In this document: piece after piece, positions 1-64,000 of the stretch
Layout: every line of letters starts with the position of its first letter
How positions within the stretch are numbered: the first letter of the stretch is position 1
From: Taiwanofungus camphoratus
Taxonomy: Eukaryota; Basidiomycota; Agaricomycetes; Polyporales; Taiwanofungaceae
Direction of reading: 5' to 3'
DNA length: 64,000 nt
Assembly (NCBI GenBank): GCA_003999685.1
Contig: CP021229.1
Location: 1 to 64,000, forward strand
Program-made: the position numbers and the translations under genes
The notes under the pieces: model-generated
Seen by the model: only the letters and a program-made list of their open reading frames with translations
Database searches by the model: none
Told to the model about the DNA's origin: nothing

Positions 1-79
1 AACCTAACCTAACCTAACCTAACCTAACCTAACCTAACCTAACCTAACCTAACCTAACCTAACCCTAACCTAACCCTAA
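1..79. repeat. Terminal telomere repeat, mainly CCTAA/TTAGG
   Basis: The window opens with about 12 perfect AACCT units, then two CCCTAA hexamers mixed with pentamers. The C-rich strand reads 5' to 3' from the left edge, as expected at a left chromosome end. Fungi usually have TTAGGG, so a mostly pentameric TTAGG tract is unusual. It runs directly into the middle of a Penelope-like ORF at about position 80. Confidence 0.95.
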
Positions 80-676
80 GATGCGAATGATGGCGTACTT
101 GTAATTAAGTCGCAATTTAACCCTTCATGGGATTCTTTCGATATTCATGAATTAATGACACGAGTTACCGGATCTTGGGTGGAGTCTTTGAGTTTCTTCA
201 AAAACTTCTTTTCGGCGAGTTGGGAAAACTCGGCCGCTCCGATTTTCGATTATTCGGCTGGGGGTTCGCGGGATGCGACCCTATCCGGCACAGTTCAGAC
301 CACGCTTGAGGAGTGGTGGGATCCCGCCCGAGTAGCCCAGCGCAAGCTGTCGCGCGAAACGGCGGCTGCTTCGGCAGCAGCAGATCGTGCCGCCGCTGAA
401 GCCCGGCGGTCTGATCAAATCTCTAACCTGGCGGCGGTCGTCCATGATAACCGCGCAGAAGAGGGCTGGGTATGGACTGGGCGGTACCTAAGGAAACCCA
501 CCGGATTTATTGAGGCGGAGAAGGTTGCAGACCTTTCCCAACTCGGATTCTTAGACAAGCGCTGGCTTGTGTCTCGAAAGCGGGAAACCAATTTCGCAGA
601 CTTAGCAAGTAAATGGCGCAGAAGTGTTATTAATGCCCAAAGTGCGGATGACGTACTTCTGGAAATGGATATATAA
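80..676 (+). mobile_element. 5'-truncated Penelope-like element A, fused to the telomere
   Basis: Only the last 198 or so codons of the family A reverse transcriptase ORF remain, in frame from position 80 to the stop at 674-676. The sequence matches 16101-16697, the end of A2 in the next block, including the A2-type codon GTT where A1 has GTC near 162. It is therefore the cut end of a third 16,021-bp block. Telomere repeats start directly at the break, with a G shared at the junction. A terminal deletion healed by telomere addition, or a 5'-truncated insertion, would both give this structure. Confidence 0.9.
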
Positions 677-866
677 ACTGTTAAGTCAGTTTGATTAGCA
701 TCGGTTACATCAGGTGTAACGTTATCTTAGTGTGTTGGTGTATTAGGGTTGTCTGTTCAAACCAGACCTAACCTAACCCTAACCTAACCTAACCTAACCT
801 AACCGAACCTAACCTAACCTAACCTAACCTAACCTAACGCTAATCCTAACCTAACCTAACCTAACC
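677..866 (+). other. 3' UTR of family A: terminal hairpin and CCTAA tract
   Basis: The 3' UTR ends in a hairpin (743-781): TTAGGGTT and GTCTG on the 5' arm, loop TTCAAAC, then CAGAC and telomere-complement CTAACCTAACC on the 3' arm. A CCTAA tract follows, carrying fixed variants (CCGAACC, CGCTAATCC) that recur in the other A copies. A second small hairpin GTTACA...TGTAAC lies near 702-718. Confidence 0.85.
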
Positions 867-1737
867 GCCGGACTTACCCAGTCCTGCGCTTAGGGTTGCC
901 TTAAAATAGATAGGCGCCTTACGTGTCACGTGATATGTTCGGCACTTAGTACGGACCGGCCCTTCACTGCGGCCCGGTGCGCGCCGTCCCCGCATGCTAG
1001 CGGAGCGCGCGTTAACTACTATGGTCCCCAGCGCCCCTCTGCTGTGTTAGTCCATGATCTGGTGATCTGTGGGTTGTAACATGCTAGAGCACGGTGCGGC
1101 AACTTGCTGGACGCGGTCCTATTGAGTATCCTTCCCCCGCCCCGCATGGCTCGGACAGGGTGCTCACGGGGATTCCCAGGTTTGTGCCATGACATGATGC
1201 TTCCTCAGTGGTCCACGCTGCCCTTAGTAGACGCCCGGAAAAGCGGCCCGGTCACATGATCGGTGCGGTACCGGCTAATTTGTTCCTATCTATACCCGGC
1301 TCGGATTAACCTCCGGCCCGGGCTTCCTATCTGTTATCTCGGATCTTGAGCCTAGGCTTGCGATCCGGATTCTAATCTTAATCAGATGACTCTGACATCT
1401 GATCAGTAATGGTGTCTAGGCGAATCTAGACAATGATGATTGCTCATCGCTGACTGATTAGGATAGGAGGGAGAGACGTGATTCGCTCCCACCTACAACC
1501 CTTTGCCCTGGTTCGGTCAAACTGACTTAGTCACCGGCCCCCTGGCCATGACTCAACCATAAGCGTGACTTTGGTTGAACTTGGTTATAAGCGACGCTAG
1601 TGCTCTGATGAGACTTAGTCGAAATTAGCCGTCCGATAGCGATATCGGGCTAATTAGTACTAGCTTCCTCTAAGCCTCCCCCCTGCCCTGCACTCGCAGC
1701 CCTTGTAGTGTTGATACATAGACCTCCTAACCTAACC
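867..1737 (+). repeat. pLTR of A1, upstream copy
   Basis: About 870 bp, bounded by CCTAACC on the left and CCTCCTAACCTAACC on the right. It is rich in inverted repeats: 1381-1403 (ATCAGATG/CATCTGAT), 1413-1432 (TGTCTAG/CTAGACA), 1469-1490 (GGGAG/CTCCC), 1553-1578 (TCAACCA/TGGTTGA). A hammerhead ribozyme follows. Several of these have a covarying partner in family B. Confidence 0.88.
1596..1664 (+). ncRNA. Hammerhead ribozyme, pLTR A1 upstream
   Basis: All core elements are present. Stem I pairs GCTAGTGCT with AGTACTAGC (one G-U). Core CTGATGA is followed by stem II GAC-TTA-GTC and GAAA. Stem III pairs ATTAGC with GCTAAT and extends as CCGATA-GCGA-TATCGG with a GNRA loop. Predicted cleavage is after position 1655 (AUU). 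Hammerheads in pLTRs are known for Penelope-like elements; here one would trim the RNA 5' end and separate tandem transcripts. Confidence 0.94.
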
Positions 1738-1920
1738 AGCCAACACCTCCAAACTGTCTCTCATACCGCATCTCGGTTTTCGACGGCGCTATCGTGTTCT
1801 GCCACCGACACCTCCGCCCGTCAACCCGATCCAGGAATACCGACTGCTCGCCCTCTGCTTCGCTCGGTGCCCAATCTCCTTTCATTTTCTCCCTCCTGAC
1901 GCACCTTGCGCTTGCTTACA

Positions 1921-4900
1921 ATGGCCAATCGCCTACCTCGTCCTGGATCCACCCGTTCGACTTCCGCAGGACCAGGTGGAGCATCACTTCGCGCCGCTAT
2001 TGCGCGGAACCTTGCTCCCCCCTCGTTGGCTTATGCCATGGGAGCGACGTCACTTGAGACTATTGCCGATGAGTTCCGCGCCGTCCTTTCAGCTGAAACA
2101 TTTGACACCGTATTATCAGTCGTGCCTCTCGTATACCGGGAGGTACTCCGCCCGGTTCTGGCTAGCATTGCGGAAGCAAAGGAACGCTGCGTTTCTTTGT
2201 CGAAGCAAGTGGGTGAGCTCGAGGCTCATCTTGCCAGCGGTTCCCTTCCGCCCCAGTTACAAGGCATGGGGGAACCCGTTTTCCAGTCTGCGAAAGCATG
2301 GCTGGAAACACACCCGGCGGAACCAGGGGCTCTTGCGGAGAAATTTAAAACGTTTCGCCGCGAAGCACTCGCTTTAGCCATTGCGCAGAAGCGTGCTGAG
2401 CTCTCGTTCTTCGAGGGCGCGCTGGACCCTACTACCATGTTGGGGAAGGCGCGCGACGTGGTCGACACTCAGTGGGCTGCGATCTCACAAGGATCGCGGG
2501 TCCCTAAGTGGAGAACCTCTCTTGACGGTAACGTCGAGATTGAGGGTTGGCAGAACGACCCCGTCCTTGAGTCGGAACACAAGCGATTCGTCGCTGTGCT
2601 CCCCCGCTTTTGCTTTCGTGTCGTGAACATTCGCGAATCACAGTTAGCTCATGCGGCGACTCGAGCCAGTGCGAAGAGTGCCCTTAAAGCAGTGGCGGAG
2701 GTGGAGATGAGCGACACCACCGAGAACCCCGCTGCTTTAAAGAAACTGATTGACGATGCGGTTGATCGTCGGTTGAAAGGTGAGGGCACCTCGAAGAACG
2801 TAAAACAACAGGTCAGTTTTGTACACGGTTCAGTACCTAAAGACTTACCTGGCGCCACCCTCTCTCGTATTCTAGAAGGGCAAAGGCAAGGCGCCAAATC
2901 GTTCGGCGCGCATGAGCACAGGAGGACGCCCTCCCAAAGCTCCGCAGCGCGCGGCAAAGCAGAAGCAGGCCGCTTCGTCGAAGAAAGCTTCGACGAAGAA
3001 GAACAAAGGGAAAGGGAAAGGGAGACCGAATTGATACGGTGTGTCCTTCGGTCGCGACTCCGCTTCTCGCAACCTTCCACTTACCCTGATTGCATACTTG
3101 ATCTTCCTACACCAGTCGGGGCACGCACCCTCCTTTACTTTGCACCGGCGGCTTTAGTCGAGGCACAGAGGTTCCGGACTTGGGTTCATGTTGGCGACGG
3201 TGTTAGTTTACCTGCGGACATCAGTATACATATTTCTTGCGGACTTAAGTACATGCTGTACGCTCGCCCGTCAGGCGAGTTAGTTCAAAACGCTTATGAT
3301 GACTTTTGTGAACGTGTACGATGGAGAGTACACTTTGCCTGTAAACAAAAGATCCTTGAGCGGCAAGGGATTAGTCAACCACCATATGATCCTGACTACG
3401 ACTTGAGATTAAAGCGCGATAGCAACGCGCCTCAAGCCAGCCAATATATCGAACTTGGTCTTAAACGCGGGCAAACATACGTCACTGAATTCATACGCAA
3501 TGTCGTACCCGGTTTGAAAGCCAGAAGTCGCCCTAATCGACTTGTGGACCTGGACAAAGTTCGCCTCTGGTTGGATGAGCATAACTACCTCATCCTCCAA
3601 ACGGATAAGAACCTCGGTGCTGCTGTAGTCACAAGGGAATGGTTCATTAATGGTTGCAACTTACTTCTATCGAATACGGCTGACTATCAGGAAATTAATC
3701 CTGGTCAGCGACAGATGTACTTAGAAAAGGTTACTAAGCGGGTTAAGGAGTTAAGCGATTGGGTCGAAGGGGCTATGCCTCACGATCAGACACTCCAGTT
3801 AGCCAAATACCTTCGGTCTAAATGTCCCGAGAGCGAGTTGGATGAGCCTAAGGTTCCCATCTTCTATGGTATCCCAAAAATCCATAAGACACCAGTGAAG
3901 ATGCGGCCTATTGTGCCCTGTCACTCATGCGCTCAAGGCCCCGCGGCTAAAGTAGTATCCAAGTTGTTGAAACCTATTATAGAGGCTGAGCCCTTTATTA
4001 TACATGGCAGCAAAGACCTTGCTGGTAAGTTAGCAACGGTTAAAACACTAAAATACAAAAAGTATTGGCTTGTGGCCGGCGACGTTGTCGCTTTCTACCC
4101 CAATGTACCCCTCAGAGAATGCGTAGGCATTGTATCTAAATTGTACATCAGTCATCCACTGGGTAGTCAATCCACGGACCACCCCGAATTTTACAACGCC
4201 TTGTTTATTCGGTGTATGCAATCGGCCAATTACGATCTAATAGTTGACTTCAACGGTCACACATTTCTTCAAAAGCGTGGATTAGCAATGGGTGTGGCGT
4301 GTTCGCCCGACCTTGCTAATCTATATGGATGCCATTTTGAAAATAAAGTCTGGCCTTCTGGGCAGGTTAGCCCACCCTTTCTTTATTATGGGCGGTACAT
4401 CGATGATGTATTTGCTATCGTTGAAGCAGGTAGTGCAGCTGAGGCACTTGAACTCTGCACCAGTCGTATTTCTTACACTGGCTGTACTATAACATGGGAA
4501 GTGTCGGAATGGGCAACGCCGTTCCTTGACATGCTTATTTATATTGACCCCGTAACCAACCGGGTGGAACATAAGCCGTATCGGAAGGCACTTAACCATC
4601 ATGAAAGAATACCATGGATATCTCACCATCCAAAGGACGTTAAAAAAGGCACGTTCATTGGAGAGATGAGCCGTTTAGCCACGCTAAGTTCTAAGTTGGA
4701 ACACTACTTAGATGCCCTTAAAGGGCTTGTCGATTTGTACATCGGCCGTGGTTATCCTCCTGCTCTGGTTATTGCATGGCTTGATTCACATAAAGCAGTA
4801 CGCTGGGCGAAACGTTTGGAAACTAAACAAACTTCGACCAAAGCGGCGGATGCGAATGATGGCGTACTTGTAATTAAGTCGCAATTTAACCCTTCATGGG

Positions 4901-5445
4901 ATTCTTTCGATATTCATGAATTAATGACACGAGTCACCGGATCTTGGGTGGAGTCTTTGAGTTTCTTCAAAAACTTCTTTTCGGCGAGTTGGGAAAACTC
5001 GGCCGCTCCGATTTTCGATTATTCGGCTGGGGGTTCGCGGGATGCGACCCTATCCGGCACAGTTCAGACCACGCTTGAGGAGTGGTGGGATCCCGCCCGA
5101 GTAGCCCAGCGCAAGCTGTCGCGCGAAACGGCGGCTGCTTCGGCAGCAGCAGATCGTGCCGCCGCTGAAGCCCGGCGGTCTGATCAAATCTCTAACCTGG
5201 CGGCGGTCGTCCATGATAACCGCGCAGAAGAGGGCTGGGTATGGACTGGGCGGTACCTAAGGAAACCCACCGGATTTATTGAGGCGGAGAAGGTTGCAGA
5301 CCTTTCCCAACTCGGATTCTTAGACAAGCGCTGGCTTGTGTCTCGAAAGCGGGAAACCAATTTCGCAGACTTAGCAAGTAAATGGCGCAGAAGTGTTATT
5401 AATGCCCAAAGTGCGGATGACGTACTTCTGGAAATGGATATATAA
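1921..5445 (+). CDS. Penelope-like reverse transcriptase, family A1 (1174 aa), endonuclease-less
   Basis: ATG at 1921 has a good context (ACAATGG); an in-frame TTG further upstream is not a likely eukaryotic start. RT motifs appear in Penelope order: TDKNLGAAVV (561-570), FYGIPKIHK (648-656), AGDVVAFYPNVPL with catalytic D721, RGLAMGVACSPDLANLYG (from 786) and RYIDDVFAIV (825-834) with D828 and D829. Then come TPFLDMLIYIDP, HKPYRKA and a GYPPALV thumb motif. The first 550 residues match no domain I recognise; they include a possible coiled coil (about 85-110) and a Glu/Arg-rich stretch. The last 200 residues lack GIY-YIG or another nuclease motif, as in Athena and Coprina elements. A conserved 64-nt intron-like segment lies inside the ORF (2812-2875). 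The ORF is intact. Confidence 0.93.
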   Translation: MANRLPRPGSTRSTSAGPGGASLRAAIARNLAPPSLAYAMGATSLETIADEFRAVLSAETFDTVLSVVPLVYREVLRPVLASIAEAKERCVSLSKQVGELEAHLASGSLPPQLQGMGEPVFQSAKAWLETHPAEPGALAEKFKTFRREALALAIAQKRAELSFFEGALDPTTMLGKARDVVDTQWAAISQGSRVPKWRTSLDGNVEIEGWQNDPVLESEHKRFVAVLPRFCFRVVNIRESQLAHAATRASAKSALKAVAEVEMSDTTENPAALKKLIDDAVDRRLKGEGTSKNVKQQVSFVHGSVPKDLPGATLSRILEGQRQGAKSFGAHEHRRTPSQSSAARGKAEAGRFVEESFDEEEQRERERETELIRCVLRSRLRFSQPSTYPDCILDLPTPVGARTLLYFAPAALVEAQRFRTWVHVGDGVSLPADISIHISCGLKYMLYARPSGELVQNAYDDFCERVRWRVHFACKQKILERQGISQPPYDPDYDLRLKRDSNAPQASQYIELGLKRGQTYVTEFIRNVVPGLKARSRPNRLVDLDKVRLWLDEHNYLILQTDKNLGAAVVTREWFINGCNLLLSNTADYQEINPGQRQMYLEKVTKRVKELSDWVEGAMPHDQTLQLAKYLRSKCPESELDEPKVPIFYGIPKIHKTPVKMRPIVPCHSCAQGPAAKVVSKLLKPIIEAEPFIIHGSKDLAGKLATVKTLKYKKYWLVAGDVVAFYPNVPLRECVGIVSKLYISHPLGSQSTDHPEFYNALFIRCMQSANYDLIVDFNGHTFLQKRGLAMGVACSPDLANLYGCHFENKVWPSGQVSPPFLYYGRYIDDVFAIVEAGSAAEALELCTSRISYTGCTITWEVSEWATPFLDMLIYIDPVTNRVEHKPYRKALNHHERIPWISHHPKDVKKGTFIGEMSRLATLSSKLEHYLDALKGLVDLYIGRGYPPALVIAWLDSHKAVRWAKRLETKQTSTKAADANDGVLVIKSQFNPSWDSFDIHELMTRVTGSWVESLSFFKNFFSASWENSAAPIFDYSAGGSRDATLSGTVQTTLEEWWDPARVAQRKLSRETAAASAAADRAAAEARRSDQISNLAAVVHDNRAEEGWVWTGRYLRKPTGFIEAEKVADLSQLGFLDKRWLVSRKRETNFADLASKWRRSVINAQSADDVLLEMDI
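2812..2875 (+). other. Putative retained intron (64 nt) inside the A1 ORF, opening a basic alternative tail
   Basis: Donor CAG|GTCAGT, acceptor TATTCTAG|AAG, candidate branch site CTTAC. The segment is open in the RT frame, so retention yields the 1174-aa protein. Removal (64 nt, not a multiple of 3) moves translation into another frame: 297 codons upstream plus a 52-codon Lys/Arg/Ala/Gly-rich tail (2876-3031) that stops at TGA 3032-3034, about 349 aa in all. The tail contains MSTGGRPPK. Family B keeps the same intron length, tail length and tail sequence. Splicing itself is inferred, not seen. Confidence 0.7.
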
Positions 5446-5635
5446 ACTGTTAAGTCAGTTTGATTAGCATCGGTTACATCAGGTGTAACGTTATCTTAGT
5501 GTGTTGGTGTATTAGGGTTGTCTGTTCAAACCAGACCTAACCTAACCCTAACCTAACCTAACCTAACCTAACCGAACCTAACCTAACCTAACCTAACCTA
5601 ACCTAACGCTAATCCTAACCTAACCTAACCTAACC
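5446..5635 (+). other. 3' UTR of A1: terminal hairpin and CCTAA tract
   Basis: Same layout as at 677-866. The hairpin lies at about 5512-5550, with TTAGGGTT on one arm and CCTAACC on the other around a GTCTG/CAGAC stem. The CCTAA tract keeps the CCGAACC and CGCTAATCC variants. Confidence 0.85.
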
Positions 5636-6505
5636 GCCGGACTTACCCAGTCCTGCGCTTAGGGTTGCCTTAAAATAGATAGGCGCCTTACGTGTCACGT
5701 GATATGTTCGGCACTTAGTACGGACCGGCCCTTCACTGCGGCCCGGTGCGCGCCGTCCCCGCATGCTAGCGGAGCGCGCGTTAACTACTATGGTCCCCAG
5801 CGCCCCTCTGCTGTGTTAGTCCATGATCTGGTGATCTGTGGGTTGTAACATGCTAGAGCACGGTGCGGCAACTTGCTGGACGCGGTCCTATTGAGTATCC
5901 TTCCCCCGCCCCGCATGGCTCGGACAGGGTGCTCACGGGGATTCCCAGGTTTGTGCCATGACATGATGCTTCCTCAGTGGTCCACGCTGCCCTTAGTAGA
6001 CGCCCGGAAAAGCGGCCCGGTCACATGATCGGTGCGGTACCGGCTAATTTGTTCCTATCTATACCCGGCTCGGATTAACCTCCGGCCCGGGCTTCCTATC
6101 TGTTATCTCGGATCTTGAGCCTAGGCTTGCGATCCGGATTCTAATCTTAATCAGATGACTCTGACATCTGATCAGTAATGGTGTCTAGGCGAATCTAGAC
6201 AATGATGATTGCTCATCGCTGACTGATTAGGATAGGAGGGAGAGACGTGATTCGCTCCCACCTACAACCCTTTGCCCTGGTTCGGTCAAACTGACTTAGT
6301 CACCGGCCCCCTGGCCATGACTCAACCATAAGCGTGACTTTGGTTGAACTTGGTTATAAGCGACGCTAGTGCTCTGATGAGACTTAGTCGAAATTAGCCG
6401 TCCGATAGCGATATCGGGCTAATTAGTACTAGCTTCCTCTAAGCCTCCCCCCTGCCCTGCACTCGCAGCCCTTGTAGTGTTGATACATAGACCTCCTAAC
6501 CTAAC
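5636..6505 (+). repeat. pLTR of A1, downstream copy
   Basis: Near-identical to 867-1737. It ends in CCTCCTAACCTAAC and abuts the family B pLTR with no other spacer, so B was the neighbour when A1 attached, or A1 attached to its end. Confidence 0.88.
6365..6433 (+). ncRNA. Hammerhead ribozyme, pLTR A1 downstream
   Basis: Same sequence and fold as 1596-1664. Cleavage here and in the upstream pLTR would release an RNA of about 4.77 kb spanning leader, ORF, 3' UTR and most of one pLTR. Confidence 0.93.
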
Positions 6506-7369
6506 TGAAGGCGCTACCGCACCTTCTCCATTTGGTAGTTTTGGGAAATAAGACGCTCGTCACGTGACTTGCCCGAAAGGGCCGGACATGTGATCAGCAT
6601 CCAGGCACGGACCGGTTGAGCCGCGAGGCTGGACTGGTCTGGGCACTACCTAGTTATGGTCACCAGCGCCCCTCTGCTGTGTTAGTCCATGATCCGGTGA
6701 TCTGTGAGGTGTAACATGCTATGGCACGGTGCGGCAACTTGCCGGACGCGGTCCTAGTGAATATCCCGCCCCCGCCCCGCATGGCTCGGTGAGGGTGTTC
6801 CTAGGGATCCTCAGGTTTGTGCCGTGACATGATGCTTCCTCAGTGGTCCACGCTGCCCTTATCTAGGCGCCCGGAAACCGGACCAGTCATGTGACTCGGT
6901 CGGCACCGGCCCGGATTGTTCTATTCCCACCCTTATCATCCTAACCGATGATAAAGGGATCTCTTATCTATGAGTCATATCAAATGACTCCTTATCTTTA
7001 CATCTGATTGTTATCTCTGATCAGGTGGCGGTATTGGTAAAGGCTAGGGCGTTCTAGCCTGCCTTTTGTCGGCCCGCTGATAAGAGATAAGAGAAATAGC
7101 TCTAATGTGATTGGAGCTCACCACTACCTCATGGCCTGGTTGGTCAAATAGAATCAGTCATCGGCCTCTGGCCGATGACTCAGGGTCAATCATCTGATGA
7201 CCCTGAACCATCGGTTAAAAGTACGACGAGAGTACTGATGAGCTCCTTAGCGAAACAAGTTGGTATCTGGCGACAGATACCTTTGTTTACTCTTGTCTTC
7301 CCTATTTCTCTCATCTCTTACTACGCTCGCCCGCCTATCGGCGGTCTCGCTCCACCTCCTAACCTAACC
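6506..7369 (+). repeat. pLTR of B, upstream copy
   Basis: 864 bp. Hairpins correspond in order to those of A but with different paired bases: 7041-7060 (AGGCTAG/CTAGCCT), 7098-7118 (AGCTC/GAGCT), a TCATCGGCC/GGCCGATGA stem near 7158-7178, and 7180-7206 (TCAGGGTCA/TGACCCTGA). Confidence 0.87.
7225..7297 (+). ncRNA. Hammerhead ribozyme, pLTR B upstream
   Basis: Stem I pairs GACGAGAGTA with TACTCTTGTC (10 bp, one G-U). Core CTGATGA, stem II GCT-CCTT-AGC, GAAA. Stem III pairs ACAAG with TTTGT and extends as GGTATCTG-GCGA-CAGATACC. Predicted cleavage is after 7287 (GUU). Every stem differs from family A while pairing is kept. Confidence 0.94.
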
Positions 7370-7512
7370 AACACCGCCGCCAAGCTGTCTCTCTACATCC
7401 GCCATCGCAAGCCCCTCACCTGGTGCACGACTGTCGGTATTTTCTGTGACGACTGCAATCGATTCTACAAGCCCAAGTCTGAGTCGATCTACTACCGTCC
7501 TCCGCCGTTCGC

Positions 7513-10500
7513 ATGGCTCCACCTTCCACACCCCGTGCTTCTTCCGTCGGTCCCGGGTCTGCCTCACTTAGGTCTGCAATTGCCCGGAATCTTGCCCCCG
7601 CGAGCCTATCGTACGCTATCGGGGCGGCATCGCTTGAGACTGTTGCCGATGAGTTCCGAGCCATTTTTCACGCAGAGACCATTGACCAAGTCTTCTCAGC
7701 TATACCTCTCGTCTATCGAGAGGTGCTCCGTCCGGTGTTGGTTAGCGTTGCGGAAGCGAAGGAACGTTCTGTTTCTTTGCAGAAGCAATTGGGTGACCTT
7801 GAGTCGCACAAAGCTAACGGTTCGCTCCCCCACCAGTTACAGGGGCTCAGCGAACCCGTCTTCCAGAGCTCAAAACTCTGGCTCGAGACGTCGCCGGCGG
7901 AACCCGCAGCTCTGATAACCGAGTTCCAATCCTTCCGTCGGAAGGCTCTTGACTTGGCCATCGCCCAAAAGCGAGCAGAGCTCGCGTTCTTTGATCGCGC
8001 ATTGGACCCGACAGCAATGTTGGAGAAAATGCGGACAGTGGTTGACGAACAATGGGCGCGCATTAGCCAGTCTAGTCGCGTCCCTGTTTGGAGGGAAACT
8101 ATCGATGGCGGTCAACGCCTAGATACGTGGACCAATGACCCTGTCCTCGAGTCTGAGTACAAGCGATTCGTCGCCGTGCTCCCACGCTTTGCCTTCCGGG
8201 TAGTTAATATCCGTGAATCACAACTGGCACAAGCCGCGGCTCGAGCGCAAGCAAAGTCTGCCGTCAAGGCTGCAGCGGAGGTCGAGATGGGTGACGCCAC
8301 CGAGAACCCTGCAGCTTTGAAAAAGCTGATCGATGATGCGGTTGATCGTCGTCTCAAAGGCGAAGGCAGCTCAAAGAACGCGGTAAGTTTTGTACATGGT
8401 TCTGTTCCAAAAAGCTTACCAGGCGCCGCTCTATCACGTATTTTAGGGAGCAAAGGCAAAGGCGCCAAAACGATCGGTGCGCATGAGTACGGGAGGACGT
8501 CCTCCCAAACCTCCGCAGCGCAAGGCCAAGCAGCAGCAGGCCGCTTCCTCTGCGAAGAAGCAGAAGAAGACCAAAGATCGGAAAGGCAAAGGGAGAGCGA
8601 AATAATCCGGTCAGTTATTCGCTCGCGTCTCCGCTTCTCCCAGCCGTCGTCTTACCCAGACAGTATTCTAATGTTACCCTTGCCTGTTGCAGCTCGCACC
8701 CTCCTTTATTTCGCTCCGGTTGCTTTAGTCGAAGCGGCGAGGTTCAGAAGCTGGGTGCACTGTGGCGAGGATGTTTTATTACCGCCGGACATTAGCATAC
8801 ACATATCTTGCGGTCTGAAATATATGTTGTACTCCTCCCCGAGCGGGGAACTCATTCAAACGGCGTTCAATGATTTCTGCGAACGAATACGCTGGCGAGT
8901 GTATTTTAAAGTTAAACAGATTCAACTTGAACGGCAAGGTATAAGTCAACCACCTTATGATCCTGACTACGACCTTAGGGCTAAGCGGGACTCGTCCGCC
9001 CCTAGGGCCACACAATATATCGAAAACGGTCTTAAACGCGGGCAAACTTACGTCACTGATTACATACGTAGTGTCGTACCCGGTTTGAAAGCTAGAAGCC
9101 ACCCTAATCGGCTTGTAGACCTGGACCGCGTTCGCCTCTGGTTGAACGAGCATAACTACCTCGTTCTCCAAACGGATAAGAACCTTGGTGCGGCAGTAGT
9201 CACAAGGGAATGGTTCATTACTGGTTGCATGAATCTTCTGTCAAATACGGCTGACTATCAGGAAATAAACCCTGGTCAGCGGCAGATGTATTTAGAAAAA
9301 GTTACAAAGCGGGTTAAGGAGTTAAGCGATTGGGTCGAAGGGGCTTTGCCTAACGATCAGACACTCCAATTAGCCAAATTCCTCCGGTCTAAATGTCCCG
9401 AGAGCGAGTTAGAGGAACCAAAGGTACCTATCTTCTACGGGATTCCAAAAATCCATAAATCCCCAGTAAAGATGCGACCTATTGTTCCATGTCACTCATG
9501 CGCTCAAGGGCCCGCGGCTAAAGTTGTATCTAAACTGTTGAAACCTATCATAGAGGCTGAGCCCTTTATTATACATGGATCAAAACATCTTGCGATCCAG
9601 TTAGCAAAGGTTAAAACGTTAAAATGGAAAAAGTATTGGTTAGTGGCTGGCGACGTTGTCGCTTTCTACCCTAATGTACCACTCAGAGATTGTGTTGGCA
9701 TTGTGTCCAAACTATACACAAGACATCCTCTGGGTAGTCAGTCTATGGACCAGCCCCAGTTTTATAATGCATTGTTTATCAGATGCATGCAAACGGCCAA
9801 TTACGATTTAATTGTCGACTTCAACGGTCGTACTTACTTTCAAAAAAGAGGATTAGCTATGGGTGTGGCATGCTCGCCTGACTTAGCTAATCTCTACGGA
9901 TGCCATTTCGAAAATCAAGTATGGCCCGGTGGACAGGTTACTCCACCGTTCTTATATTATGGCCGATACATTGATGATGTATTTGCCATAGTTGAAGCAG
10001 GTAGTGCGGCAGAAGCTCTAGAAGCCTGCCAAAGTCGTATATCTTATGATGGCTGCACTATAACATGGGAAGTGTCTGAATGGGCGACGCCATTCTTAGA
10101 CATGCTTATTTATATTGACCCCGTTTCTAACCGGGTGGAACATAAGCCATATCGGAAAGCACTTAACCATCACGAACGGATTCCATGGGTATCTCACCAC
10201 CCAAAGGACGTGAAAAAAGGCACGTTCATTGGGGAGATGAGCCGTTTAGCTACGCTAAGTTCTAAGTTGGAACACTACTTAGATGCCCTTCATGGGCTTG
10301 TCGACCTGTATGTCGGCCGTGGCTATCCCCCTGCTCTGGTTACTTCCTGGCTCGACTCGCATAAAGCGGTACGCTGGAAAGAACGTCTTGGAAAACCAAA
10401 ATCTTCGACCGAAGATGCAGACCAAGTTGAGGGCGTACTTGCGATTAAGTCGAAGTTCAACCCCTCATGGGATCAGTTTGATGTTCATGAATTAATGACA

Positions 10501-11016
10501 CGTGTTACGGAATCGTGGGTGAAAGACTTATCTTTCTTTAAGTCTTTCTTTTCGGCGAGTTGGGAAAACTCGGCCGCTCCGATCTTTGAGTATTCGTCTG
10601 GGGGTCCTAAGGATGCGACCCTATCCAGCACAGTTCAGACCACGCTTGAGGAGTGGTGGGATCCCGCCCGAGTAGCCCAGCGCAAGCTGTCGCGCGAAAC
10701 GGCGGCTGCGGAAGCAGCAGCAGAACTCGCCGCCGCTGAAGCCAGGCGGTCCGATCAAATCTCGAAACCGGTGGCAGTTGTCCATGACAACCGCGCGGAC
10801 GAGGGCTGGGTTTGGACTGGGCGGTACCTGAAGAAACCCAACGGATTCATCGAAGCGGAGAAGGTCCCTGACCTTTCCCAACTCGGATTCTTAGACAAGC
10901 GCTGGCTTGTGTCACGGAAAAGGGAAACCAATTTCGCTGACTTAGCAAGCAAGTGGCGCAGAAGTGTAATTAATGCCCAAAGTACAGATGATGTACTATT
11001 GGAAATGGACATATAA
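7513..11016 (+). CDS. Penelope-like reverse transcriptase, family B (1167 aa), endonuclease-less
   Basis: ATG at 7513 begins MAPPSTPRAS. The protein aligns end to end with family A, seven residues shorter before the RT domain. RT motifs: TDKNLGAAVV (554-563), FYGIPKIHK, AGDVVAFYPNVPL with D714, RGLAMGVACSPDLANLYG, and RYIDDVFAIV with D821 and D822. There is no nuclease domain. Most A/B differences in the RT core are third-position or conservative, which suggests both families were kept under selection. Stretches of the 3' ORF (10550-10760) are almost identical in DNA to family A, unlike the rest, which suggests exchange between families. The ORF is intact and has a 64-nt intron-like segment at 8383-8446. 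Confidence 0.93.
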   Translation: MAPPSTPRASSVGPGSASLRSAIARNLAPASLSYAIGAASLETVADEFRAIFHAETIDQVFSAIPLVYREVLRPVLVSVAEAKERSVSLQKQLGDLESHKANGSLPHQLQGLSEPVFQSSKLWLETSPAEPAALITEFQSFRRKALDLAIAQKRAELAFFDRALDPTAMLEKMRTVVDEQWARISQSSRVPVWRETIDGGQRLDTWTNDPVLESEYKRFVAVLPRFAFRVVNIRESQLAQAAARAQAKSAVKAAAEVEMGDATENPAALKKLIDDAVDRRLKGEGSSKNAVSFVHGSVPKSLPGAALSRILGSKGKGAKTIGAHEYGRTSSQTSAAQGQAAAGRFLCEEAEEDQRSERQRESEIIRSVIRSRLRFSQPSSYPDSILMLPLPVAARTLLYFAPVALVEAARFRSWVHCGEDVLLPPDISIHISCGLKYMLYSSPSGELIQTAFNDFCERIRWRVYFKVKQIQLERQGISQPPYDPDYDLRAKRDSSAPRATQYIENGLKRGQTYVTDYIRSVVPGLKARSHPNRLVDLDRVRLWLNEHNYLVLQTDKNLGAAVVTREWFITGCMNLLSNTADYQEINPGQRQMYLEKVTKRVKELSDWVEGALPNDQTLQLAKFLRSKCPESELEEPKVPIFYGIPKIHKSPVKMRPIVPCHSCAQGPAAKVVSKLLKPIIEAEPFIIHGSKHLAIQLAKVKTLKWKKYWLVAGDVVAFYPNVPLRDCVGIVSKLYTRHPLGSQSMDQPQFYNALFIRCMQTANYDLIVDFNGRTYFQKRGLAMGVACSPDLANLYGCHFENQVWPGGQVTPPFLYYGRYIDDVFAIVEAGSAAEALEACQSRISYDGCTITWEVSEWATPFLDMLIYIDPVSNRVEHKPYRKALNHHERIPWVSHHPKDVKKGTFIGEMSRLATLSSKLEHYLDALHGLVDLYVGRGYPPALVTSWLDSHKAVRWKERLGKPKSSTEDADQVEGVLAIKSKFNPSWDQFDVHELMTRVTESWVKDLSFFKSFFSASWENSAAPIFEYSSGGPKDATLSSTVQTTLEEWWDPARVAQRKLSRETAAAEAAAELAAAEARRSDQISKPVAVVHDNRADEGWVWTGRYLKKPNGFIEAEKVPDLSQLGFLDKRWLVSRKRETNFADLASKWRRSVINAQSTDDVLLEMDI
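8383..8446 (+). other. Putative retained intron (64 nt) inside the B ORF
   Basis: Donor GCG|GTAAGT is perfect consensus; acceptor TATTTTAG|GGA; candidate branch site CTTAC. The length is exactly that in A. Splicing joins 290 codons to a 52-codon basic tail (8447-8602, stop TAA 8603-8605), about 342 aa. A and B tails share APxRSxRMSTGGRPPKxPQR and then Lys/Gln/Ala repeats. In the tail start, A/B base changes are silent in the tail frame but change residues in the RT frame. Confidence 0.72.
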
Positions 11017-11185
11017 ATCGGTTGATTCGATTTGTTTAGCTTAAGGTTATCGGTGTAACTACCTTCTGCGTTTATTCGCATTTAGGGTTGTCTGTTCAAA
11101 CCAGACCTAACCTAACCCTAACCTAACCTAACCTAACCTAACCTAACCTAACCTAACGCTAAATCCTAACCTAACCTAACCTAAC
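11017..11185 (+). other. 3' UTR of B: terminal hairpin and CCTAA tract
   Basis: The first 60 nt differ from A, but the final hairpin (about 11082-11121) is identical to A from AGGGTTGTCTG through CAGACCTAACC. Such local identity between otherwise diverged UTRs points to a required 3' recognition or priming structure. The CCTAA tract has the variant CGCTAAATCC, one base longer than in A. Confidence 0.86.
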
Positions 11186-12049
11186 TGAAGGCGCTACCGC
11201 ACCTTCTCCATTTGGTAGTTTTGGGAAATAAGACGCTCGTCACGTGACTTGCCCGAAAGGGCCGGACATGTGATCAGCATCCAGGCACGGACCGGTTGAG
11301 CCGCGAGGCTGGACTGGTCTGGGCACTACCTAGTTATGGTCACCAGCGCCCCTCTGCTGTGTTAGTCCATGATCCGGTGATCTGTGAGGTGTAACATGCT
11401 ATGGCACGGTGCGGCAACTTGCCGGACGCGGTCCTAGTGAATATCCCGCCCCCGCCCCGCATGGCTCGGTGAGGGTGTTCCTAGGGATCCTCAGGTTTGT
11501 GCCGTGACATGATGCTTCCTCAGTGGTCCACGCTGCCCTTATCTAGGCGCCCGGAAACCGGACCAGTCATGTGACTCGGTCGGCACCGGCCCGGATTGTT
11601 CTATTCCCACCCTTATCATCCTAACCGATGATAAAGGGATCTCTTATCTATGAGTCATATCAAATGACTCCTTATCTTTACATCTGATTGTTATCTCTGA
11701 TCAGGTGGCGGTATTGGTAAAGGCTAGGGCGTTCTAGCCTGCCTTTTGTCGGCCCGCTGATAAGAGATAAGAGAAATAGCTCTAATGTGATTGGAGCTCA
11801 CCACTACCTCATGGCCTGGTTGGTCAAATAGAATCAGTCATCGGCCTCTGGCCGATGACTCAGGGTCAATCATCTGATGACCCTGAACCATCGGTTAAAA
11901 GTACGACGAGAGTACTGATGAGCTCCTTAGCGAAACAAGTTGGTATCTGGCGACAGATACCTTTGTTTACTCTTGTCTTCCCTATTTCTCTCATCTCTTA
12001 CTACGCTCGCCCGCCTATCGGCGGTCTCGCTCCACCACCTAACCTAACC
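11186..12049 (+). repeat. pLTR of B, downstream copy
   Basis: Near-identical to 6506-7369. It is followed by a CCTAA tract (12050-12116) with the A-type variants CCGAACC and CGCTAATCC, so that tract belongs to the 5' end of the following A element. Confidence 0.87.
11905..11977 (+). ncRNA. Hammerhead ribozyme, pLTR B downstream
   Basis: Same sequence and fold as 7225-7297. Confidence 0.93.
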
Positions 12050-12116
12050 TAACCGAACCTAACCTAACCTAACCTAACCTAACCTAACGCTAATCCTAAC
12101 CTAACCTAACCTAACC

Positions 12117-12989
12117 GCCGGACTTACCCAGTCCTGCGCTTAGGGTTGCCTTAAAATAGATAGGCGCCTTACGTGTCACGTGATATGTTCGGCACTTAGT
12201 ACGGACCGGCCCTTCACTGCGGCCCGGTGCGCGCCGTCCCCGCATGCTAGCGGAGCGCGCGTTAACTACTATGGTCCCCAGCGCCCCTCTGCTGTGTTAG
12301 TCCATGATCTGGTGATCTGTGGGTTGTAACATGCTAGAGCACGGTGCGGCAACTTGCTGGACGCGGTCCTATTGAGTATCCTTCCCCCGCCCCGCATGGC
12401 TCGGACAGGGTGCTCACGGGGATTCCCAGGTTTGTGCCATGACATGATGCTTCCTCAGTGGTCCACGCTGCCCTTAGTAGACGCCCGGAAAAGCGGCCCG
12501 GTCACATGATCGGTGCGATACCGGCTAATTTGTTCCTATCTATACCCGGCCCGGATTAACCTCCGGCCCGGGCTTCCTATCTGTTATCTCGGATCTTGAG
12601 CCTAGGCTTGCGATCCGGATTCTAATCTTAATCAGATGACTCTGACATCTGATCAGTAATGGTGTCTAGGCGAATCTAGACAATGATGATTGCTCATCGC
12701 TGACTGATTAGGATAGGAGGGAGAGACGTGATTCGCTCCCACCTGCAACCCTTTGCCCTGGTTCGGTCAAATTGACTTAGTCACCGGCCCCCAGGCCATG
12801 ACTCAACCATAAGCGTGACTTTGGTTGAACTTGGTTATAAGCGACGCTAGTGCTCTGATGAGACTTAGTCGAAATTAGCCGTCCGATAGCGATATCGGGC
12901 TAATTAGTACTAGCTTCCACTAAGCCTCCCCTTCCTGCCCTGCACTCGCAGCCCTTGTAGTGTTGATACATAGACCTCCTAACCTAACC
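12117..12989 (+). repeat. pLTR of A2, upstream copy
   Basis: 873 bp. It differs from the A1 pLTR at scattered sites, including GCGATACC, GGCCCGG, CCCCAGGCC and a 2-bp insertion (CCCCTTCCTG). The hairpins are preserved. Confidence 0.88.
12846..12914 (+). ncRNA. Hammerhead ribozyme, pLTR A2
   Basis: Core and stems are identical to 1596-1664; the flanking variants lie outside the ribozyme. Confidence 0.93.
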
Positions 12990-13172
12990 AGCCAACACCT
13001 CCAAACTGTCTCTTATACCGCATCTCGGTTTTCGACGGCGCTATCGTGTTCTGCCACCGACACCCCCGCCCGTCAACCCGATCCAGGAATACCGACTGCT
13101 CGCCCTTTGCTTCGCTCGGTGCCCGATCTCTTTTCATTTTCTCCCTCCTGACGCACCCTGCGCTTGCTTACA

Positions 13173-16100
13173 ATGGCCAATCGCCTACCTCGTCCTGGAT
13201 CCACCCGTTCGACTTCCGCAGGACCAGGTGGAGCATCACTTCGCGCCGCTATTGCGAGGAACCTTGCTCCCCCCTCGTTGGCTTATGCCATGGGAGCGAC
13301 GTCACTTGAGACTATTGCCGATGAGTTCCGCGCCGTCCTTTCAGCTGAAACATTTGACACCGTATTATCAGTCGTGCCTCTCGTATACCGGGAGGTACTC
13401 CGCCCGGTTCTGGCTAGCATTGCGGAAGCGAAGGAACGCTGCGTTTCTTTGTCGAAGCAAGTGGGTGAGCTCGAGGCTCATCTTGCCAGCGGTTCCCTTC
13501 CGCCCCAGTTACAAGGCATGGGGGAACCCGTTTTCCAGTCTGCGAAAGCATGGCTGGAAACACACCCGGCGGAACCAGGGGCTCTTGCGGAGAAATTTAA
13601 AACGTTTCGCCGCGAAGCACTCGCTTTAGCCATAGCGCAAAAGCGTGCTGAGCTCTCGTTCTTCGAGGGCGCGTTGGACCCGACTACTATGTTGGGGAAG
13701 GCGCGCGACGTGGTCGACACTCAGTGGGCCGCGATCTCACAAGGATCGCGGGTCCCTAAGTGGAGAACCTCTCTTGACGGGAACGTCGAGATTGAGGGTT
13801 GGCAGAACGACCCCGTCCTTGAGTCGGAACACAAGCGATTCGTCGCTGTGCTCCCGCGGTTTTGCTTCCGTGTCGTGAATATTCGCGAATCACAGCTAGC
13901 ACATGCCGCGACTCGAGCCAATGCGAAGAGTGCCCTTAAGGCAGTAGCGGAGGTGGAGATGAGCGACACCACCGAGAATCCCGCTGCCTTAAAGAAACTG
14001 ATCGACGATGCGGTTGATCGTCGGCTGAAAGGTGAGGGCACCTCGAAGAACGTTAAACAGCAGGTTAGTTTTGTACACGGTTCAGTACCAAAAGACTTAC
14101 CTGGCGCCACCCTCTCTCGTATTCTAGAAGGGCAAAGGCAAGGCGCCAAATCGTTCGGCGCGCATGAGCACAGGAGGACGCCCTCCCAAAGCTCCGCAGC
14201 GCGCGGCAAAGCAGAAGCAGGCCGCTTCGTCGAAGAAGGTTTCGACGAAGAAGAACAAAGGGAAAGGGAAAGGGAGACCGAATTGATACGGTGTGTCCTT
14301 CGGTCGCGACTCCGCTTCTCGCAACCCTCTACTTACCCTGATTGTATACTCGATCTTCCTACACCAGTCGGGGCACGCACCCTCCTCTACTTTGCACCGG
14401 CGGCTTTAGTCGAAGCACAGAGGTTCCGGACTTGGGTTCATGTTGGCGACGGTGTTAGTTTACCTGCGGACATCAGTATACATATTTCTTGCGGACTTAA
14501 GTACATGCTGTACGCTCGACCTTCAGGCGAGTTAGTTCAAAACGCTTATGATGACTTTTGTGAACGTGTACGATGGAGAGTACACTTTGCCTGTAAACAA
14601 AAGATCCTTGAGCGGCAAGGAATAAGTCAACCACCTTACGATCCTGACTACGACTTGAGGCTTAAACGCGATAGCAACGCGCCTCAAGCCAGCCAATATA
14701 TCGAACTTGGTCTTAAACGCGGGCAAACATACGTCACTGAATTCATACGCACTGTCGTACCCGGTTTGAAAGCTAGAAGTCGCCCTAATCGACTTGTAGA
14801 CCTGGATAAAGTTCGCCTCTGGTTGGATGAGCATAACTACCTCATCCTCCAAACGGATAAGAACCTCGGCGCTGCTGTAGTCACAAGGGAATGGTTCATA
14901 AATGGTTGCAATTTGCTCTTGTCGAATACGGCTGACTATCAGGAAATTAATCCTGGTCAGAGACAAATGTATCTAGAAAAGGTTACTAAGCGGGTTAAGG
15001 AGTTAAGCGATTGGGTCGAAGGGGCTATGCCTCACGATCAGACACTCCAGTTAGCCAAATTTCTTCGGTCAAAATGTCCCGAGAGCGAGTTGGAAGAGCC
15101 TAAGGTTCCCATCTTCTACGGTATCCCAAAAATCCATAAGACACCCGTGAAGATGCGGCCTATTGTGCCCTGTCACTCATGCGCTCAAGGCCCCGCGGCT
15201 AAAGTAGTATCCAAGTTGTTGAAACCTATCATAGAGGCAGAACCCTTTATTATACATGGCAGTAAAGATCTTGCTGCCAAGTTAGCAACGGTTAAAACAC
15301 TAAAATATAAAAAGTATTGGCTTGTGGCCGGCGACGTGGTCGCTTTCTACCCCAATGTACCTCTCAGAGAATGCGTAGGCATTGTATCTAAACTGTACAT
15401 TAGTCATCCATTGGGTAGTCAATCAACGGACCACCCCGAATTTTACAACGCCTTGTTTATTCGGTGTATGCAATCTGCCAATTACGATTTAATAGTTGAC
15501 TTCAACGGTCACACATTTCTTCAAAAACGAGGGTTAGCTATGGGAGTGGCTTGTTCGCCCGACCTAGCTAATCTATATGGATGCCATTTTGAAAATAAAG
15601 TCTGGCCTTCTGGGCAGGTTAGCCCACCCTTTCTTTATTATGGGCGGTACATCGATGATGTATTTGCTATCGTTGAAGCAGGTAGTGCAGCTGAGGCACT
15701 TGAACTCTGCACCAGTCGTATTTCTTACACTGGCTGTACTATAACATGGGAAGTGTCGGAATGGGCAACGCCGTTCCTTGACATGCTTATTTATATTGAC
15801 CCCGTAACCAACCGGGTGGAACATAAGCCGTATCGGAAGGCACTTAACCATCATGAAAGAATACCATGGATATCTCACCATCCAAAGGACGTTAAAAAAG
15901 GCACGTTCATTGGAGAGATGAGCCGTTTAGCCACGCTAAGTTCTAAGTTGGAACACTACTTAGATGCCCTTAAAGGGCTTGTCGATTTGTACATCGGCCG
16001 TGGTTATCCTCCTGCTCTGGTTATTGCATGGCTTGATTCACATAAAGCAGTACGCTGGGCGAAACGTTTGGAAACTAAACAAACTTCGACCAAAGCGGCG

Positions 16101-16697
16101 GATGCGAATGATGGCGTACTTGTAATTAAGTCGCAATTTAACCCTTCATGGGATTCTTTCGATATTCATGAATTAATGACACGAGTTACCGGATCTTGGG
16201 TGGAGTCTTTGAGTTTCTTCAAAAACTTCTTTTCGGCGAGTTGGGAAAACTCGGCCGCTCCGATTTTCGATTATTCGGCTGGGGGTTCGCGGGATGCGAC
16301 CCTATCCGGCACAGTTCAGACCACGCTTGAGGAGTGGTGGGATCCCGCCCGAGTAGCCCAGCGCAAGCTGTCGCGCGAAACGGCGGCTGCTTCGGCAGCA
16401 GCAGATCGTGCCGCCGCTGAAGCCCGGCGGTCTGATCAAATCTCTAACCTGGCGGCGGTCGTCCATGATAACCGCGCAGAAGAGGGCTGGGTATGGACTG
16501 GGCGGTACCTAAGGAAACCCACCGGATTTATTGAGGCGGAGAAGGTTGCAGACCTTTCCCAACTCGGATTCTTAGACAAGCGCTGGCTTGTGTCTCGAAA
16601 GCGGGAAACCAATTTCGCAGACTTAGCAAGTAAATGGCGCAGAAGTGTTATTAATGCCCAAAGTGCGGATGACGTACTTCTGGAAATGGATATATAA
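13173..16697 (+). CDS. Penelope-like reverse transcriptase, family A2 (1174 aa), endonuclease-less
   Basis: ATG at 13173 matches the A1 start; upstream in-frame TTG codons are unlikely starts. I count six residue differences from A1, such as S/N near 246, N/T in FIRNVV, Y/F in AKYLRSK and G/A in LAGKLA, among many silent changes over the first two thirds. From about 15590 to the stop the DNA is the same as A1 apart from one silent base (GTC/GTT) near 16194. That mosaic pattern fits gene conversion or template switching. RT motifs and catalytic aspartates (721, 828, 829) are present. The 64-nt intron-like segment is at 14064-14127. The ORF is intact. Confidence 0.93.
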   Translation: MANRLPRPGSTRSTSAGPGGASLRAAIARNLAPPSLAYAMGATSLETIADEFRAVLSAETFDTVLSVVPLVYREVLRPVLASIAEAKERCVSLSKQVGELEAHLASGSLPPQLQGMGEPVFQSAKAWLETHPAEPGALAEKFKTFRREALALAIAQKRAELSFFEGALDPTTMLGKARDVVDTQWAAISQGSRVPKWRTSLDGNVEIEGWQNDPVLESEHKRFVAVLPRFCFRVVNIRESQLAHAATRANAKSALKAVAEVEMSDTTENPAALKKLIDDAVDRRLKGEGTSKNVKQQVSFVHGSVPKDLPGATLSRILEGQRQGAKSFGAHEHRRTPSQSSAARGKAEAGRFVEEGFDEEEQRERERETELIRCVLRSRLRFSQPSTYPDCILDLPTPVGARTLLYFAPAALVEAQRFRTWVHVGDGVSLPADISIHISCGLKYMLYARPSGELVQNAYDDFCERVRWRVHFACKQKILERQGISQPPYDPDYDLRLKRDSNAPQASQYIELGLKRGQTYVTEFIRTVVPGLKARSRPNRLVDLDKVRLWLDEHNYLILQTDKNLGAAVVTREWFINGCNLLLSNTADYQEINPGQRQMYLEKVTKRVKELSDWVEGAMPHDQTLQLAKFLRSKCPESELEEPKVPIFYGIPKIHKTPVKMRPIVPCHSCAQGPAAKVVSKLLKPIIEAEPFIIHGSKDLAAKLATVKTLKYKKYWLVAGDVVAFYPNVPLRECVGIVSKLYISHPLGSQSTDHPEFYNALFIRCMQSANYDLIVDFNGHTFLQKRGLAMGVACSPDLANLYGCHFENKVWPSGQVSPPFLYYGRYIDDVFAIVEAGSAAEALELCTSRISYTGCTITWEVSEWATPFLDMLIYIDPVTNRVEHKPYRKALNHHERIPWISHHPKDVKKGTFIGEMSRLATLSSKLEHYLDALKGLVDLYIGRGYPPALVIAWLDSHKAVRWAKRLETKQTSTKAADANDGVLVIKSQFNPSWDSFDIHELMTRVTGSWVESLSFFKNFFSASWENSAAPIFDYSAGGSRDATLSGTVQTTLEEWWDPARVAQRKLSRETAAASAAADRAAAEARRSDQISNLAAVVHDNRAEEGWVWTGRYLRKPTGFIEAEKVADLSQLGFLDKRWLVSRKRETNFADLASKWRRSVINAQSADDVLLEMDI
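14064..14127 (+). other. Putative retained intron (64 nt) inside the A2 ORF
   Basis: Donor CAG|GTTAGT, acceptor TATTCTAG|AAG. The donor third base differs among A1 (C), A2 (T) and B (A), all silent for valine in the RT frame and all workable fungal donors. Splicing would again give 297 codons plus a 52-codon basic tail. Confidence 0.68.
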
Positions 16698-16887
16698 ACT
16701 GTTAAGTCAGTTTGATTAGCATCGGTTACATCAGGTGTAACGTTATCTTAGTGTGTTGGTGTATTAGGGTTGTCTGTTCAAACCAGACCTAACCTAACCC
16801 TAACCTAACCTAACCTAACCTAACCGAACCTAACCTAACCTAACCTAACCTAACCTAACGCTAATCCTAACCTAACCTAACCTAACC
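16698..16887 (+). other. 3' UTR of A2: terminal hairpin and CCTAA tract
   Basis: Identical layout to 677-866, hairpin at about 16764-16802. Confidence 0.85.
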
Positions 16888-17758
16888 GCCGGACTTACCC
16901 AGTCCTGCGCTTAGGGTTGCCTTAAAATAGATAGGCGCCTTACGTGTCACGTGATATGTTCGGCACTTAGTACGGACCGGCCCTTCACTGCGGCCCGGTG
17001 CGCGCCGTCCCCGCATGCTAGCGGAGCGCGCGTTAACTACTATGGTCCCCAGCGCCCCTCTGCTGTGTTAGTCCATGATCTGGTGATCTGTGGGTTGTAA
17101 CATGCTAGAGCACGGTGCGGCAACTTGCTGGACGCGGTCCTATTGAGTATCCTTCCCCCGCCCCGCATGGCTCGGACAGGGTGCTCACGGGGATTCCCAG
17201 GTTTGTGCCATGACATGATGCTTCCTCAGTGGTCCACGCTGCCCTTAGTAGACGCCCGGAAAAGCGGCCCGGTCACATGATCGGTGCGGTACCGGCTAAT
17301 TTGTTCCTATCTATACCCGGCTCGGATTAACCTCCGGCCCGGGCTTCCTATCTGTTATCTCGGATCTTGAGCCTAGGCTTGCGATCCGGATTCTAATCTT
17401 AATCAGATGACTCTGACATCTGATCAGTAATGGTGTCTAGGCGAATCTAGACAATGATGATTGCTCATCGCTGACTGATTAGGATAGGAGGGAGAGACGT
17501 GATTCGCTCCCACCTACAACCCTTTGCCCTGGTTCGGTCAAACTGACTTAGTCACCGGCCCCCTGGCCATGACTCAACCATAAGCGTGACTTTGGTTGAA
17601 CTTGGTTATAAGCGACGCTAGTGCTCTGATGAGACTTAGTCGAAATTAGCCGTCCGATAGCGATATCGGGCTAATTAGTACTAGCTTCCTCTAAGCCTCC
17701 CCCCTGCCCTGCACTCGCAGCCCTTGTAGTGTTGATACATAGACCTCCTAACCTAACC
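16888..17758 (+). repeat. pLTR at the block junction (A1 type)
   Basis: Serves both as the downstream pLTR of A2 and the upstream pLTR of the second A1. It carries the A1-type sites (GGTACCGG, GGCTCGG). Confidence 0.88.
17617..17685 (+). ncRNA. Hammerhead ribozyme, junction pLTR
   Basis: Same sequence and fold as 1596-1664. Confidence 0.93.
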
Positions 17759-17941
17759 AGCCAACACCTCCAAACTGTCTCTCATACCGCATCTCGGTTT
17801 TCGACGGCGCTATCGTGTTCTGCCACCGACACCTCCGCCCGTCAACCCGATCCAGGAATACCGACTGCTCGCCCTCTGCTTCGCTCGGTGCCCAATCTCC
17901 TTTCATTTTCTCCCTCCTGACGCACCTTGCGCTTGCTTACA

Positions 17942-20900
17942 ATGGCCAATCGCCTACCTCGTCCTGGATCCACCCGTTCGACTTCCGCAGGACCAGGTGG
18001 AGCATCACTTCGCGCCGCTATTGCGCGGAACCTTGCTCCCCCCTCGTTGGCTTATGCCATGGGAGCGACGTCACTTGAGACTATTGCCGATGAGTTCCGC
18101 GCCGTCCTTTCAGCTGAAACATTTGACACCGTATTATCAGTCGTGCCTCTCGTATACCGGGAGGTACTCCGCCCGGTTCTGGCTAGCATTGCGGAAGCAA
18201 AGGAACGCTGCGTTTCTTTGTCGAAGCAAGTGGGTGAGCTCGAGGCTCATCTTGCCAGCGGTTCCCTTCCGCCCCAGTTACAAGGCATGGGGGAACCCGT
18301 TTTCCAGTCTGCGAAAGCATGGCTGGAAACACACCCGGCGGAACCAGGGGCTCTTGCGGAGAAATTTAAAACGTTTCGCCGCGAAGCACTCGCTTTAGCC
18401 ATTGCGCAGAAGCGTGCTGAGCTCTCGTTCTTCGAGGGCGCGCTGGACCCTACTACCATGTTGGGGAAGGCGCGCGACGTGGTCGACACTCAGTGGGCTG
18501 CGATCTCACAAGGATCGCGGGTCCCTAAGTGGAGAACCTCTCTTGACGGTAACGTCGAGATTGAGGGTTGGCAGAACGACCCCGTCCTTGAGTCGGAACA
18601 CAAGCGATTCGTCGCTGTGCTCCCCCGCTTTTGCTTTCGTGTCGTGAACATTCGCGAATCACAGTTAGCTCATGCGGCGACTCGAGCCAGTGCGAAGAGT
18701 GCCCTTAAAGCAGTGGCGGAGGTGGAGATGAGCGACACCACCGAGAACCCCGCTGCTTTAAAGAAACTGATTGACGATGCGGTTGATCGTCGGTTGAAAG
18801 GTGAGGGCACCTCGAAGAACGTAAAACAACAGGTCAGTTTTGTACACGGTTCAGTACCTAAAGACTTACCTGGCGCCACCCTCTCTCGTATTCTAGAAGG
18901 GCAAAGGCAAGGCGCCAAATCGTTCGGCGCGCATGAGCACAGGAGGACGCCCTCCCAAAGCTCCGCAGCGCGCGGCAAAGCAGAAGCAGGCCGCTTCGTC
19001 GAAGAAAGCTTCGACGAAGAAGAACAAAGGGAAAGGGAAAGGGAGACCGAATTGATACGGTGTGTCCTTCGGTCGCGACTCCGCTTCTCGCAACCTTCCA
19101 CTTACCCTGATTGCATACTTGATCTTCCTACACCAGTCGGGGCACGCACCCTCCTTTACTTTGCACCGGCGGCTTTAGTCGAGGCACAGAGGTTCCGGAC
19201 TTGGGTTCATGTTGGCGACGGTGTTAGTTTACCTGCGGACATCAGTATACATATTTCTTGCGGACTTAAGTACATGCTGTACGCTCGCCCGTCAGGCGAG
19301 TTAGTTCAAAACGCTTATGATGACTTTTGTGAACGTGTACGATGGAGAGTACACTTTGCCTGTAAACAAAAGATCCTTGAGCGGCAAGGGATTAGTCAAC
19401 CACCATATGATCCTGACTACGACTTGAGATTAAAGCGCGATAGCAACGCGCCTCAAGCCAGCCAATATATCGAACTTGGTCTTAAACGCGGGCAAACATA
19501 CGTCACTGAATTCATACGCAATGTCGTACCCGGTTTGAAAGCCAGAAGTCGCCCTAATCGACTTGTGGACCTGGACAAAGTTCGCCTCTGGTTGGATGAG
19601 CATAACTACCTCATCCTCCAAACGGATAAGAACCTCGGTGCTGCTGTAGTCACAAGGGAATGGTTCATTAATGGTTGCAACTTACTTCTATCGAATACGG
19701 CTGACTATCAGGAAATTAATCCTGGTCAGCGACAGATGTACTTAGAAAAGGTTACTAAGCGGGTTAAGGAGTTAAGCGATTGGGTCGAAGGGGCTATGCC
19801 TCACGATCAGACACTCCAGTTAGCCAAATACCTTCGGTCTAAATGTCCCGAGAGCGAGTTGGATGAGCCTAAGGTTCCCATCTTCTATGGTATCCCAAAA
19901 ATCCATAAGACACCAGTGAAGATGCGGCCTATTGTGCCCTGTCACTCATGCGCTCAAGGCCCCGCGGCTAAAGTAGTATCCAAGTTGTTGAAACCTATTA
20001 TAGAGGCTGAGCCCTTTATTATACATGGCAGCAAAGACCTTGCTGGTAAGTTAGCAACGGTTAAAACACTAAAATACAAAAAGTATTGGCTTGTGGCCGG
20101 CGACGTTGTCGCTTTCTACCCCAATGTACCCCTCAGAGAATGCGTAGGCATTGTATCTAAATTGTACATCAGTCATCCACTGGGTAGTCAATCCACGGAC
20201 CACCCCGAATTTTACAACGCCTTGTTTATTCGGTGTATGCAATCGGCCAATTACGATCTAATAGTTGACTTCAACGGTCACACATTTCTTCAAAAGCGTG
20301 GATTAGCAATGGGTGTGGCGTGTTCGCCCGACCTTGCTAATCTATATGGATGCCATTTTGAAAATAAAGTCTGGCCTTCTGGGCAGGTTAGCCCACCCTT
20401 TCTTTATTATGGGCGGTACATCGATGATGTATTTGCTATCGTTGAAGCAGGTAGTGCAGCTGAGGCACTTGAACTCTGCACCAGTCGTATTTCTTACACT
20501 GGCTGTACTATAACATGGGAAGTGTCGGAATGGGCAACGCCGTTCCTTGACATGCTTATTTATATTGACCCCGTAACCAACCGGGTGGAACATAAGCCGT
20601 ATCGGAAGGCACTTAACCATCATGAAAGAATACCATGGATATCTCACCATCCAAAGGACGTTAAAAAAGGCACGTTCATTGGAGAGATGAGCCGTTTAGC
20701 CACGCTAAGTTCTAAGTTGGAACACTACTTAGATGCCCTTAAAGGGCTTGTCGATTTGTACATCGGCCGTGGTTATCCTCCTGCTCTGGTTATTGCATGG
20801 CTTGATTCACATAAAGCAGTACGCTGGGCGAAACGTTTGGAAACTAAACAAACTTCGACCAAAGCGGCGGATGCGAATGATGGCGTACTTGTAATTAAGT

Positions 20901-21466
20901 CGCAATTTAACCCTTCATGGGATTCTTTCGATATTCATGAATTAATGACACGAGTCACCGGATCTTGGGTGGAGTCTTTGAGTTTCTTCAAAAACTTCTT
21001 TTCGGCGAGTTGGGAAAACTCGGCCGCTCCGATTTTCGATTATTCGGCTGGGGGTTCGCGGGATGCGACCCTATCCGGCACAGTTCAGACCACGCTTGAG
21101 GAGTGGTGGGATCCCGCCCGAGTAGCCCAGCGCAAGCTGTCGCGCGAAACGGCGGCTGCTTCGGCAGCAGCAGATCGTGCCGCCGCTGAAGCCCGGCGGT
21201 CTGATCAAATCTCTAACCTGGCGGCGGTCGTCCATGATAACCGCGCAGAAGAGGGCTGGGTATGGACTGGGCGGTACCTAAGGAAACCCACCGGATTTAT
21301 TGAGGCGGAGAAGGTTGCAGACCTTTCCCAACTCGGATTCTTAGACAAGCGCTGGCTTGTGTCTCGAAAGCGGGAAACCAATTTCGCAGACTTAGCAAGT
21401 AAATGGCGCAGAAGTGTTATTAATGCCCAAAGTGCGGATGACGTACTTCTGGAAATGGATATATAA
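17942..21466 (+). CDS. Penelope-like reverse transcriptase, A1 second copy (1174 aa)
   Basis: The protein is identical to that of 1921-5445, including catalytic D721, D828 and D829. The start is ATG 17942 for the same reason as in A1. The recent block duplication accounts for the identity. The alternative-splice segment lies at 18833-18896. The ORF is intact. Confidence 0.93.
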   Translation: MANRLPRPGSTRSTSAGPGGASLRAAIARNLAPPSLAYAMGATSLETIADEFRAVLSAETFDTVLSVVPLVYREVLRPVLASIAEAKERCVSLSKQVGELEAHLASGSLPPQLQGMGEPVFQSAKAWLETHPAEPGALAEKFKTFRREALALAIAQKRAELSFFEGALDPTTMLGKARDVVDTQWAAISQGSRVPKWRTSLDGNVEIEGWQNDPVLESEHKRFVAVLPRFCFRVVNIRESQLAHAATRASAKSALKAVAEVEMSDTTENPAALKKLIDDAVDRRLKGEGTSKNVKQQVSFVHGSVPKDLPGATLSRILEGQRQGAKSFGAHEHRRTPSQSSAARGKAEAGRFVEESFDEEEQRERERETELIRCVLRSRLRFSQPSTYPDCILDLPTPVGARTLLYFAPAALVEAQRFRTWVHVGDGVSLPADISIHISCGLKYMLYARPSGELVQNAYDDFCERVRWRVHFACKQKILERQGISQPPYDPDYDLRLKRDSNAPQASQYIELGLKRGQTYVTEFIRNVVPGLKARSRPNRLVDLDKVRLWLDEHNYLILQTDKNLGAAVVTREWFINGCNLLLSNTADYQEINPGQRQMYLEKVTKRVKELSDWVEGAMPHDQTLQLAKYLRSKCPESELDEPKVPIFYGIPKIHKTPVKMRPIVPCHSCAQGPAAKVVSKLLKPIIEAEPFIIHGSKDLAGKLATVKTLKYKKYWLVAGDVVAFYPNVPLRECVGIVSKLYISHPLGSQSTDHPEFYNALFIRCMQSANYDLIVDFNGHTFLQKRGLAMGVACSPDLANLYGCHFENKVWPSGQVSPPFLYYGRYIDDVFAIVEAGSAAEALELCTSRISYTGCTITWEVSEWATPFLDMLIYIDPVTNRVEHKPYRKALNHHERIPWISHHPKDVKKGTFIGEMSRLATLSSKLEHYLDALKGLVDLYIGRGYPPALVIAWLDSHKAVRWAKRLETKQTSTKAADANDGVLVIKSQFNPSWDSFDIHELMTRVTGSWVESLSFFKNFFSASWENSAAPIFDYSAGGSRDATLSGTVQTTLEEWWDPARVAQRKLSRETAAASAAADRAAAEARRSDQISNLAAVVHDNRAEEGWVWTGRYLRKPTGFIEAEKVADLSQLGFLDKRWLVSRKRETNFADLASKWRRSVINAQSADDVLLEMDI
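18833..18896 (+). other. Putative retained intron, A1 second copy
   Basis: Same as 2812-2875. Confidence 0.68.
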
Positions 21467-21656
21467 ACTGTTAAGTCAGTTTGATTAGCATCGGTTACAT
21501 CAGGTGTAACGTTATCTTAGTGTGTTGGTGTATTAGGGTTGTCTGTTCAAACCAGACCTAACCTAACCCTAACCTAACCTAACCTAACCTAACCGAACCT
21601 AACCTAACCTAACCTAACCTAACCTAACGCTAATCCTAACCTAACCTAACCTAACC
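21467..21656 (+). other. 3' UTR of A1 second copy: terminal hairpin and CCTAA tract
   Basis: Same as 5446-5635; hairpin at about 21533-21571. Confidence 0.85.
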
Positions 21657-22526
21657 GCCGGACTTACCCAGTCCTGCGCTTAGGGTTGCCTTAAAATAGA
21701 TAGGCGCCTTACGTGTCACGTGATATGTTCGGCACTTAGTACGGACCGGCCCTTCACTGCGGCCCGGTGCGCGCCGTCCCCGCATGCTAGCGGAGCGCGC
21801 GTTAACTACTATGGTCCCCAGCGCCCCTCTGCTGTGTTAGTCCATGATCTGGTGATCTGTGGGTTGTAACATGCTAGAGCACGGTGCGGCAACTTGCTGG
21901 ACGCGGTCCTATTGAGTATCCTTCCCCCGCCCCGCATGGCTCGGACAGGGTGCTCACGGGGATTCCCAGGTTTGTGCCATGACATGATGCTTCCTCAGTG
22001 GTCCACGCTGCCCTTAGTAGACGCCCGGAAAAGCGGCCCGGTCACATGATCGGTGCGGTACCGGCTAATTTGTTCCTATCTATACCCGGCTCGGATTAAC
22101 CTCCGGCCCGGGCTTCCTATCTGTTATCTCGGATCTTGAGCCTAGGCTTGCGATCCGGATTCTAATCTTAATCAGATGACTCTGACATCTGATCAGTAAT
22201 GGTGTCTAGGCGAATCTAGACAATGATGATTGCTCATCGCTGACTGATTAGGATAGGAGGGAGAGACGTGATTCGCTCCCACCTACAACCCTTTGCCCTG
22301 GTTCGGTCAAACTGACTTAGTCACCGGCCCCCTGGCCATGACTCAACCATAAGCGTGACTTTGGTTGAACTTGGTTATAAGCGACGCTAGTGCTCTGATG
22401 AGACTTAGTCGAAATTAGCCGTCCGATAGCGATATCGGGCTAATTAGTACTAGCTTCCTCTAAGCCTCCCCCCTGCCCTGCACTCGCAGCCCTTGTAGTG
22501 TTGATACATAGACCTCCTAACCTAAC
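21657..22526 (+). repeat. pLTR of A1 second copy, downstream
   Basis: Same as 5636-6505; abuts the B pLTR directly. Confidence 0.87.
22386..22454 (+). ncRNA. Hammerhead ribozyme, pLTR A1 second copy downstream
   Basis: Same sequence and fold as 1596-1664. Confidence 0.93.
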
Positions 22527-23390
22527 TGAAGGCGCTACCGCACCTTCTCCATTTGGTAGTTTTGGGAAATAAGACGCTCGTCACGTGACTTGCCCGAAAG
22601 GGCCGGACATGTGATCAGCATCCAGGCACGGACCGGTTGAGCCGCGAGGCTGGACTGGTCTGGGCACTACCTAGTTATGGTCACCAGCGCCCCTCTGCTG
22701 TGTTAGTCCATGATCCGGTGATCTGTGAGGTGTAACATGCTATGGCACGGTGCGGCAACTTGCCGGACGCGGTCCTAGTGAATATCCCGCCCCCGCCCCG
22801 CATGGCTCGGTGAGGGTGTTCCTAGGGATCCTCAGGTTTGTGCCGTGACATGATGCTTCCTCAGTGGTCCACGCTGCCCTTATCTAGGCGCCCGGAAACC
22901 GGACCAGTCATGTGACTCGGTCGGCACCGGCCCGGATTGTTCTATTCCCACCCTTATCATCCTAACCGATGATAAAGGGATCTCTTATCTATGAGTCATA
23001 TCAAATGACTCCTTATCTTTACATCTGATTGTTATCTCTGATCAGGTGGCGGTATTGGTAAAGGCTAGGGCGTTCTAGCCTGCCTTTTGTCGGCCCGCTG
23101 ATAAGAGATAAGAGAAATAGCTCTAATGTGATTGGAGCTCACCACTACCTCATGGCCTGGTTGGTCAAATAGAATCAGTCATCGGCCTCTGGCCGATGAC
23201 TCAGGGTCAATCATCTGATGACCCTGAACCATCGGTTAAAAGTACGACGAGAGTACTGATGAGCTCCTTAGCGAAACAAGTTGGTATCTGGCGACAGATA
23301 CCTTTGTTTACTCTTGTCTTCCCTATTTCTCTCATCTCTTACTACGCTCGCCCGCCTATCGGCGGTCTCGCTCCACCTCCTAACCTAACC
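22527..23390 (+). repeat. pLTR of B second copy, upstream
   Basis: Same as 6506-7369, with the same conserved hairpins ahead of the ribozyme. Confidence 0.87.
23246..23318 (+). ncRNA. Hammerhead ribozyme, pLTR B second copy upstream
   Basis: Same sequence and fold as 7225-7297. Confidence 0.93.
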
Positions 23391-23533
23391 AACACCGCCG
23401 CCAAGCTGTCTCTCTACATCCGCCATCGCAAGCCCCTCACCTGGTGCACGACTGTCGGTATTTTCTGTGACGACTGCAATCGATTCTACAAGCCCAAGTC
23501 TGAGTCGATCTACTACCGTCCTCCGCCGTTCGC

Positions 23534-26500
23534 ATGGCTCCACCTTCCACACCCCGTGCTTCTTCCGTCGGTCTCGGGTCTGCCTCACTTAGGTCTGCAA
23601 TTGCCCGGAATCTTGCCCCCGCGAGCCTATCGTACGCTATCGGGGCGGCATCGCTTGAGACTGTTGCCGATGAGTTCCGAGCCATTTTTCACGCAGAGAC
23701 CATTGACCAAGTCTTCTCAGCTATACCTCTCGTCTATCGAGAGGTGCTCCGTCCGGTGTTGGTTAGCGTTGCGGAAGCGAAGGAACGTTCTGTTTCTTTG
23801 CAGAAGCAATTGGGTGACCTTGAGTCGCACAAAGCTAACGGTTCGCTCCCCCACCAGTTACAGGGGCTCAGCGAACCCGTCTTCCAGAGCTCAAAACTCT
23901 GGCTCGAGACGTCGCCGGCGGAACCCGCAGCTCTGATAACCGAGTTCCAATCCTTCCGTCGGAAGGCTCTTGACTTGGCCATCGCCCAAAAGCGAGCAGA
24001 GCTCGCGTTCTTTGATCGCGCATTGGACCCGACAGCAATGTTGGAGAAAATGCGGACAGTGGTTGACGAACAATGGGCGCGCATTAGCCAGTCTAGTCGC
24101 GTCCCTGTTTGGAGGGAAACTATCGATGGCGGTCAACGCCTAGATACGTGGACCAATGACCCTGTCCTCGAGTCTGAGTACAAGCGATTCGTCGCCGTGC
24201 TCCCACGCTTTGCCTTCCGGGTAGTTAATATCCGTGAATCACAACTGGCACAAGCCGCGGCTCGAGCGCAAGCAAAGTCTGCCGTCAAGGCTGCAGCGGA
24301 GGTCGAGATGGGTGACGCCACCGAGAACCCTGCAGCTTTGAAAAAGCTGATCGATGATGCGGTTGATCGTCGTCTCAAAGGCGAAGGCAGCTCAAAGAAC
24401 GCGGTAAGTTTTGTACATGGTTCTGTTCCAAAAAGCTTACCAGGCGCCGCTCTATCACGTATTTTAGGGAGCAAAGGCAAAGGCGCCAAAACGATCGGTG
24501 CGCATGAGTACGGGAGGACGTCCTCCCAAACCTCCGCAGCGCAAGGCCAAGCAGCAGCAGGCCGCTTCCTCTGCGAAGAAGCAGAAGAAGACCAAAGATC
24601 GGAAAGGCAAAGGGAGAGCGAAATAATCCGGTCAGTTATTCGCTCGCGTCTCCGCTTCTCCCAGCCGTCGTCTTACCCAGACAGTATTCTAATGTTACCC
24701 TTGCCTGTTGCAGCTCGCACCCTCCTTTATTTCGCTCCGGTTGCTTTAGTCGAAGCGGCGAGGTTCAGAAGCTGGGTGCACTGTGGCGAGGATGTTTTAT
24801 TACCGCCGGACATTAGCATACACATATCTTGCGGTCTGAAATATATGTTGTACTCCTCCCCGAGCGGGGAACTCATTCAAACGGCGTTCAATGATTTCTG
24901 CGAACGAATACGCTGGCGAGTGTATTTTAAAGTTAAACAGATTCAACTTGAACGGCAAGGTATAAGTCAACCACCTTATGATCCTGACTACGACCTTAGG
25001 GCTAAGCGGGACTCGTCCGCCCCTAGGGCCACACAATATATCGAAAACGGTCTTAAACGCGGGCAAACTTACGTCACTGATTACATACGTAGTGTCGTAC
25101 CCGGTTTGAAAGCTAGAAGCCACCCTAATCGGCTTGTAGACCTGGACCGCGTTCGCCTCTGGTTGAACGAGCATAACTACCTCGTTCTCCAAACGGATAA
25201 GAACCTTGGTGCGGCAGTAGTCACAAGGGAATGGTTCATTACTGGTTGCATGAATCTTCTGTCAAATACGGCTGACTATCAGGAAATAAACCCTGGTCAG
25301 CGGCAGATGTATTTAGAAAAAGTTACAAAGCGGGTTAAGGAGTTAAGCGATTGGGTCGAAGGGGCTTTGCCTAACGATCAGACACTCCAATTAGCCAAAT
25401 TCCTCCGGTCTAAATGTCCCGAGAGCGAGTTAGAGGAACCAAAGGTACCTATCTTCTACGGGATTCCAAAAATCCATAAATCCCCAGTAAAGATGCGACC
25501 TATTGTTCCATGTCACTCATGCGCTCAAGGGCCCGCGGCTAAAGTTGTATCTAAACTGTTGAAACCTATCATAGAGGCTGAGCCCTTTATTATACATGGA
25601 TCAAAACATCTTGCGATCCAGTTAGCAAAGGTTAAAACGTTAAAATGGAAAAAGTATTGGTTAGTGGCTGGCGACGTTGTCGCTTTCTACCCTAATGTAC
25701 CACTCAGAGATTGTGTTGGCATTGTGTCCAAACTATACACAAGACATCCTCTGGGTAGTCAGTCTATGGACCAGCCCCAGTTTTATAATGCATTGTTTAT
25801 CAGATGCATGCAAACGGCCAATTACGATTTAATTGTCGACTTCAACGGTCGTACTTACTTTCAAAAAAGAGGATTAGCTATGGGTGTGGCATGCTCGCCT
25901 GACTTAGCTAATCTCTACGGATGCCATTTCGAAAATCAAGTATGGCCCGGTGGACAGGTTACTCCACCGTTCTTATATTATGGCCGATACATTGATGATG
26001 TATTTGCCATAGTTGAAGCAGGTAGTGCGGCAGAAGCTCTAGAAGCCTGCCAAAGTCGTATATCTTATGATGGCTGCACTATAACATGGGAAGTGTCTGA
26101 ATGGGCGACGCCATTCTTAGACATGCTTATTTATATTGACCCCGTTTCTAACCGGGTGGAACATAAGCCATATCGGAAAGCACTTAACCATCACGAACGG
26201 ATTCCATGGGTATCTCACCACCCAAAGGACGTGAAAAAAGGCACGTTCATTGGGGAGATGAGCCGTTTAGCTACGCTAAGTTCTAAGTTGGAACACTACT
26301 TAGATGCCCTTCATGGGCTTGTCGACCTGTATGTCGGCCGTGGCTATCCCCCTGCTCTGGTTACTTCCTGGCTCGACTCGCATAAAGCGGTACGCTGGAA
26401 AGAACGTCTTGGAAAACCAAAATCTTCGACCGAAGATGCAGACCAAGTTGAGGGCGTACTTGCGATTAAGTCGAAGTTCAACCCCTCATGGGATCAGTTT

Positions 26501-27037
26501 GATGTTCATGAATTAATGACACGTGTTACGGAATCGTGGGTGAAAGACTTATCTTTCTTTAAGTCTTTCTTTTCGGCGAGTTGGGAAAACTCGGCCGCTC
26601 CGATCTTTGAGTATTCGTCTGGGGGTCCTAAGGATGCGACCCTATCCAGCACAGTTCAGACCACGCTTGAGGAGTGGTGGGATCCCGCCCGAGTAGCCCA
26701 GCGCAAGCTGTCGCGCGAAACGGCGGCTGCGGAAGCAGCAGCAGAACTCGCCGCCGCTGAAGCCAGGCGGTCCGATCAAATCTCGAAACCGGTGGCAGTT
26801 GTCCATGACAACCGCGCGGACGAGGGCTGGGTTTGGACTGGGCGGTACCTGAAGAAACCCAACGGATTCATCGAAGCGGAGAAGGTCCCTGACCTTTCCC
26901 AACTCGGATTCTTAGACAAGCGCTGGCTTGTGTCACGGAAAAGGGAAACCAATTTCGCTGACTTAGCAAGCAAGTGGCGCAGAAGTGTAATTAATGCCCA
27001 AAGTACAGATGATGTACTATTGGAAATGGACATATAA
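23534..27037 (+). CDS. Penelope-like reverse transcriptase, B second copy (1167 aa)
   Basis: Differs from 7513-11016 by one residue that I can see, Leu for Pro at about residue 14 (T at 23574). The RT motifs and catalytic D714, D821 and D822 are unchanged. The alternative-splice segment is at 24404-24467. The ORF is intact. Confidence 0.93.
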   Translation: MAPPSTPRASSVGLGSASLRSAIARNLAPASLSYAIGAASLETVADEFRAIFHAETIDQVFSAIPLVYREVLRPVLVSVAEAKERSVSLQKQLGDLESHKANGSLPHQLQGLSEPVFQSSKLWLETSPAEPAALITEFQSFRRKALDLAIAQKRAELAFFDRALDPTAMLEKMRTVVDEQWARISQSSRVPVWRETIDGGQRLDTWTNDPVLESEYKRFVAVLPRFAFRVVNIRESQLAQAAARAQAKSAVKAAAEVEMGDATENPAALKKLIDDAVDRRLKGEGSSKNAVSFVHGSVPKSLPGAALSRILGSKGKGAKTIGAHEYGRTSSQTSAAQGQAAAGRFLCEEAEEDQRSERQRESEIIRSVIRSRLRFSQPSSYPDSILMLPLPVAARTLLYFAPVALVEAARFRSWVHCGEDVLLPPDISIHISCGLKYMLYSSPSGELIQTAFNDFCERIRWRVYFKVKQIQLERQGISQPPYDPDYDLRAKRDSSAPRATQYIENGLKRGQTYVTDYIRSVVPGLKARSHPNRLVDLDRVRLWLNEHNYLVLQTDKNLGAAVVTREWFITGCMNLLSNTADYQEINPGQRQMYLEKVTKRVKELSDWVEGALPNDQTLQLAKFLRSKCPESELEEPKVPIFYGIPKIHKSPVKMRPIVPCHSCAQGPAAKVVSKLLKPIIEAEPFIIHGSKHLAIQLAKVKTLKWKKYWLVAGDVVAFYPNVPLRDCVGIVSKLYTRHPLGSQSMDQPQFYNALFIRCMQTANYDLIVDFNGRTYFQKRGLAMGVACSPDLANLYGCHFENQVWPGGQVTPPFLYYGRYIDDVFAIVEAGSAAEALEACQSRISYDGCTITWEVSEWATPFLDMLIYIDPVSNRVEHKPYRKALNHHERIPWVSHHPKDVKKGTFIGEMSRLATLSSKLEHYLDALHGLVDLYVGRGYPPALVTSWLDSHKAVRWKERLGKPKSSTEDADQVEGVLAIKSKFNPSWDQFDVHELMTRVTESWVKDLSFFKSFFSASWENSAAPIFEYSSGGPKDATLSSTVQTTLEEWWDPARVAQRKLSRETAAAEAAAELAAAEARRSDQISKPVAVVHDNRADEGWVWTGRYLKKPNGFIEAEKVPDLSQLGFLDKRWLVSRKRETNFADLASKWRRSVINAQSTDDVLLEMDI
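24404..24467 (+). other. Putative retained intron, B second copy
   Basis: Same as 8383-8446, consensus GTAAGT donor. Confidence 0.7.
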
Positions 27038-27206
27038 ATCGGTTGATTCGATTTGTTTAGCTTAAGGTTATCGGTGTAACTACCTTCTGCGTTTATTCGC
27101 ATTTAGGGTTGTCTGTTCAAACCAGACCTAACCTAACCCTAACCTAACCTAACCTAACCTAACCTAACCTAACCTAACGCTAAATCCTAACCTAACCTAA
27201 CCTAAC
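27038..27206 (+). other. 3' UTR of B second copy: terminal hairpin and CCTAA tract
   Basis: Same as 11017-11185; hairpin at about 27103-27142. Confidence 0.85.
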
Positions 27207-28070
27207 TGAAGGCGCTACCGCACCTTCTCCATTTGGTAGTTTTGGGAAATAAGACGCTCGTCACGTGACTTGCCCGAAAGGGCCGGACATGTGATCAGCA
27301 TCCAGGCACGGACCGGTTGAGCCGCGAGGCTGGACTGGTCTGGGCACTACCTAGTTATGGTCACCAGCGCCCCTCTGCTGTGTTAGTCCATGATCCGGTG
27401 ATCTGTGAGGTGTAACATGCTATGGCACGGTGCGGCAACTTGCCGGACGCGGTCCTAGTGAATATCCCGCCCCCGCCCCGCATGGCTCGGTGAGGGTGTT
27501 CCTAGGGATCCTCAGGTTTGTGCCGTGACATGATGCTTCCTCAGTGGTCCACGCTGCCCTTATCTAGGCGCCCGGAAACCGGACCAGTCATGTGACTCGG
27601 TCGGCACCGGCCCGGATTGTTCTATTCCCACCCTTATCATCCTAACCGATGATAAAGGGATCTCTTATCTATGAGTCATATCAAATGACTCCTTATCTTT
27701 ACATCTGATTGTTATCTCTGATCAGGTGGCGGTATTGGTAAAGGCTAGGGCGTTCTAGCCTGCCTTTTGTCGGCCCGCTGATAAGAGATAAGAGAAATAG
27801 CTCTAATGTGATTGGAGCTCACCACTACCTCATGGCCTGGTTGGTCAAATAGAATCAGTCATCGGCCTCTGGCCGATGACTCAGGGTCAATCATCTGATG
27901 ACCCTGAACCATCGGTTAAAAGTACGACGAGAGTACTGATGAGCTCCTTAGCGAAACAAGTTGGTATCTGGCGACAGATACCTTTGTTTACTCTTGTCTT
28001 CCCTATTTCTCTCATCTCTTACTACGCTCGCCCGCCTATCGGCGGTCTCGCTCCACCACCTAACCTAACC
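27207..28070 (+). repeat. pLTR of B second copy, downstream
   Basis: Same as 11186-12049. Confidence 0.87.
27926..27998 (+). ncRNA. Hammerhead ribozyme, pLTR B second copy downstream
   Basis: Same sequence and fold as 7225-7297. Confidence 0.93.
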
Positions 28071-28137
28071 TAACCGAACCTAACCTAACCTAACCTAACC
28101 TAACCTAACGCTAATCCTAACCTAACCTAACCTAACC

Positions 28138-29010
28138 GCCGGACTTACCCAGTCCTGCGCTTAGGGTTGCCTTAAAATAGATAGGCGCCTTACGTGTCAC
28201 GTGATATGTTCGGCACTTAGTACGGACCGGCCCTTCACTGCGGCCCGGTGCGCGCCGTCCCCGCATGCTAGCGGAGCGCGCGTTAACTACTATGGTCCCC
28301 AGCGCCCCTCTGCTGTGTTAGTCCATGATCTGGTGATCTGTGGGTTGTAACATGCTAGAGCACGGTGCGGCAACTTGCTGGACGCGGTCCTATTGAGTAT
28401 CCTTCCCCCGCCCCGCATGGCTCGGACAGGGTGCTCACGGGGATTCCCAGGTTTGTGCCATGACATGATGCTTCCTCAGTGGTCCACGCTGCCCTTAGTA
28501 GACGCCCGGAAAAGCGGCCCGGTCACATGATCGGTGCGATACCGGCTAATTTGTTCCTATCTATACCCGGCCCGGATTAACCTCCGGCCCGGGCTTCCTA
28601 TCTGTTATCTCGGATCTTGAGCCTAGGCTTGCGATCCGGATTCTAATCTTAATCAGATGACTCTGACATCTGATCAGTAATGGTGTCTAGGCGAATCTAG
28701 ACAATGATGATTGCTCATCGCTGACTGATTAGGATAGGAGGGAGAGACGTGATTCGCTCCCACCTGCAACCCTTTGCCCTGGTTCGGTCAAATTGACTTA
28801 GTCACCGGCCCCCAGGCCATGACTCAACCATAAGCGTGACTTTGGTTGAACTTGGTTATAAGCGACGCTAGTGCTCTGATGAGACTTAGTCGAAATTAGC
28901 CGTCCGATAGCGATATCGGGCTAATTAGTACTAGCTTCCACTAAGCCTCCCCTTCCTGCCCTGCACTCGCAGCCCTTGTAGTGTTGATACATAGACCTCC
29001 TAACCTAACC
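28138..29010 (+). repeat. pLTR of A2 second copy, upstream
   Basis: Same as 12117-12989. Confidence 0.87.
28867..28935 (+). ncRNA. Hammerhead ribozyme, pLTR A2 second copy upstream
   Basis: Same sequence and fold as 1596-1664. Confidence 0.93.
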
Positions 29011-29193
29011 AGCCAACACCTCCAAACTGTCTCTTATACCGCATCTCGGTTTTCGACGGCGCTATCGTGTTCTGCCACCGACACCCCCGCCCGTCAACCC
29101 GATCCAGGAATACCGACTGCTCGCCCTTTGCTTCGCTCGGTGCCCGATCTCTTTTCATTTTCTCCCTCCTGACGCACCCTGCGCTTGCTTACA

Positions 29194-32100
29194 ATGGCCA
29201 ATCGCCTACCTCGTCCTGGATCCACCCGTTCGACTTCCGCAGGACCAGGTGGAGCATCACTTCGCGCCGCTATTGCGAGGAACCTTGCTCCCCCCTCGTT
29301 GGCTTATGCCATGGGAGCGACGTCACTTGAGACTATTGCCGATGAGTTCCGCGCCGTCCTTTCAGCTGAAACATTTGACACCGTATTATCAGTCGTGCCT
29401 CTCGTATACCGGGAGGTACTCCGCCCGGTTCTGGCTAGCATTGCGGAAGCGAAGGAACGCTGCGTTTCTTTGTCGAAGCAAGTGGGTGAGCTCGAGGCTC
29501 ATCTTGCCAGCGGTTCCCTTCCGCCCCAGTTACAAGGCATGGGGGAACCCGTTTTCCAGTCTGCGAAAGCATGGCTGGAAACACACCCGGCGGAACCAGG
29601 GGCTCTTGCGGAGAAATTTAAAACGTTTCGCCGCGAAGCACTCGCTTTAGCCATAGCGCAAAAGCGTGCTGAGCTCTCGTTCTTCGAGGGCGCGTTGGAC
29701 CCGACTACTATGTTGGGGAAGGCGCGCGACGTGGTCGACACTCAGTGGGCCGCGATCTCACAAGGATCGCGGGTCCCTAAGTGGAGAACCTCTCTTGACG
29801 GGAACGTCGAGATTGAGGGTTGGCAGAACGACCCCGTCCTTGAGTCGGAACACAAGCGATTCGTCGCTGTGCTCCCGCGGTTTTGCTTCCGTGTCGTGAA
29901 TATTCGCGAATCACAGCTAGCACATGCCGCGACTCGAGCCAATGCGAAGAGTGCCCTTAAGGCAGTAGCGGAGGTGGAGATGAGCGACACCACCGAGAAT
30001 CCCGCTGCCTTAAAGAAACTGATCGACGATGCGGTTGATCGTCGGCTGAAAGGTGAGGGCACCTCGAAGAACGTTAAACAGCAGGTTAGTTTTGTACACG
30101 GTTCAGTACCAAAAGACTTACCTGGCGCCACCCTCTCTCGTATTCTAGAAGGGCAAAGGCAAGGCGCCAAATCGTTCGGCGCGCATGAGCACAGGAGGAC
30201 GCCCTCCCAAAGCTCCGCAGCGCGCGGCAAAGCAGAAGCAGGCCGCTTCGTCGAAGAAGGTTTCGACGAAGAAGAACAAAGGGAAAGGGAAAGGGAGACC
30301 GAATTGATACGGTGTGTCCTTCGGTCGCGACTCCGCTTCTCGCAACCCTCTACTTACCCTGATTGTATACTCGATCTTCCTACACCAGTCGGGGCACGCA
30401 CCCTCCTCTACTTTGCACCGGCGGCTTTAGTCGAAGCACAGAGGTTCCGGACTTGGGTTCATGTTGGCGACGGTGTTAGTTTACCTGCGGACATCAGTAT
30501 ACATATTTCTTGCGGACTTAAGTACATGCTGTACGCTCGACCTTCAGGCGAGTTAGTTCAAAACGCTTATGATGACTTTTGTGAACGTGTACGATGGAGA
30601 GTACACTTTGCCTGTAAACAAAAGATCCTTGAGCGGCAAGGAATAAGTCAACCACCTTACGATCCTGACTACGACTTGAGGCTTAAACGCGATAGCAACG
30701 CGCCTCAAGCCAGCCAATATATCGAACTTGGTCTTAAACGCGGGCAAACATACGTCACTGAATTCATACGCACTGTCGTACCCGGTTTGAAAGCTAGAAG
30801 TCGCCCTAATCGACTTGTAGACCTGGATAAAGTTCGCCTCTGGTTGGATGAGCATAACTACCTCATCCTCCAAACGGATAAGAACCTCGGCGCTGCTGTA
30901 GTCACAAGGGAATGGTTCATAAATGGTTGCAATTTGCTCTTGTCGAATACGGCTGACTATCAGGAAATTAATCCTGGTCAGAGACAAATGTATCTAGAAA
31001 AGGTTACTAAGCGGGTTAAGGAGTTAAGCGATTGGGTCGAAGGGGCTATGCCTCACGATCAGACACTCCAGTTAGCCAAATTTCTTCGGTCAAAATGTCC
31101 CGAGAGCGAGTTGGAAGAGCCTAAGGTTCCCATCTTCTACGGTATCCCAAAAATCCATAAGACACCCGTGAAGATGCGGCCTATTGTGCCCTGTCACTCA
31201 TGCGCTCAAGGCCCCGCGGCTAAAGTAGTATCCAAGTTGTTGAAACCTATCATAGAGGCAGAACCCTTTATTATACATGGCAGTAAAGATCTTGCTGCCA
31301 AGTTAGCAACGGTTAAAACACTAAAATATAAAAAGTATTGGCTTGTGGCCGGCGACGTGGTCGCTTTCTACCCCAATGTACCTCTCAGAGAATGCGTAGG
31401 CATTGTATCTAAACTGTACATTAGTCATCCATTGGGTAGTCAATCAACGGACCACCCCGAATTTTACAACGCCTTGTTTATTCGGTGTATGCAATCTGCC
31501 AATTACGATTTAATAGTTGACTTCAACGGTCACACATTTCTTCAAAAACGAGGGTTAGCTATGGGAGTGGCTTGTTCGCCCGACCTAGCTAATCTATATG
31601 GATGCCATTTTGAAAATAAAGTCTGGCCTTCTGGGCAGGTTAGCCCACCCTTTCTTTATTATGGGCGGTACATCGATGATGTATTTGCTATCGTTGAAGC
31701 AGGTAGTGCAGCTGAGGCACTTGAACTCTGCACCAGTCGTATTTCTTACACTGGCTGTACTATAACATGGGAAGTGTCGGAATGGGCAACGCCGTTCCTT
31801 GACATGCTTATTTATATTGACCCCGTAACCAACCGGGTGGAACATAAGCCGTATCGGAAGGCACTTAACCATCATGAAAGAATACCATGGATATCTCACC
31901 ATCCAAAGGACGTTAAAAAAGGCACGTTCATTGGAGAGATGAGCCGTTTAGCCACGCTAAGTTCTAAGTTGGAACACTACTTAGATGCCCTTAAAGGGCT
32001 TGTCGATTTGTACATCGGCCGTGGTTATCCTCCTGCTCTGGTTATTGCATGGCTTGATTCACATAAAGCAGTACGCTGGGCGAAACGTTTGGAAACTAAA

Positions 32101-32718
32101 CAAACTTCGACCAAAGCGGCGGATGCGAATGATGGCGTACTTGTAATTAAGTCGCAATTTAACCCTTCATGGGATTCTTTCGATATTCATGAATTAATGA
32201 CACGAGTTACCGGATCTTGGGTGGAGTCTTTGAGTTTCTTCAAAAACTTCTTTTCGGCGAGTTGGGAAAACTCGGCCGCTCCGATTTTCGATTATTCGGC
32301 TGGGGGTTCGCGGGATGCGACCCTATCCGGCACAGTTCAGACCACGCTTGAGGAGTGGTGGGATCCCGCCCGAGTAGCCCAGCGCAAGCTGTCGCGCGAA
32401 ACGGCGGCTGCTTCGGCAGCAGCAGATCGTGCCGCCGCTGAAGCCCGGCGGTCTGATCAAATCTCTAACCTGGCGGCGGTCGTCCATGATAACCGCGCAG
32501 AAGAGGGCTGGGTATGGACTGGGCGGTACCTAAGGAAACCCACCGGATTTATTGAGGCGGAGAAGGTTGCAGACCTTTCCCAACTCGGATTCTTAGACAA
32601 GCGCTGGCTTGTGTCTCGAAAGCGGGAAACCAATTTCGCAGACTTAGCAAGTAAATGGCGCAGAAGTGTTATTAATGCCCAAAGTGCGGATGACGTACTT
32701 CTGGAAATGGATATATAA
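29194..32718 (+). CDS. Penelope-like reverse transcriptase, A2 second copy (1174 aa)
   Basis: The protein is the same as that of 13173-16697. RT motifs, catalytic aspartates and the lack of a nuclease domain are as described for A1. The alternative-splice segment lies at 30085-30148. The ORF is intact and is the oldest full ORF in the array by position, being nearest the centromere. Confidence 0.93.
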   Translation: MANRLPRPGSTRSTSAGPGGASLRAAIARNLAPPSLAYAMGATSLETIADEFRAVLSAETFDTVLSVVPLVYREVLRPVLASIAEAKERCVSLSKQVGELEAHLASGSLPPQLQGMGEPVFQSAKAWLETHPAEPGALAEKFKTFRREALALAIAQKRAELSFFEGALDPTTMLGKARDVVDTQWAAISQGSRVPKWRTSLDGNVEIEGWQNDPVLESEHKRFVAVLPRFCFRVVNIRESQLAHAATRANAKSALKAVAEVEMSDTTENPAALKKLIDDAVDRRLKGEGTSKNVKQQVSFVHGSVPKDLPGATLSRILEGQRQGAKSFGAHEHRRTPSQSSAARGKAEAGRFVEEGFDEEEQRERERETELIRCVLRSRLRFSQPSTYPDCILDLPTPVGARTLLYFAPAALVEAQRFRTWVHVGDGVSLPADISIHISCGLKYMLYARPSGELVQNAYDDFCERVRWRVHFACKQKILERQGISQPPYDPDYDLRLKRDSNAPQASQYIELGLKRGQTYVTEFIRTVVPGLKARSRPNRLVDLDKVRLWLDEHNYLILQTDKNLGAAVVTREWFINGCNLLLSNTADYQEINPGQRQMYLEKVTKRVKELSDWVEGAMPHDQTLQLAKFLRSKCPESELEEPKVPIFYGIPKIHKTPVKMRPIVPCHSCAQGPAAKVVSKLLKPIIEAEPFIIHGSKDLAAKLATVKTLKYKKYWLVAGDVVAFYPNVPLRECVGIVSKLYISHPLGSQSTDHPEFYNALFIRCMQSANYDLIVDFNGHTFLQKRGLAMGVACSPDLANLYGCHFENKVWPSGQVSPPFLYYGRYIDDVFAIVEAGSAAEALELCTSRISYTGCTITWEVSEWATPFLDMLIYIDPVTNRVEHKPYRKALNHHERIPWISHHPKDVKKGTFIGEMSRLATLSSKLEHYLDALKGLVDLYIGRGYPPALVIAWLDSHKAVRWAKRLETKQTSTKAADANDGVLVIKSQFNPSWDSFDIHELMTRVTGSWVESLSFFKNFFSASWENSAAPIFDYSAGGSRDATLSGTVQTTLEEWWDPARVAQRKLSRETAAASAAADRAAAEARRSDQISNLAAVVHDNRAEEGWVWTGRYLRKPTGFIEAEKVADLSQLGFLDKRWLVSRKRETNFADLASKWRRSVINAQSADDVLLEMDI
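30085..30148 (+). other. Putative retained intron, A2 second copy
   Basis: Same as 14064-14127. Confidence 0.68.
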
Positions 32719-32908
32719 ACTGTTAAGTCAGTTTGATTAGCATCGGTTACATCAGGTGTAACGTTATCTTAGTGTGTTGGTGTATTAGGGTTGTCTGTTC
32801 AAACCAGACCTAACCTAACCCTAACCTAACCTAACCTAACCTAACCGAACCTAACCTAACCTAACCTAACCTAACCTAACGCTAATCCTAACCTAACCTA
32901 ACCTAACC
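32719..32908 (+). other. 3' UTR of A2 second copy: terminal hairpin and CCTAA tract
   Basis: Same as 677-866; hairpin at about 32785-32823. Confidence 0.85.
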
Positions 32909-33780
32909 GCCGGACTTACCCAGTCCTGCGCTTAGGGTTGCCTTAAAATAGATAGGCGCCTTACGTGTCACGTGATATGTTCGGCACTTAGTACGGACCG
33001 GCCCTTCACTGCGGCCCGGTGCGCGCCGTCCCCGCATGCTAGCGGAGCGCGCGTTAACTACTATGGTCCCCAGCGCCCCTCTGCTGTGTTAGTCCATGAT
33101 CTGGTGATCTGTGGGTTGTAACATGCTAGAGCACGGTGCGGCAACTTGCTGGACGCGGTCCTATTGAGTATCCTTCCCCCGCCCCGCATGGCTCGGACAG
33201 GGTGCTCACGGGGATTCCCAGGTTTGTGCCATGACATGATGCTTCCTCAGTGGTCCACGCTGCCCTTAGTAGACGCCCGGAAAAGCGGCCCGGTCACATG
33301 ATCGGTGCGATACCGGCTAATTTGTTCCTATCTATACCCGGCCCGGATTAACCTCCGGCCCGGGCTTCCTATCTGTTATCTCGGATCTTGAGCCTAGGCT
33401 TGCGATCCGGATTCTAATCTTAATCAGATGACTCTGACATCTGATCAGTAATGGTGTCTAGGCGAATCTAGACAATGATGATTGCTCATCGCTGACTGAT
33501 TAGGATAGGAGGGAGAGACGTGATTCGCTCCCACCTGCAACCCTTTGCCCTGGTTCGGTCAAATTGACTTAGTCACCGGCCCCCAGGCCATGACTCAACC
33601 ATAAGCGTGACTTTGGTTGAACTTGGTTATAAGCGACGCTAGTGCTCTGATGAGACTTAGTCGAAATTAGCCGTCCGATAGCGATATCGGGCTAATTAGT
33701 ACTAGCTTCCACTAAGCCTCCCCTTCCTGCCCTGCACTCGCAGCCCTTGTAGTGTTGATACATAGACCTCCTAACCTAAC
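32909..33780 (+). repeat. pLTR of A2, original downstream copy
   Basis: A2-type variants throughout. This is where the 16,021-bp periodicity stops, since the equivalent pLTR at 16888 is A1-type. Confidence 0.87.
33638..33706 (+). ncRNA. Hammerhead ribozyme, pLTR A2 downstream
   Basis: Same sequence and fold as 1596-1664. Confidence 0.93.
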
Positions 33781-33873
33781 CTAACCTAACCTAACCTAAC
33801 CTAACCTAACCTAACCTAACCTAACCTAACCTAACCTAACCTAACGCTAATCCTAACCTAACCTAACCTAACC
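33773..33873 (+). repeat. Interstitial telomere-like CCTAA tract, about 100 bp
   Basis: Nearly pure CCTAA pentamers between two pLTRs with no ORF between them, with the CGCTAATCC variant at the inner end. This is probably the chromosome end as it stood when the A2 element arrived. Confidence 0.88.
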
Positions 33874-34742
33874 GCCGGACTTACCCAGTCCTGCGCTTAG
33901 GGTTGCCTTAAAATAGATAGGCGCCTTACGTGTCACGTGATATGTTCGGCACTTAGTACGGACCGGCCCTTCACTGCGGCCCGGTGCGCGCCGTCCCCGC
34001 ATGCTAGCGGAGCGCGCGTTAACTACTATGGTCCCTAGCGCCCCTCTGCTGTGTTAGTCCATGATCTGGTGATCTGTGGGTTGTAACATGCTAGAGCACG
34101 GTGCGGCAACTTGCTGGACGCGGTCCTATTGAGTATCCTTCCCCCGCCCCGCATGGCTCGGATAGGGTGCTCACGGGGATTCCCAGGTTTGTGCCATGAC
34201 ATGATGCTTCCTCAGTGGTCCACGCTACCCTTAGTAGACGCCCGGAATGCGGCCCGGTCACATGATCGGCGCGGCACCGGCTATGTTGTTCCTATCTATG
34301 TCCGGCCCGGACTAACCTCCGGTCCGGACTTCCTATCTCTTATCTCGGATCTTGAGCCCAGGCTTACGGTCCAGATTCTACTCTTAATCAGATGACTCTG
34401 ACATCTGATCAGTAATGGTGTCTAGGCGAATCTAGACAATGATGATTGCTCATCGCTGACTGATTAGGATAGGAGGGAGAGACGTGATTCGCTCCCACCT
34501 GCAACCCTTTGCCCTGGTACGGTCAAACTGATTTAGTCACCGGCCCCCGGGTCATGACTCAACCATAAGCGTGACTTATGTTGAACTTGGTTATAAGCGA
34601 CGCTAGTGCTCTGATGAGACTTAGTCGAAATTAGCCGTCCGATAGCGATATCGGGCTAATTAGTACTAGCTTCCTCTAAGCCTCCTTCCTGCCCTGCACT
34701 CGCAGCCCTTGTAGTGTTGATACATAGACCTCCTAACCTAAC
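33874..34742 (+). repeat. Lone older pLTR of family A
   Basis: An A-family pLTR without an ORF, more diverged than the other A copies (for example GTCCCTAGC, GGCACCGGC and CCCCCGGGTC at diagnostic places). Being innermost and most diverged, it fits the earliest surviving attachment. The ribozyme core is unchanged. Confidence 0.85.
34602..34670 (+). ncRNA. Hammerhead ribozyme in the lone old pLTR
   Basis: Stems and core are identical to 1596-1664 although the flanks have diverged. Confidence 0.92.
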
Positions 34743-34776
34743 TAACCTAACCTAACCTAACCTAACCTAACCTAAC
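34735..34776 (+). repeat. Short CCTAA tract at the element/helicase junction
   Basis: About eight CCTAA units join the old pLTR to the coding sequence of a helicase gene. This looks like the healed end of a chromosome broken within that gene. Confidence 0.88.
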
Positions 34777-37700
34777 TCTCCAGGACATGTTCCCCTCATC
34801 CATCTGCTCTGGGTTTCAGCTTTCTCCCCATCGCTCATCTGACTGTTGTATTTCAGACACCCCAGCATTTCAGCAAGAAATTCTGTCTCTTTGATGGTCA
34901 GACAGAACAGAATCCCACGTGACTTGCTTTCAAAGTATTGGCGCTGGAGCTGAGTGCAGAGATGTGCCGTCATATAGGGGATTTGTGCTTGAGAGACAAG
35001 TCGTATGACATGATAGCGCAGTTCAGGACGGTTCGTTTGAGCTCGAATGACCAGCAGAGATTTCAGATCTAGTCCAGCAAATTCACAGAAGCTGTTCACA
35101 AGCTGAGGTGGCATGGTACCTGTCAAATAAATCTTCGCAATCGGCCACTCTTGAAGATTCTTCATCAGGTTGAAGCCTTGACGATACGTTGAGCCAACCA
35201 AAATAGAATGGGTCTCATCAACCACCAAGCGATGTGTGAACGTCAGATTGTTGCCCATGAATCTGAACACACAATGTCAGATCAGTTGGTCTGTTTTTGA
35301 GCAAAACACAGTGATGATGTCACTCACTTTTTGAACGCTTTGGTTCCAAGTGACTCATAAGACACAAACAGAAGCCTGACATCAAACGTCACAATACATC
35401 CAGAGTGCCATTTCAATGACTTGGTTCCTTTTTCTGCAGCACGTCTCATCATGTCTGCAATCAGTGCCACATATGGCACAAACACCACCGTCAGCTTCTC
35501 CTCTAGCATCGCTGGAACTTCAAACGCAATGCTTTTACCACCACCTGTGGGAAGGATGGTCAGCACATTGCAATCTCTTGCCATCGAGCGCTTCAGCAAT
35601 TCCATCTGCTCTGGTGACTTGAATCTCATCTCTGGATCTCTGAAGGCTTGCTGAAGTACAGGTAACATCTCAGCCTCAGTGGCTGCAGATAGATGAGCAA
35701 ATCCTGTCAATGGCTCTGCTGCTGATGCTGGCTCTTCATCCAGATAATCCAGACTAGTATGTGTGTGAGCTGGAGATGCAGGTGGTGCAATCTCTACACA
35801 TTCATCAGATGCCCCGATTGCTGATGATATAGATTGAACTGATGAGCGTGTGGGCTGAACTGTGAGCTGGACTGGTGGATGTGTGGACTGGACTGATGGA
35901 TGTGGTGAGACTGTGGAAGTGAGCTGTCCTTTTGATTGCTGACTCATATAAGCAGCTATACCCTGAGCCACAGCAGTTTTGATTTGATTTTCCATGTCCA
36001 CCTTGACTTGATTCATGCCTGCACTGACAGCAGCTGAAATGAGATTGCTCAGTTGTGTCATGTCCATGCCTGAGGTGCTGGCAGCTGTCTGAGGTGATTG
36101 ATTGTCAGAGCCAGCCACTTGTCCAAGTCGATAGTTGCGTAATCGCATAGGCAGCGGTGGTGCATTGCTTCCCCAACCAAGAACATCATGCCAATCTTCA
36201 CAGATCTGTCGACTGTCTATCATGGCATCAGTGGTCAGAAATGGTAGGTCTCCCTCTTCTCCAGAGTATGTGTGACGAGCCATACGAGTGGAGTGATTCA
36301 TCAGCCGATCCTTTTGACTGTCAGCAGTGGGTCCATTGGAATTGGGTGTGATGAATTCACGCTGTATAGCCACTGCCATATGTCGCCACACATGAAGTCC
36401 AAAGCGACTGTTCATGTGAGTCTGAGAGTAGCACTCTAGCAGAACTGAGAATGAGCGTGAATCCATCTGTCGACCATTGTGAACATAAAGAAATTCTTCA
36501 TACAACGCCTTGGAGGTGGGACCATCAATGACTTCTGCAAACATAGCCTCCACTGAGCGTATCACCAGACAGTACCAGTCTAAAAGCTTGCCCAACTTGA
36601 CTGGACACAAGGTAGGAACCCACGATAGAGACTCCATGGTCTCTGATGTCTTGATACGATGATGAATGATCCAGCTGCCAAAGTCTTTGAAGATGTTACG
36701 CATGATCTGTCCATTGCTGAGTCTGGTGTCTGCAAACTCTGTACCGCGTGGTGGTGGAGCTGGAAGCATGTGTGTAAGAATGGCCAACTCCTTGTTGATC
36801 TCTGCAAACTCCCTCTGTAATCTGATAAGCTCCAGAACATTCCAATGAAACCTTTCTGCACGATCCACATAAGCTATTTTGTAGTCTGGGTGCTGAAACA
36901 AGATCTCTAGCAGTGGATATTTCTTTTCAGTGAGGTTTGGCTTTTGGATCCAAGACAGACCAATGGACCGATCTGTCATATCCTCAGTGAGATTGTCAGG
37001 AACATTGATGGGAATGTCAGTGTTGCAGGTGAGATGATGGATATGATCCATGATGCTGTCATAGATCCTATTGAGACCGGAGCGCAGCTGTGCCATCTCT
37101 AAGACATGACCTTCACATGACAGTGAGCTCATGTCCTTGGTCCAGGTAATATGAGGTGGAGCAGCTTCACGCATGACCAAAGTGGAGGCATAGTGCTGAT
37201 GTTCACGGATGGAGTTCCAGGGTGTCATGAGACCTTCTAGTAGAAAGTGTGAGGCTTGATATTCAGTGGCTCTGTTGTGATATGATCAGAGCTGTCATTT
37301 GAAACAAATTGTACTGACACTCACTCCAGTAATGAGATGTCAATCTCTTCCTGACGCTTGTATGCCTGACACAAATGAGTGTGTCTCATTAAATATTCCC
37401 AGTGAGCTAGCACCGGAGTATATTCATAAGCACTGATGAAGCGACCATCTGAGCGGATGCTGGAAATGGCAAGCCAGCACATTAAAGGACACTGCCAGGT
37501 ATCCAAGTCACTTCCAGGTGCAGGTTCCCCAATCAGAAGATAGATCAGATTATGGAGAAGAGGTCCAACATTCAGCTCTCCACTCTCCAACTGATCCCAA
37601 AGCATAAGACCCATATTGCATATCTCCTCAGTGAGAGGGAATTGATATTCAGACTGGCCTTGAATAGAGCGTAAAATGGCTGCCATAAACCGAGTGAGAT

Positions 37701-39336
37701 CTGTGGCATAGTGAGTGAGAGTGTCATTGCGCTCATGTACGGTCCATGCTGAGGCATCCTTAGTATCACTACAAAAATATCTAGTCAGTGCTGAACACAG
37801 AGTCAAAGTGTGACAAAGAGACATACATAGGATAATGCCAAAGCATACGTCTGACAGTATAAGGAGCTTGATGTGCATAACCACGACCTTGATCTAAATA
37901 TTTGAAAATATGCCCACTGAGTGAGCCCAGCACCTCATCATCTCTGCCAGGTAGTTCAGCTAGCTGAACCAGCTTTTTGACATCTTGCTTGGTTCCAATA
38001 TAAGGCTCTAGATGGACCAGCCATTGAGTCATACACATAAGTGGATTCATGTCTTTGGGCTGTGTGGAAGGGGCTGTGTAGACTTTGACAGATTGATGAG
38101 GAAGGATCTGAGTCAAAAAATGACCATAGTGACTGGTGGAAGAGATTTTGATAAGAGAGGGATTGACAGCAAAATAGTGTCTGGCTGTCATGTTGAAAAA
38201 GGTCTGAACAGATGAGGACCTCCACTTGTCAGAATCCTGCTGAAGCTGAAGATGCTTGTGACTGATATTGTAGTGTTTTCTGATCATGGAATATTCACCA
38301 CAGCAGTAGGTGCAGAGATTACATTTAAAACCATCTTTCATTTTGATGCCCTCAACAGGAGGACCATCAGAGAGAGGTGCAGCAATCTCAGTGTCTCCAT
38401 GAATCCCATATTCTTCAGCCAATAAGTTGATTTGAGTTTGTAAGTCTGTCTTTTTGAAATCATGCTGATTGACCAGATGACCAGCAAGACTGGCTGGAGT
38501 GTAGGCTGTCTCACAAGCCATGCAGATTATAATCTTGTAGTGAGAGTGAATCTGACAGTTGATGGACTTGAGAAAGTCATTGGTGATGAGATAGCAGGTG
38601 GCACCATCTAAGTGAGCTGTTGAGAGCAGGTATTTATAAATGTTAATCATAAAGACTAGAGCAATATTGCTTACCAGTGAGATCAGAAGCAACATTGTAT
38701 GCAATCTGCATTGGAACATCCTCATCCATATTCATAACGACATCAGAGACCACATTCATAGCAGAACCAGAACCAGAACCAGAGTCAGAACCAGAACCAG
38801 AGACCAGATTTTGAACAGAAGAACTTTCACTCCCCAAAGAGTGACCTGCTGAAAAAGATAGACCAACAGTCTCTTTAGAAGTCACAGACCTATTGACAGG
38901 ATAAGGAGCATGACGCTCAGAGGTGACACGAGCACCAGATCGCTTTACCAAAGAAGAATGAGCACGCTTGATATGCTCACCCAAGCGCTTGGTATCCTTG
39001 GTCTGAAACTGTTCACAAGGACATGTAAAAAGATCACTCTCAGAGTCTCTGGTGAGAGTGATCTTTTCTTCTAATAGATAAATAGAATGTAGCAGGACTT
39101 GGTTTAGTAAATGAGAAAAGAAACACTCACCTAAATATGTCACATTGAAAGTGACAGAGTGAAGGCTATTTTTGTGTGCAGCCAAGGAGACTCTCTTATC
39201 AAATGTAGTGTTACAGCCAGGAAAATCACAAGCAAATCTGAATATAATAATATCTAGAAAAGCTTCAGTTATAGAATCAGAAAGTTATCACTCACTGTGG
39301 AGCAGCAGCAGCAGAAGTGACACCAGTAGAAGACAT
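34777..39336 (-). CDS. Telomere-linked RecQ-type helicase with N-terminal zinc fingers, 3' end lost at the telomere junction
   Basis: I infer seven exons from clean splice sites and frame: 39336-39296, 39237-39131, 39070-38675, 38616-37849, 37790-37325, 37271-35328 and 35262-34777, with introns of 53-65 nt. About 1402 residues remain. ATG 39336 starts MSSTGV. Exon 2 holds a classical C2H2 finger (CDFPGC ... HKNSLH) and exon 3 a second (CPCEQF ... HIKRAH). Exon 4 has two more, starting CMACETAY and CNLCTYCC, reminiscent of the DUF3505/OrsD-like region of fungal subtelomeric proteins. The helicase part shows PTGGGKS (motif I), VVDETHSIL (motif II, DETH), LTGTMPP (III) and RGILFCL (IV). Coding stops just before motif V, where TTAGG repeats begin, so the ATPase/helicase core is incomplete and the gene is probably non-functional. 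Confidence 0.85.
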
Positions 39337-39559
39337 CTTAATGATCAGAGATGATGGATGTCAAAAGCAACAGTGAGTAGCTTGTAAATTGAGGCAGCAG
39401 TGATGAATTTAGCTAAGATGGTGGTGATAGCAGTTTAAGAAGCTGAAACTCTAAAAATTTTCTGATAGTATTATATAGTACACAGAAACAAAGTTCAAAC
39501 TCAATGACCACAGTGATTTAAGATTTTGCAAAAGGAGTCAAAAATATAATATAATATAT

Positions 39560-39775
39560 GGTGACTGATGTGATCACTTTCTGTTTGGGCAGTCACTTAT
39601 TGCAGACTACAATAAGTGATGTTATTTTGTGTGACATGGGTGACCATTTCCTCTTTAGGCAGTCACTCATTACAGGCTGCAATGAGTGATGTTACTTTTT
39701 GTGACATATGTGACTATTTCCTATTCAGAAAGTCACTCATTGCAGCCTGTAATGAGTGATGTGACTTATGTGACT
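39560..39775. repeat. Three 70-bp direct repeats with palindromes, upstream of the helicase gene
   Basis: AGTCACT starts at 39591, 39661 and 39731, an exact 70-bp spacing. Each unit has an inverted repeat of the form TCACTCATTRCAG...CTGYAATGAGTGA and a TGTGACNNATTTCCT-like box. Lying 220-440 bp before the helicase start, they could be regulatory sites. The wider area (39337-39900) is AT-rich and repeats TGTGAC and CTCACTGT words, with no gene that I can support. Confidence 0.7.
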
Positions 39776-40149
39776 TTTGTGACTTTTACTGACACCTGAC
39801 TCAGTGCTCACTGTTTAGCTGACATTATCTCACTCACACTTTTCTCACTCTTCACTCATTGTCAGCTCACTGTTGGCTCACTGTCAGCTCACTGTCACTT
39901 TACTGCTAGCTCACATTTCATATAAATTCACTGATGGTGAGCTAGCAGTATCAATTTTCATAGTCTTAAAATCTGTATGCTCAATCATGGTCTCACAATC
40001 TGTGTCCTCAATCCTGCTTTTACTCACATTTGTCTATCTCACTGTTATATCAGTCCTAGCTGTAAACTGACTATTGTTTCACTGCCAGCTTATATTTGAC
40101 AGGGGAAGTACTGATGGTGAGCTACAAGGATGAATTTTCAAGATATTCT

Positions 40150-41350
40150 CAAGCTTGTTGTGCTCAATCCTGCTTTGACTCTTTGGCTAGTCTGCTGCCC
40201 TTGTTCCCGGCCAAATATCTCATTTTAAAGCCTGTTCCCAGACATCACAAGTTGTCTACTTTTACAATTTTAGATTGTCTCTACCACAGTATATAGCCAT
40301 TAAAGTTCACCAATGTTGAGTGATCTGAGGCTTTACAAGTATGCAGATTATCCTCAGCTATTTAGTCTAGCTCTCAGCTCACTGCAAATATATTTTTTGT
40401 ACTCACTGTCAAAAAACAGGTAATCACAGTGTCAAGGGCTGAATATTTCACTGTTCATGTCCAGCTTGTGTACAGACCTGCTTTCAGACACTCTGAAGCT
40501 CTGTGCCTTTGTTCCCGGGCAAATATCTCATTTTAAAGCTTGTTCCCGGACACCACAAGATTTACTGTAGTCACATAATGTTCAGGTCCGGGAACAAGCA
40601 AAGGACTGAGGTAATTATACATCTATTAGACTGTCAGTGGATTGTTGATCATGCTCTTTCATGCTGTGCTCTCAGAATTATCAATTTCTCACCAGAACAT
40701 CACTTGCTCAATGTCTGCTCTGTCACTGGTAATCACAGTGTCAAGAGCTGAATATTCAACTGTTCATGTTCAGCTTGTGTACAGACCTGCTTTGACACAT
40801 TCTGAAGCCCTGTGCCTTTGTTCCCGGGCAAATATCTCATTTTAAAGCTTGTTCCCGGACACCACAAGATTTACTGTAGTCACATAATGTTCAGGTCCGG
40901 GAACAAGCAAAGGACTGAGATAATGTCACACCTGTTGACCTCCTCATGGCTTATTGATCATGGTCTTTCCATCTGTGCTCTCAGAATGATCAATTTCTCA
41001 CCAGAACATCACTTGCTCAATGTCTGCTCTGTCACAGGTGATCACAGTGTCAAGGGCTCAATATTCAACTTTTTTATAATCTGCTTGCACAGGCACCTGC
41101 TCTGAAGCATTCTGAAGCTCTCTGCCTTTGTTCCCGAACAATTTGACCTTAGTAAAGCTTGTTCCCGGACCTCACAAGTTTTTTCAGAGGCCAACAATGT
41201 CCATGCCCGGGAACAGGCAATGGAGTGAGATAATTGAACAACTAGGGAGTTCCCGAGTAGGTTATTGATGATGCTCTTCGATTCTGTCTACTCAGAATTG
41301 TCAAAAAGGGATGGGAAAGCTTGTTCCCGGACCTGACTGGATTAGGGGGT
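40150..41350. repeat. Roughly 305-bp tandem satellite, three clear units and one degenerate unit
   Basis: Units start at 40427, 40731 and 41040 (AATCACAGTGTCAAG), with a degenerate one before them. Each holds a segment bounded by CCTTTGTTCCCGGGC and its near-complement GTCCGGGAACAAGCAAAGG, about 105 bp apart, with a further CTTGTTCCCGGACA inside. Short ORFs here are by-products of the repeat. Confidence 0.8.
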
Positions 41351-41360
41351 CCTAATCCAG
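41337..41360. promoter_or_regulatory. 10-bp perfect palindrome beside a TATA run
   Basis: CTGGATTAGG, four bases, then CCTAATCCAG. It is followed within 10 bp by CATATATATAGGG. It could be a protein-binding site near an unannotated promoter; the arms also contain CCTAA. Confidence 0.35.
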
Positions 41361-41455
41361 ACAGCATATATATAGGGTAGAGGCTGTGATAAAGGCAAAA
41401 GGAGGATATACTAAGTACTAATCATTTGTATTTTCTATTTCATATTATGCTAACA

Positions 41456-41653
41456 ACAAAACTGTTGCAATGAACTTTTTGAAAGAATGATGGATAACTT
41501 CCTATATACTTGTCCATTTTTTATGATAAATACCACGTTGGAAAGCCATGATGCAGGGCTTTCTAACGATCCAACATTTGAAGCTATTGCATATTTGGTG
41601 ACTGAGATATAGACCAAACAGTCAGAAAGTGACAAACATTGCAACAGTTTTGT
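41456..41653. mobile_element. 198-bp MITE-like element with 17-bp perfect terminal inverted repeats
   Basis: The left end ACAAAACTGTTGCAATG is exactly complementary to the right end CATTGCAACAGTTTTGT. There is no coding capacity. I see no convincing target-site duplication, so the superfamily is unassigned. Confidence 0.65.
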
Positions 41654-42049
41654 GAGTCACTGTAAGTCCTCACCATCATCCCGTATAGTCAGGGCCTCAC
41701 GTTCGAGGCTTCACAGTCATGGATACCAGCTTGTATCAGCTATATAGTGCCACACATCAAAAATATTTCATTGGCTTGGGGAGCTTAGCCAAGTTGCTGA
41801 CACATTGACCACATTTATATCAATATGTTAAGCCTCTTTGAGCTTTGTCAGTCTGCCATGTTTAGCAACTTAAGTGTATAAGTTGTAAGAACAAATCTAA
41901 TACTGATCATAACATCTTGCAGTAAATACAAACTATATCTAAACCATTGAAGCAAATTGAGGATCATGCGATAATTCCACAACATCATTGACCAAGTCAA
42001 GATCTAACAATACTGAAGTCAGCAATGATTTTAGTCTAGTGAAATATCC

Positions 42050-43215
42050 TTACCCAGTTTGCGACGCCCGTGGCACCTCGGGTACAGGGCGCGGACGCCG
42101 CCGCGCGTGGTCAAGTCGGCGCGCCTCCGGGAATAGGAGTCTTGGGGCGCACGATGGCGGCGGGCTAAAGTCAGGATGCTCTAATGGTAGGCGGGAGCGC
42201 GCTTCCGCGTCCTCGAGCGCTTTAGAGGAGCCTGGAGACTTGTAATAGGGATTGTCGAACTGGATTTTGGCGCCACGGCTAAATTAGAAGCCATGAGTTT
42301 TCGACAACAAATTGGTTATGGGCGGGTAACGAAATACAGAGTGAAATCGATTACTTGGGTACGTCATGGAAAAGTCATGGCTACTCACAAGACATAAGAG
42401 AGTGTTGGCCCTTCCACATGTTGCCCGGGCGTGCGCGGCTCGGGTAGACTCGCTGCCTCACTTTCTGGCATAGAAGCGAGCGTAGTATCCACTAGAAACG
42501 GATTATTCGGCGAGTCGCGCGTAGGGAACAGCGCGGGCTTGATCGACCTTGTAATTCGCGTTGAACGCCGCGGAGGGGGAGGGGGCGTGGCAGGCCGCGG
42601 CTGAATCCTCGGTTGGCGACGGGACGGCGGTGGCGAGACAAGACCCGTATATTCTCGGCGCAGAAGGTGCGGGGCAGGCGGCGGCGACGATGACGGGGAG
42701 CGTGTTCGTGAGCGGGACCGCAGGCGGTACTGCGCCCTCGCCGTACTCCTCTCACCTCCCTTCGCACCCTGCTTCTTGCTCGCCGTACTCCTCTCGCCTC
42801 CCTTCGCACTCTTGCTCGCCGTACTCCTCTCGCCTCCTTTCGCACCCTGCTTCTTGCTCGCAGTAGACGGCAGCGTGCCCATCCAGAACGCCTCCTCCTC
42901 CATCTGTGCGGCACTCAACTCCTCTGCAATATCGTCGAGCGTCTTGCGCTTCTTTCTCGCCCGCCCGGACGCACCATCCTTCTCGCCTCCACCTGCATGC
43001 TCTTCATCGCTCGAGCTCACCCTGGCGACCGCCTCCTCGTCCTCTGAATCAGAGTCGGTTGCGCGGGAGCGGGAACGCTTGCGCTTGGTGACTGTCCGTG
43101 GAGGGGTAGGGAGGGACACCAGTGACGCTGAGCGCGACACTGGGGGCAGCTTGGCTGGCTTAACAGCTGGGACATCGACTGGAGGTGCAACGCGCACACC
43201 GCGTGTTCTAGGCAT
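42050..43215 (-). CDS. Uncharacterised Arg/Ser/Pro-rich protein, two exons, 351 aa
   Basis: ATG 43215 gives MPRTRGVRV. Exon 1 is 43215-42389, the intron 42388-42279 (110 nt, GTGAGT...TTTAG), exon 2 42278-42050 ending in TAA. The join gives LSYVLFRGAKIQFDNPYYKS in one frame, which supports the model. The N-terminus has proline- and arginine-rich stretches, a basic KRKRSRSR patch followed by an acidic SDSEDEE run, then RARKKRKTLDDIAEELSA. Three repeats of AKGGERSTAS lie at about 125-160. SPNNPFLV and a C-terminal YVLFRGAKIQF block look like conserved motifs. The composition suggests a nuclear protein. I do not recognise the family. Confidence 0.7.
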
Positions 43216-46200
43216 CGGATTCAATCGACTGTTTCAAGTCTACAAGAATAGCGTGAGCGGTTGGTTCGTTGGCAGAAAGCGAGAACTAAAAACTCCGCGG
43301 ATAACTGGTGTCGAAAGGTAGATAAGATGTGTAAAGCGCGAAAAGGAGAACAGAACGGTAGACGGTGTGATATATGCTTAGAGCACGGACGCGGGCAGGC
43401 CACAGCAACAGAGACACGCCCAATTCCGAACAATGTTCCGGCATCTTCCGGGAGCCAAATAATGTACAATACGGCCTCCTTCGATCTTGTATTCATCCTT
43501 TTGTCCTAACAAGCTCCTTTTCCCATCCCTTAACAACAGGTGGTGTACCTTCAGAGTCGTGCCTTACTCCTGTGCTTGCTGTGCCCTCTCCTTGTCTTCA
43601 TCCTCAATTCATTCTTGGCGGTCCTTTGTTCTCGCACCACCATCCCGCTATTAGCATGCTGCCATGCGCACATCATACCAGGCCGAGTACCTCTGCATAA
43701 GATCGCCACAATAATCGCAAAGACTACGTGTTCGTCTGTCGGGCCTTCCAAACCCCCTGTCTGTATTGTGGGGCATGTGCGCCGAGGAAGGTCAGAGCTG
43801 TGCACACCCTGTAGCTCTAGCTGAAGTGAGCCTGGGGTTATGTGTCCACGGGGGCAGACGCTTGCTCTCGGTATTACTTGTCTTATCCTTAGCCTACGTG
43901 CTCGCCCTCTGCAAGCGCGCCGTGGCGCACTCGTGCTCCGACCCGCGCACCATCCTTTGCAAGATACGTCCCTAGTCTCCGATGCTTAACGTCCACATTG
44001 CTCTACGCCGCGTCTAGCGGTGTGCCGTCGGTGCACTCGGAGTTGGGCTAGGTACTAACCGGGTGCAGGGGCGGAAAGGAAGTGTAGGTGCATTGTACTA
44101 GAGAGGGCGACAACGCAGGGCGCCTGCGAGTCGCAGTATCTCTGGCGACGACTGTTTGCGCTGGTGGCTGGCGGCGGGCAACGGTGCCGCCGGTCGTGTA
44201 CCGGCTAAGACCTTCAGCATGTTAATGCTGTGTAGTACATATCAGGATTCGTCTTATGTGCCGCTAGTTCTTTGCTCAACACCCCGTGGTGTGTCATATT
44301 TATATCAGCGAGGCGCATGTGTGCCATGTAGCATGATCACGCTCGCCTCACCGGCGAATTTCCTTCATTCACACTCCACACATCGGAAACGAACGCAAAC
44401 CTGCATCTCCTGCGCTCCCCATTCGTGGAGCTTTGAATAACAAGTGCGTCACTGTCGTCTTGGGAACGGAAACACGGCGCCCCATCGCAATGCAAAACTC
44501 CGATGTCTGAATGGTGTCGCAGTGCCGGTGCTCTGGTTGATGCATACGGCTCACGACCCCGGGATGTGCTGGGCGCGTCCTAGGACCGCGCATGCGCACA
44601 CACTTTTGTCATAGCTGGCTGAGTGTCTGGGCCCACACCAATCAGAGACTGTTAATTGCTATTTGGTCCAGTGCGAGCTGGGTGCGAATATGATTTGATA
44701 TCTGCAAGAAAGAAAGAGAGATAACGATACAATGCACCAGAAATGTATGCCTCGTCATAGATACCCGTACTGAATTGCGATGGAGCATCAGAGCGCGACG
44801 GACGATTGTACTGTGAAGGGCACCAGGGTGCCATATGCAGGCCAGCAGTGTGCCAGAATTGACAGCAGAATGAGTGGGCTGGTCGCAGAACTTGGAGTAC
44901 AACGTGCCAGGTGAGAGCAGCTCGCCGGACATCGACGGCCCAGGTATGCGGTGAACGTGCGCGTGAAGCACAGCGGCGGCACGCCGCTCGGAGGCAGTAC
45001 GGTGCCAGGGCAGGGCTCCCGCGCGTGCGCCGAGGAAGACGAGGAATAGTTAGACACGGAAGGCGGGCCGCAGAACAAGGTTCCAGCGCAAGCTCAGGCT
45101 CCGGACGGGGGCCGGGGTGCTGGCAGCGCGGAGGCGATAGAGACGAATGGGCTGAGCTGAAGATAGGAGCTGCGCAGTCAATGGGGCGCTGCAGCCTTCA
45201 CGCGTGGGAGGCCCCTATGGCCAAGGATGAGCCAGATGTGAAGAGACAGCAGGCTGTGCCGATTTGAATTTCGGGTTTGACACCGCTAGCAGGGAATGCT
45301 TTTCAGGAAACGTATGATGTGCAGTAAGTATGATAAGTACGATGGGTGATGTGCACGCACGCGGAGTCCAATTGGAGCAGTCGCCGGTGCAGTTGAAGCG
45401 CGTCCGAGGAGGTACGACGCGAAGCGAGCACGTTTGCAGGCGAGTGGCAGACGCGACGTGGCGTGCATGATAATCATCAGCGATGCAAGGAACGAGGGCA
45501 CGCACGAGACGGCGGAGTGGTGCTGATAGGAGCGCGATAGCGAGGCGAGGCGGGGCGGGGCGAGGTAAAGTGGGAATAGACGGGCAGGTCGAGGGGACTG
45601 GCTAGAGGCGATCGGGGGAGGCATTTTTGGCTGTTGTATGTTTTACGCCGCGTGTGCGATGGCGTCAGAGGCACAGACGGGGCAGCGATCAGACGCGATG
45701 GGCGCGATATGGCGGCACAGTGCGCGCCACGTCCACAACGGCGCTGGGGACACACACGTAGGCAGGCCAGGAGGTCACGGAGGACAGCGTACACGTCGGG
45801 CGGCGGGGGCGGGATCGGGGCGGGGCGGGCGGTCACACGGATGCCGAGGATGCCGAATCGAGGGCGCCAGGAACGTGCCCGAGACGCGTCGCGGTGGATC
45901 CAAAATAGGGCGTAGCTTCTGTTGTTCGCGAGGATGTGGAGCTAGTTCTGCAGTCGATATGCGATATTCAATATTATTATATTTCCTGCCTGCCACTCCC
46001 TCCTGGCGCCTCTGCCCTGCTCCTGCTCCTGCTCCTGCTCCCTGCTCCACAACGCCCGCAACGACCCGAACGCCCTTGACGCCATCCCTGACCGCCCCCG
46101 CTGATGCCCACACCCTCGTGTCCCGCCGTCTCCGCTACCACACACACGCTCTTAATTTGTTCTCAGTACCTTATCACGTCCCGTCTTCCTCTCCCACCCT

Positions 46201-46996
46201 CGCGCCCGCTTCAGTAGGCCATCCCATACACGCAGATGCCCACGAGCGCACACTCGCCTCTCCATAGACCACTACACCCGCTTTCTCTCTCTCCGCCGCC
46301 TTCCACGCTCGCGTCTCGCATGTCCTGCTGCTATGCCTCACCCACTTCCTCATCTGACCCACTCCTGCCGCCGTCAAGCACGCGCCCGTCCTGTCCCTAC
46401 CAGTACTCTCAATGCTCACAACAACAAGCCCGCCTTTCCCTCTCCTCGCAGCCTCCGCCTCACACCCCCACCCTAGCACCTCCCATCCCCTCCTCCCCTT
46501 CACCCTGTCACCGTGACGCTCGCGCACACGCCGCATGTACGCCCGGATCTCCCTCTCCTCCCAAACCCTGCACTCGCGTGCCCGGGCCTCCTCGCCTGCC
46601 TTCCCAAGCTGGGGCTGTGCGCTTCCCTGCCTCTGCGCTGGAAGATGGGCTCGGGCTCGCGCGTGGCCGTGCTCTTTCGCAGATCCCACAGGAGCCCGAG
46701 CCCGCAGGCGTTCTGCCAAAAGTACAACCACAGGCACAGACGCGGACGGCCTACCCGGGTGCACCCTCATCCTCAGCTTCTGCCTCAGCTAAAGCCTCCC
46801 GTCCTTGCTCTCGGTGTAATATCGCGTCCAGTCGACGGTATGTCCTCTTCATTTCTTCTTCCTTCCTTCCTCCCGCTTCCATTTCCGTCCCCCATTCCCC
46901 ATTCCTCCTCCCGCATCCTGCTCATCCCCCGCTCGTCCTCTCAATCGCGCCGCGCCCGCTGACGTATGCCCCCACCTTAGGTTGCCACCCACCCCC
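43216..46996. other. Long spacer without a supportable gene
   Basis: Only short, unrelated open frames on both strands, with no coherent splice joins. GC content and purine/pyrimidine strand bias rise from about 45300 towards the downstream gene, with runs such as GGCGGGGCG, so the right part is probably promoter and 5' UTR of 46997-51792. A MITE-related fragment lies at 44631-44692. Confidence 0.5.
44631..44692. repeat. Fragment related to the 108-bp MITE at 58042
   Basis: Shares CCAATCAGAGACTGTTA and CTGGGTGCGAATATG with the MITE in the GMC relic (CCAATCAGAGACCGTTA, TTGGGTGCGAATACG). It shows that the small element is dispersed; the left end is missing. Confidence 0.55.
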
Positions 46997-49900
46997 ATGC
47001 GCAGATCCTCGCTCACGACCATGCTCGCGCTCCTGCTCCTGCTCACTTGCGCACCGCTCCTCCCCAGCGTCTCCGCGTCCGCCGCGCTCGTCTGCGCCCG
47101 CGATCAGCGCGCTCTCGGGAGACCATGCGCGGGGTCTGACGTCCTGCCTGCACTCGGTGTACGCCAGCTGCCCAGCGTCCCAGGTGCTCCGACCTTGCCT
47201 TCTGTGTCGATCTCCACGCCTTCACTCTCGCTGCCCGGAGCGAGCGAGACGTCCTGGTCTACTGGCTCCCCGTCTGCACCCTCGGCCGACCCATCCAACG
47301 TGCCTTCGTCTCCCTCTCCCTCTTCATCGCCCAGCGCCCCCTCTCCATCTTCGATTCCGCATTCGAGCTTCTCCCCAACGTCCTCGCCGGCACTCCCCGC
47401 CCCGTCCTGGTCTGGGTCCTCCTCCGCGCCGCCGTCGCCGTCCTCACGGGACCCGCCGTCCATGTCCTCGAGCGACTCCCCGCCAACCTCTTCGAGCAGC
47501 CCGCTTTCGACGTCTTGGAGCGTGCGCCCGTCGGACGGTGCTTCGTCTTCGCCCGATGCGGGTTCGTCTCCTTCGTCCTCGTCATCCTCGCCTTCGCCAT
47601 CCGCAACCCAGCACTCGTCCGACCCGCCTTCGTCATCGCCATCCGCCTCTTACTCGCCTCCCTCATCCGTCTCGGCCTCTCCCACGCCCTCCCCCTCGTC
47701 CGCGTCCCCATCCCCACCGCAGCCCTCCCTCCCTCTCCCGATCTCCTCGTTCTCCCTCTCGCCCTCACTTCCGACACCCTCCATCTCCCTCACCGCGCCC
47801 TCCATCTCTCTTCCGCTCTCCGTCTCCTCGTTCTCGCCCACGCGCGCCTCCTCGTCCTCCAGCACACGTTCTGCTGATCCTCCTAGTAGCACCAGCTCCG
47901 GGTCGGGGAGCGCGTCCGCGTCGCGCTCGGCGGACGCGCCCTCGCTCCCGCTCTCACCCTCCCTGTTCTCGTCGCCGTCGGCTTCAGGATCAAGCTCGAT
48001 GTCAAGCTCGCAACCCAGCTCGGGATCAGCCTCGACGTCAAGCTCCGCGTCGGCGGCATCCTCATCGTGAGTGTCTCCTCTGCGCGCGCGCGTGCGGCGC
48101 CTCTGATCTTTCCTCTGCCTTCTTTTGTATTCCGCTTCTCCTGCTCCTTCTCTCACCGCCCATCCGGCCGCTTGTGCCGTTCGTCGTTCGTCGTTTACCG
48201 CCCGCGTCGTTGCGCTTCGTGTTGGCGCCGACTTTTCTTCCCCTTCTGCTCTTCCGCACCCCGGCGCCGCCTTTCTTTCTCCATTCGCCTTTGCGAACCT
48301 TCCACGGCGGCACGGTGTCGATCCTATTTTCGCCCCGGTCGCGGCGTCGCGTCCACGTTCACATTCCGTGCGCCCCTTTCCTCTATCTTGTCTCTCCTCT
48401 TTGTTTTTTGCTATTCTTTCTTTTGTTTTGCGGCATTAGTGCGTCCACGCTGTCTGTCTCACCAAGCTCGAGCTCCCCGTCGCCAGTGCCCTCGAGCACG
48501 AGCGCGACGCCTAGCCCCAGCACAAGCACAAGCCATGCCGTGCCTCCCAGCTCTAGTTCGGGCGCGAGCTCGACCTCGAGTTCCAGGCCGGCACAGCGTT
48601 CATCCTCATCCCCGTCCCCCTTCCCCCCTCCGTCATCGTCTGCAGTCTCGCCCTCGTCTTCCCATTTGTCTTCTGCGTCGGTCTCGCGTCCGGGCTCGTC
48701 CTCGTGCTCGTGGTCCGCGCCCCGCTCGCCATCGGGCCCGACTTCCGCCCAGAGCTCTGTATCTGCCTCTCGCTCTGCGTCATACTCGAGATCGGTCCCT
48801 GTCCCGAGTACGGACGCCTCGCGATCGACAGCAGGGCGCGGGCCGGCCTCGAGCACGTACGAGGTGCCTAGTTCGAGCTCCTACGGCGTGTCCAGTTCGC
48901 GCACGCGCGTGGGCTCGAGCGTTGCATCGCCAAGCGTGAGTTTGAGCGCCGTGTCGCCGAGCGTGTTTTCGAGCTCGGTTATAGTGTCGACGCCCGCGGG
49001 GAGCTCCCGCTCTGGTTCGGACACAATGTCTCGTTCTGTCGTGACTTCGCATTCGGCGGCGGGTGTGGCGTCGAGCTCGGGTCTCGGCGCCGCGTCTTCG
49101 CGGAGTGCGAGCACGAGCGTGGTGCCGACTGCCAGCTTCAGCGCAAGCTCGAGCTTGAGCGGTCGCCCGACCTCGGGGATGCTGTCGAGCCCCGTCCTGT
49201 CGTCCTCGCGCGTGCCTCCATCGTCCTCGTTCCTCTCTTCATTCGCTTCTGCATCATATTCTGTCAGCAGTGTCATCAGTTTCAGCTACGTATCGTTATC
49301 TGCATTCAGTCCGACCATCATCGCATCGTCATTGACAGTTTCCCCGCATTCGTCTTTCTCCTCCTCGCACTTGTCTCTCGCTTCCGCCCGTGCTTCTTCT
49401 GACACTGCATCTTCTGCGCATACGTCCGGTTCTGACCCGAGTTCTGTCACCCTTTCCTATCATGATTCATCTAGCTCCGACCCGCCTTCCAGTCATACAT
49501 CCGCATCATTGTACCCATCGGACCCGCCGTCGAGCACCGTAGGGCGCTCCGCCTCCTACACAGCAACGTCTCCTTCCGCGACGTACGCCCCTCCGACGCC
49601 CTCCTCCGATCCCACATACGTGCCGAGCACTTCCAGCTCCTCTCCCTGGCCCTATCAATCGCGCACCGAGTCCGGCTCGACGCCGCCGCTGTCCAACAGC
49701 CCCACACTCAGCCCTTCGCCGTCCTACACGTCCGCGTACTCCCTCCCTGCGACGTCTTCGGGCTCGGACCTGCCGCCGCCTGCTTCGTCGTCGTCCTCAG
49801 CACGCATGGTTGTGAGCACGGTGTATACGACCGTCGTGTACACGTCGACGTACACCAGCGGCTCCCACTCGGGCGTATGGACCTGGACGACGGTCGTCAC

Positions 49901-51792
49901 GACGGGGACGCTTATCCCCGAGGCCGCGGCCGACACGCACGGAAACATGTGAGTCGTGCCTTTTCTCCTCGTTGTCGCGTCTGATTTTTGTTCTCGTCTT
50001 CCCCGCGCAGCTTCGCGCACAACGGCGGCGCGCTCGCGGGGCTCGTCATTGGCTGCATCGCGTTCGTCGCCGTCATCGGTGTCTGGAGCTTCCTCGGTCT
50101 CCGCCGGTACCGCGTGCGCCGCATGGAGGCGGAGGCTGCTGCGGGCACGCTGGGCACGCTGGCCAACTACGGGAGCACCGGTAGGCCTGGCCGCCGCGGC
50201 CCTATTCTCGCAGACGACGACGACGACGAGGAACCTGGTATGATCCCAAGCCCGCAGGGTGGGATGGCGGAGCACTTCGGCGTGCCTGTCTCGCTCGCGG
50301 GCGCCGGTGGAGCATACGGTCGTCTGAGAGGCGGAAACGCCGAGACAGGCGAGAGCCCGGACGGTGCTGCGGCTGTTGTGGGAGACCCGGCTAGCCAGGA
50401 GGAAGTAGGGGCGAGAGGCAGCAGGAGCTCGGACGGGGCGGTGGGAGCGGTGCCGATGAGTCGGGAGGGGAGCAACGAGCATGACGCTCTGATTCACTCC
50501 GGGAACTCGTCCAGCGCAGACATGCTCGCGTTTCCGCCTGCCGCTGCCCAAGTCGGGCCTCGCTCCCCAGCGCGCTCGAGGCGCTCATCCAGCTTCGGCC
50601 CGGACCCGGCAGCGTGGCTGGGCGGGCGAGATGTCGAGTACGCCGTGCTCGCCGACGACCCGTTCAAGGACCCTGTCTCGCCCACGCTGCCACCATCGAT
50701 TCACAGGTACTCGTCGGACGAGCTGACACAGGTAGGGCTTGGCGGAGGATCGGGAAGCGAGGATATGGAGCACATGCTCTTGGCAGGTGCGCGTGCGAGC
50801 GGATCATCCTCCCAAGGACACGGTGGTTACGCCTCGGGGCCCGGATCGGTTAATGGACATGCTGGCCCGGGCTCGTCGAGTGGGCATGGACATGAAGGCG
50901 CCGGTGGCTCGTCGAACGGCCATGGCTGGCTTGGAGACGGCAGACGCTCTCCAGGCCCGTCGAGCCTGCTCCCAACCCAGCAGGCTGTCCCCCCAACTTC
51001 CTTCCGCACGCCCGGGGATCCAGACGAAGAGCGGACTGGTAAGGGAGCCGGCACGCGCAGAAGGAGTTTCCTGGGCCGGCCGCTGCCATGGAGGAAGGGA
51101 AACCGCATGTTCCATGGGTCGACGTCCTCGCTCGGGTCGTACACTGAGGGCGTGCGGAGCTTGTACGTGCAAGCGTCCGATGCCTCGCCGCCGGCGTCTA
51201 ACCAGGTGCTCAGTCCGGCGTCGTCGTTCTACGACCCTGCGAGGCTGGCGACGGATCCCACGTCTGCGCCTACATCTGCACGCGTTCCGCAAGGCAACCC
51301 GTTCACACGCTCGCCATCGATCATTCGACCGCAGTCCCCTATCTTAGGCTCCCTTCCCGCCTCGGCCTTCCAACAGTATGGTGTCGTCCCCGAGATCTCC
51401 GTCTCTTCTCCTGGTGGGCAGAGGTGGCCCGGCTTGAGCACGTCGTTTGGCCCGCCTGACCTACCTTCGCCTGCACTTACCGAGGTCTCCAGCCAAAATG
51501 CGCCAGAGGGCCTGCTTGATCCACGACTTGGACAGTTGGGCCCGTTGGGTATGCAGAGCCAGGGCGCGATCAGCTTCCGAGATGACATGGACTACTCAAG
51601 ACCGATTCATGGCGTGAGTGTTTGTCTGACTTAGAATACCCTGCTATGTGCTGACCCAGTCTGACGCTTCCCTCCCAGCTGGTAAACAATAGGCAGCACA
51701 GTACGACGACTTTCCAGACAGTGGACACACAAGATTCGCTGGATGCACCCCGTCGAACTTCGACGGACTCAAGACCTTCCATGACACGATGA
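46997..51792 (+). CDS. Mucin-like single-pass membrane protein (about 1431 aa)
   Basis: Four exons: 46997-48066, 48440-49948, 50011-51613 and 51679-51792; introns of 373, 62 and 65 nt with GTGAGT donors. The phases agree and the total is an exact multiple of three. MRRSS then LLLLLT and VSASA looks like a signal peptide (about 1-27). Some 800 residues of Ser/Pro/Thr-rich sequence follow, ending in a YTTVVYTSTYTSG and WTWTTVVTTG region typical of fungal cell-surface proteins. A single transmembrane helix (GLVIGCIAFVAVIGVWSFLGL, about 868-890) and a basic stop-transfer LRRYRVRR precede a cytoplasmic tail of about 540 residues rich in Ser, Gly and Pro. The layout resembles wall-stress or Mid2/Axl2-like sensors, but no diagnostic domain is visible. 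The start is less sure than the rest. Confidence 0.7.
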
Positions 51793-51889
51793 CAAGCGTA
51801 CCCATAAATCTCCCCTTGACTAATATGCTAGACACGGGACACGGCTCTATGTTCCCATTTGTCAAGCCCGACTTGCAAGTCTCTAAATC

Positions 51890-52800
51890 ACGACTCCATG
51901 CCGTCCCCTGTTTCCCATACATCCCCTAGCAAGAATGCCTGACCATCTATCATGTTATCTAAGCATTGTAGTACTAGCATTTGTTTCACAATCATTCTCA
52001 CGATCTCACACGGATTTGGAACATGCATTCCATCCTTCCCTGAAGTGCTCAGGAAGGATTCAAGTGAGTAGTAGTAACGGTACTTCCATTCCGTCTGGAT
52101 GTTGACTCTGATGTGCAATCTAGAAGAACCGATGCACGTTTTATCCTGTAATATACATAAAATGACATGAATAGGTTTACAGCATTTAAAACCCTGACCA
52201 CGGTGTCTGTTGGCCCATTGAGGTGCAGCGATACGAGGCAATCATTGCCGGCATCCACAGTTACCGTTTTCTCGATCATTTCATATTTTCCATGGGGCTG
52301 ATTGAAAGCTTTCTGATACGCGAAGATGTCAATTACGTGCGGTCGTTCTCATCTGCACACATGGGCCGCAGAACTGCTTCTACCGCACGCACATCTTCCT
52401 CACCTATAACCAGTGAGTGTGACGATGAGGGCATACTTCAAGTTAAGATGAAGGGATGGTTCTAGCTTTACTTTACTCCGTGAGTTGTCACATTGACTCT
52501 TGGCAACTGCTCCCACGTATCATCACCCTGAAAACGATATACGAAGGTACGCTCACTTTGAGTTATACCCATCAAGTCCCCAGTTTGTCGATCTTTTATG
52601 TACTAGGACCCGCCTGGGAGTGTGCCCGGCGATGTTCTGATAAGTGATAAATTGCGATTCGCATTCAAATACTCACTACTAAGTTTGGGCATTTCGGGGA
52701 GGTACGTCTTCATGCCTTCATCTATCAGTGCAGTTCTTCCTCGGACGACTTGAAGCTCCTGTCCATTACACCAGAGAAGTTTTAACACATTTGATTATCT
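51890..52800 (-). pseudogene. Scraps of an unidentified gene
   Basis: Several minus-strand stretches read like protein and lie in order: GMKTYLPEMPKLS (near 52700, followed by a GTGAGT donor), GDDTWEQLPRVNVTTHG (near 52510), SLVIGEEDVRAVEAVLRPMC (near 52380), AFNQPHGKYEMIEKTVTVD (near 52280) and DKTCIGSSRLHIRVNIQTEW (near 52110). They do not join cleanly: between the third and fourth the frame shifts near 52330 and a stop appears. I read this as a decayed or poorly resolved intron-rich gene and do not recognise the family. Confidence 0.35.
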
Positions 52801-53076
52801 CCTGACCCTTGTTGCCGGGCTCTGTCAGGATGTATAATGCAGTTTAGGAGTAGAAATAGAGTTCACGTTGTGCAAGAAGAAACGTATGCGATGTAACAGC
52901 GAAAAGTAGATACAAATGGCTACACGCTTGGAATCAGGCCTACACGACGGAATACACTATGCAACCACGAGAGAAAATCAGTAAGGAGCGGAATATAGCG
53001 ATAGCCAAATGAAAGGCAGTCAATGCATTGTTCTTAAATGAGTGTGACAGGCTCGCTCGCTGGAAGGTTATGGCCT

Positions 53077-55918
53077 TCAGTGCTCCCTCCCCAGAGCCGC
53101 CCTCTTCTTCAAATCATGGTTCACAATGAGCCTGCACAATTTAACGTCAGTGATTGCGCTTACTGCCTTGACAATCACTAAGGTGCAATGACAAAACTCA
53201 CAGTGAGGAGAGGATTGCCATGCAAATAGCTCCCAGGACCAAGAGCCATATTGGACTCAGTGCCCGCACGGCTGCTGCGATGACCTGTTGGCGCAGGCCA
53301 TCATCGGGTAAGGTGTTGATCACGGTAATACTTTGCGTAATTTCAGCTAGCAGTCCGGCTGGGAGGCCCGATATCTTCGAAACTTCGTGCCCTAGGCGGT
53401 TGTCGAAAATTGTACCGGCGATACTGGAGACGAATTATGCTTCTCAAGCAGGAACTAAAGGGATGTGACGTACCTGAGGCCGATGATCCCTCCAAAAAAG
53501 GAGATAAATATCTAAACGAAGATGAGTATGTCAGAGCATACAATTCCAATAGAGCCACAGACTGTTATAGTAGATGCGAGTGATGTGTGTTCCGGGGCAT
53601 CCGCCCAATCAGCCTGCATTACGTTCCCAGAATCAGAACAGATAATCCTTCAAATCGGTGTAACACATGCCTGGACGGCTACAGATGTCAACTGGAATGA
53701 GCCGCCTGACAGATAGCGTCAGCTCAAATTCATCACGAGAACTTCATCTGTACTCACCAATACCTGACTGTAACCGCATTATCAATCAGAGTTAGATCCA
53801 AGACTTGACAAGAATGGACATACCCCCAGCAAGATCTGGTAGCCAATCAATTTTGCCCTCTCCGTCGAAGGCACAACAAGATACAACAATACAGCGCCCG
53901 GGATAGAGATGAAAGGAGCACCGAACAGAAGGTGCCAATATCTCCCAGAACGCTACGTGGATCAAGGATATCCACTTAGTGAAATATGGATTTACTTTCA
54001 CTAATTATCTTACAGAAACGACCGCTGACACGACCCCGGACGCTGTAGAGCCGATTTTCAATAAGAACAGAAAAGACTGGTGTGTAGAATGGCATACCAA
54101 CGACAAAAGATAGCATGAATGGAAGGATATCGATCCCTGCCTTGACTGCGGATGTTCCATTGATCTGGTACCTATGGAAGAAATAATCGAGTCGAACTCC
54201 AGGCATCAAGATAATATAAGGCATGGGATAAGTTACCATTCTGGCAAGTAGTACTGAGAATAAAGCGAACATCAGACCAGTATGTGAAAATATGGAAATC
54301 AACCTACTATTGCAACCACAAGGGCCATCTGCAACCAGAACTGCAATGCGCCGACGCATCAGTGTGATCATTCTGACAACTCTAGCGCCGTCGAACTTAC
54401 CCCTTCCAGCGACGCACCGATCTGCGTTCTCCGCTTCATGATTGTAAACGGCACGAGCGAGCGGAGACCCCAATACCCTTGCCATACGACGAACAGTATC
54501 AAAAGCACTCCGAACACGCAGAAGAGTGCAATCACTGTGGGACTATTCCACGCATAGGTTGTACCCCCCCATTGCATGGCAAGAAGCAGGCAAGCGGAGA
54601 AGCCGAGGCAGAGCACGGTGCCAAGCCAATCAAAGGAGCTGCGGCAGCGTGTGAGGGGATGATAAGGATGAAATTGGGACATCCGCACAATTTGAGATGC
54701 TCAAAGAGAGTACGATCCGATTTGGCGGGCACAATGTGCGGCATGAAGAGTATGACCGCGAGTGCGCCCAAACCTCCGAACTTCGGACTGGCCATCAGTC
54801 CATTCAAGGTTCAAGAAGTGTCACACTCACAGGAAGATTGATGTAGAAACACCATCTCCAGCTGACTTTGTCTATCTCATTTATGTATCTGTATTCCCTC
54901 CCAAGAAGGCCAATGCAAAATCTCACCTGTGAATGCTCCCCCTGCACAAATGGTAAGCTATAGAAAAGCATGGGAGAAGATTGTACGACATACCAAGTAG
55001 AGGGCCTACAATGCTGGCTATGGCGAGAACAGAGCCGAAACAGCCAAATAAGGCAGGGCGTATCTCCAGAGGCGTCAGCTACTCAAAACATTAGTAAGAT
55101 GGCTGCGAGAAAAGTACACGATGCGCACTTCGGCTATAGTCGCAATAGCACAGATGACAATCCTATGAAAAGGCAGTGTTAAACGAGTATTCGAATAACA
55201 CGCAAAGTTTTCGCACCCTGCAGCACCACACCCCGCAACCGCACGTCCGAAGATGAGGACTCCAATTGACGGTGCCTGTCATGCACACAGAGTTCGTCAA
55301 GGGAATCACGAGAATGAAAATTATGTAGACATACAGCTCCGCAGAGCGCGGAACCAACTTCGAATACCAAGACGGTGATAAGAAAGATGGACTTTATGGA
55401 AACCGTCTTAAGAAGTTGACCGATACTGAGCATGAGGCCTGCTCTCGTGAGAAAGTCTAAGCGGGTGAGGTATCATTTGTACTGGATTACTCCTTCTGGG
55501 GAGAGATTCTTACAAGCAATAGCCACCCATGTCGCCAAATTCAAGGCGTCGAAGGCAGACACAATCCGAGGAAGGGCTGTTGCGACCTAAAATCCTGGAT
55601 GATCAGACGGCATTCTGCATCCACCTATGACGCCGCATACGATTGTCTGGTCCAAGTTGGTCAGGAACACAGTCATAAGCAAAGAACTGGAGTCCTCGTG
55701 TCAGAAAAGCAACATCTCAGGCAGCAAGAAGTATCTGTGAATGACCTGAACACAAGATAGAGCCTGACTCCGCTTAGATATCGCGAGGGCTCTTTGGCGC
55801 TCGTCATCGCCTCAGGGGCTGCTCGAGGCTCCTGCTTTATGGTGCCATTGCTAACTTGAATATCAAGCAGGACGGGTGCTAAACCTGCAACATCGATATC
55901 CGGCTTCGAGGTCTCCAT
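53077..55918 (-). CDS. MFS transporter, DHA2 (14-TMS drug:H+ antiporter) type, about 22 exons
   Basis: ATG 55918 (METSKPDIDV) to TGA 53079-53077. Reading through about 21 short introns gives a continuous DHA2 protein: VFLTNLDQTIV then ATALPRIVSAFDALN, SIGQLLKTVS, SIGVLIFGRAVAGCGAAG, a segment ending IVGPLLGGAF, WRWCFYINLPFGGLG, LAMQWGGTTYAWNSP, TSAVKAGIDILPFML, RYWHLLFGAPFISIPGAVLL, AKLIGYQILLG, and near the end GTIFDNRLG. One donor may be GC (CAG|GCATGT). The loop after GGAF is about three residues shorter than usual and the region after VAIA is slightly short; otherwise the coding looks intact. Such proteins export toxins or secondary metabolites across the plasma membrane. The neighbouring P450 and GMC relic fit that setting. 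Confidence 0.83.
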
Positions 55919-57469
55919 ATGAATTCTCTGGAACGAAAGAATAGAGTTAGGCCAGAAGTTGGAGGCAGAGAGGGCAAGAGCCAAGGGCGCTGCGGGGACA
56001 GCAGTCACAAACAGGCCTGCCTCCAGGACTATGAAGGATCAAACTTCGATTCCCAGCGCTGCCTGGTCCACGCGGTGCATCACCTCCAAGGAATCCGGAC
56101 TGATAATTGTGGAGTGGTGCCACGGGCTCAACGGGCCTTGATGCCTAACAGCTCTCTACCCGCTCGAAGAAGCACGGCGTCGGGTCCAGGAATTCATCAA
56201 GCGAAGACACGCGAGCGAGAAACTTCGCAGCCTGACGCTTGGTATGACCCAAGTGCCACCGTGAGCGGAAGAATGAAACTTGATGCAAAGGTAGACACGC
56301 TCAGACGCTTGCTGAACAGTATAGCATTCAGATAGTGTGATAACGAGCAAGCTTTATATGAGGCACCCACAGTATTATAGTAGCAGCGGTAATAGCAACT
56401 GCGGCAGTTAAATGACCATATGCAAACCATCATCGCTGAGATCAAATGATTCCCGATATTTGTTGCGGCGCACATTTCAGAACTTACATAATACATATTT
56501 GTTACTCCGACGACACGAATTCGCTTCTGCAGCAATGACTTCGCCCCTTCCTCCGTCGTCCAAGGTCCTAAGCTGCATGCCACCACGTGAATTCAGAGTT
56601 GGCAGGAGCGGGGCAGTGTTGTTACTTGCTCTGTGACTTGCATTACCGCTGGGACACTTTATCAGGATCTCTATGATATTTGAGGGGGTACTAAACAAAT
56701 ATCACTTTTTGTCAAAACAAAAGTCCAAGATGGTCCGGGACGTGGGAGGGACATGAAATACTGCATTACTTGGCCACGGTCAAAAAGAACATTTGCAATT
56801 TTGCAGTTTTGCGTCAGAATTTTCAAATGCCACCTCGAGACTCGAGTCCTCTGAGGCAGGCGCTCTGACCTAATGCCATCACAAACTTCATCTCAAGAGG
56901 AATCGTAGCCTGTCTGTTGCCTCGTTCCATCAGCTTCCGTACTTGCTGATTTTGCCATCGACCACAGCACCTACTTACATGCTAGCCAGCTTTGTAAAAT
57001 GTGGCCCATAACCTTCCTGAGACGCTTGTCTCCCCGGACGAAATGCAATGTGGCCTTGGGAAGATTATTTTCCGCAAATCTGACAGTTTCACATCTGGAA
57101 TACAATCAGCGGCCATTCAGCGGTTCATCATCCATCCTGGGCGGTGCGCCGATTGCACCCATGATGCCGGGCTCGAAGGACATCCTTACGAAAATCCTGC
57201 TCTAGAATCGTGCGTTGCAAAAGCCCTTTGTTCCTGACTTTCCTCTGTCACGCTCTGTAAAAAATGAAAGTCGGCCTTAGTCGCCTTTCTGGTACCAAAT
57301 TGTTCAACTTGACTCTCTAGTCAGATTTCTTGCCTCTCAGTGAATATGAAGCAGTCAGTAACAGGGCAGTCGCACGCCAGTCAGATTGTGTGACTGTTGC
57401 ATGATTGCCCTGCAAATTTTGCACAAATATTGACTACTCTTTTTTTACAGAGTGTCATGCTTGTCTTGC
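55919..57469. other. Intergenic region upstream of the MFS gene
   Basis: It should contain the MFS promoter on the minus strand. Only short shadow-like frames occur on both strands, and I see no domain or consistent splicing. Confidence 0.4.
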
Positions 57470-59520
57470 TATGGCCTTGGGCATTTCCGATTGAAGCAGT
57501 CGCGTCCTCCTTCCCAAACACCAATCCAAAAGATGCTGTCACTTACAATTACAACGTTGTAGGCGATATGCAGCACGATTTTACGGGCCGTCTCCAGCAC
57601 TGACAGCGACATTCGCCCAACAGAGGGTACTTCGGGTCGTACATTAGCCAGTAGACTAAGTGAGACACACGGAATGTCTGTCACTTTGACTCCTTGAGCG
57701 TTGCCAGGCCGTCACTTCCTGGCTGTCGAAGGTCCCGCTTTTGTCGATTAACTGTCGTCCACCGACGTCCACCACCTACAAATGGAAAACTGTGCCACTT
57801 GCGGTTCTTACTCAGGGCACACTGGTCAGCGGGAAAGCTTTGGGCGGCGGTTCGATGATTAACGCATTCTTGTACACGCGTTCGGTTCCCGCGAATACAA
57901 TGCCAACCATAGAAGTAGGAGCTGGGAGGACGTATTGCCGTATTTCGTCAAGTCGGAGAAATCGTTGGCTTACGGAGAACGCCCTTAGCGTGGAGACAGC
58001 GGTTTGTGCTGTTATCAGCATGCTGTCAAATAAGCCCATTAGAGTGTATTCGCAGCCAAGTTCGAATTGGGCCCCACGCCAATCAGAGACCGTTATTTGC
58101 GTATTTTTTTCCTTTTTTGCTCGAGTTCAAATTGGGTGCGAATACGCTCTATTATAGTAACAGGTGTCTGGCAGAACCACAGATTGCCGGAAATTTACTT
58201 TGACAACATCGCCAAGTAAGTTATACCCGCTCCCAATTATGACTCGGACGCTGACTACCTGCTGGCAGAACTTTCAAAGCGTGCGAAGCTTTAGGAACTC
58301 CCTACACTGAAAAAGCTAATATGCCGGACGTGCCTGTAGTTAGTGCCATGACTGTTAGTTCAGATTCACATAGACACTCAATCTTCGATGCATTTTTCTC
58401 CTGCATGTCGCGCAGGCTCGTACTGCTCGGTTGAAAACATGCAACGGAGCTGTCGTTCAGTCTCTGGACTTCGAGAAGATTAATGACGGTCTCTCGTATA
58501 CGTGGTGTCTGGATTGAGCACAGCGCTCCCGAGCGCAGTCATCGCTATTATGCTCGCGCACGGCATGAGGTCATAGTATGTTCGGGAGCCATAGGGTCTC
58601 CTTAAGTTCTACTTCAGAGGTACGTTTTCTGATACCGCCTTCTCTTCTTCACTCATGTCACCTTAGCGGTATCGGTCCGGCAGATCCATCTGCGTGAACG
58701 AGACATCCAAGTCATGAAGGACCTTCCAGGAGTAGGTGCTCATTTAGTTCGTGTCCTACAATTCGTTTTCCTTCATTTGCCTCCGACGATATCGATCTTA
58801 ACAAGATGACTTCGGTGTTTCGGTCATTTTCCGGTGCCCAATGCGCGATAGCCTGCACATTTGCAAAACTGCCCGTTTGTTGCCATGAAGGAGCCTTTCA
58901 AATATTTGTTCAGGGGTCAGGGTCTGTTCCCCGTCCCAAATCCGCAGGCATTCATCTTCGCGTTATCGAGCTTGAAGATTCTCGCACAGTCCCTAGCAAT
59001 CCTTCCGATATGGATGGACACGATCCTGAGAACGTACCGGACAATGAAATTATGCCTATTCCATACAGCGCATTCTCCTTCGTCGTCGTCCTTCGCCGCC
59101 CCAAGTCAAAGGACACGGCACAGCTTATTTCTGGTGACCTATAGGAGCGGCCTGCATGCGATCTCGGATTCCTCCGGGAGTGAGAGGACATCAAAATAAT
59201 GCGCAAGGGCATCAAGTTGGCGCTACGGCTTGCAGCATATACGCGAATTAGGAAACTCTCTTCGCGATTTGCACGTACCGAAGAGTCAAGATGAGGACTC
59301 CTTTATCATCCATGTGGCGCGTACGACGTCATTCCTCCGCCTGTCGGATGTTATCCGAGAGCGAGCTTGGAGTCGTGGGCGACGAACTGCACGGGCGCGG
59401 GCTTCAAGTTGCTGATGCGAGTGTTTTCCTAACGATTCCGGCCACTCACCTTCAAGCTCCCGCTGTCATGGTCGGTGAATGGTGTGCCCAGGGACAAGAT
59501 GACATTGGACACACATGCGG
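57470..59520 (+). pseudogene. Decayed GMC oxidoreductase (glucose oxidase / aryl-alcohol oxidase family)
   Basis: Family landmarks occur in order but in different frames with stops between. VTYNYNVVG near 57545 is the worn FAD-binding start (normally YDYVVVGGG). GKALGGGSMINAFLYTRS near 57830-57885 is GMC signature 1. WEDVLPYFVKSEKSL near 57925-57970 is in another frame. Near the end, LGVVGDELHGRGLQVADASVF and ATHLQAPAVMVGE (59365-59490) match the C-terminal block that holds the catalytic histidine. A 108-bp MITE lies in the middle. The family uses FAD to oxidise alcohols, making H2O2; this copy cannot be functional. Confidence 0.8.
58042..58149. mobile_element. 108-bp MITE with TA target-site duplication
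   Basis: Terminal inverted repeats GAGTGTATTCGCA and TGCGAATACGCTC (one mismatch) are flanked by TA at 58040-58041 and 58150-58151, as in Tc1/mariner-type elements. A subterminal inverted TTCGAATTGGG/CAAATTGGG pattern is also seen. It sits inside the GMC relic. Confidence 0.7.
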
Positions 59521-60622
59521 TAGAGAACCGATTTGGCGTATATCTTATCACAATGTCTGGAGTCAGTTTGAGAATATGCGCCATCGTCAATATCTGGTAC
59601 TCCGTTGACCATTGTTCCTTCAGGACCGGTCATGTCTAGTATTCCAAAAATGTCACTATCTGTAGAAGGGTGCCTACCGCTTCTTCCCCGTCTCAACCGG
59701 TGGCGAATAGAATTATGACATGATTCATTTCATGGATTTCGTCTGCGATAATGCTACTAGGTAGTGCACAACTTTGATCATGCCGCCAATCTGGTTAGTG
59801 TCGCGCGCTGCGACAATAAGACTGCCATCCAGCGTGCGATAAGACTGACCAGTGAGGTAAAGCAGCTGCTTAATGTCATGGTTTTGTCAATAGGTGGGAG
59901 GCAGGGGGGCGCGTCAATGTCAGCACGTAACTGTTACACGTTTTCTGAGAACGTCTTGAAATGCACACACCGTTAAGCTTGCACCGTGGCAATCTCGAAA
60001 GCCTCACGGGAACGCGACATTCATCAGGTCAATGTGTTCTCACTGTTCGCCCGATACATGCTATATACGTGCTTAGGACTAGACAAGTCGTCACCCAGAT
60101 GCAGAGAAACGTGCTTGAGGACCTGGCCTCCCAAACACTGTGGTCTGTGTGATGTGAACGCCGGTTCGTCGGTGCACGTTCGGTGTTTCCAGTTTGAATC
60201 CACTGATTCCTAACTTGGCAAGGGGAGGGTAAGCGTTGATTCGGTTTGCTACTTCCATGGCTGATAAGCATAACTATGCCGCTAGCATTGAAATCATGTC
60301 GTGAGGTGGTTACCAGTTCGGTTGAAATGCTATTCGGGACGGCCAGGATGGGTAGATCATACTCCCTTTGATGAAGACCTTCCCTGGCCGCATTCAATCA
60401 GGCGCATGTCAACCCTGAATCTCATATGTGGAAGGAATTGCTGCGGCGTACTATTCTCGTCGGCACCTTGTCTTAATGGGGATACCGCGAAGCTTTCGCC
60501 CATTTTCAATTTGGTACCAACATGTACGGCGTCACCTGTAGAGGGGTCGACGTGGGGACTTATAAGTTATGCTGATAGTCTTTTACTTGTCGGTTTAATT
60601 CCATCGCAGATATACCGCGCCC
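59521..60622. other. Intergenic region upstream of the P450
   Basis: No supportable gene. Short frames lack family motifs. It should contain the P450 promoter. Confidence 0.4.
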
Positions 60623-62540
60623 ATGATGGTTCGACTCAACCAAAGTGGCCTGATTCAGATTCCTTTAGACAGTAGGGACGACTTTTTGCGTAAGCTGCCT
60701 CGCAGCTGGACGTTTCATCTAGTGCCGACTACAGCCCTCGTGGTTGTCGGTTACTGCATCCTTATATTTGCGCTCGCGGACTTGATTCAATTCCTTCTGG
60801 CCCAGAGGCAGCTCTCCACAGGCCCTGCAGGCAAATACGTTATTCTACCATGGCTACGCTATATTGGGACCCCTCAGTTCTTCGCCAAAGAGTATCAGTA
60901 TCTCTCCAAGATCCGCGAACAATTTCCTGGCTCATGGTTCCGTTTCAAAGTTCGTCGTGTAAGTTTGTTCACTTCCTTACATCTTTAAACAGGTCTGACG
61001 TCGTTGGTTGCAGAGCGACGTAGTCGTTGTATTTGGAGATGAGGCCAGAAAGGCATTCTTTAACTTCAAGAGCTTCACCTTTCTCGACGGCTATTTACTC
61101 CTGGTAGGCAAATGTTTGCTCTCGCTACCTATGTCTGCTCATGCAGAAGCCCGATCTGTAAGCATCCGGGCATGAAGTATCTCGTTCCAAAGGATCAGAA
61201 GGAAGGGAAGGACGGCTTTGGGTGGTTTCTCAAACAATTCGTTCGTACTGACGTTCTCGAACATTGTACGTATGATTGTTAGAAGGTGTTTGTTCGTCTC
61301 TATACTCATCTCATTGGACTACTTTCTCCAGTCATGCACCCGATAGTTATGGACGGAGGACGGCTCGTGGCTTCATTGGGAAAAGAGGGAATCATGAACC
61401 CCTTTGTTGACTTGGATAGAGTGAGCCAGTGGACGACCTAGTGTCAAAGGATGACGGCTCATGTGCAATACAGGCAGTCTTCAGTATTTCGAGTAGAATT
61501 GCCGCTGGAAACGAGATAGCTGATGATCCTCAGAAGCTGACCGCGGCTATGCGTGCGTTCTCTTGGATTCACAAGGGCTCTACCCCGAGTTCTATCATCC
61601 TTCCGTATATTCCAACGCCTACGCGCTTCCGCAGTGTCTTGGGTGGTCTGACATTACATCGCATGTCGTCAAAAATCTTCCAAGCACGCAAGAAGAATAG
61701 CAGCACAAACCGGGACGTTTTGCAAACACTCTTGGATGAAGACGTCAGCATGACGCAGGCTTCTGTAGTCAGTCTTTCTCTTCGTTGCTCCTGGCATCTG
61801 ATTTGAACCATATTACTAGCTGGTCATCATGACGATCTTCGCCTCTTACACGAACACCAGTGCTATCCTATGTTGGTTCTACATTATGCTATGTGACAAT
61901 CCTTCTTGGCTCGCAAAAATCCGTGTCGAGATCGACTCATTTATGAAGACACACAGCATCAAGGGATCGTCATTGACTGATGCGCTCGCCGACATCCCCC
62001 TCGATACTTGGGAGCCCTCTCTCCCCACTTTGGACCTCTGTTTGCACGAGTGTCTCCGACTGATAATGAACGGCTCCATCATCAGGCGCAATATTGGCAG
62101 GGACGTTCAGATCTCGGGACGCACCATCCGAAGTGGGGATTTTCTGATGTACATGACCGCCGATGCACACCTCGACGGCGAGATGTACCCTGAACCCCTG
62201 AAATTCGATCCCTTGCGTGACCAAAACAAGTCAGGACGCCTTGGATTCTTGGCTTGGGGTGCAGGTGAGTTTGCTCGCAGCCCCATTTGTTTCGCGCAGA
62301 CTGAATACACTATCTGCAGGAACACATCCTTGCACGGGTCAACGTCTCGCAAAGCTGATAATCAAGATATACTCTGCCATGCTGCTCTACACTTTCGACA
62401 TTGAGATGGTTGACGCTTATGGCCGCCCTTTAGAGAGGGCGCCAACGCCAGTCCTGGGTTTATTCAATGTCCCGAAGCCAGACACTGATGTTCATCTCCG
62501 GTATAAGACTCGGGAAGTGGGATCACATGAGAAGGTCTAA
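60623..62540 (+). CDS. Cytochrome P450 monooxygenase (524 aa, seven exons)
   Basis: Exons: 60623-60958, 61014-61103, 61163-61265, 61332-61420, 61474-61764, 61820-62264 and 62320-62540; introns of 53-66 nt, phases consistent, 525 codons with stop. ATG 60623 (a second ATG follows directly). An N-terminal membrane anchor spans about 34-56 (LVPTTALVVVGYCILIFALA). The I-helix reads FASYTNTSA, a divergent version of AGxDT. ECLRL gives the ExxR pair, YPEPLKFDP the PERF-like region, and WGAGTHPCTGQR the haem loop with its cysteine ligand. The acceptor of intron 2 is the least certain (61162 keeps the frame). It is a microsomal haem enzyme that oxidises a small lipophilic substrate; the family number and substrate cannot be told. 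It looks intact, unlike the adjacent GMC gene. Confidence 0.87.
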
Positions 62541-64000
62541 CCATCAGAGCGCGAGCCGTTCAGGTTCCGGCTAGAAAGTCTTTAGAGCGTCAACTACATA
62601 GATTTGATCGTATTCTTGCTTGTATATCAGGCTTGCAGTAGAGAGGAATATAGCCTATTGGTTATTGTAAGAGGGCGAGGCCCTGCATCGATACCACTCT
62701 GATCGTCTCCCTCGGCAAGCTTCAATTCCGTTCGACACAAGATGACTGCTTTGCGACCACACCTGTTCCTCATGGTCTCCCAGCAACTTGGTGAATGTGG
62801 CCTGACCCTGATTTGAACAATAATTGATGGCCCTCAAGTCCCGTTTACACTTTTTGCCAATCCTCGTGCGTTCTAGCATTCCATTAATGACCACATTTGT
62901 CTTGCGGCCATACATATGAATCGTGAGTAGGAAGAAAAGCAGGACACACCTCTTCTTTCTTCGAAATTGCGACCTGGCATACATGGTTCTAATGCCAGTG
63001 ATGCCCAAGAGCGCAGAGACACTGATGTAACCAGGACCTTGTCCGCAATACCAACCTACCTACCAGTCATGATGAACTTGGAGCCAAGCGCTAATCATCG
63101 ATAGGCACCCAATGAGCGATGGATGGCACTAACAGCGTTCGTTCGCAATCCAGTGAGTAAGGGCGCAATTGATGGTAGAACTGCATGATTACCTAGATGC
63201 TTCTGGTGCTGCAGATGCGCCACTGGCTGACTGACGCCAGGTCTCGCGGCTACAATGTGCAAGATGAACATGATGAATCTGTGGATGCACGACGCGAGTG
63301 GAGATATATTCGGTCCCTGACAGTGAGATACCACCACCCCTATAATTGAACAAGCAGCTCTGCACGGACATCATTGTCTCGAACAGATTCAATGCCGGTA
63401 TAAGCTTTTGTATAGATAATAGCAGATTCCGAGAACTGATACGTGTGGTGTTGATATGAGGCCGTGAATCAAGGTTGAGGACGCTTGAACTGAGGACTAT
63501 TGTTAGGATCATTGCCACTCTACCAGACCTCAAGCTCATTAAGCATCCTTATGCGGAACATGGGCTTCGGGATTCCATGATCCGTCCGAGCCAAAGTCGA
63601 GGAGACACATGGCTTTCAGCAGCCGTATAAGAATACATGCTGGTCCACCCTGCGAGTTATTTGGTAGATCTTACCGCGCACTCCGAGTCGCTGTGCCTTG
63701 GGGAGCCAACCACCCTATCTGTATTTAGCTTCACGCAGCGCCGAGAAAATACCATAGTGGACGAAGATGTATCACCTTTAACCATGTTTCAAAAGTGTTA
63801 CCCAATCGTGAAAGTTAACCATGTTACCGTGAAAGAATGTAGTGTTCAGCAAGGCAAGACTTCAGCAATTGCAAGGACTTCAGAATCATTACTCAGTGTT
63901 GACAGAGAACTGGAAAAGATCACCTAGTGACCTCGCACAGCGGATCACAGTTGAAGTTCAACACCCAAGGTGGCATACAAAATTGCTGATACTATGAGAG
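62541..64000. other. Right edge, no supportable gene
   Basis: Several short frames on the minus strand (62655-63008, 63189-63539) and one on the plus strand (63637-63927) carry no motif I recognise and do not splice into one product. A gene could lie partly outside the window. Confidence 0.4.

Follow-up and report, generated by a model that had tools for sequence, protein, structure and literature searches.

Six copies of a retroelement lie at a contig end

We focused on the first 64 kb of contig C10 (1.74 Mb), in a genome of 33.2 Mb and 15 contigs. This whole stretch is termed the window. It contains six full-length elements, which belong to families A and B. In copy 1, a long reverse transcriptase (RT) frame comprises an N-domain, a linker and the RT. 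An intron-like segment follows the N-domain. A basic tail, in the +1 frame, overlaps the linker. The features are as follows.

1921..5445, + strand: RT frame of copy 1 (family A), unspliced; open frame encoding N-domain, linker and RT, 1174 aa
1921..2811, + strand: exon 1 of copy 1, the shared N-domain, 297 codons
2812..2875, + strand: putative intron of copy 1, 64 nt, phase 0, GTCAGT...CTAG; coding in the RT frame (VSFVHGSVPKDLPGATLSRIL)
2876..3034, + strand: basic tail of copy 1, 52 codons and TGA, +1 to the RT frame and overlapping the RT linker
7513..11016, + strand: RT frame of copy 2 (family B), open frame of 1167 aa with an RVT_1 match under the Pfam cut-off
7513..8382, + strand: exon 1 of copy 2 (family B), 290 codons
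8383..8446, + strand: putative intron of copy 2 (family B), 64 nt, GTAAGT...TTAG
8447..8605, + strand: basic tail of copy 2 (family B), 52 codons and TAA
14064..14127, + strand: putative intron of copy 3 (family A variant), GTTAGT...TAG; ORF 13173-16697, tail 14128-14286
18833..18896, + strand: putative intron of copy 4 (family A); ORF 17942-21466, tail 18897-19055
24404..24467, + strand: putative intron of copy 5 (family B); ORF 23534-27037, tail 24468-24626
30085..30148, + strand: putative intron of copy 6 (family A variant); ORF 29194-32718, tail 30149-30307

Exon 1 of copy 1 has the motif VEMSD near its 3' end, and the N-domain can be aligned with those of relatives. By eye, AACCT runs separate the first copies in the window (bases 1-12000). 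The telomeric repeat, at positions 1-80 and between the first elements, is chiefly the 5-mer AACCT (TTAGG) with some AACCCT. This differs from TTAGGG, the telomeric repeat of most fungi. The window also carries a tandem duplication of 16,021 bp. Positions 80-17288 match the sequence 16,021 bases on, and identity runs from 80 to 7552 and from 7554 to 17288, that is, with one differing base. Three elements are present twice as a result. The duplication represents either recent amplification or a duplication made in assembly.

The elements fit a telomeric, endonuclease-deficient class

Querying the genome with the RT part yielded 51 matches, 44 of them near-complete and 7 partial, starting further in. 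Every match lies at most about 30.3 kb from a contig end, with its 5' end facing the tip, and 23 contig ends are involved. The A and B proteins had no GIY-YIG match in Pfam (E up to 10). Genome-wide, GIY-YIG was matched four times, always on contig C15. The RVT_1 matches of the copy 1 protein (residues 654-860, E=1.2e-4) and the family B protein (E=3.5e-6) were under the Pfam cut-off. Neither an integrase nor a protease was matched in the polyprotein (Pfam, E up to 10), which speaks against membership of the Copia superfamily. A profile of the whole protein had a single match among PDB sequences at E up to 0.01, the Drt3a RT (E 0.0028). The N-domain matched no family or solved sequence in Pfam, NCBIfam or PDB sequences (best PDB E 0.18). 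Hence, we use "Gag-like" below as an analogy.

Hammerhead-like cores (CTGATGAG...GAAA) are found outside the ORFs at 1589-1660, 6358-6429 and about 7231-7256, the third by eye. Their best Rfam score was 24.9 bits, for RAGATH-1-hammerhead (E=0.79; cut-off 56.3). No hammerhead was called at the Rfam gathering threshold; the core letters are present. Judged by position, orientation, telomeric repeats and lack of GIY-YIG, the elements fit endonuclease-deficient, telomere-associated Penelope-like elements, such as Athena (PMC3846280, in part) and Coprina.

An intron-like segment is retained in nearly all copies

The preliminary description placed a 64-nt GTNAGT...TAG segment at 2812-2875 and 8383-8446, and in copy 3. 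These coordinates are right and the segment is in phase 0. Copies 4-6 also carry it, so that it is found in all six full-length copies of the window. The description further held that the segment is open in the RT frame and that differences between families A and B are mostly silent there. Both points are borne out. The ORFs run through the segment to give 1174 or 1167 aa. Within its 21 codons the A/B differences fall 3/1/9 at RT codon positions 1/2/3, and 19 of 21 residues are kept. Removal of the segment gives products of 349 and 342 aa with a 52-codon basic tail and the same stop position in A and B, again as described. The A tail contains 13 K, 5 R and no D/E; the B tail contains 14 K, 6 R and one D/E.

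We examined at the DNA level the 44 loci whose RT match is near-complete. Of these, 43 keep the donor, the acceptor and a tail of 52 or 53 codons, and none of the 43 has an RT-frame stop in the stretch. The remaining locus (L055) matches just the last ~41 bases of the region, its upstream part being missing. The 43 loci represent 20 distinct introns. At donor position +3, the one position left free in the search pattern, the bases are A (19 loci), C (17), T (6) and G (1). A pyrimidine at this position is weak for fungal introns, and 23 of 24 family A loci have C or T, a point against efficient use of the donor. These bases may tune splicing in family A. A genome search allowing up to 3 mismatches, with patterns that lacked a positive control, found no spliced DNA copy. 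Hence, the template that is copied would be the unspliced form.

Substitutions point to purifying selection on the tail frame

The preliminary description called for rates of change by codon position in both frames over the tail. Sorted by RT codon position 1/2/3, the A/B differences are 71/42/163 in exon 1 (290 codons) and 31/24/78 in the 150 codons past the tail. In the 52 tail codons they are 18/10/10. Changes at RT third positions thus number 241 in the 440 flank codons but 10 in the 52 tail codons, a significant drop (p=1.3e-6). Taken by itself, the increase at position 1 in the tail is not significant (p=0.09). The first 21 tail codons differ at 9/1/4. The later 31 codons differ at 9/9/6, with no position preference.

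Within MSTGGRPPK, three A/B base changes had been said to be silent in the tail frame and to alter the RT product. Inspection by eye agrees, the RT residues being H/Y, R/G and P/S. Of the 39 sites that differ across all 52 codons, 14 are silent in the tail frame and 5 in the RT frame. In the first 21 codons, 8 of 14 differences leave the tail residue unchanged.

Copies of family A (24 loci) were also compared with one another. Their first 39 tail codons hold 16 polymorphic sites, at RT codon positions 11/3/2. The last 100 codons of exon 1 hold 57, at 4/4/49. The flip in position is significant (p=8e-8). Among 17 distinct family A tail variants, silent and changing variants number 12 and 5 in the tail frame, and 2 and 15 in the RT frame. 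The value of 12 has p=1e-4 if all changes are weighted alike and p=1.5e-3 if only transitions are considered. For the RT frame, the 2 silent variants are not a significant deficit (p=0.20 for all changes; 0.04 for transitions). Because the copies are related, these statistics count sites and not copies.

We also simulated divergence under RT constraint only. Each simulation drew 38 changes, compared with 39 observed. Of 20000 sequences, 6811 kept the RT frame open. In one of these the tail was also open and reached or exceeded the 34/52 identities seen between A and B. On these comparisons, made between A and B and among family A copies, the tail is a reading frame constrained by purifying selection, most clearly in its first part. 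The overlying RT linker is tolerant.

Gene models from two other fungi contain a basic tail

A profile was made from the N-domains together with the A and B tails. It identified two proteins, P0121 and P0122, both of which are database gene models. P0121, from Lentinula edodes, has 365 aa and represents a cluster of 10 sequences. Its first 290 residues are identical to those of P0075, an L. edodes protein of 1160 aa with an RT; a basic tail comes after. This tail corresponds to the +1 frame of the P0075 linker for 57 consecutive residues (longest run in 300 shuffles, 12). Along the +1 diagonal 75 of 81 positions agree; the six exceptions are the first five, which precede the tail, and one inside it.

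We tried GT-AG junctions of 30-129 nt, with donors from 8 codons before to 14 codons after the point of divergence, checking 40 residues. In this range, a single junction reproduces P0121. It removes 52 nt, is in phase 1 and has CAG or TAG as its acceptor. Both 52 and 64 are 1 mod 3. Hence, the frame relation is alike in L. edodes and in the A and B elements.

P0122, from Cubamyces lactineus, has 382 aa and likewise consists of an N-domain and a basic tail. The ends of the tails are DKGKGKAKASN in P0122, NKGKGKGRPN in A, DRKGKGRAK in B and NKGKGKKW in L. edodes. We also considered mimicry of histone H3, in which ARKSTGG would be matched in K9M-like fashion by ARMSTGG (A) or VRMSTGG (B). This candidate was rejected; the motif is absent from the L. 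edodes and C. lactineus tails.

Relatives show signs of a similar arrangement

A protein search with RT residues 520-1000 found 355 relatives, of which 120 were listed; most sources were taken to be metagenomes. Named sources among those listed include Bondarzewia, Fibroporia, Armillaria and Lentinula, which we take to be agaricomycetes. From these, the host of the present elements is probably an agaricomycete as well. The RT is 52% identical to the named Bondarzewia and Fibroporia proteins, and 47% identical to those of Armillaria and Lentinula. A search with the first 500 residues gave no matches. The TDKN[LI]G motif is missing from one of the 120 listed relatives; the residues preceding it number under 250 in 21 of them and at least 480 in 76. 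A scan of viral sequences for DNA of relatives found none. The corresponding scan of prokaryotes found one contig only, L041, with an RT 26% identical. This contig comes from a Candidatus Binatia MAG, and represents contamination or a very distant RT.

For 40 of the 120, the region from the VEMGD-type motif to the start of the RT was cut out automatically; the counts below cover these 40. The relatives were found through their RT, which favours open frames. In 36 of 40, V followed by S, R or C occurs after the motif (2000 shuffles: mean 14.7, highest 25); four lack it. With a narrower window, V[SRC] is present in 34 of 40 (5000 shuffles: mean 10.6, highest 20), the next being L[SRC] with 25 of 40. 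Codons for S, R and C share G at position 2 if serine is AGY. In that case, V[SRC] at the end of the N-domain would fit a GTNNG donor. In L. edodes the junction sits 3 codons upstream of the V-R site of P0075, which falls inside the intron. Hence, that model has its donor elsewhere than at V[SRC]. P0024, one of the relatives without V[SRC], has K-A-S after its VEMGD motif, residues that would be compatible with a GC donor (AAG|GCAAGT).

Alternating [QEK][RGW] runs of at least 3 occur in the later half of the linker in 14 of 40 relatives (1000 shuffles: mean 0.3, highest 3). In the +1 frame such runs read as KGKGK-like. We inferred the +1 frames of relatives from the peptides, assuming equal codon use. 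For the 36 relatives with V[SRC], the K+R content is 0.293 in the +1 frame of the linker, 0.193 in the +2 frame and 0.185 in the N-domain. All 36 agree in direction: K+R codons are more frequent when the linker is read in +1 than in +2, and stops in this +1 reading are scarcer than in the N-domain. The composition of the linker could explain part of this richness. Hence, we give it less weight than the gene models.

Absence of tail-frame conservation in relatives had been named beforehand as evidence against the proposal. At the level of protein data, the proposal withstood this test (two gene models with N-domain and basic tail, 36 of 36 linkers). On the evidence at hand, the arrangement is probably shared with other agaricomycete elements, as far as sequence can indicate.

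Two products probably arise from one message

The preliminary description proposed that the retained form yields the RT and that the spliced form yields a basic protein sharing the N-domain. The gene models and the selection on the tail frame support this proposal. We are fairly confident, from these sequence comparisons, that partial splicing lets a telomeric Penelope-like element lacking an endonuclease derive two products from a single message. Unspliced RNA would encode the N-domain, linker and RT, and would also serve as the template for reverse transcription onto chromosome ends. Spliced RNA would encode the N-domain and basic tail. By analogy with Gag or ORF1p, this product may coat the element RNA or bind telomeric DNA. 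A splice of such length excludes the RT, which would thus be made from unspliced RNA. Splicing destroys the RT frame; hence, the intron must often be retained if RT is to be produced. The splice ratio would then set the ratio of Gag-like protein to RT.

The explanation that best survives beside this one also takes splicing as the switch. It differs in that the short protein would act on telomeric chromatin or DNA, as an AT-hook-like or linker-histone-like factor, and not as a Gag-like one. The core motif of an AT-hook is R-G-R-P. Tails of A and B (GGRPPK) and of L. edodes (SGRPEK) contain a G-R-P core, the A and B tails are rich in K and R, and all 51 element matches are near contig ends. Against this, the C. 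lactineus tail has no G-R-P, and neither P0121 nor P0122 has an AT-hook match in Pfam. We rate a chromatin role as a minority possibility, and its odds overlap with those of the preferred explanation.

It is improbable that the segment is an ordinary intron, either a relic or spliced without use, with the tail a by-product of an RT linker rich in Q, E, R and G. Penelope-type elements are known to retain introns in their DNA copies, according to the portion of PMC3846280 consulted. Such a linker yields +1 K/R codons from composition alone, which weakens the peptide-based test, and the last 31 tail codons have no position preference in A/B changes. A by-product would nevertheless not account for the 12 silent and 5 changing tail variants in the tail frame, nor for the frame relation found again in L. 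edodes. RT constraint by itself matched the tail in 1 of 6811 simulations.

We give little credence to programmed ribosomal frameshifting as the route to the tail. A +1 shift would likewise join the N-domain to the tail, and frameshifts between Gag and Pol are common among retroelements, as stated in the part of PMC3735527 consulted. However, the acceptor TAG is a stop in the tail frame of both A and B, and B has a second tail-frame stop at the donor. Any shift is therefore confined to a few codons past the acceptor. The GTNAGT donor of 43 of 44 loci and the L. edodes GT-AG junction would be left unexplained. Finally, a 40-aa peptide translated from its own ATG (MSTGG...) with no splicing is very improbable: the best-kept part of the A and B tails does begin at this ATG, but conservation starts upstream of it (KAPxRSxR, both families), methionine is absent from the tails of L. 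edodes and C. lactineus, and donor and acceptor would have no explanation.

Comparison with known elements

Partial splicing of this kind has precedents among LTR elements. BARE1 of barley, in the Copia superfamily, has a single ORF with a 104-nt alternative intron; spliced RNA encodes Gag only and unspliced RNA the polyprotein (PMC3735527, in part). As in the element here, the intron is small, its removal shifts the frame and the spliced form gives the short product. BARE1 differs, according to the same portion, in being an LTR element whose shifted frame stops three residues past Gag, whereas the tail here has 52 codons and is selected and basic. In Arabidopsis, EVD (Ty1-Copia) makes a spliced shGAG RNA and an unspliced GAG-POL RNA (PMC8892269, in part). 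EVD also differs, being an LTR element in which, in that account, splicing is coupled to early polyadenylation. The copia element of Drosophila produces a spliced Gag-only RNA, as told in part of PMC3735527. There, ~2950 nt of pol are removed, compared with 64 nt and an overlapping tail here.

The elements described here share with Copia, BARE1 and EVD an intron-like segment that lies between the shared N part and pol and is open in the pol frame. Splicing would also end the pol frame (64 and 52 nt, both 1 mod 3), here as predicted from sequence alone. The best reading, by analogy, is a switch between a Gag-like and a Gag-RT product through intron retention, as in copia, BARE1 and EVD.

The Penelope-like class has been described as coding RT in a single ORF. 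Athena-type telomeric elements resemble those here in their position at chromosome ends, outward 5' ends, lack of GIY-YIG and nearby telomeric repeats, and possibly in a hammerhead-like core (PMC3846280, in part). They differ in that no splice-made second protein was found for them among the literature matches listed, as far as the consulted portions go. The same portion of PMC3846280 notes that Penelope elements keep introns, for which an antisense template was proposed as the reason. A splice switch in a Penelope-like element was not found in print among the literature matches listed, and the consulted portions of PMC6431247, PMC11167929 and PMC7473861 mention no such switch. Provisionally, we regard the arrangement as a known expression strategy, here in variant form and in a class for which we found no description of it.

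We lean towards a broader proposal. Fungal telomeric Penelope-like elements would make their Gag or ORF1p equivalent only via removal of a tiny intron, with a nucleic-acid-binding tail overlapping the RT linker. The arrangement would be ancestral to agaricomycete elements, and the level of splicing would set the balance of RNP and RT at telomeres. If true, the basic splice-made protein gives Penelope-like elements a Gag-like part, and splice-controlled Gag:Pol ratios arose outside LTR elements too. It would also offer a reason for the persistence of the intron in these copies. For annotation, the warning is that one locus can give two overlapping protein ends that look unrelated. The arrangement can be tested in ordinary laboratory mushrooms such as Lentinula edodes.

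The host genome has a match to the telomerase RNA-binding domain at C6:759844-760231. Hence, telomerase and telomeric retroelements appear to coexist in this fungus.
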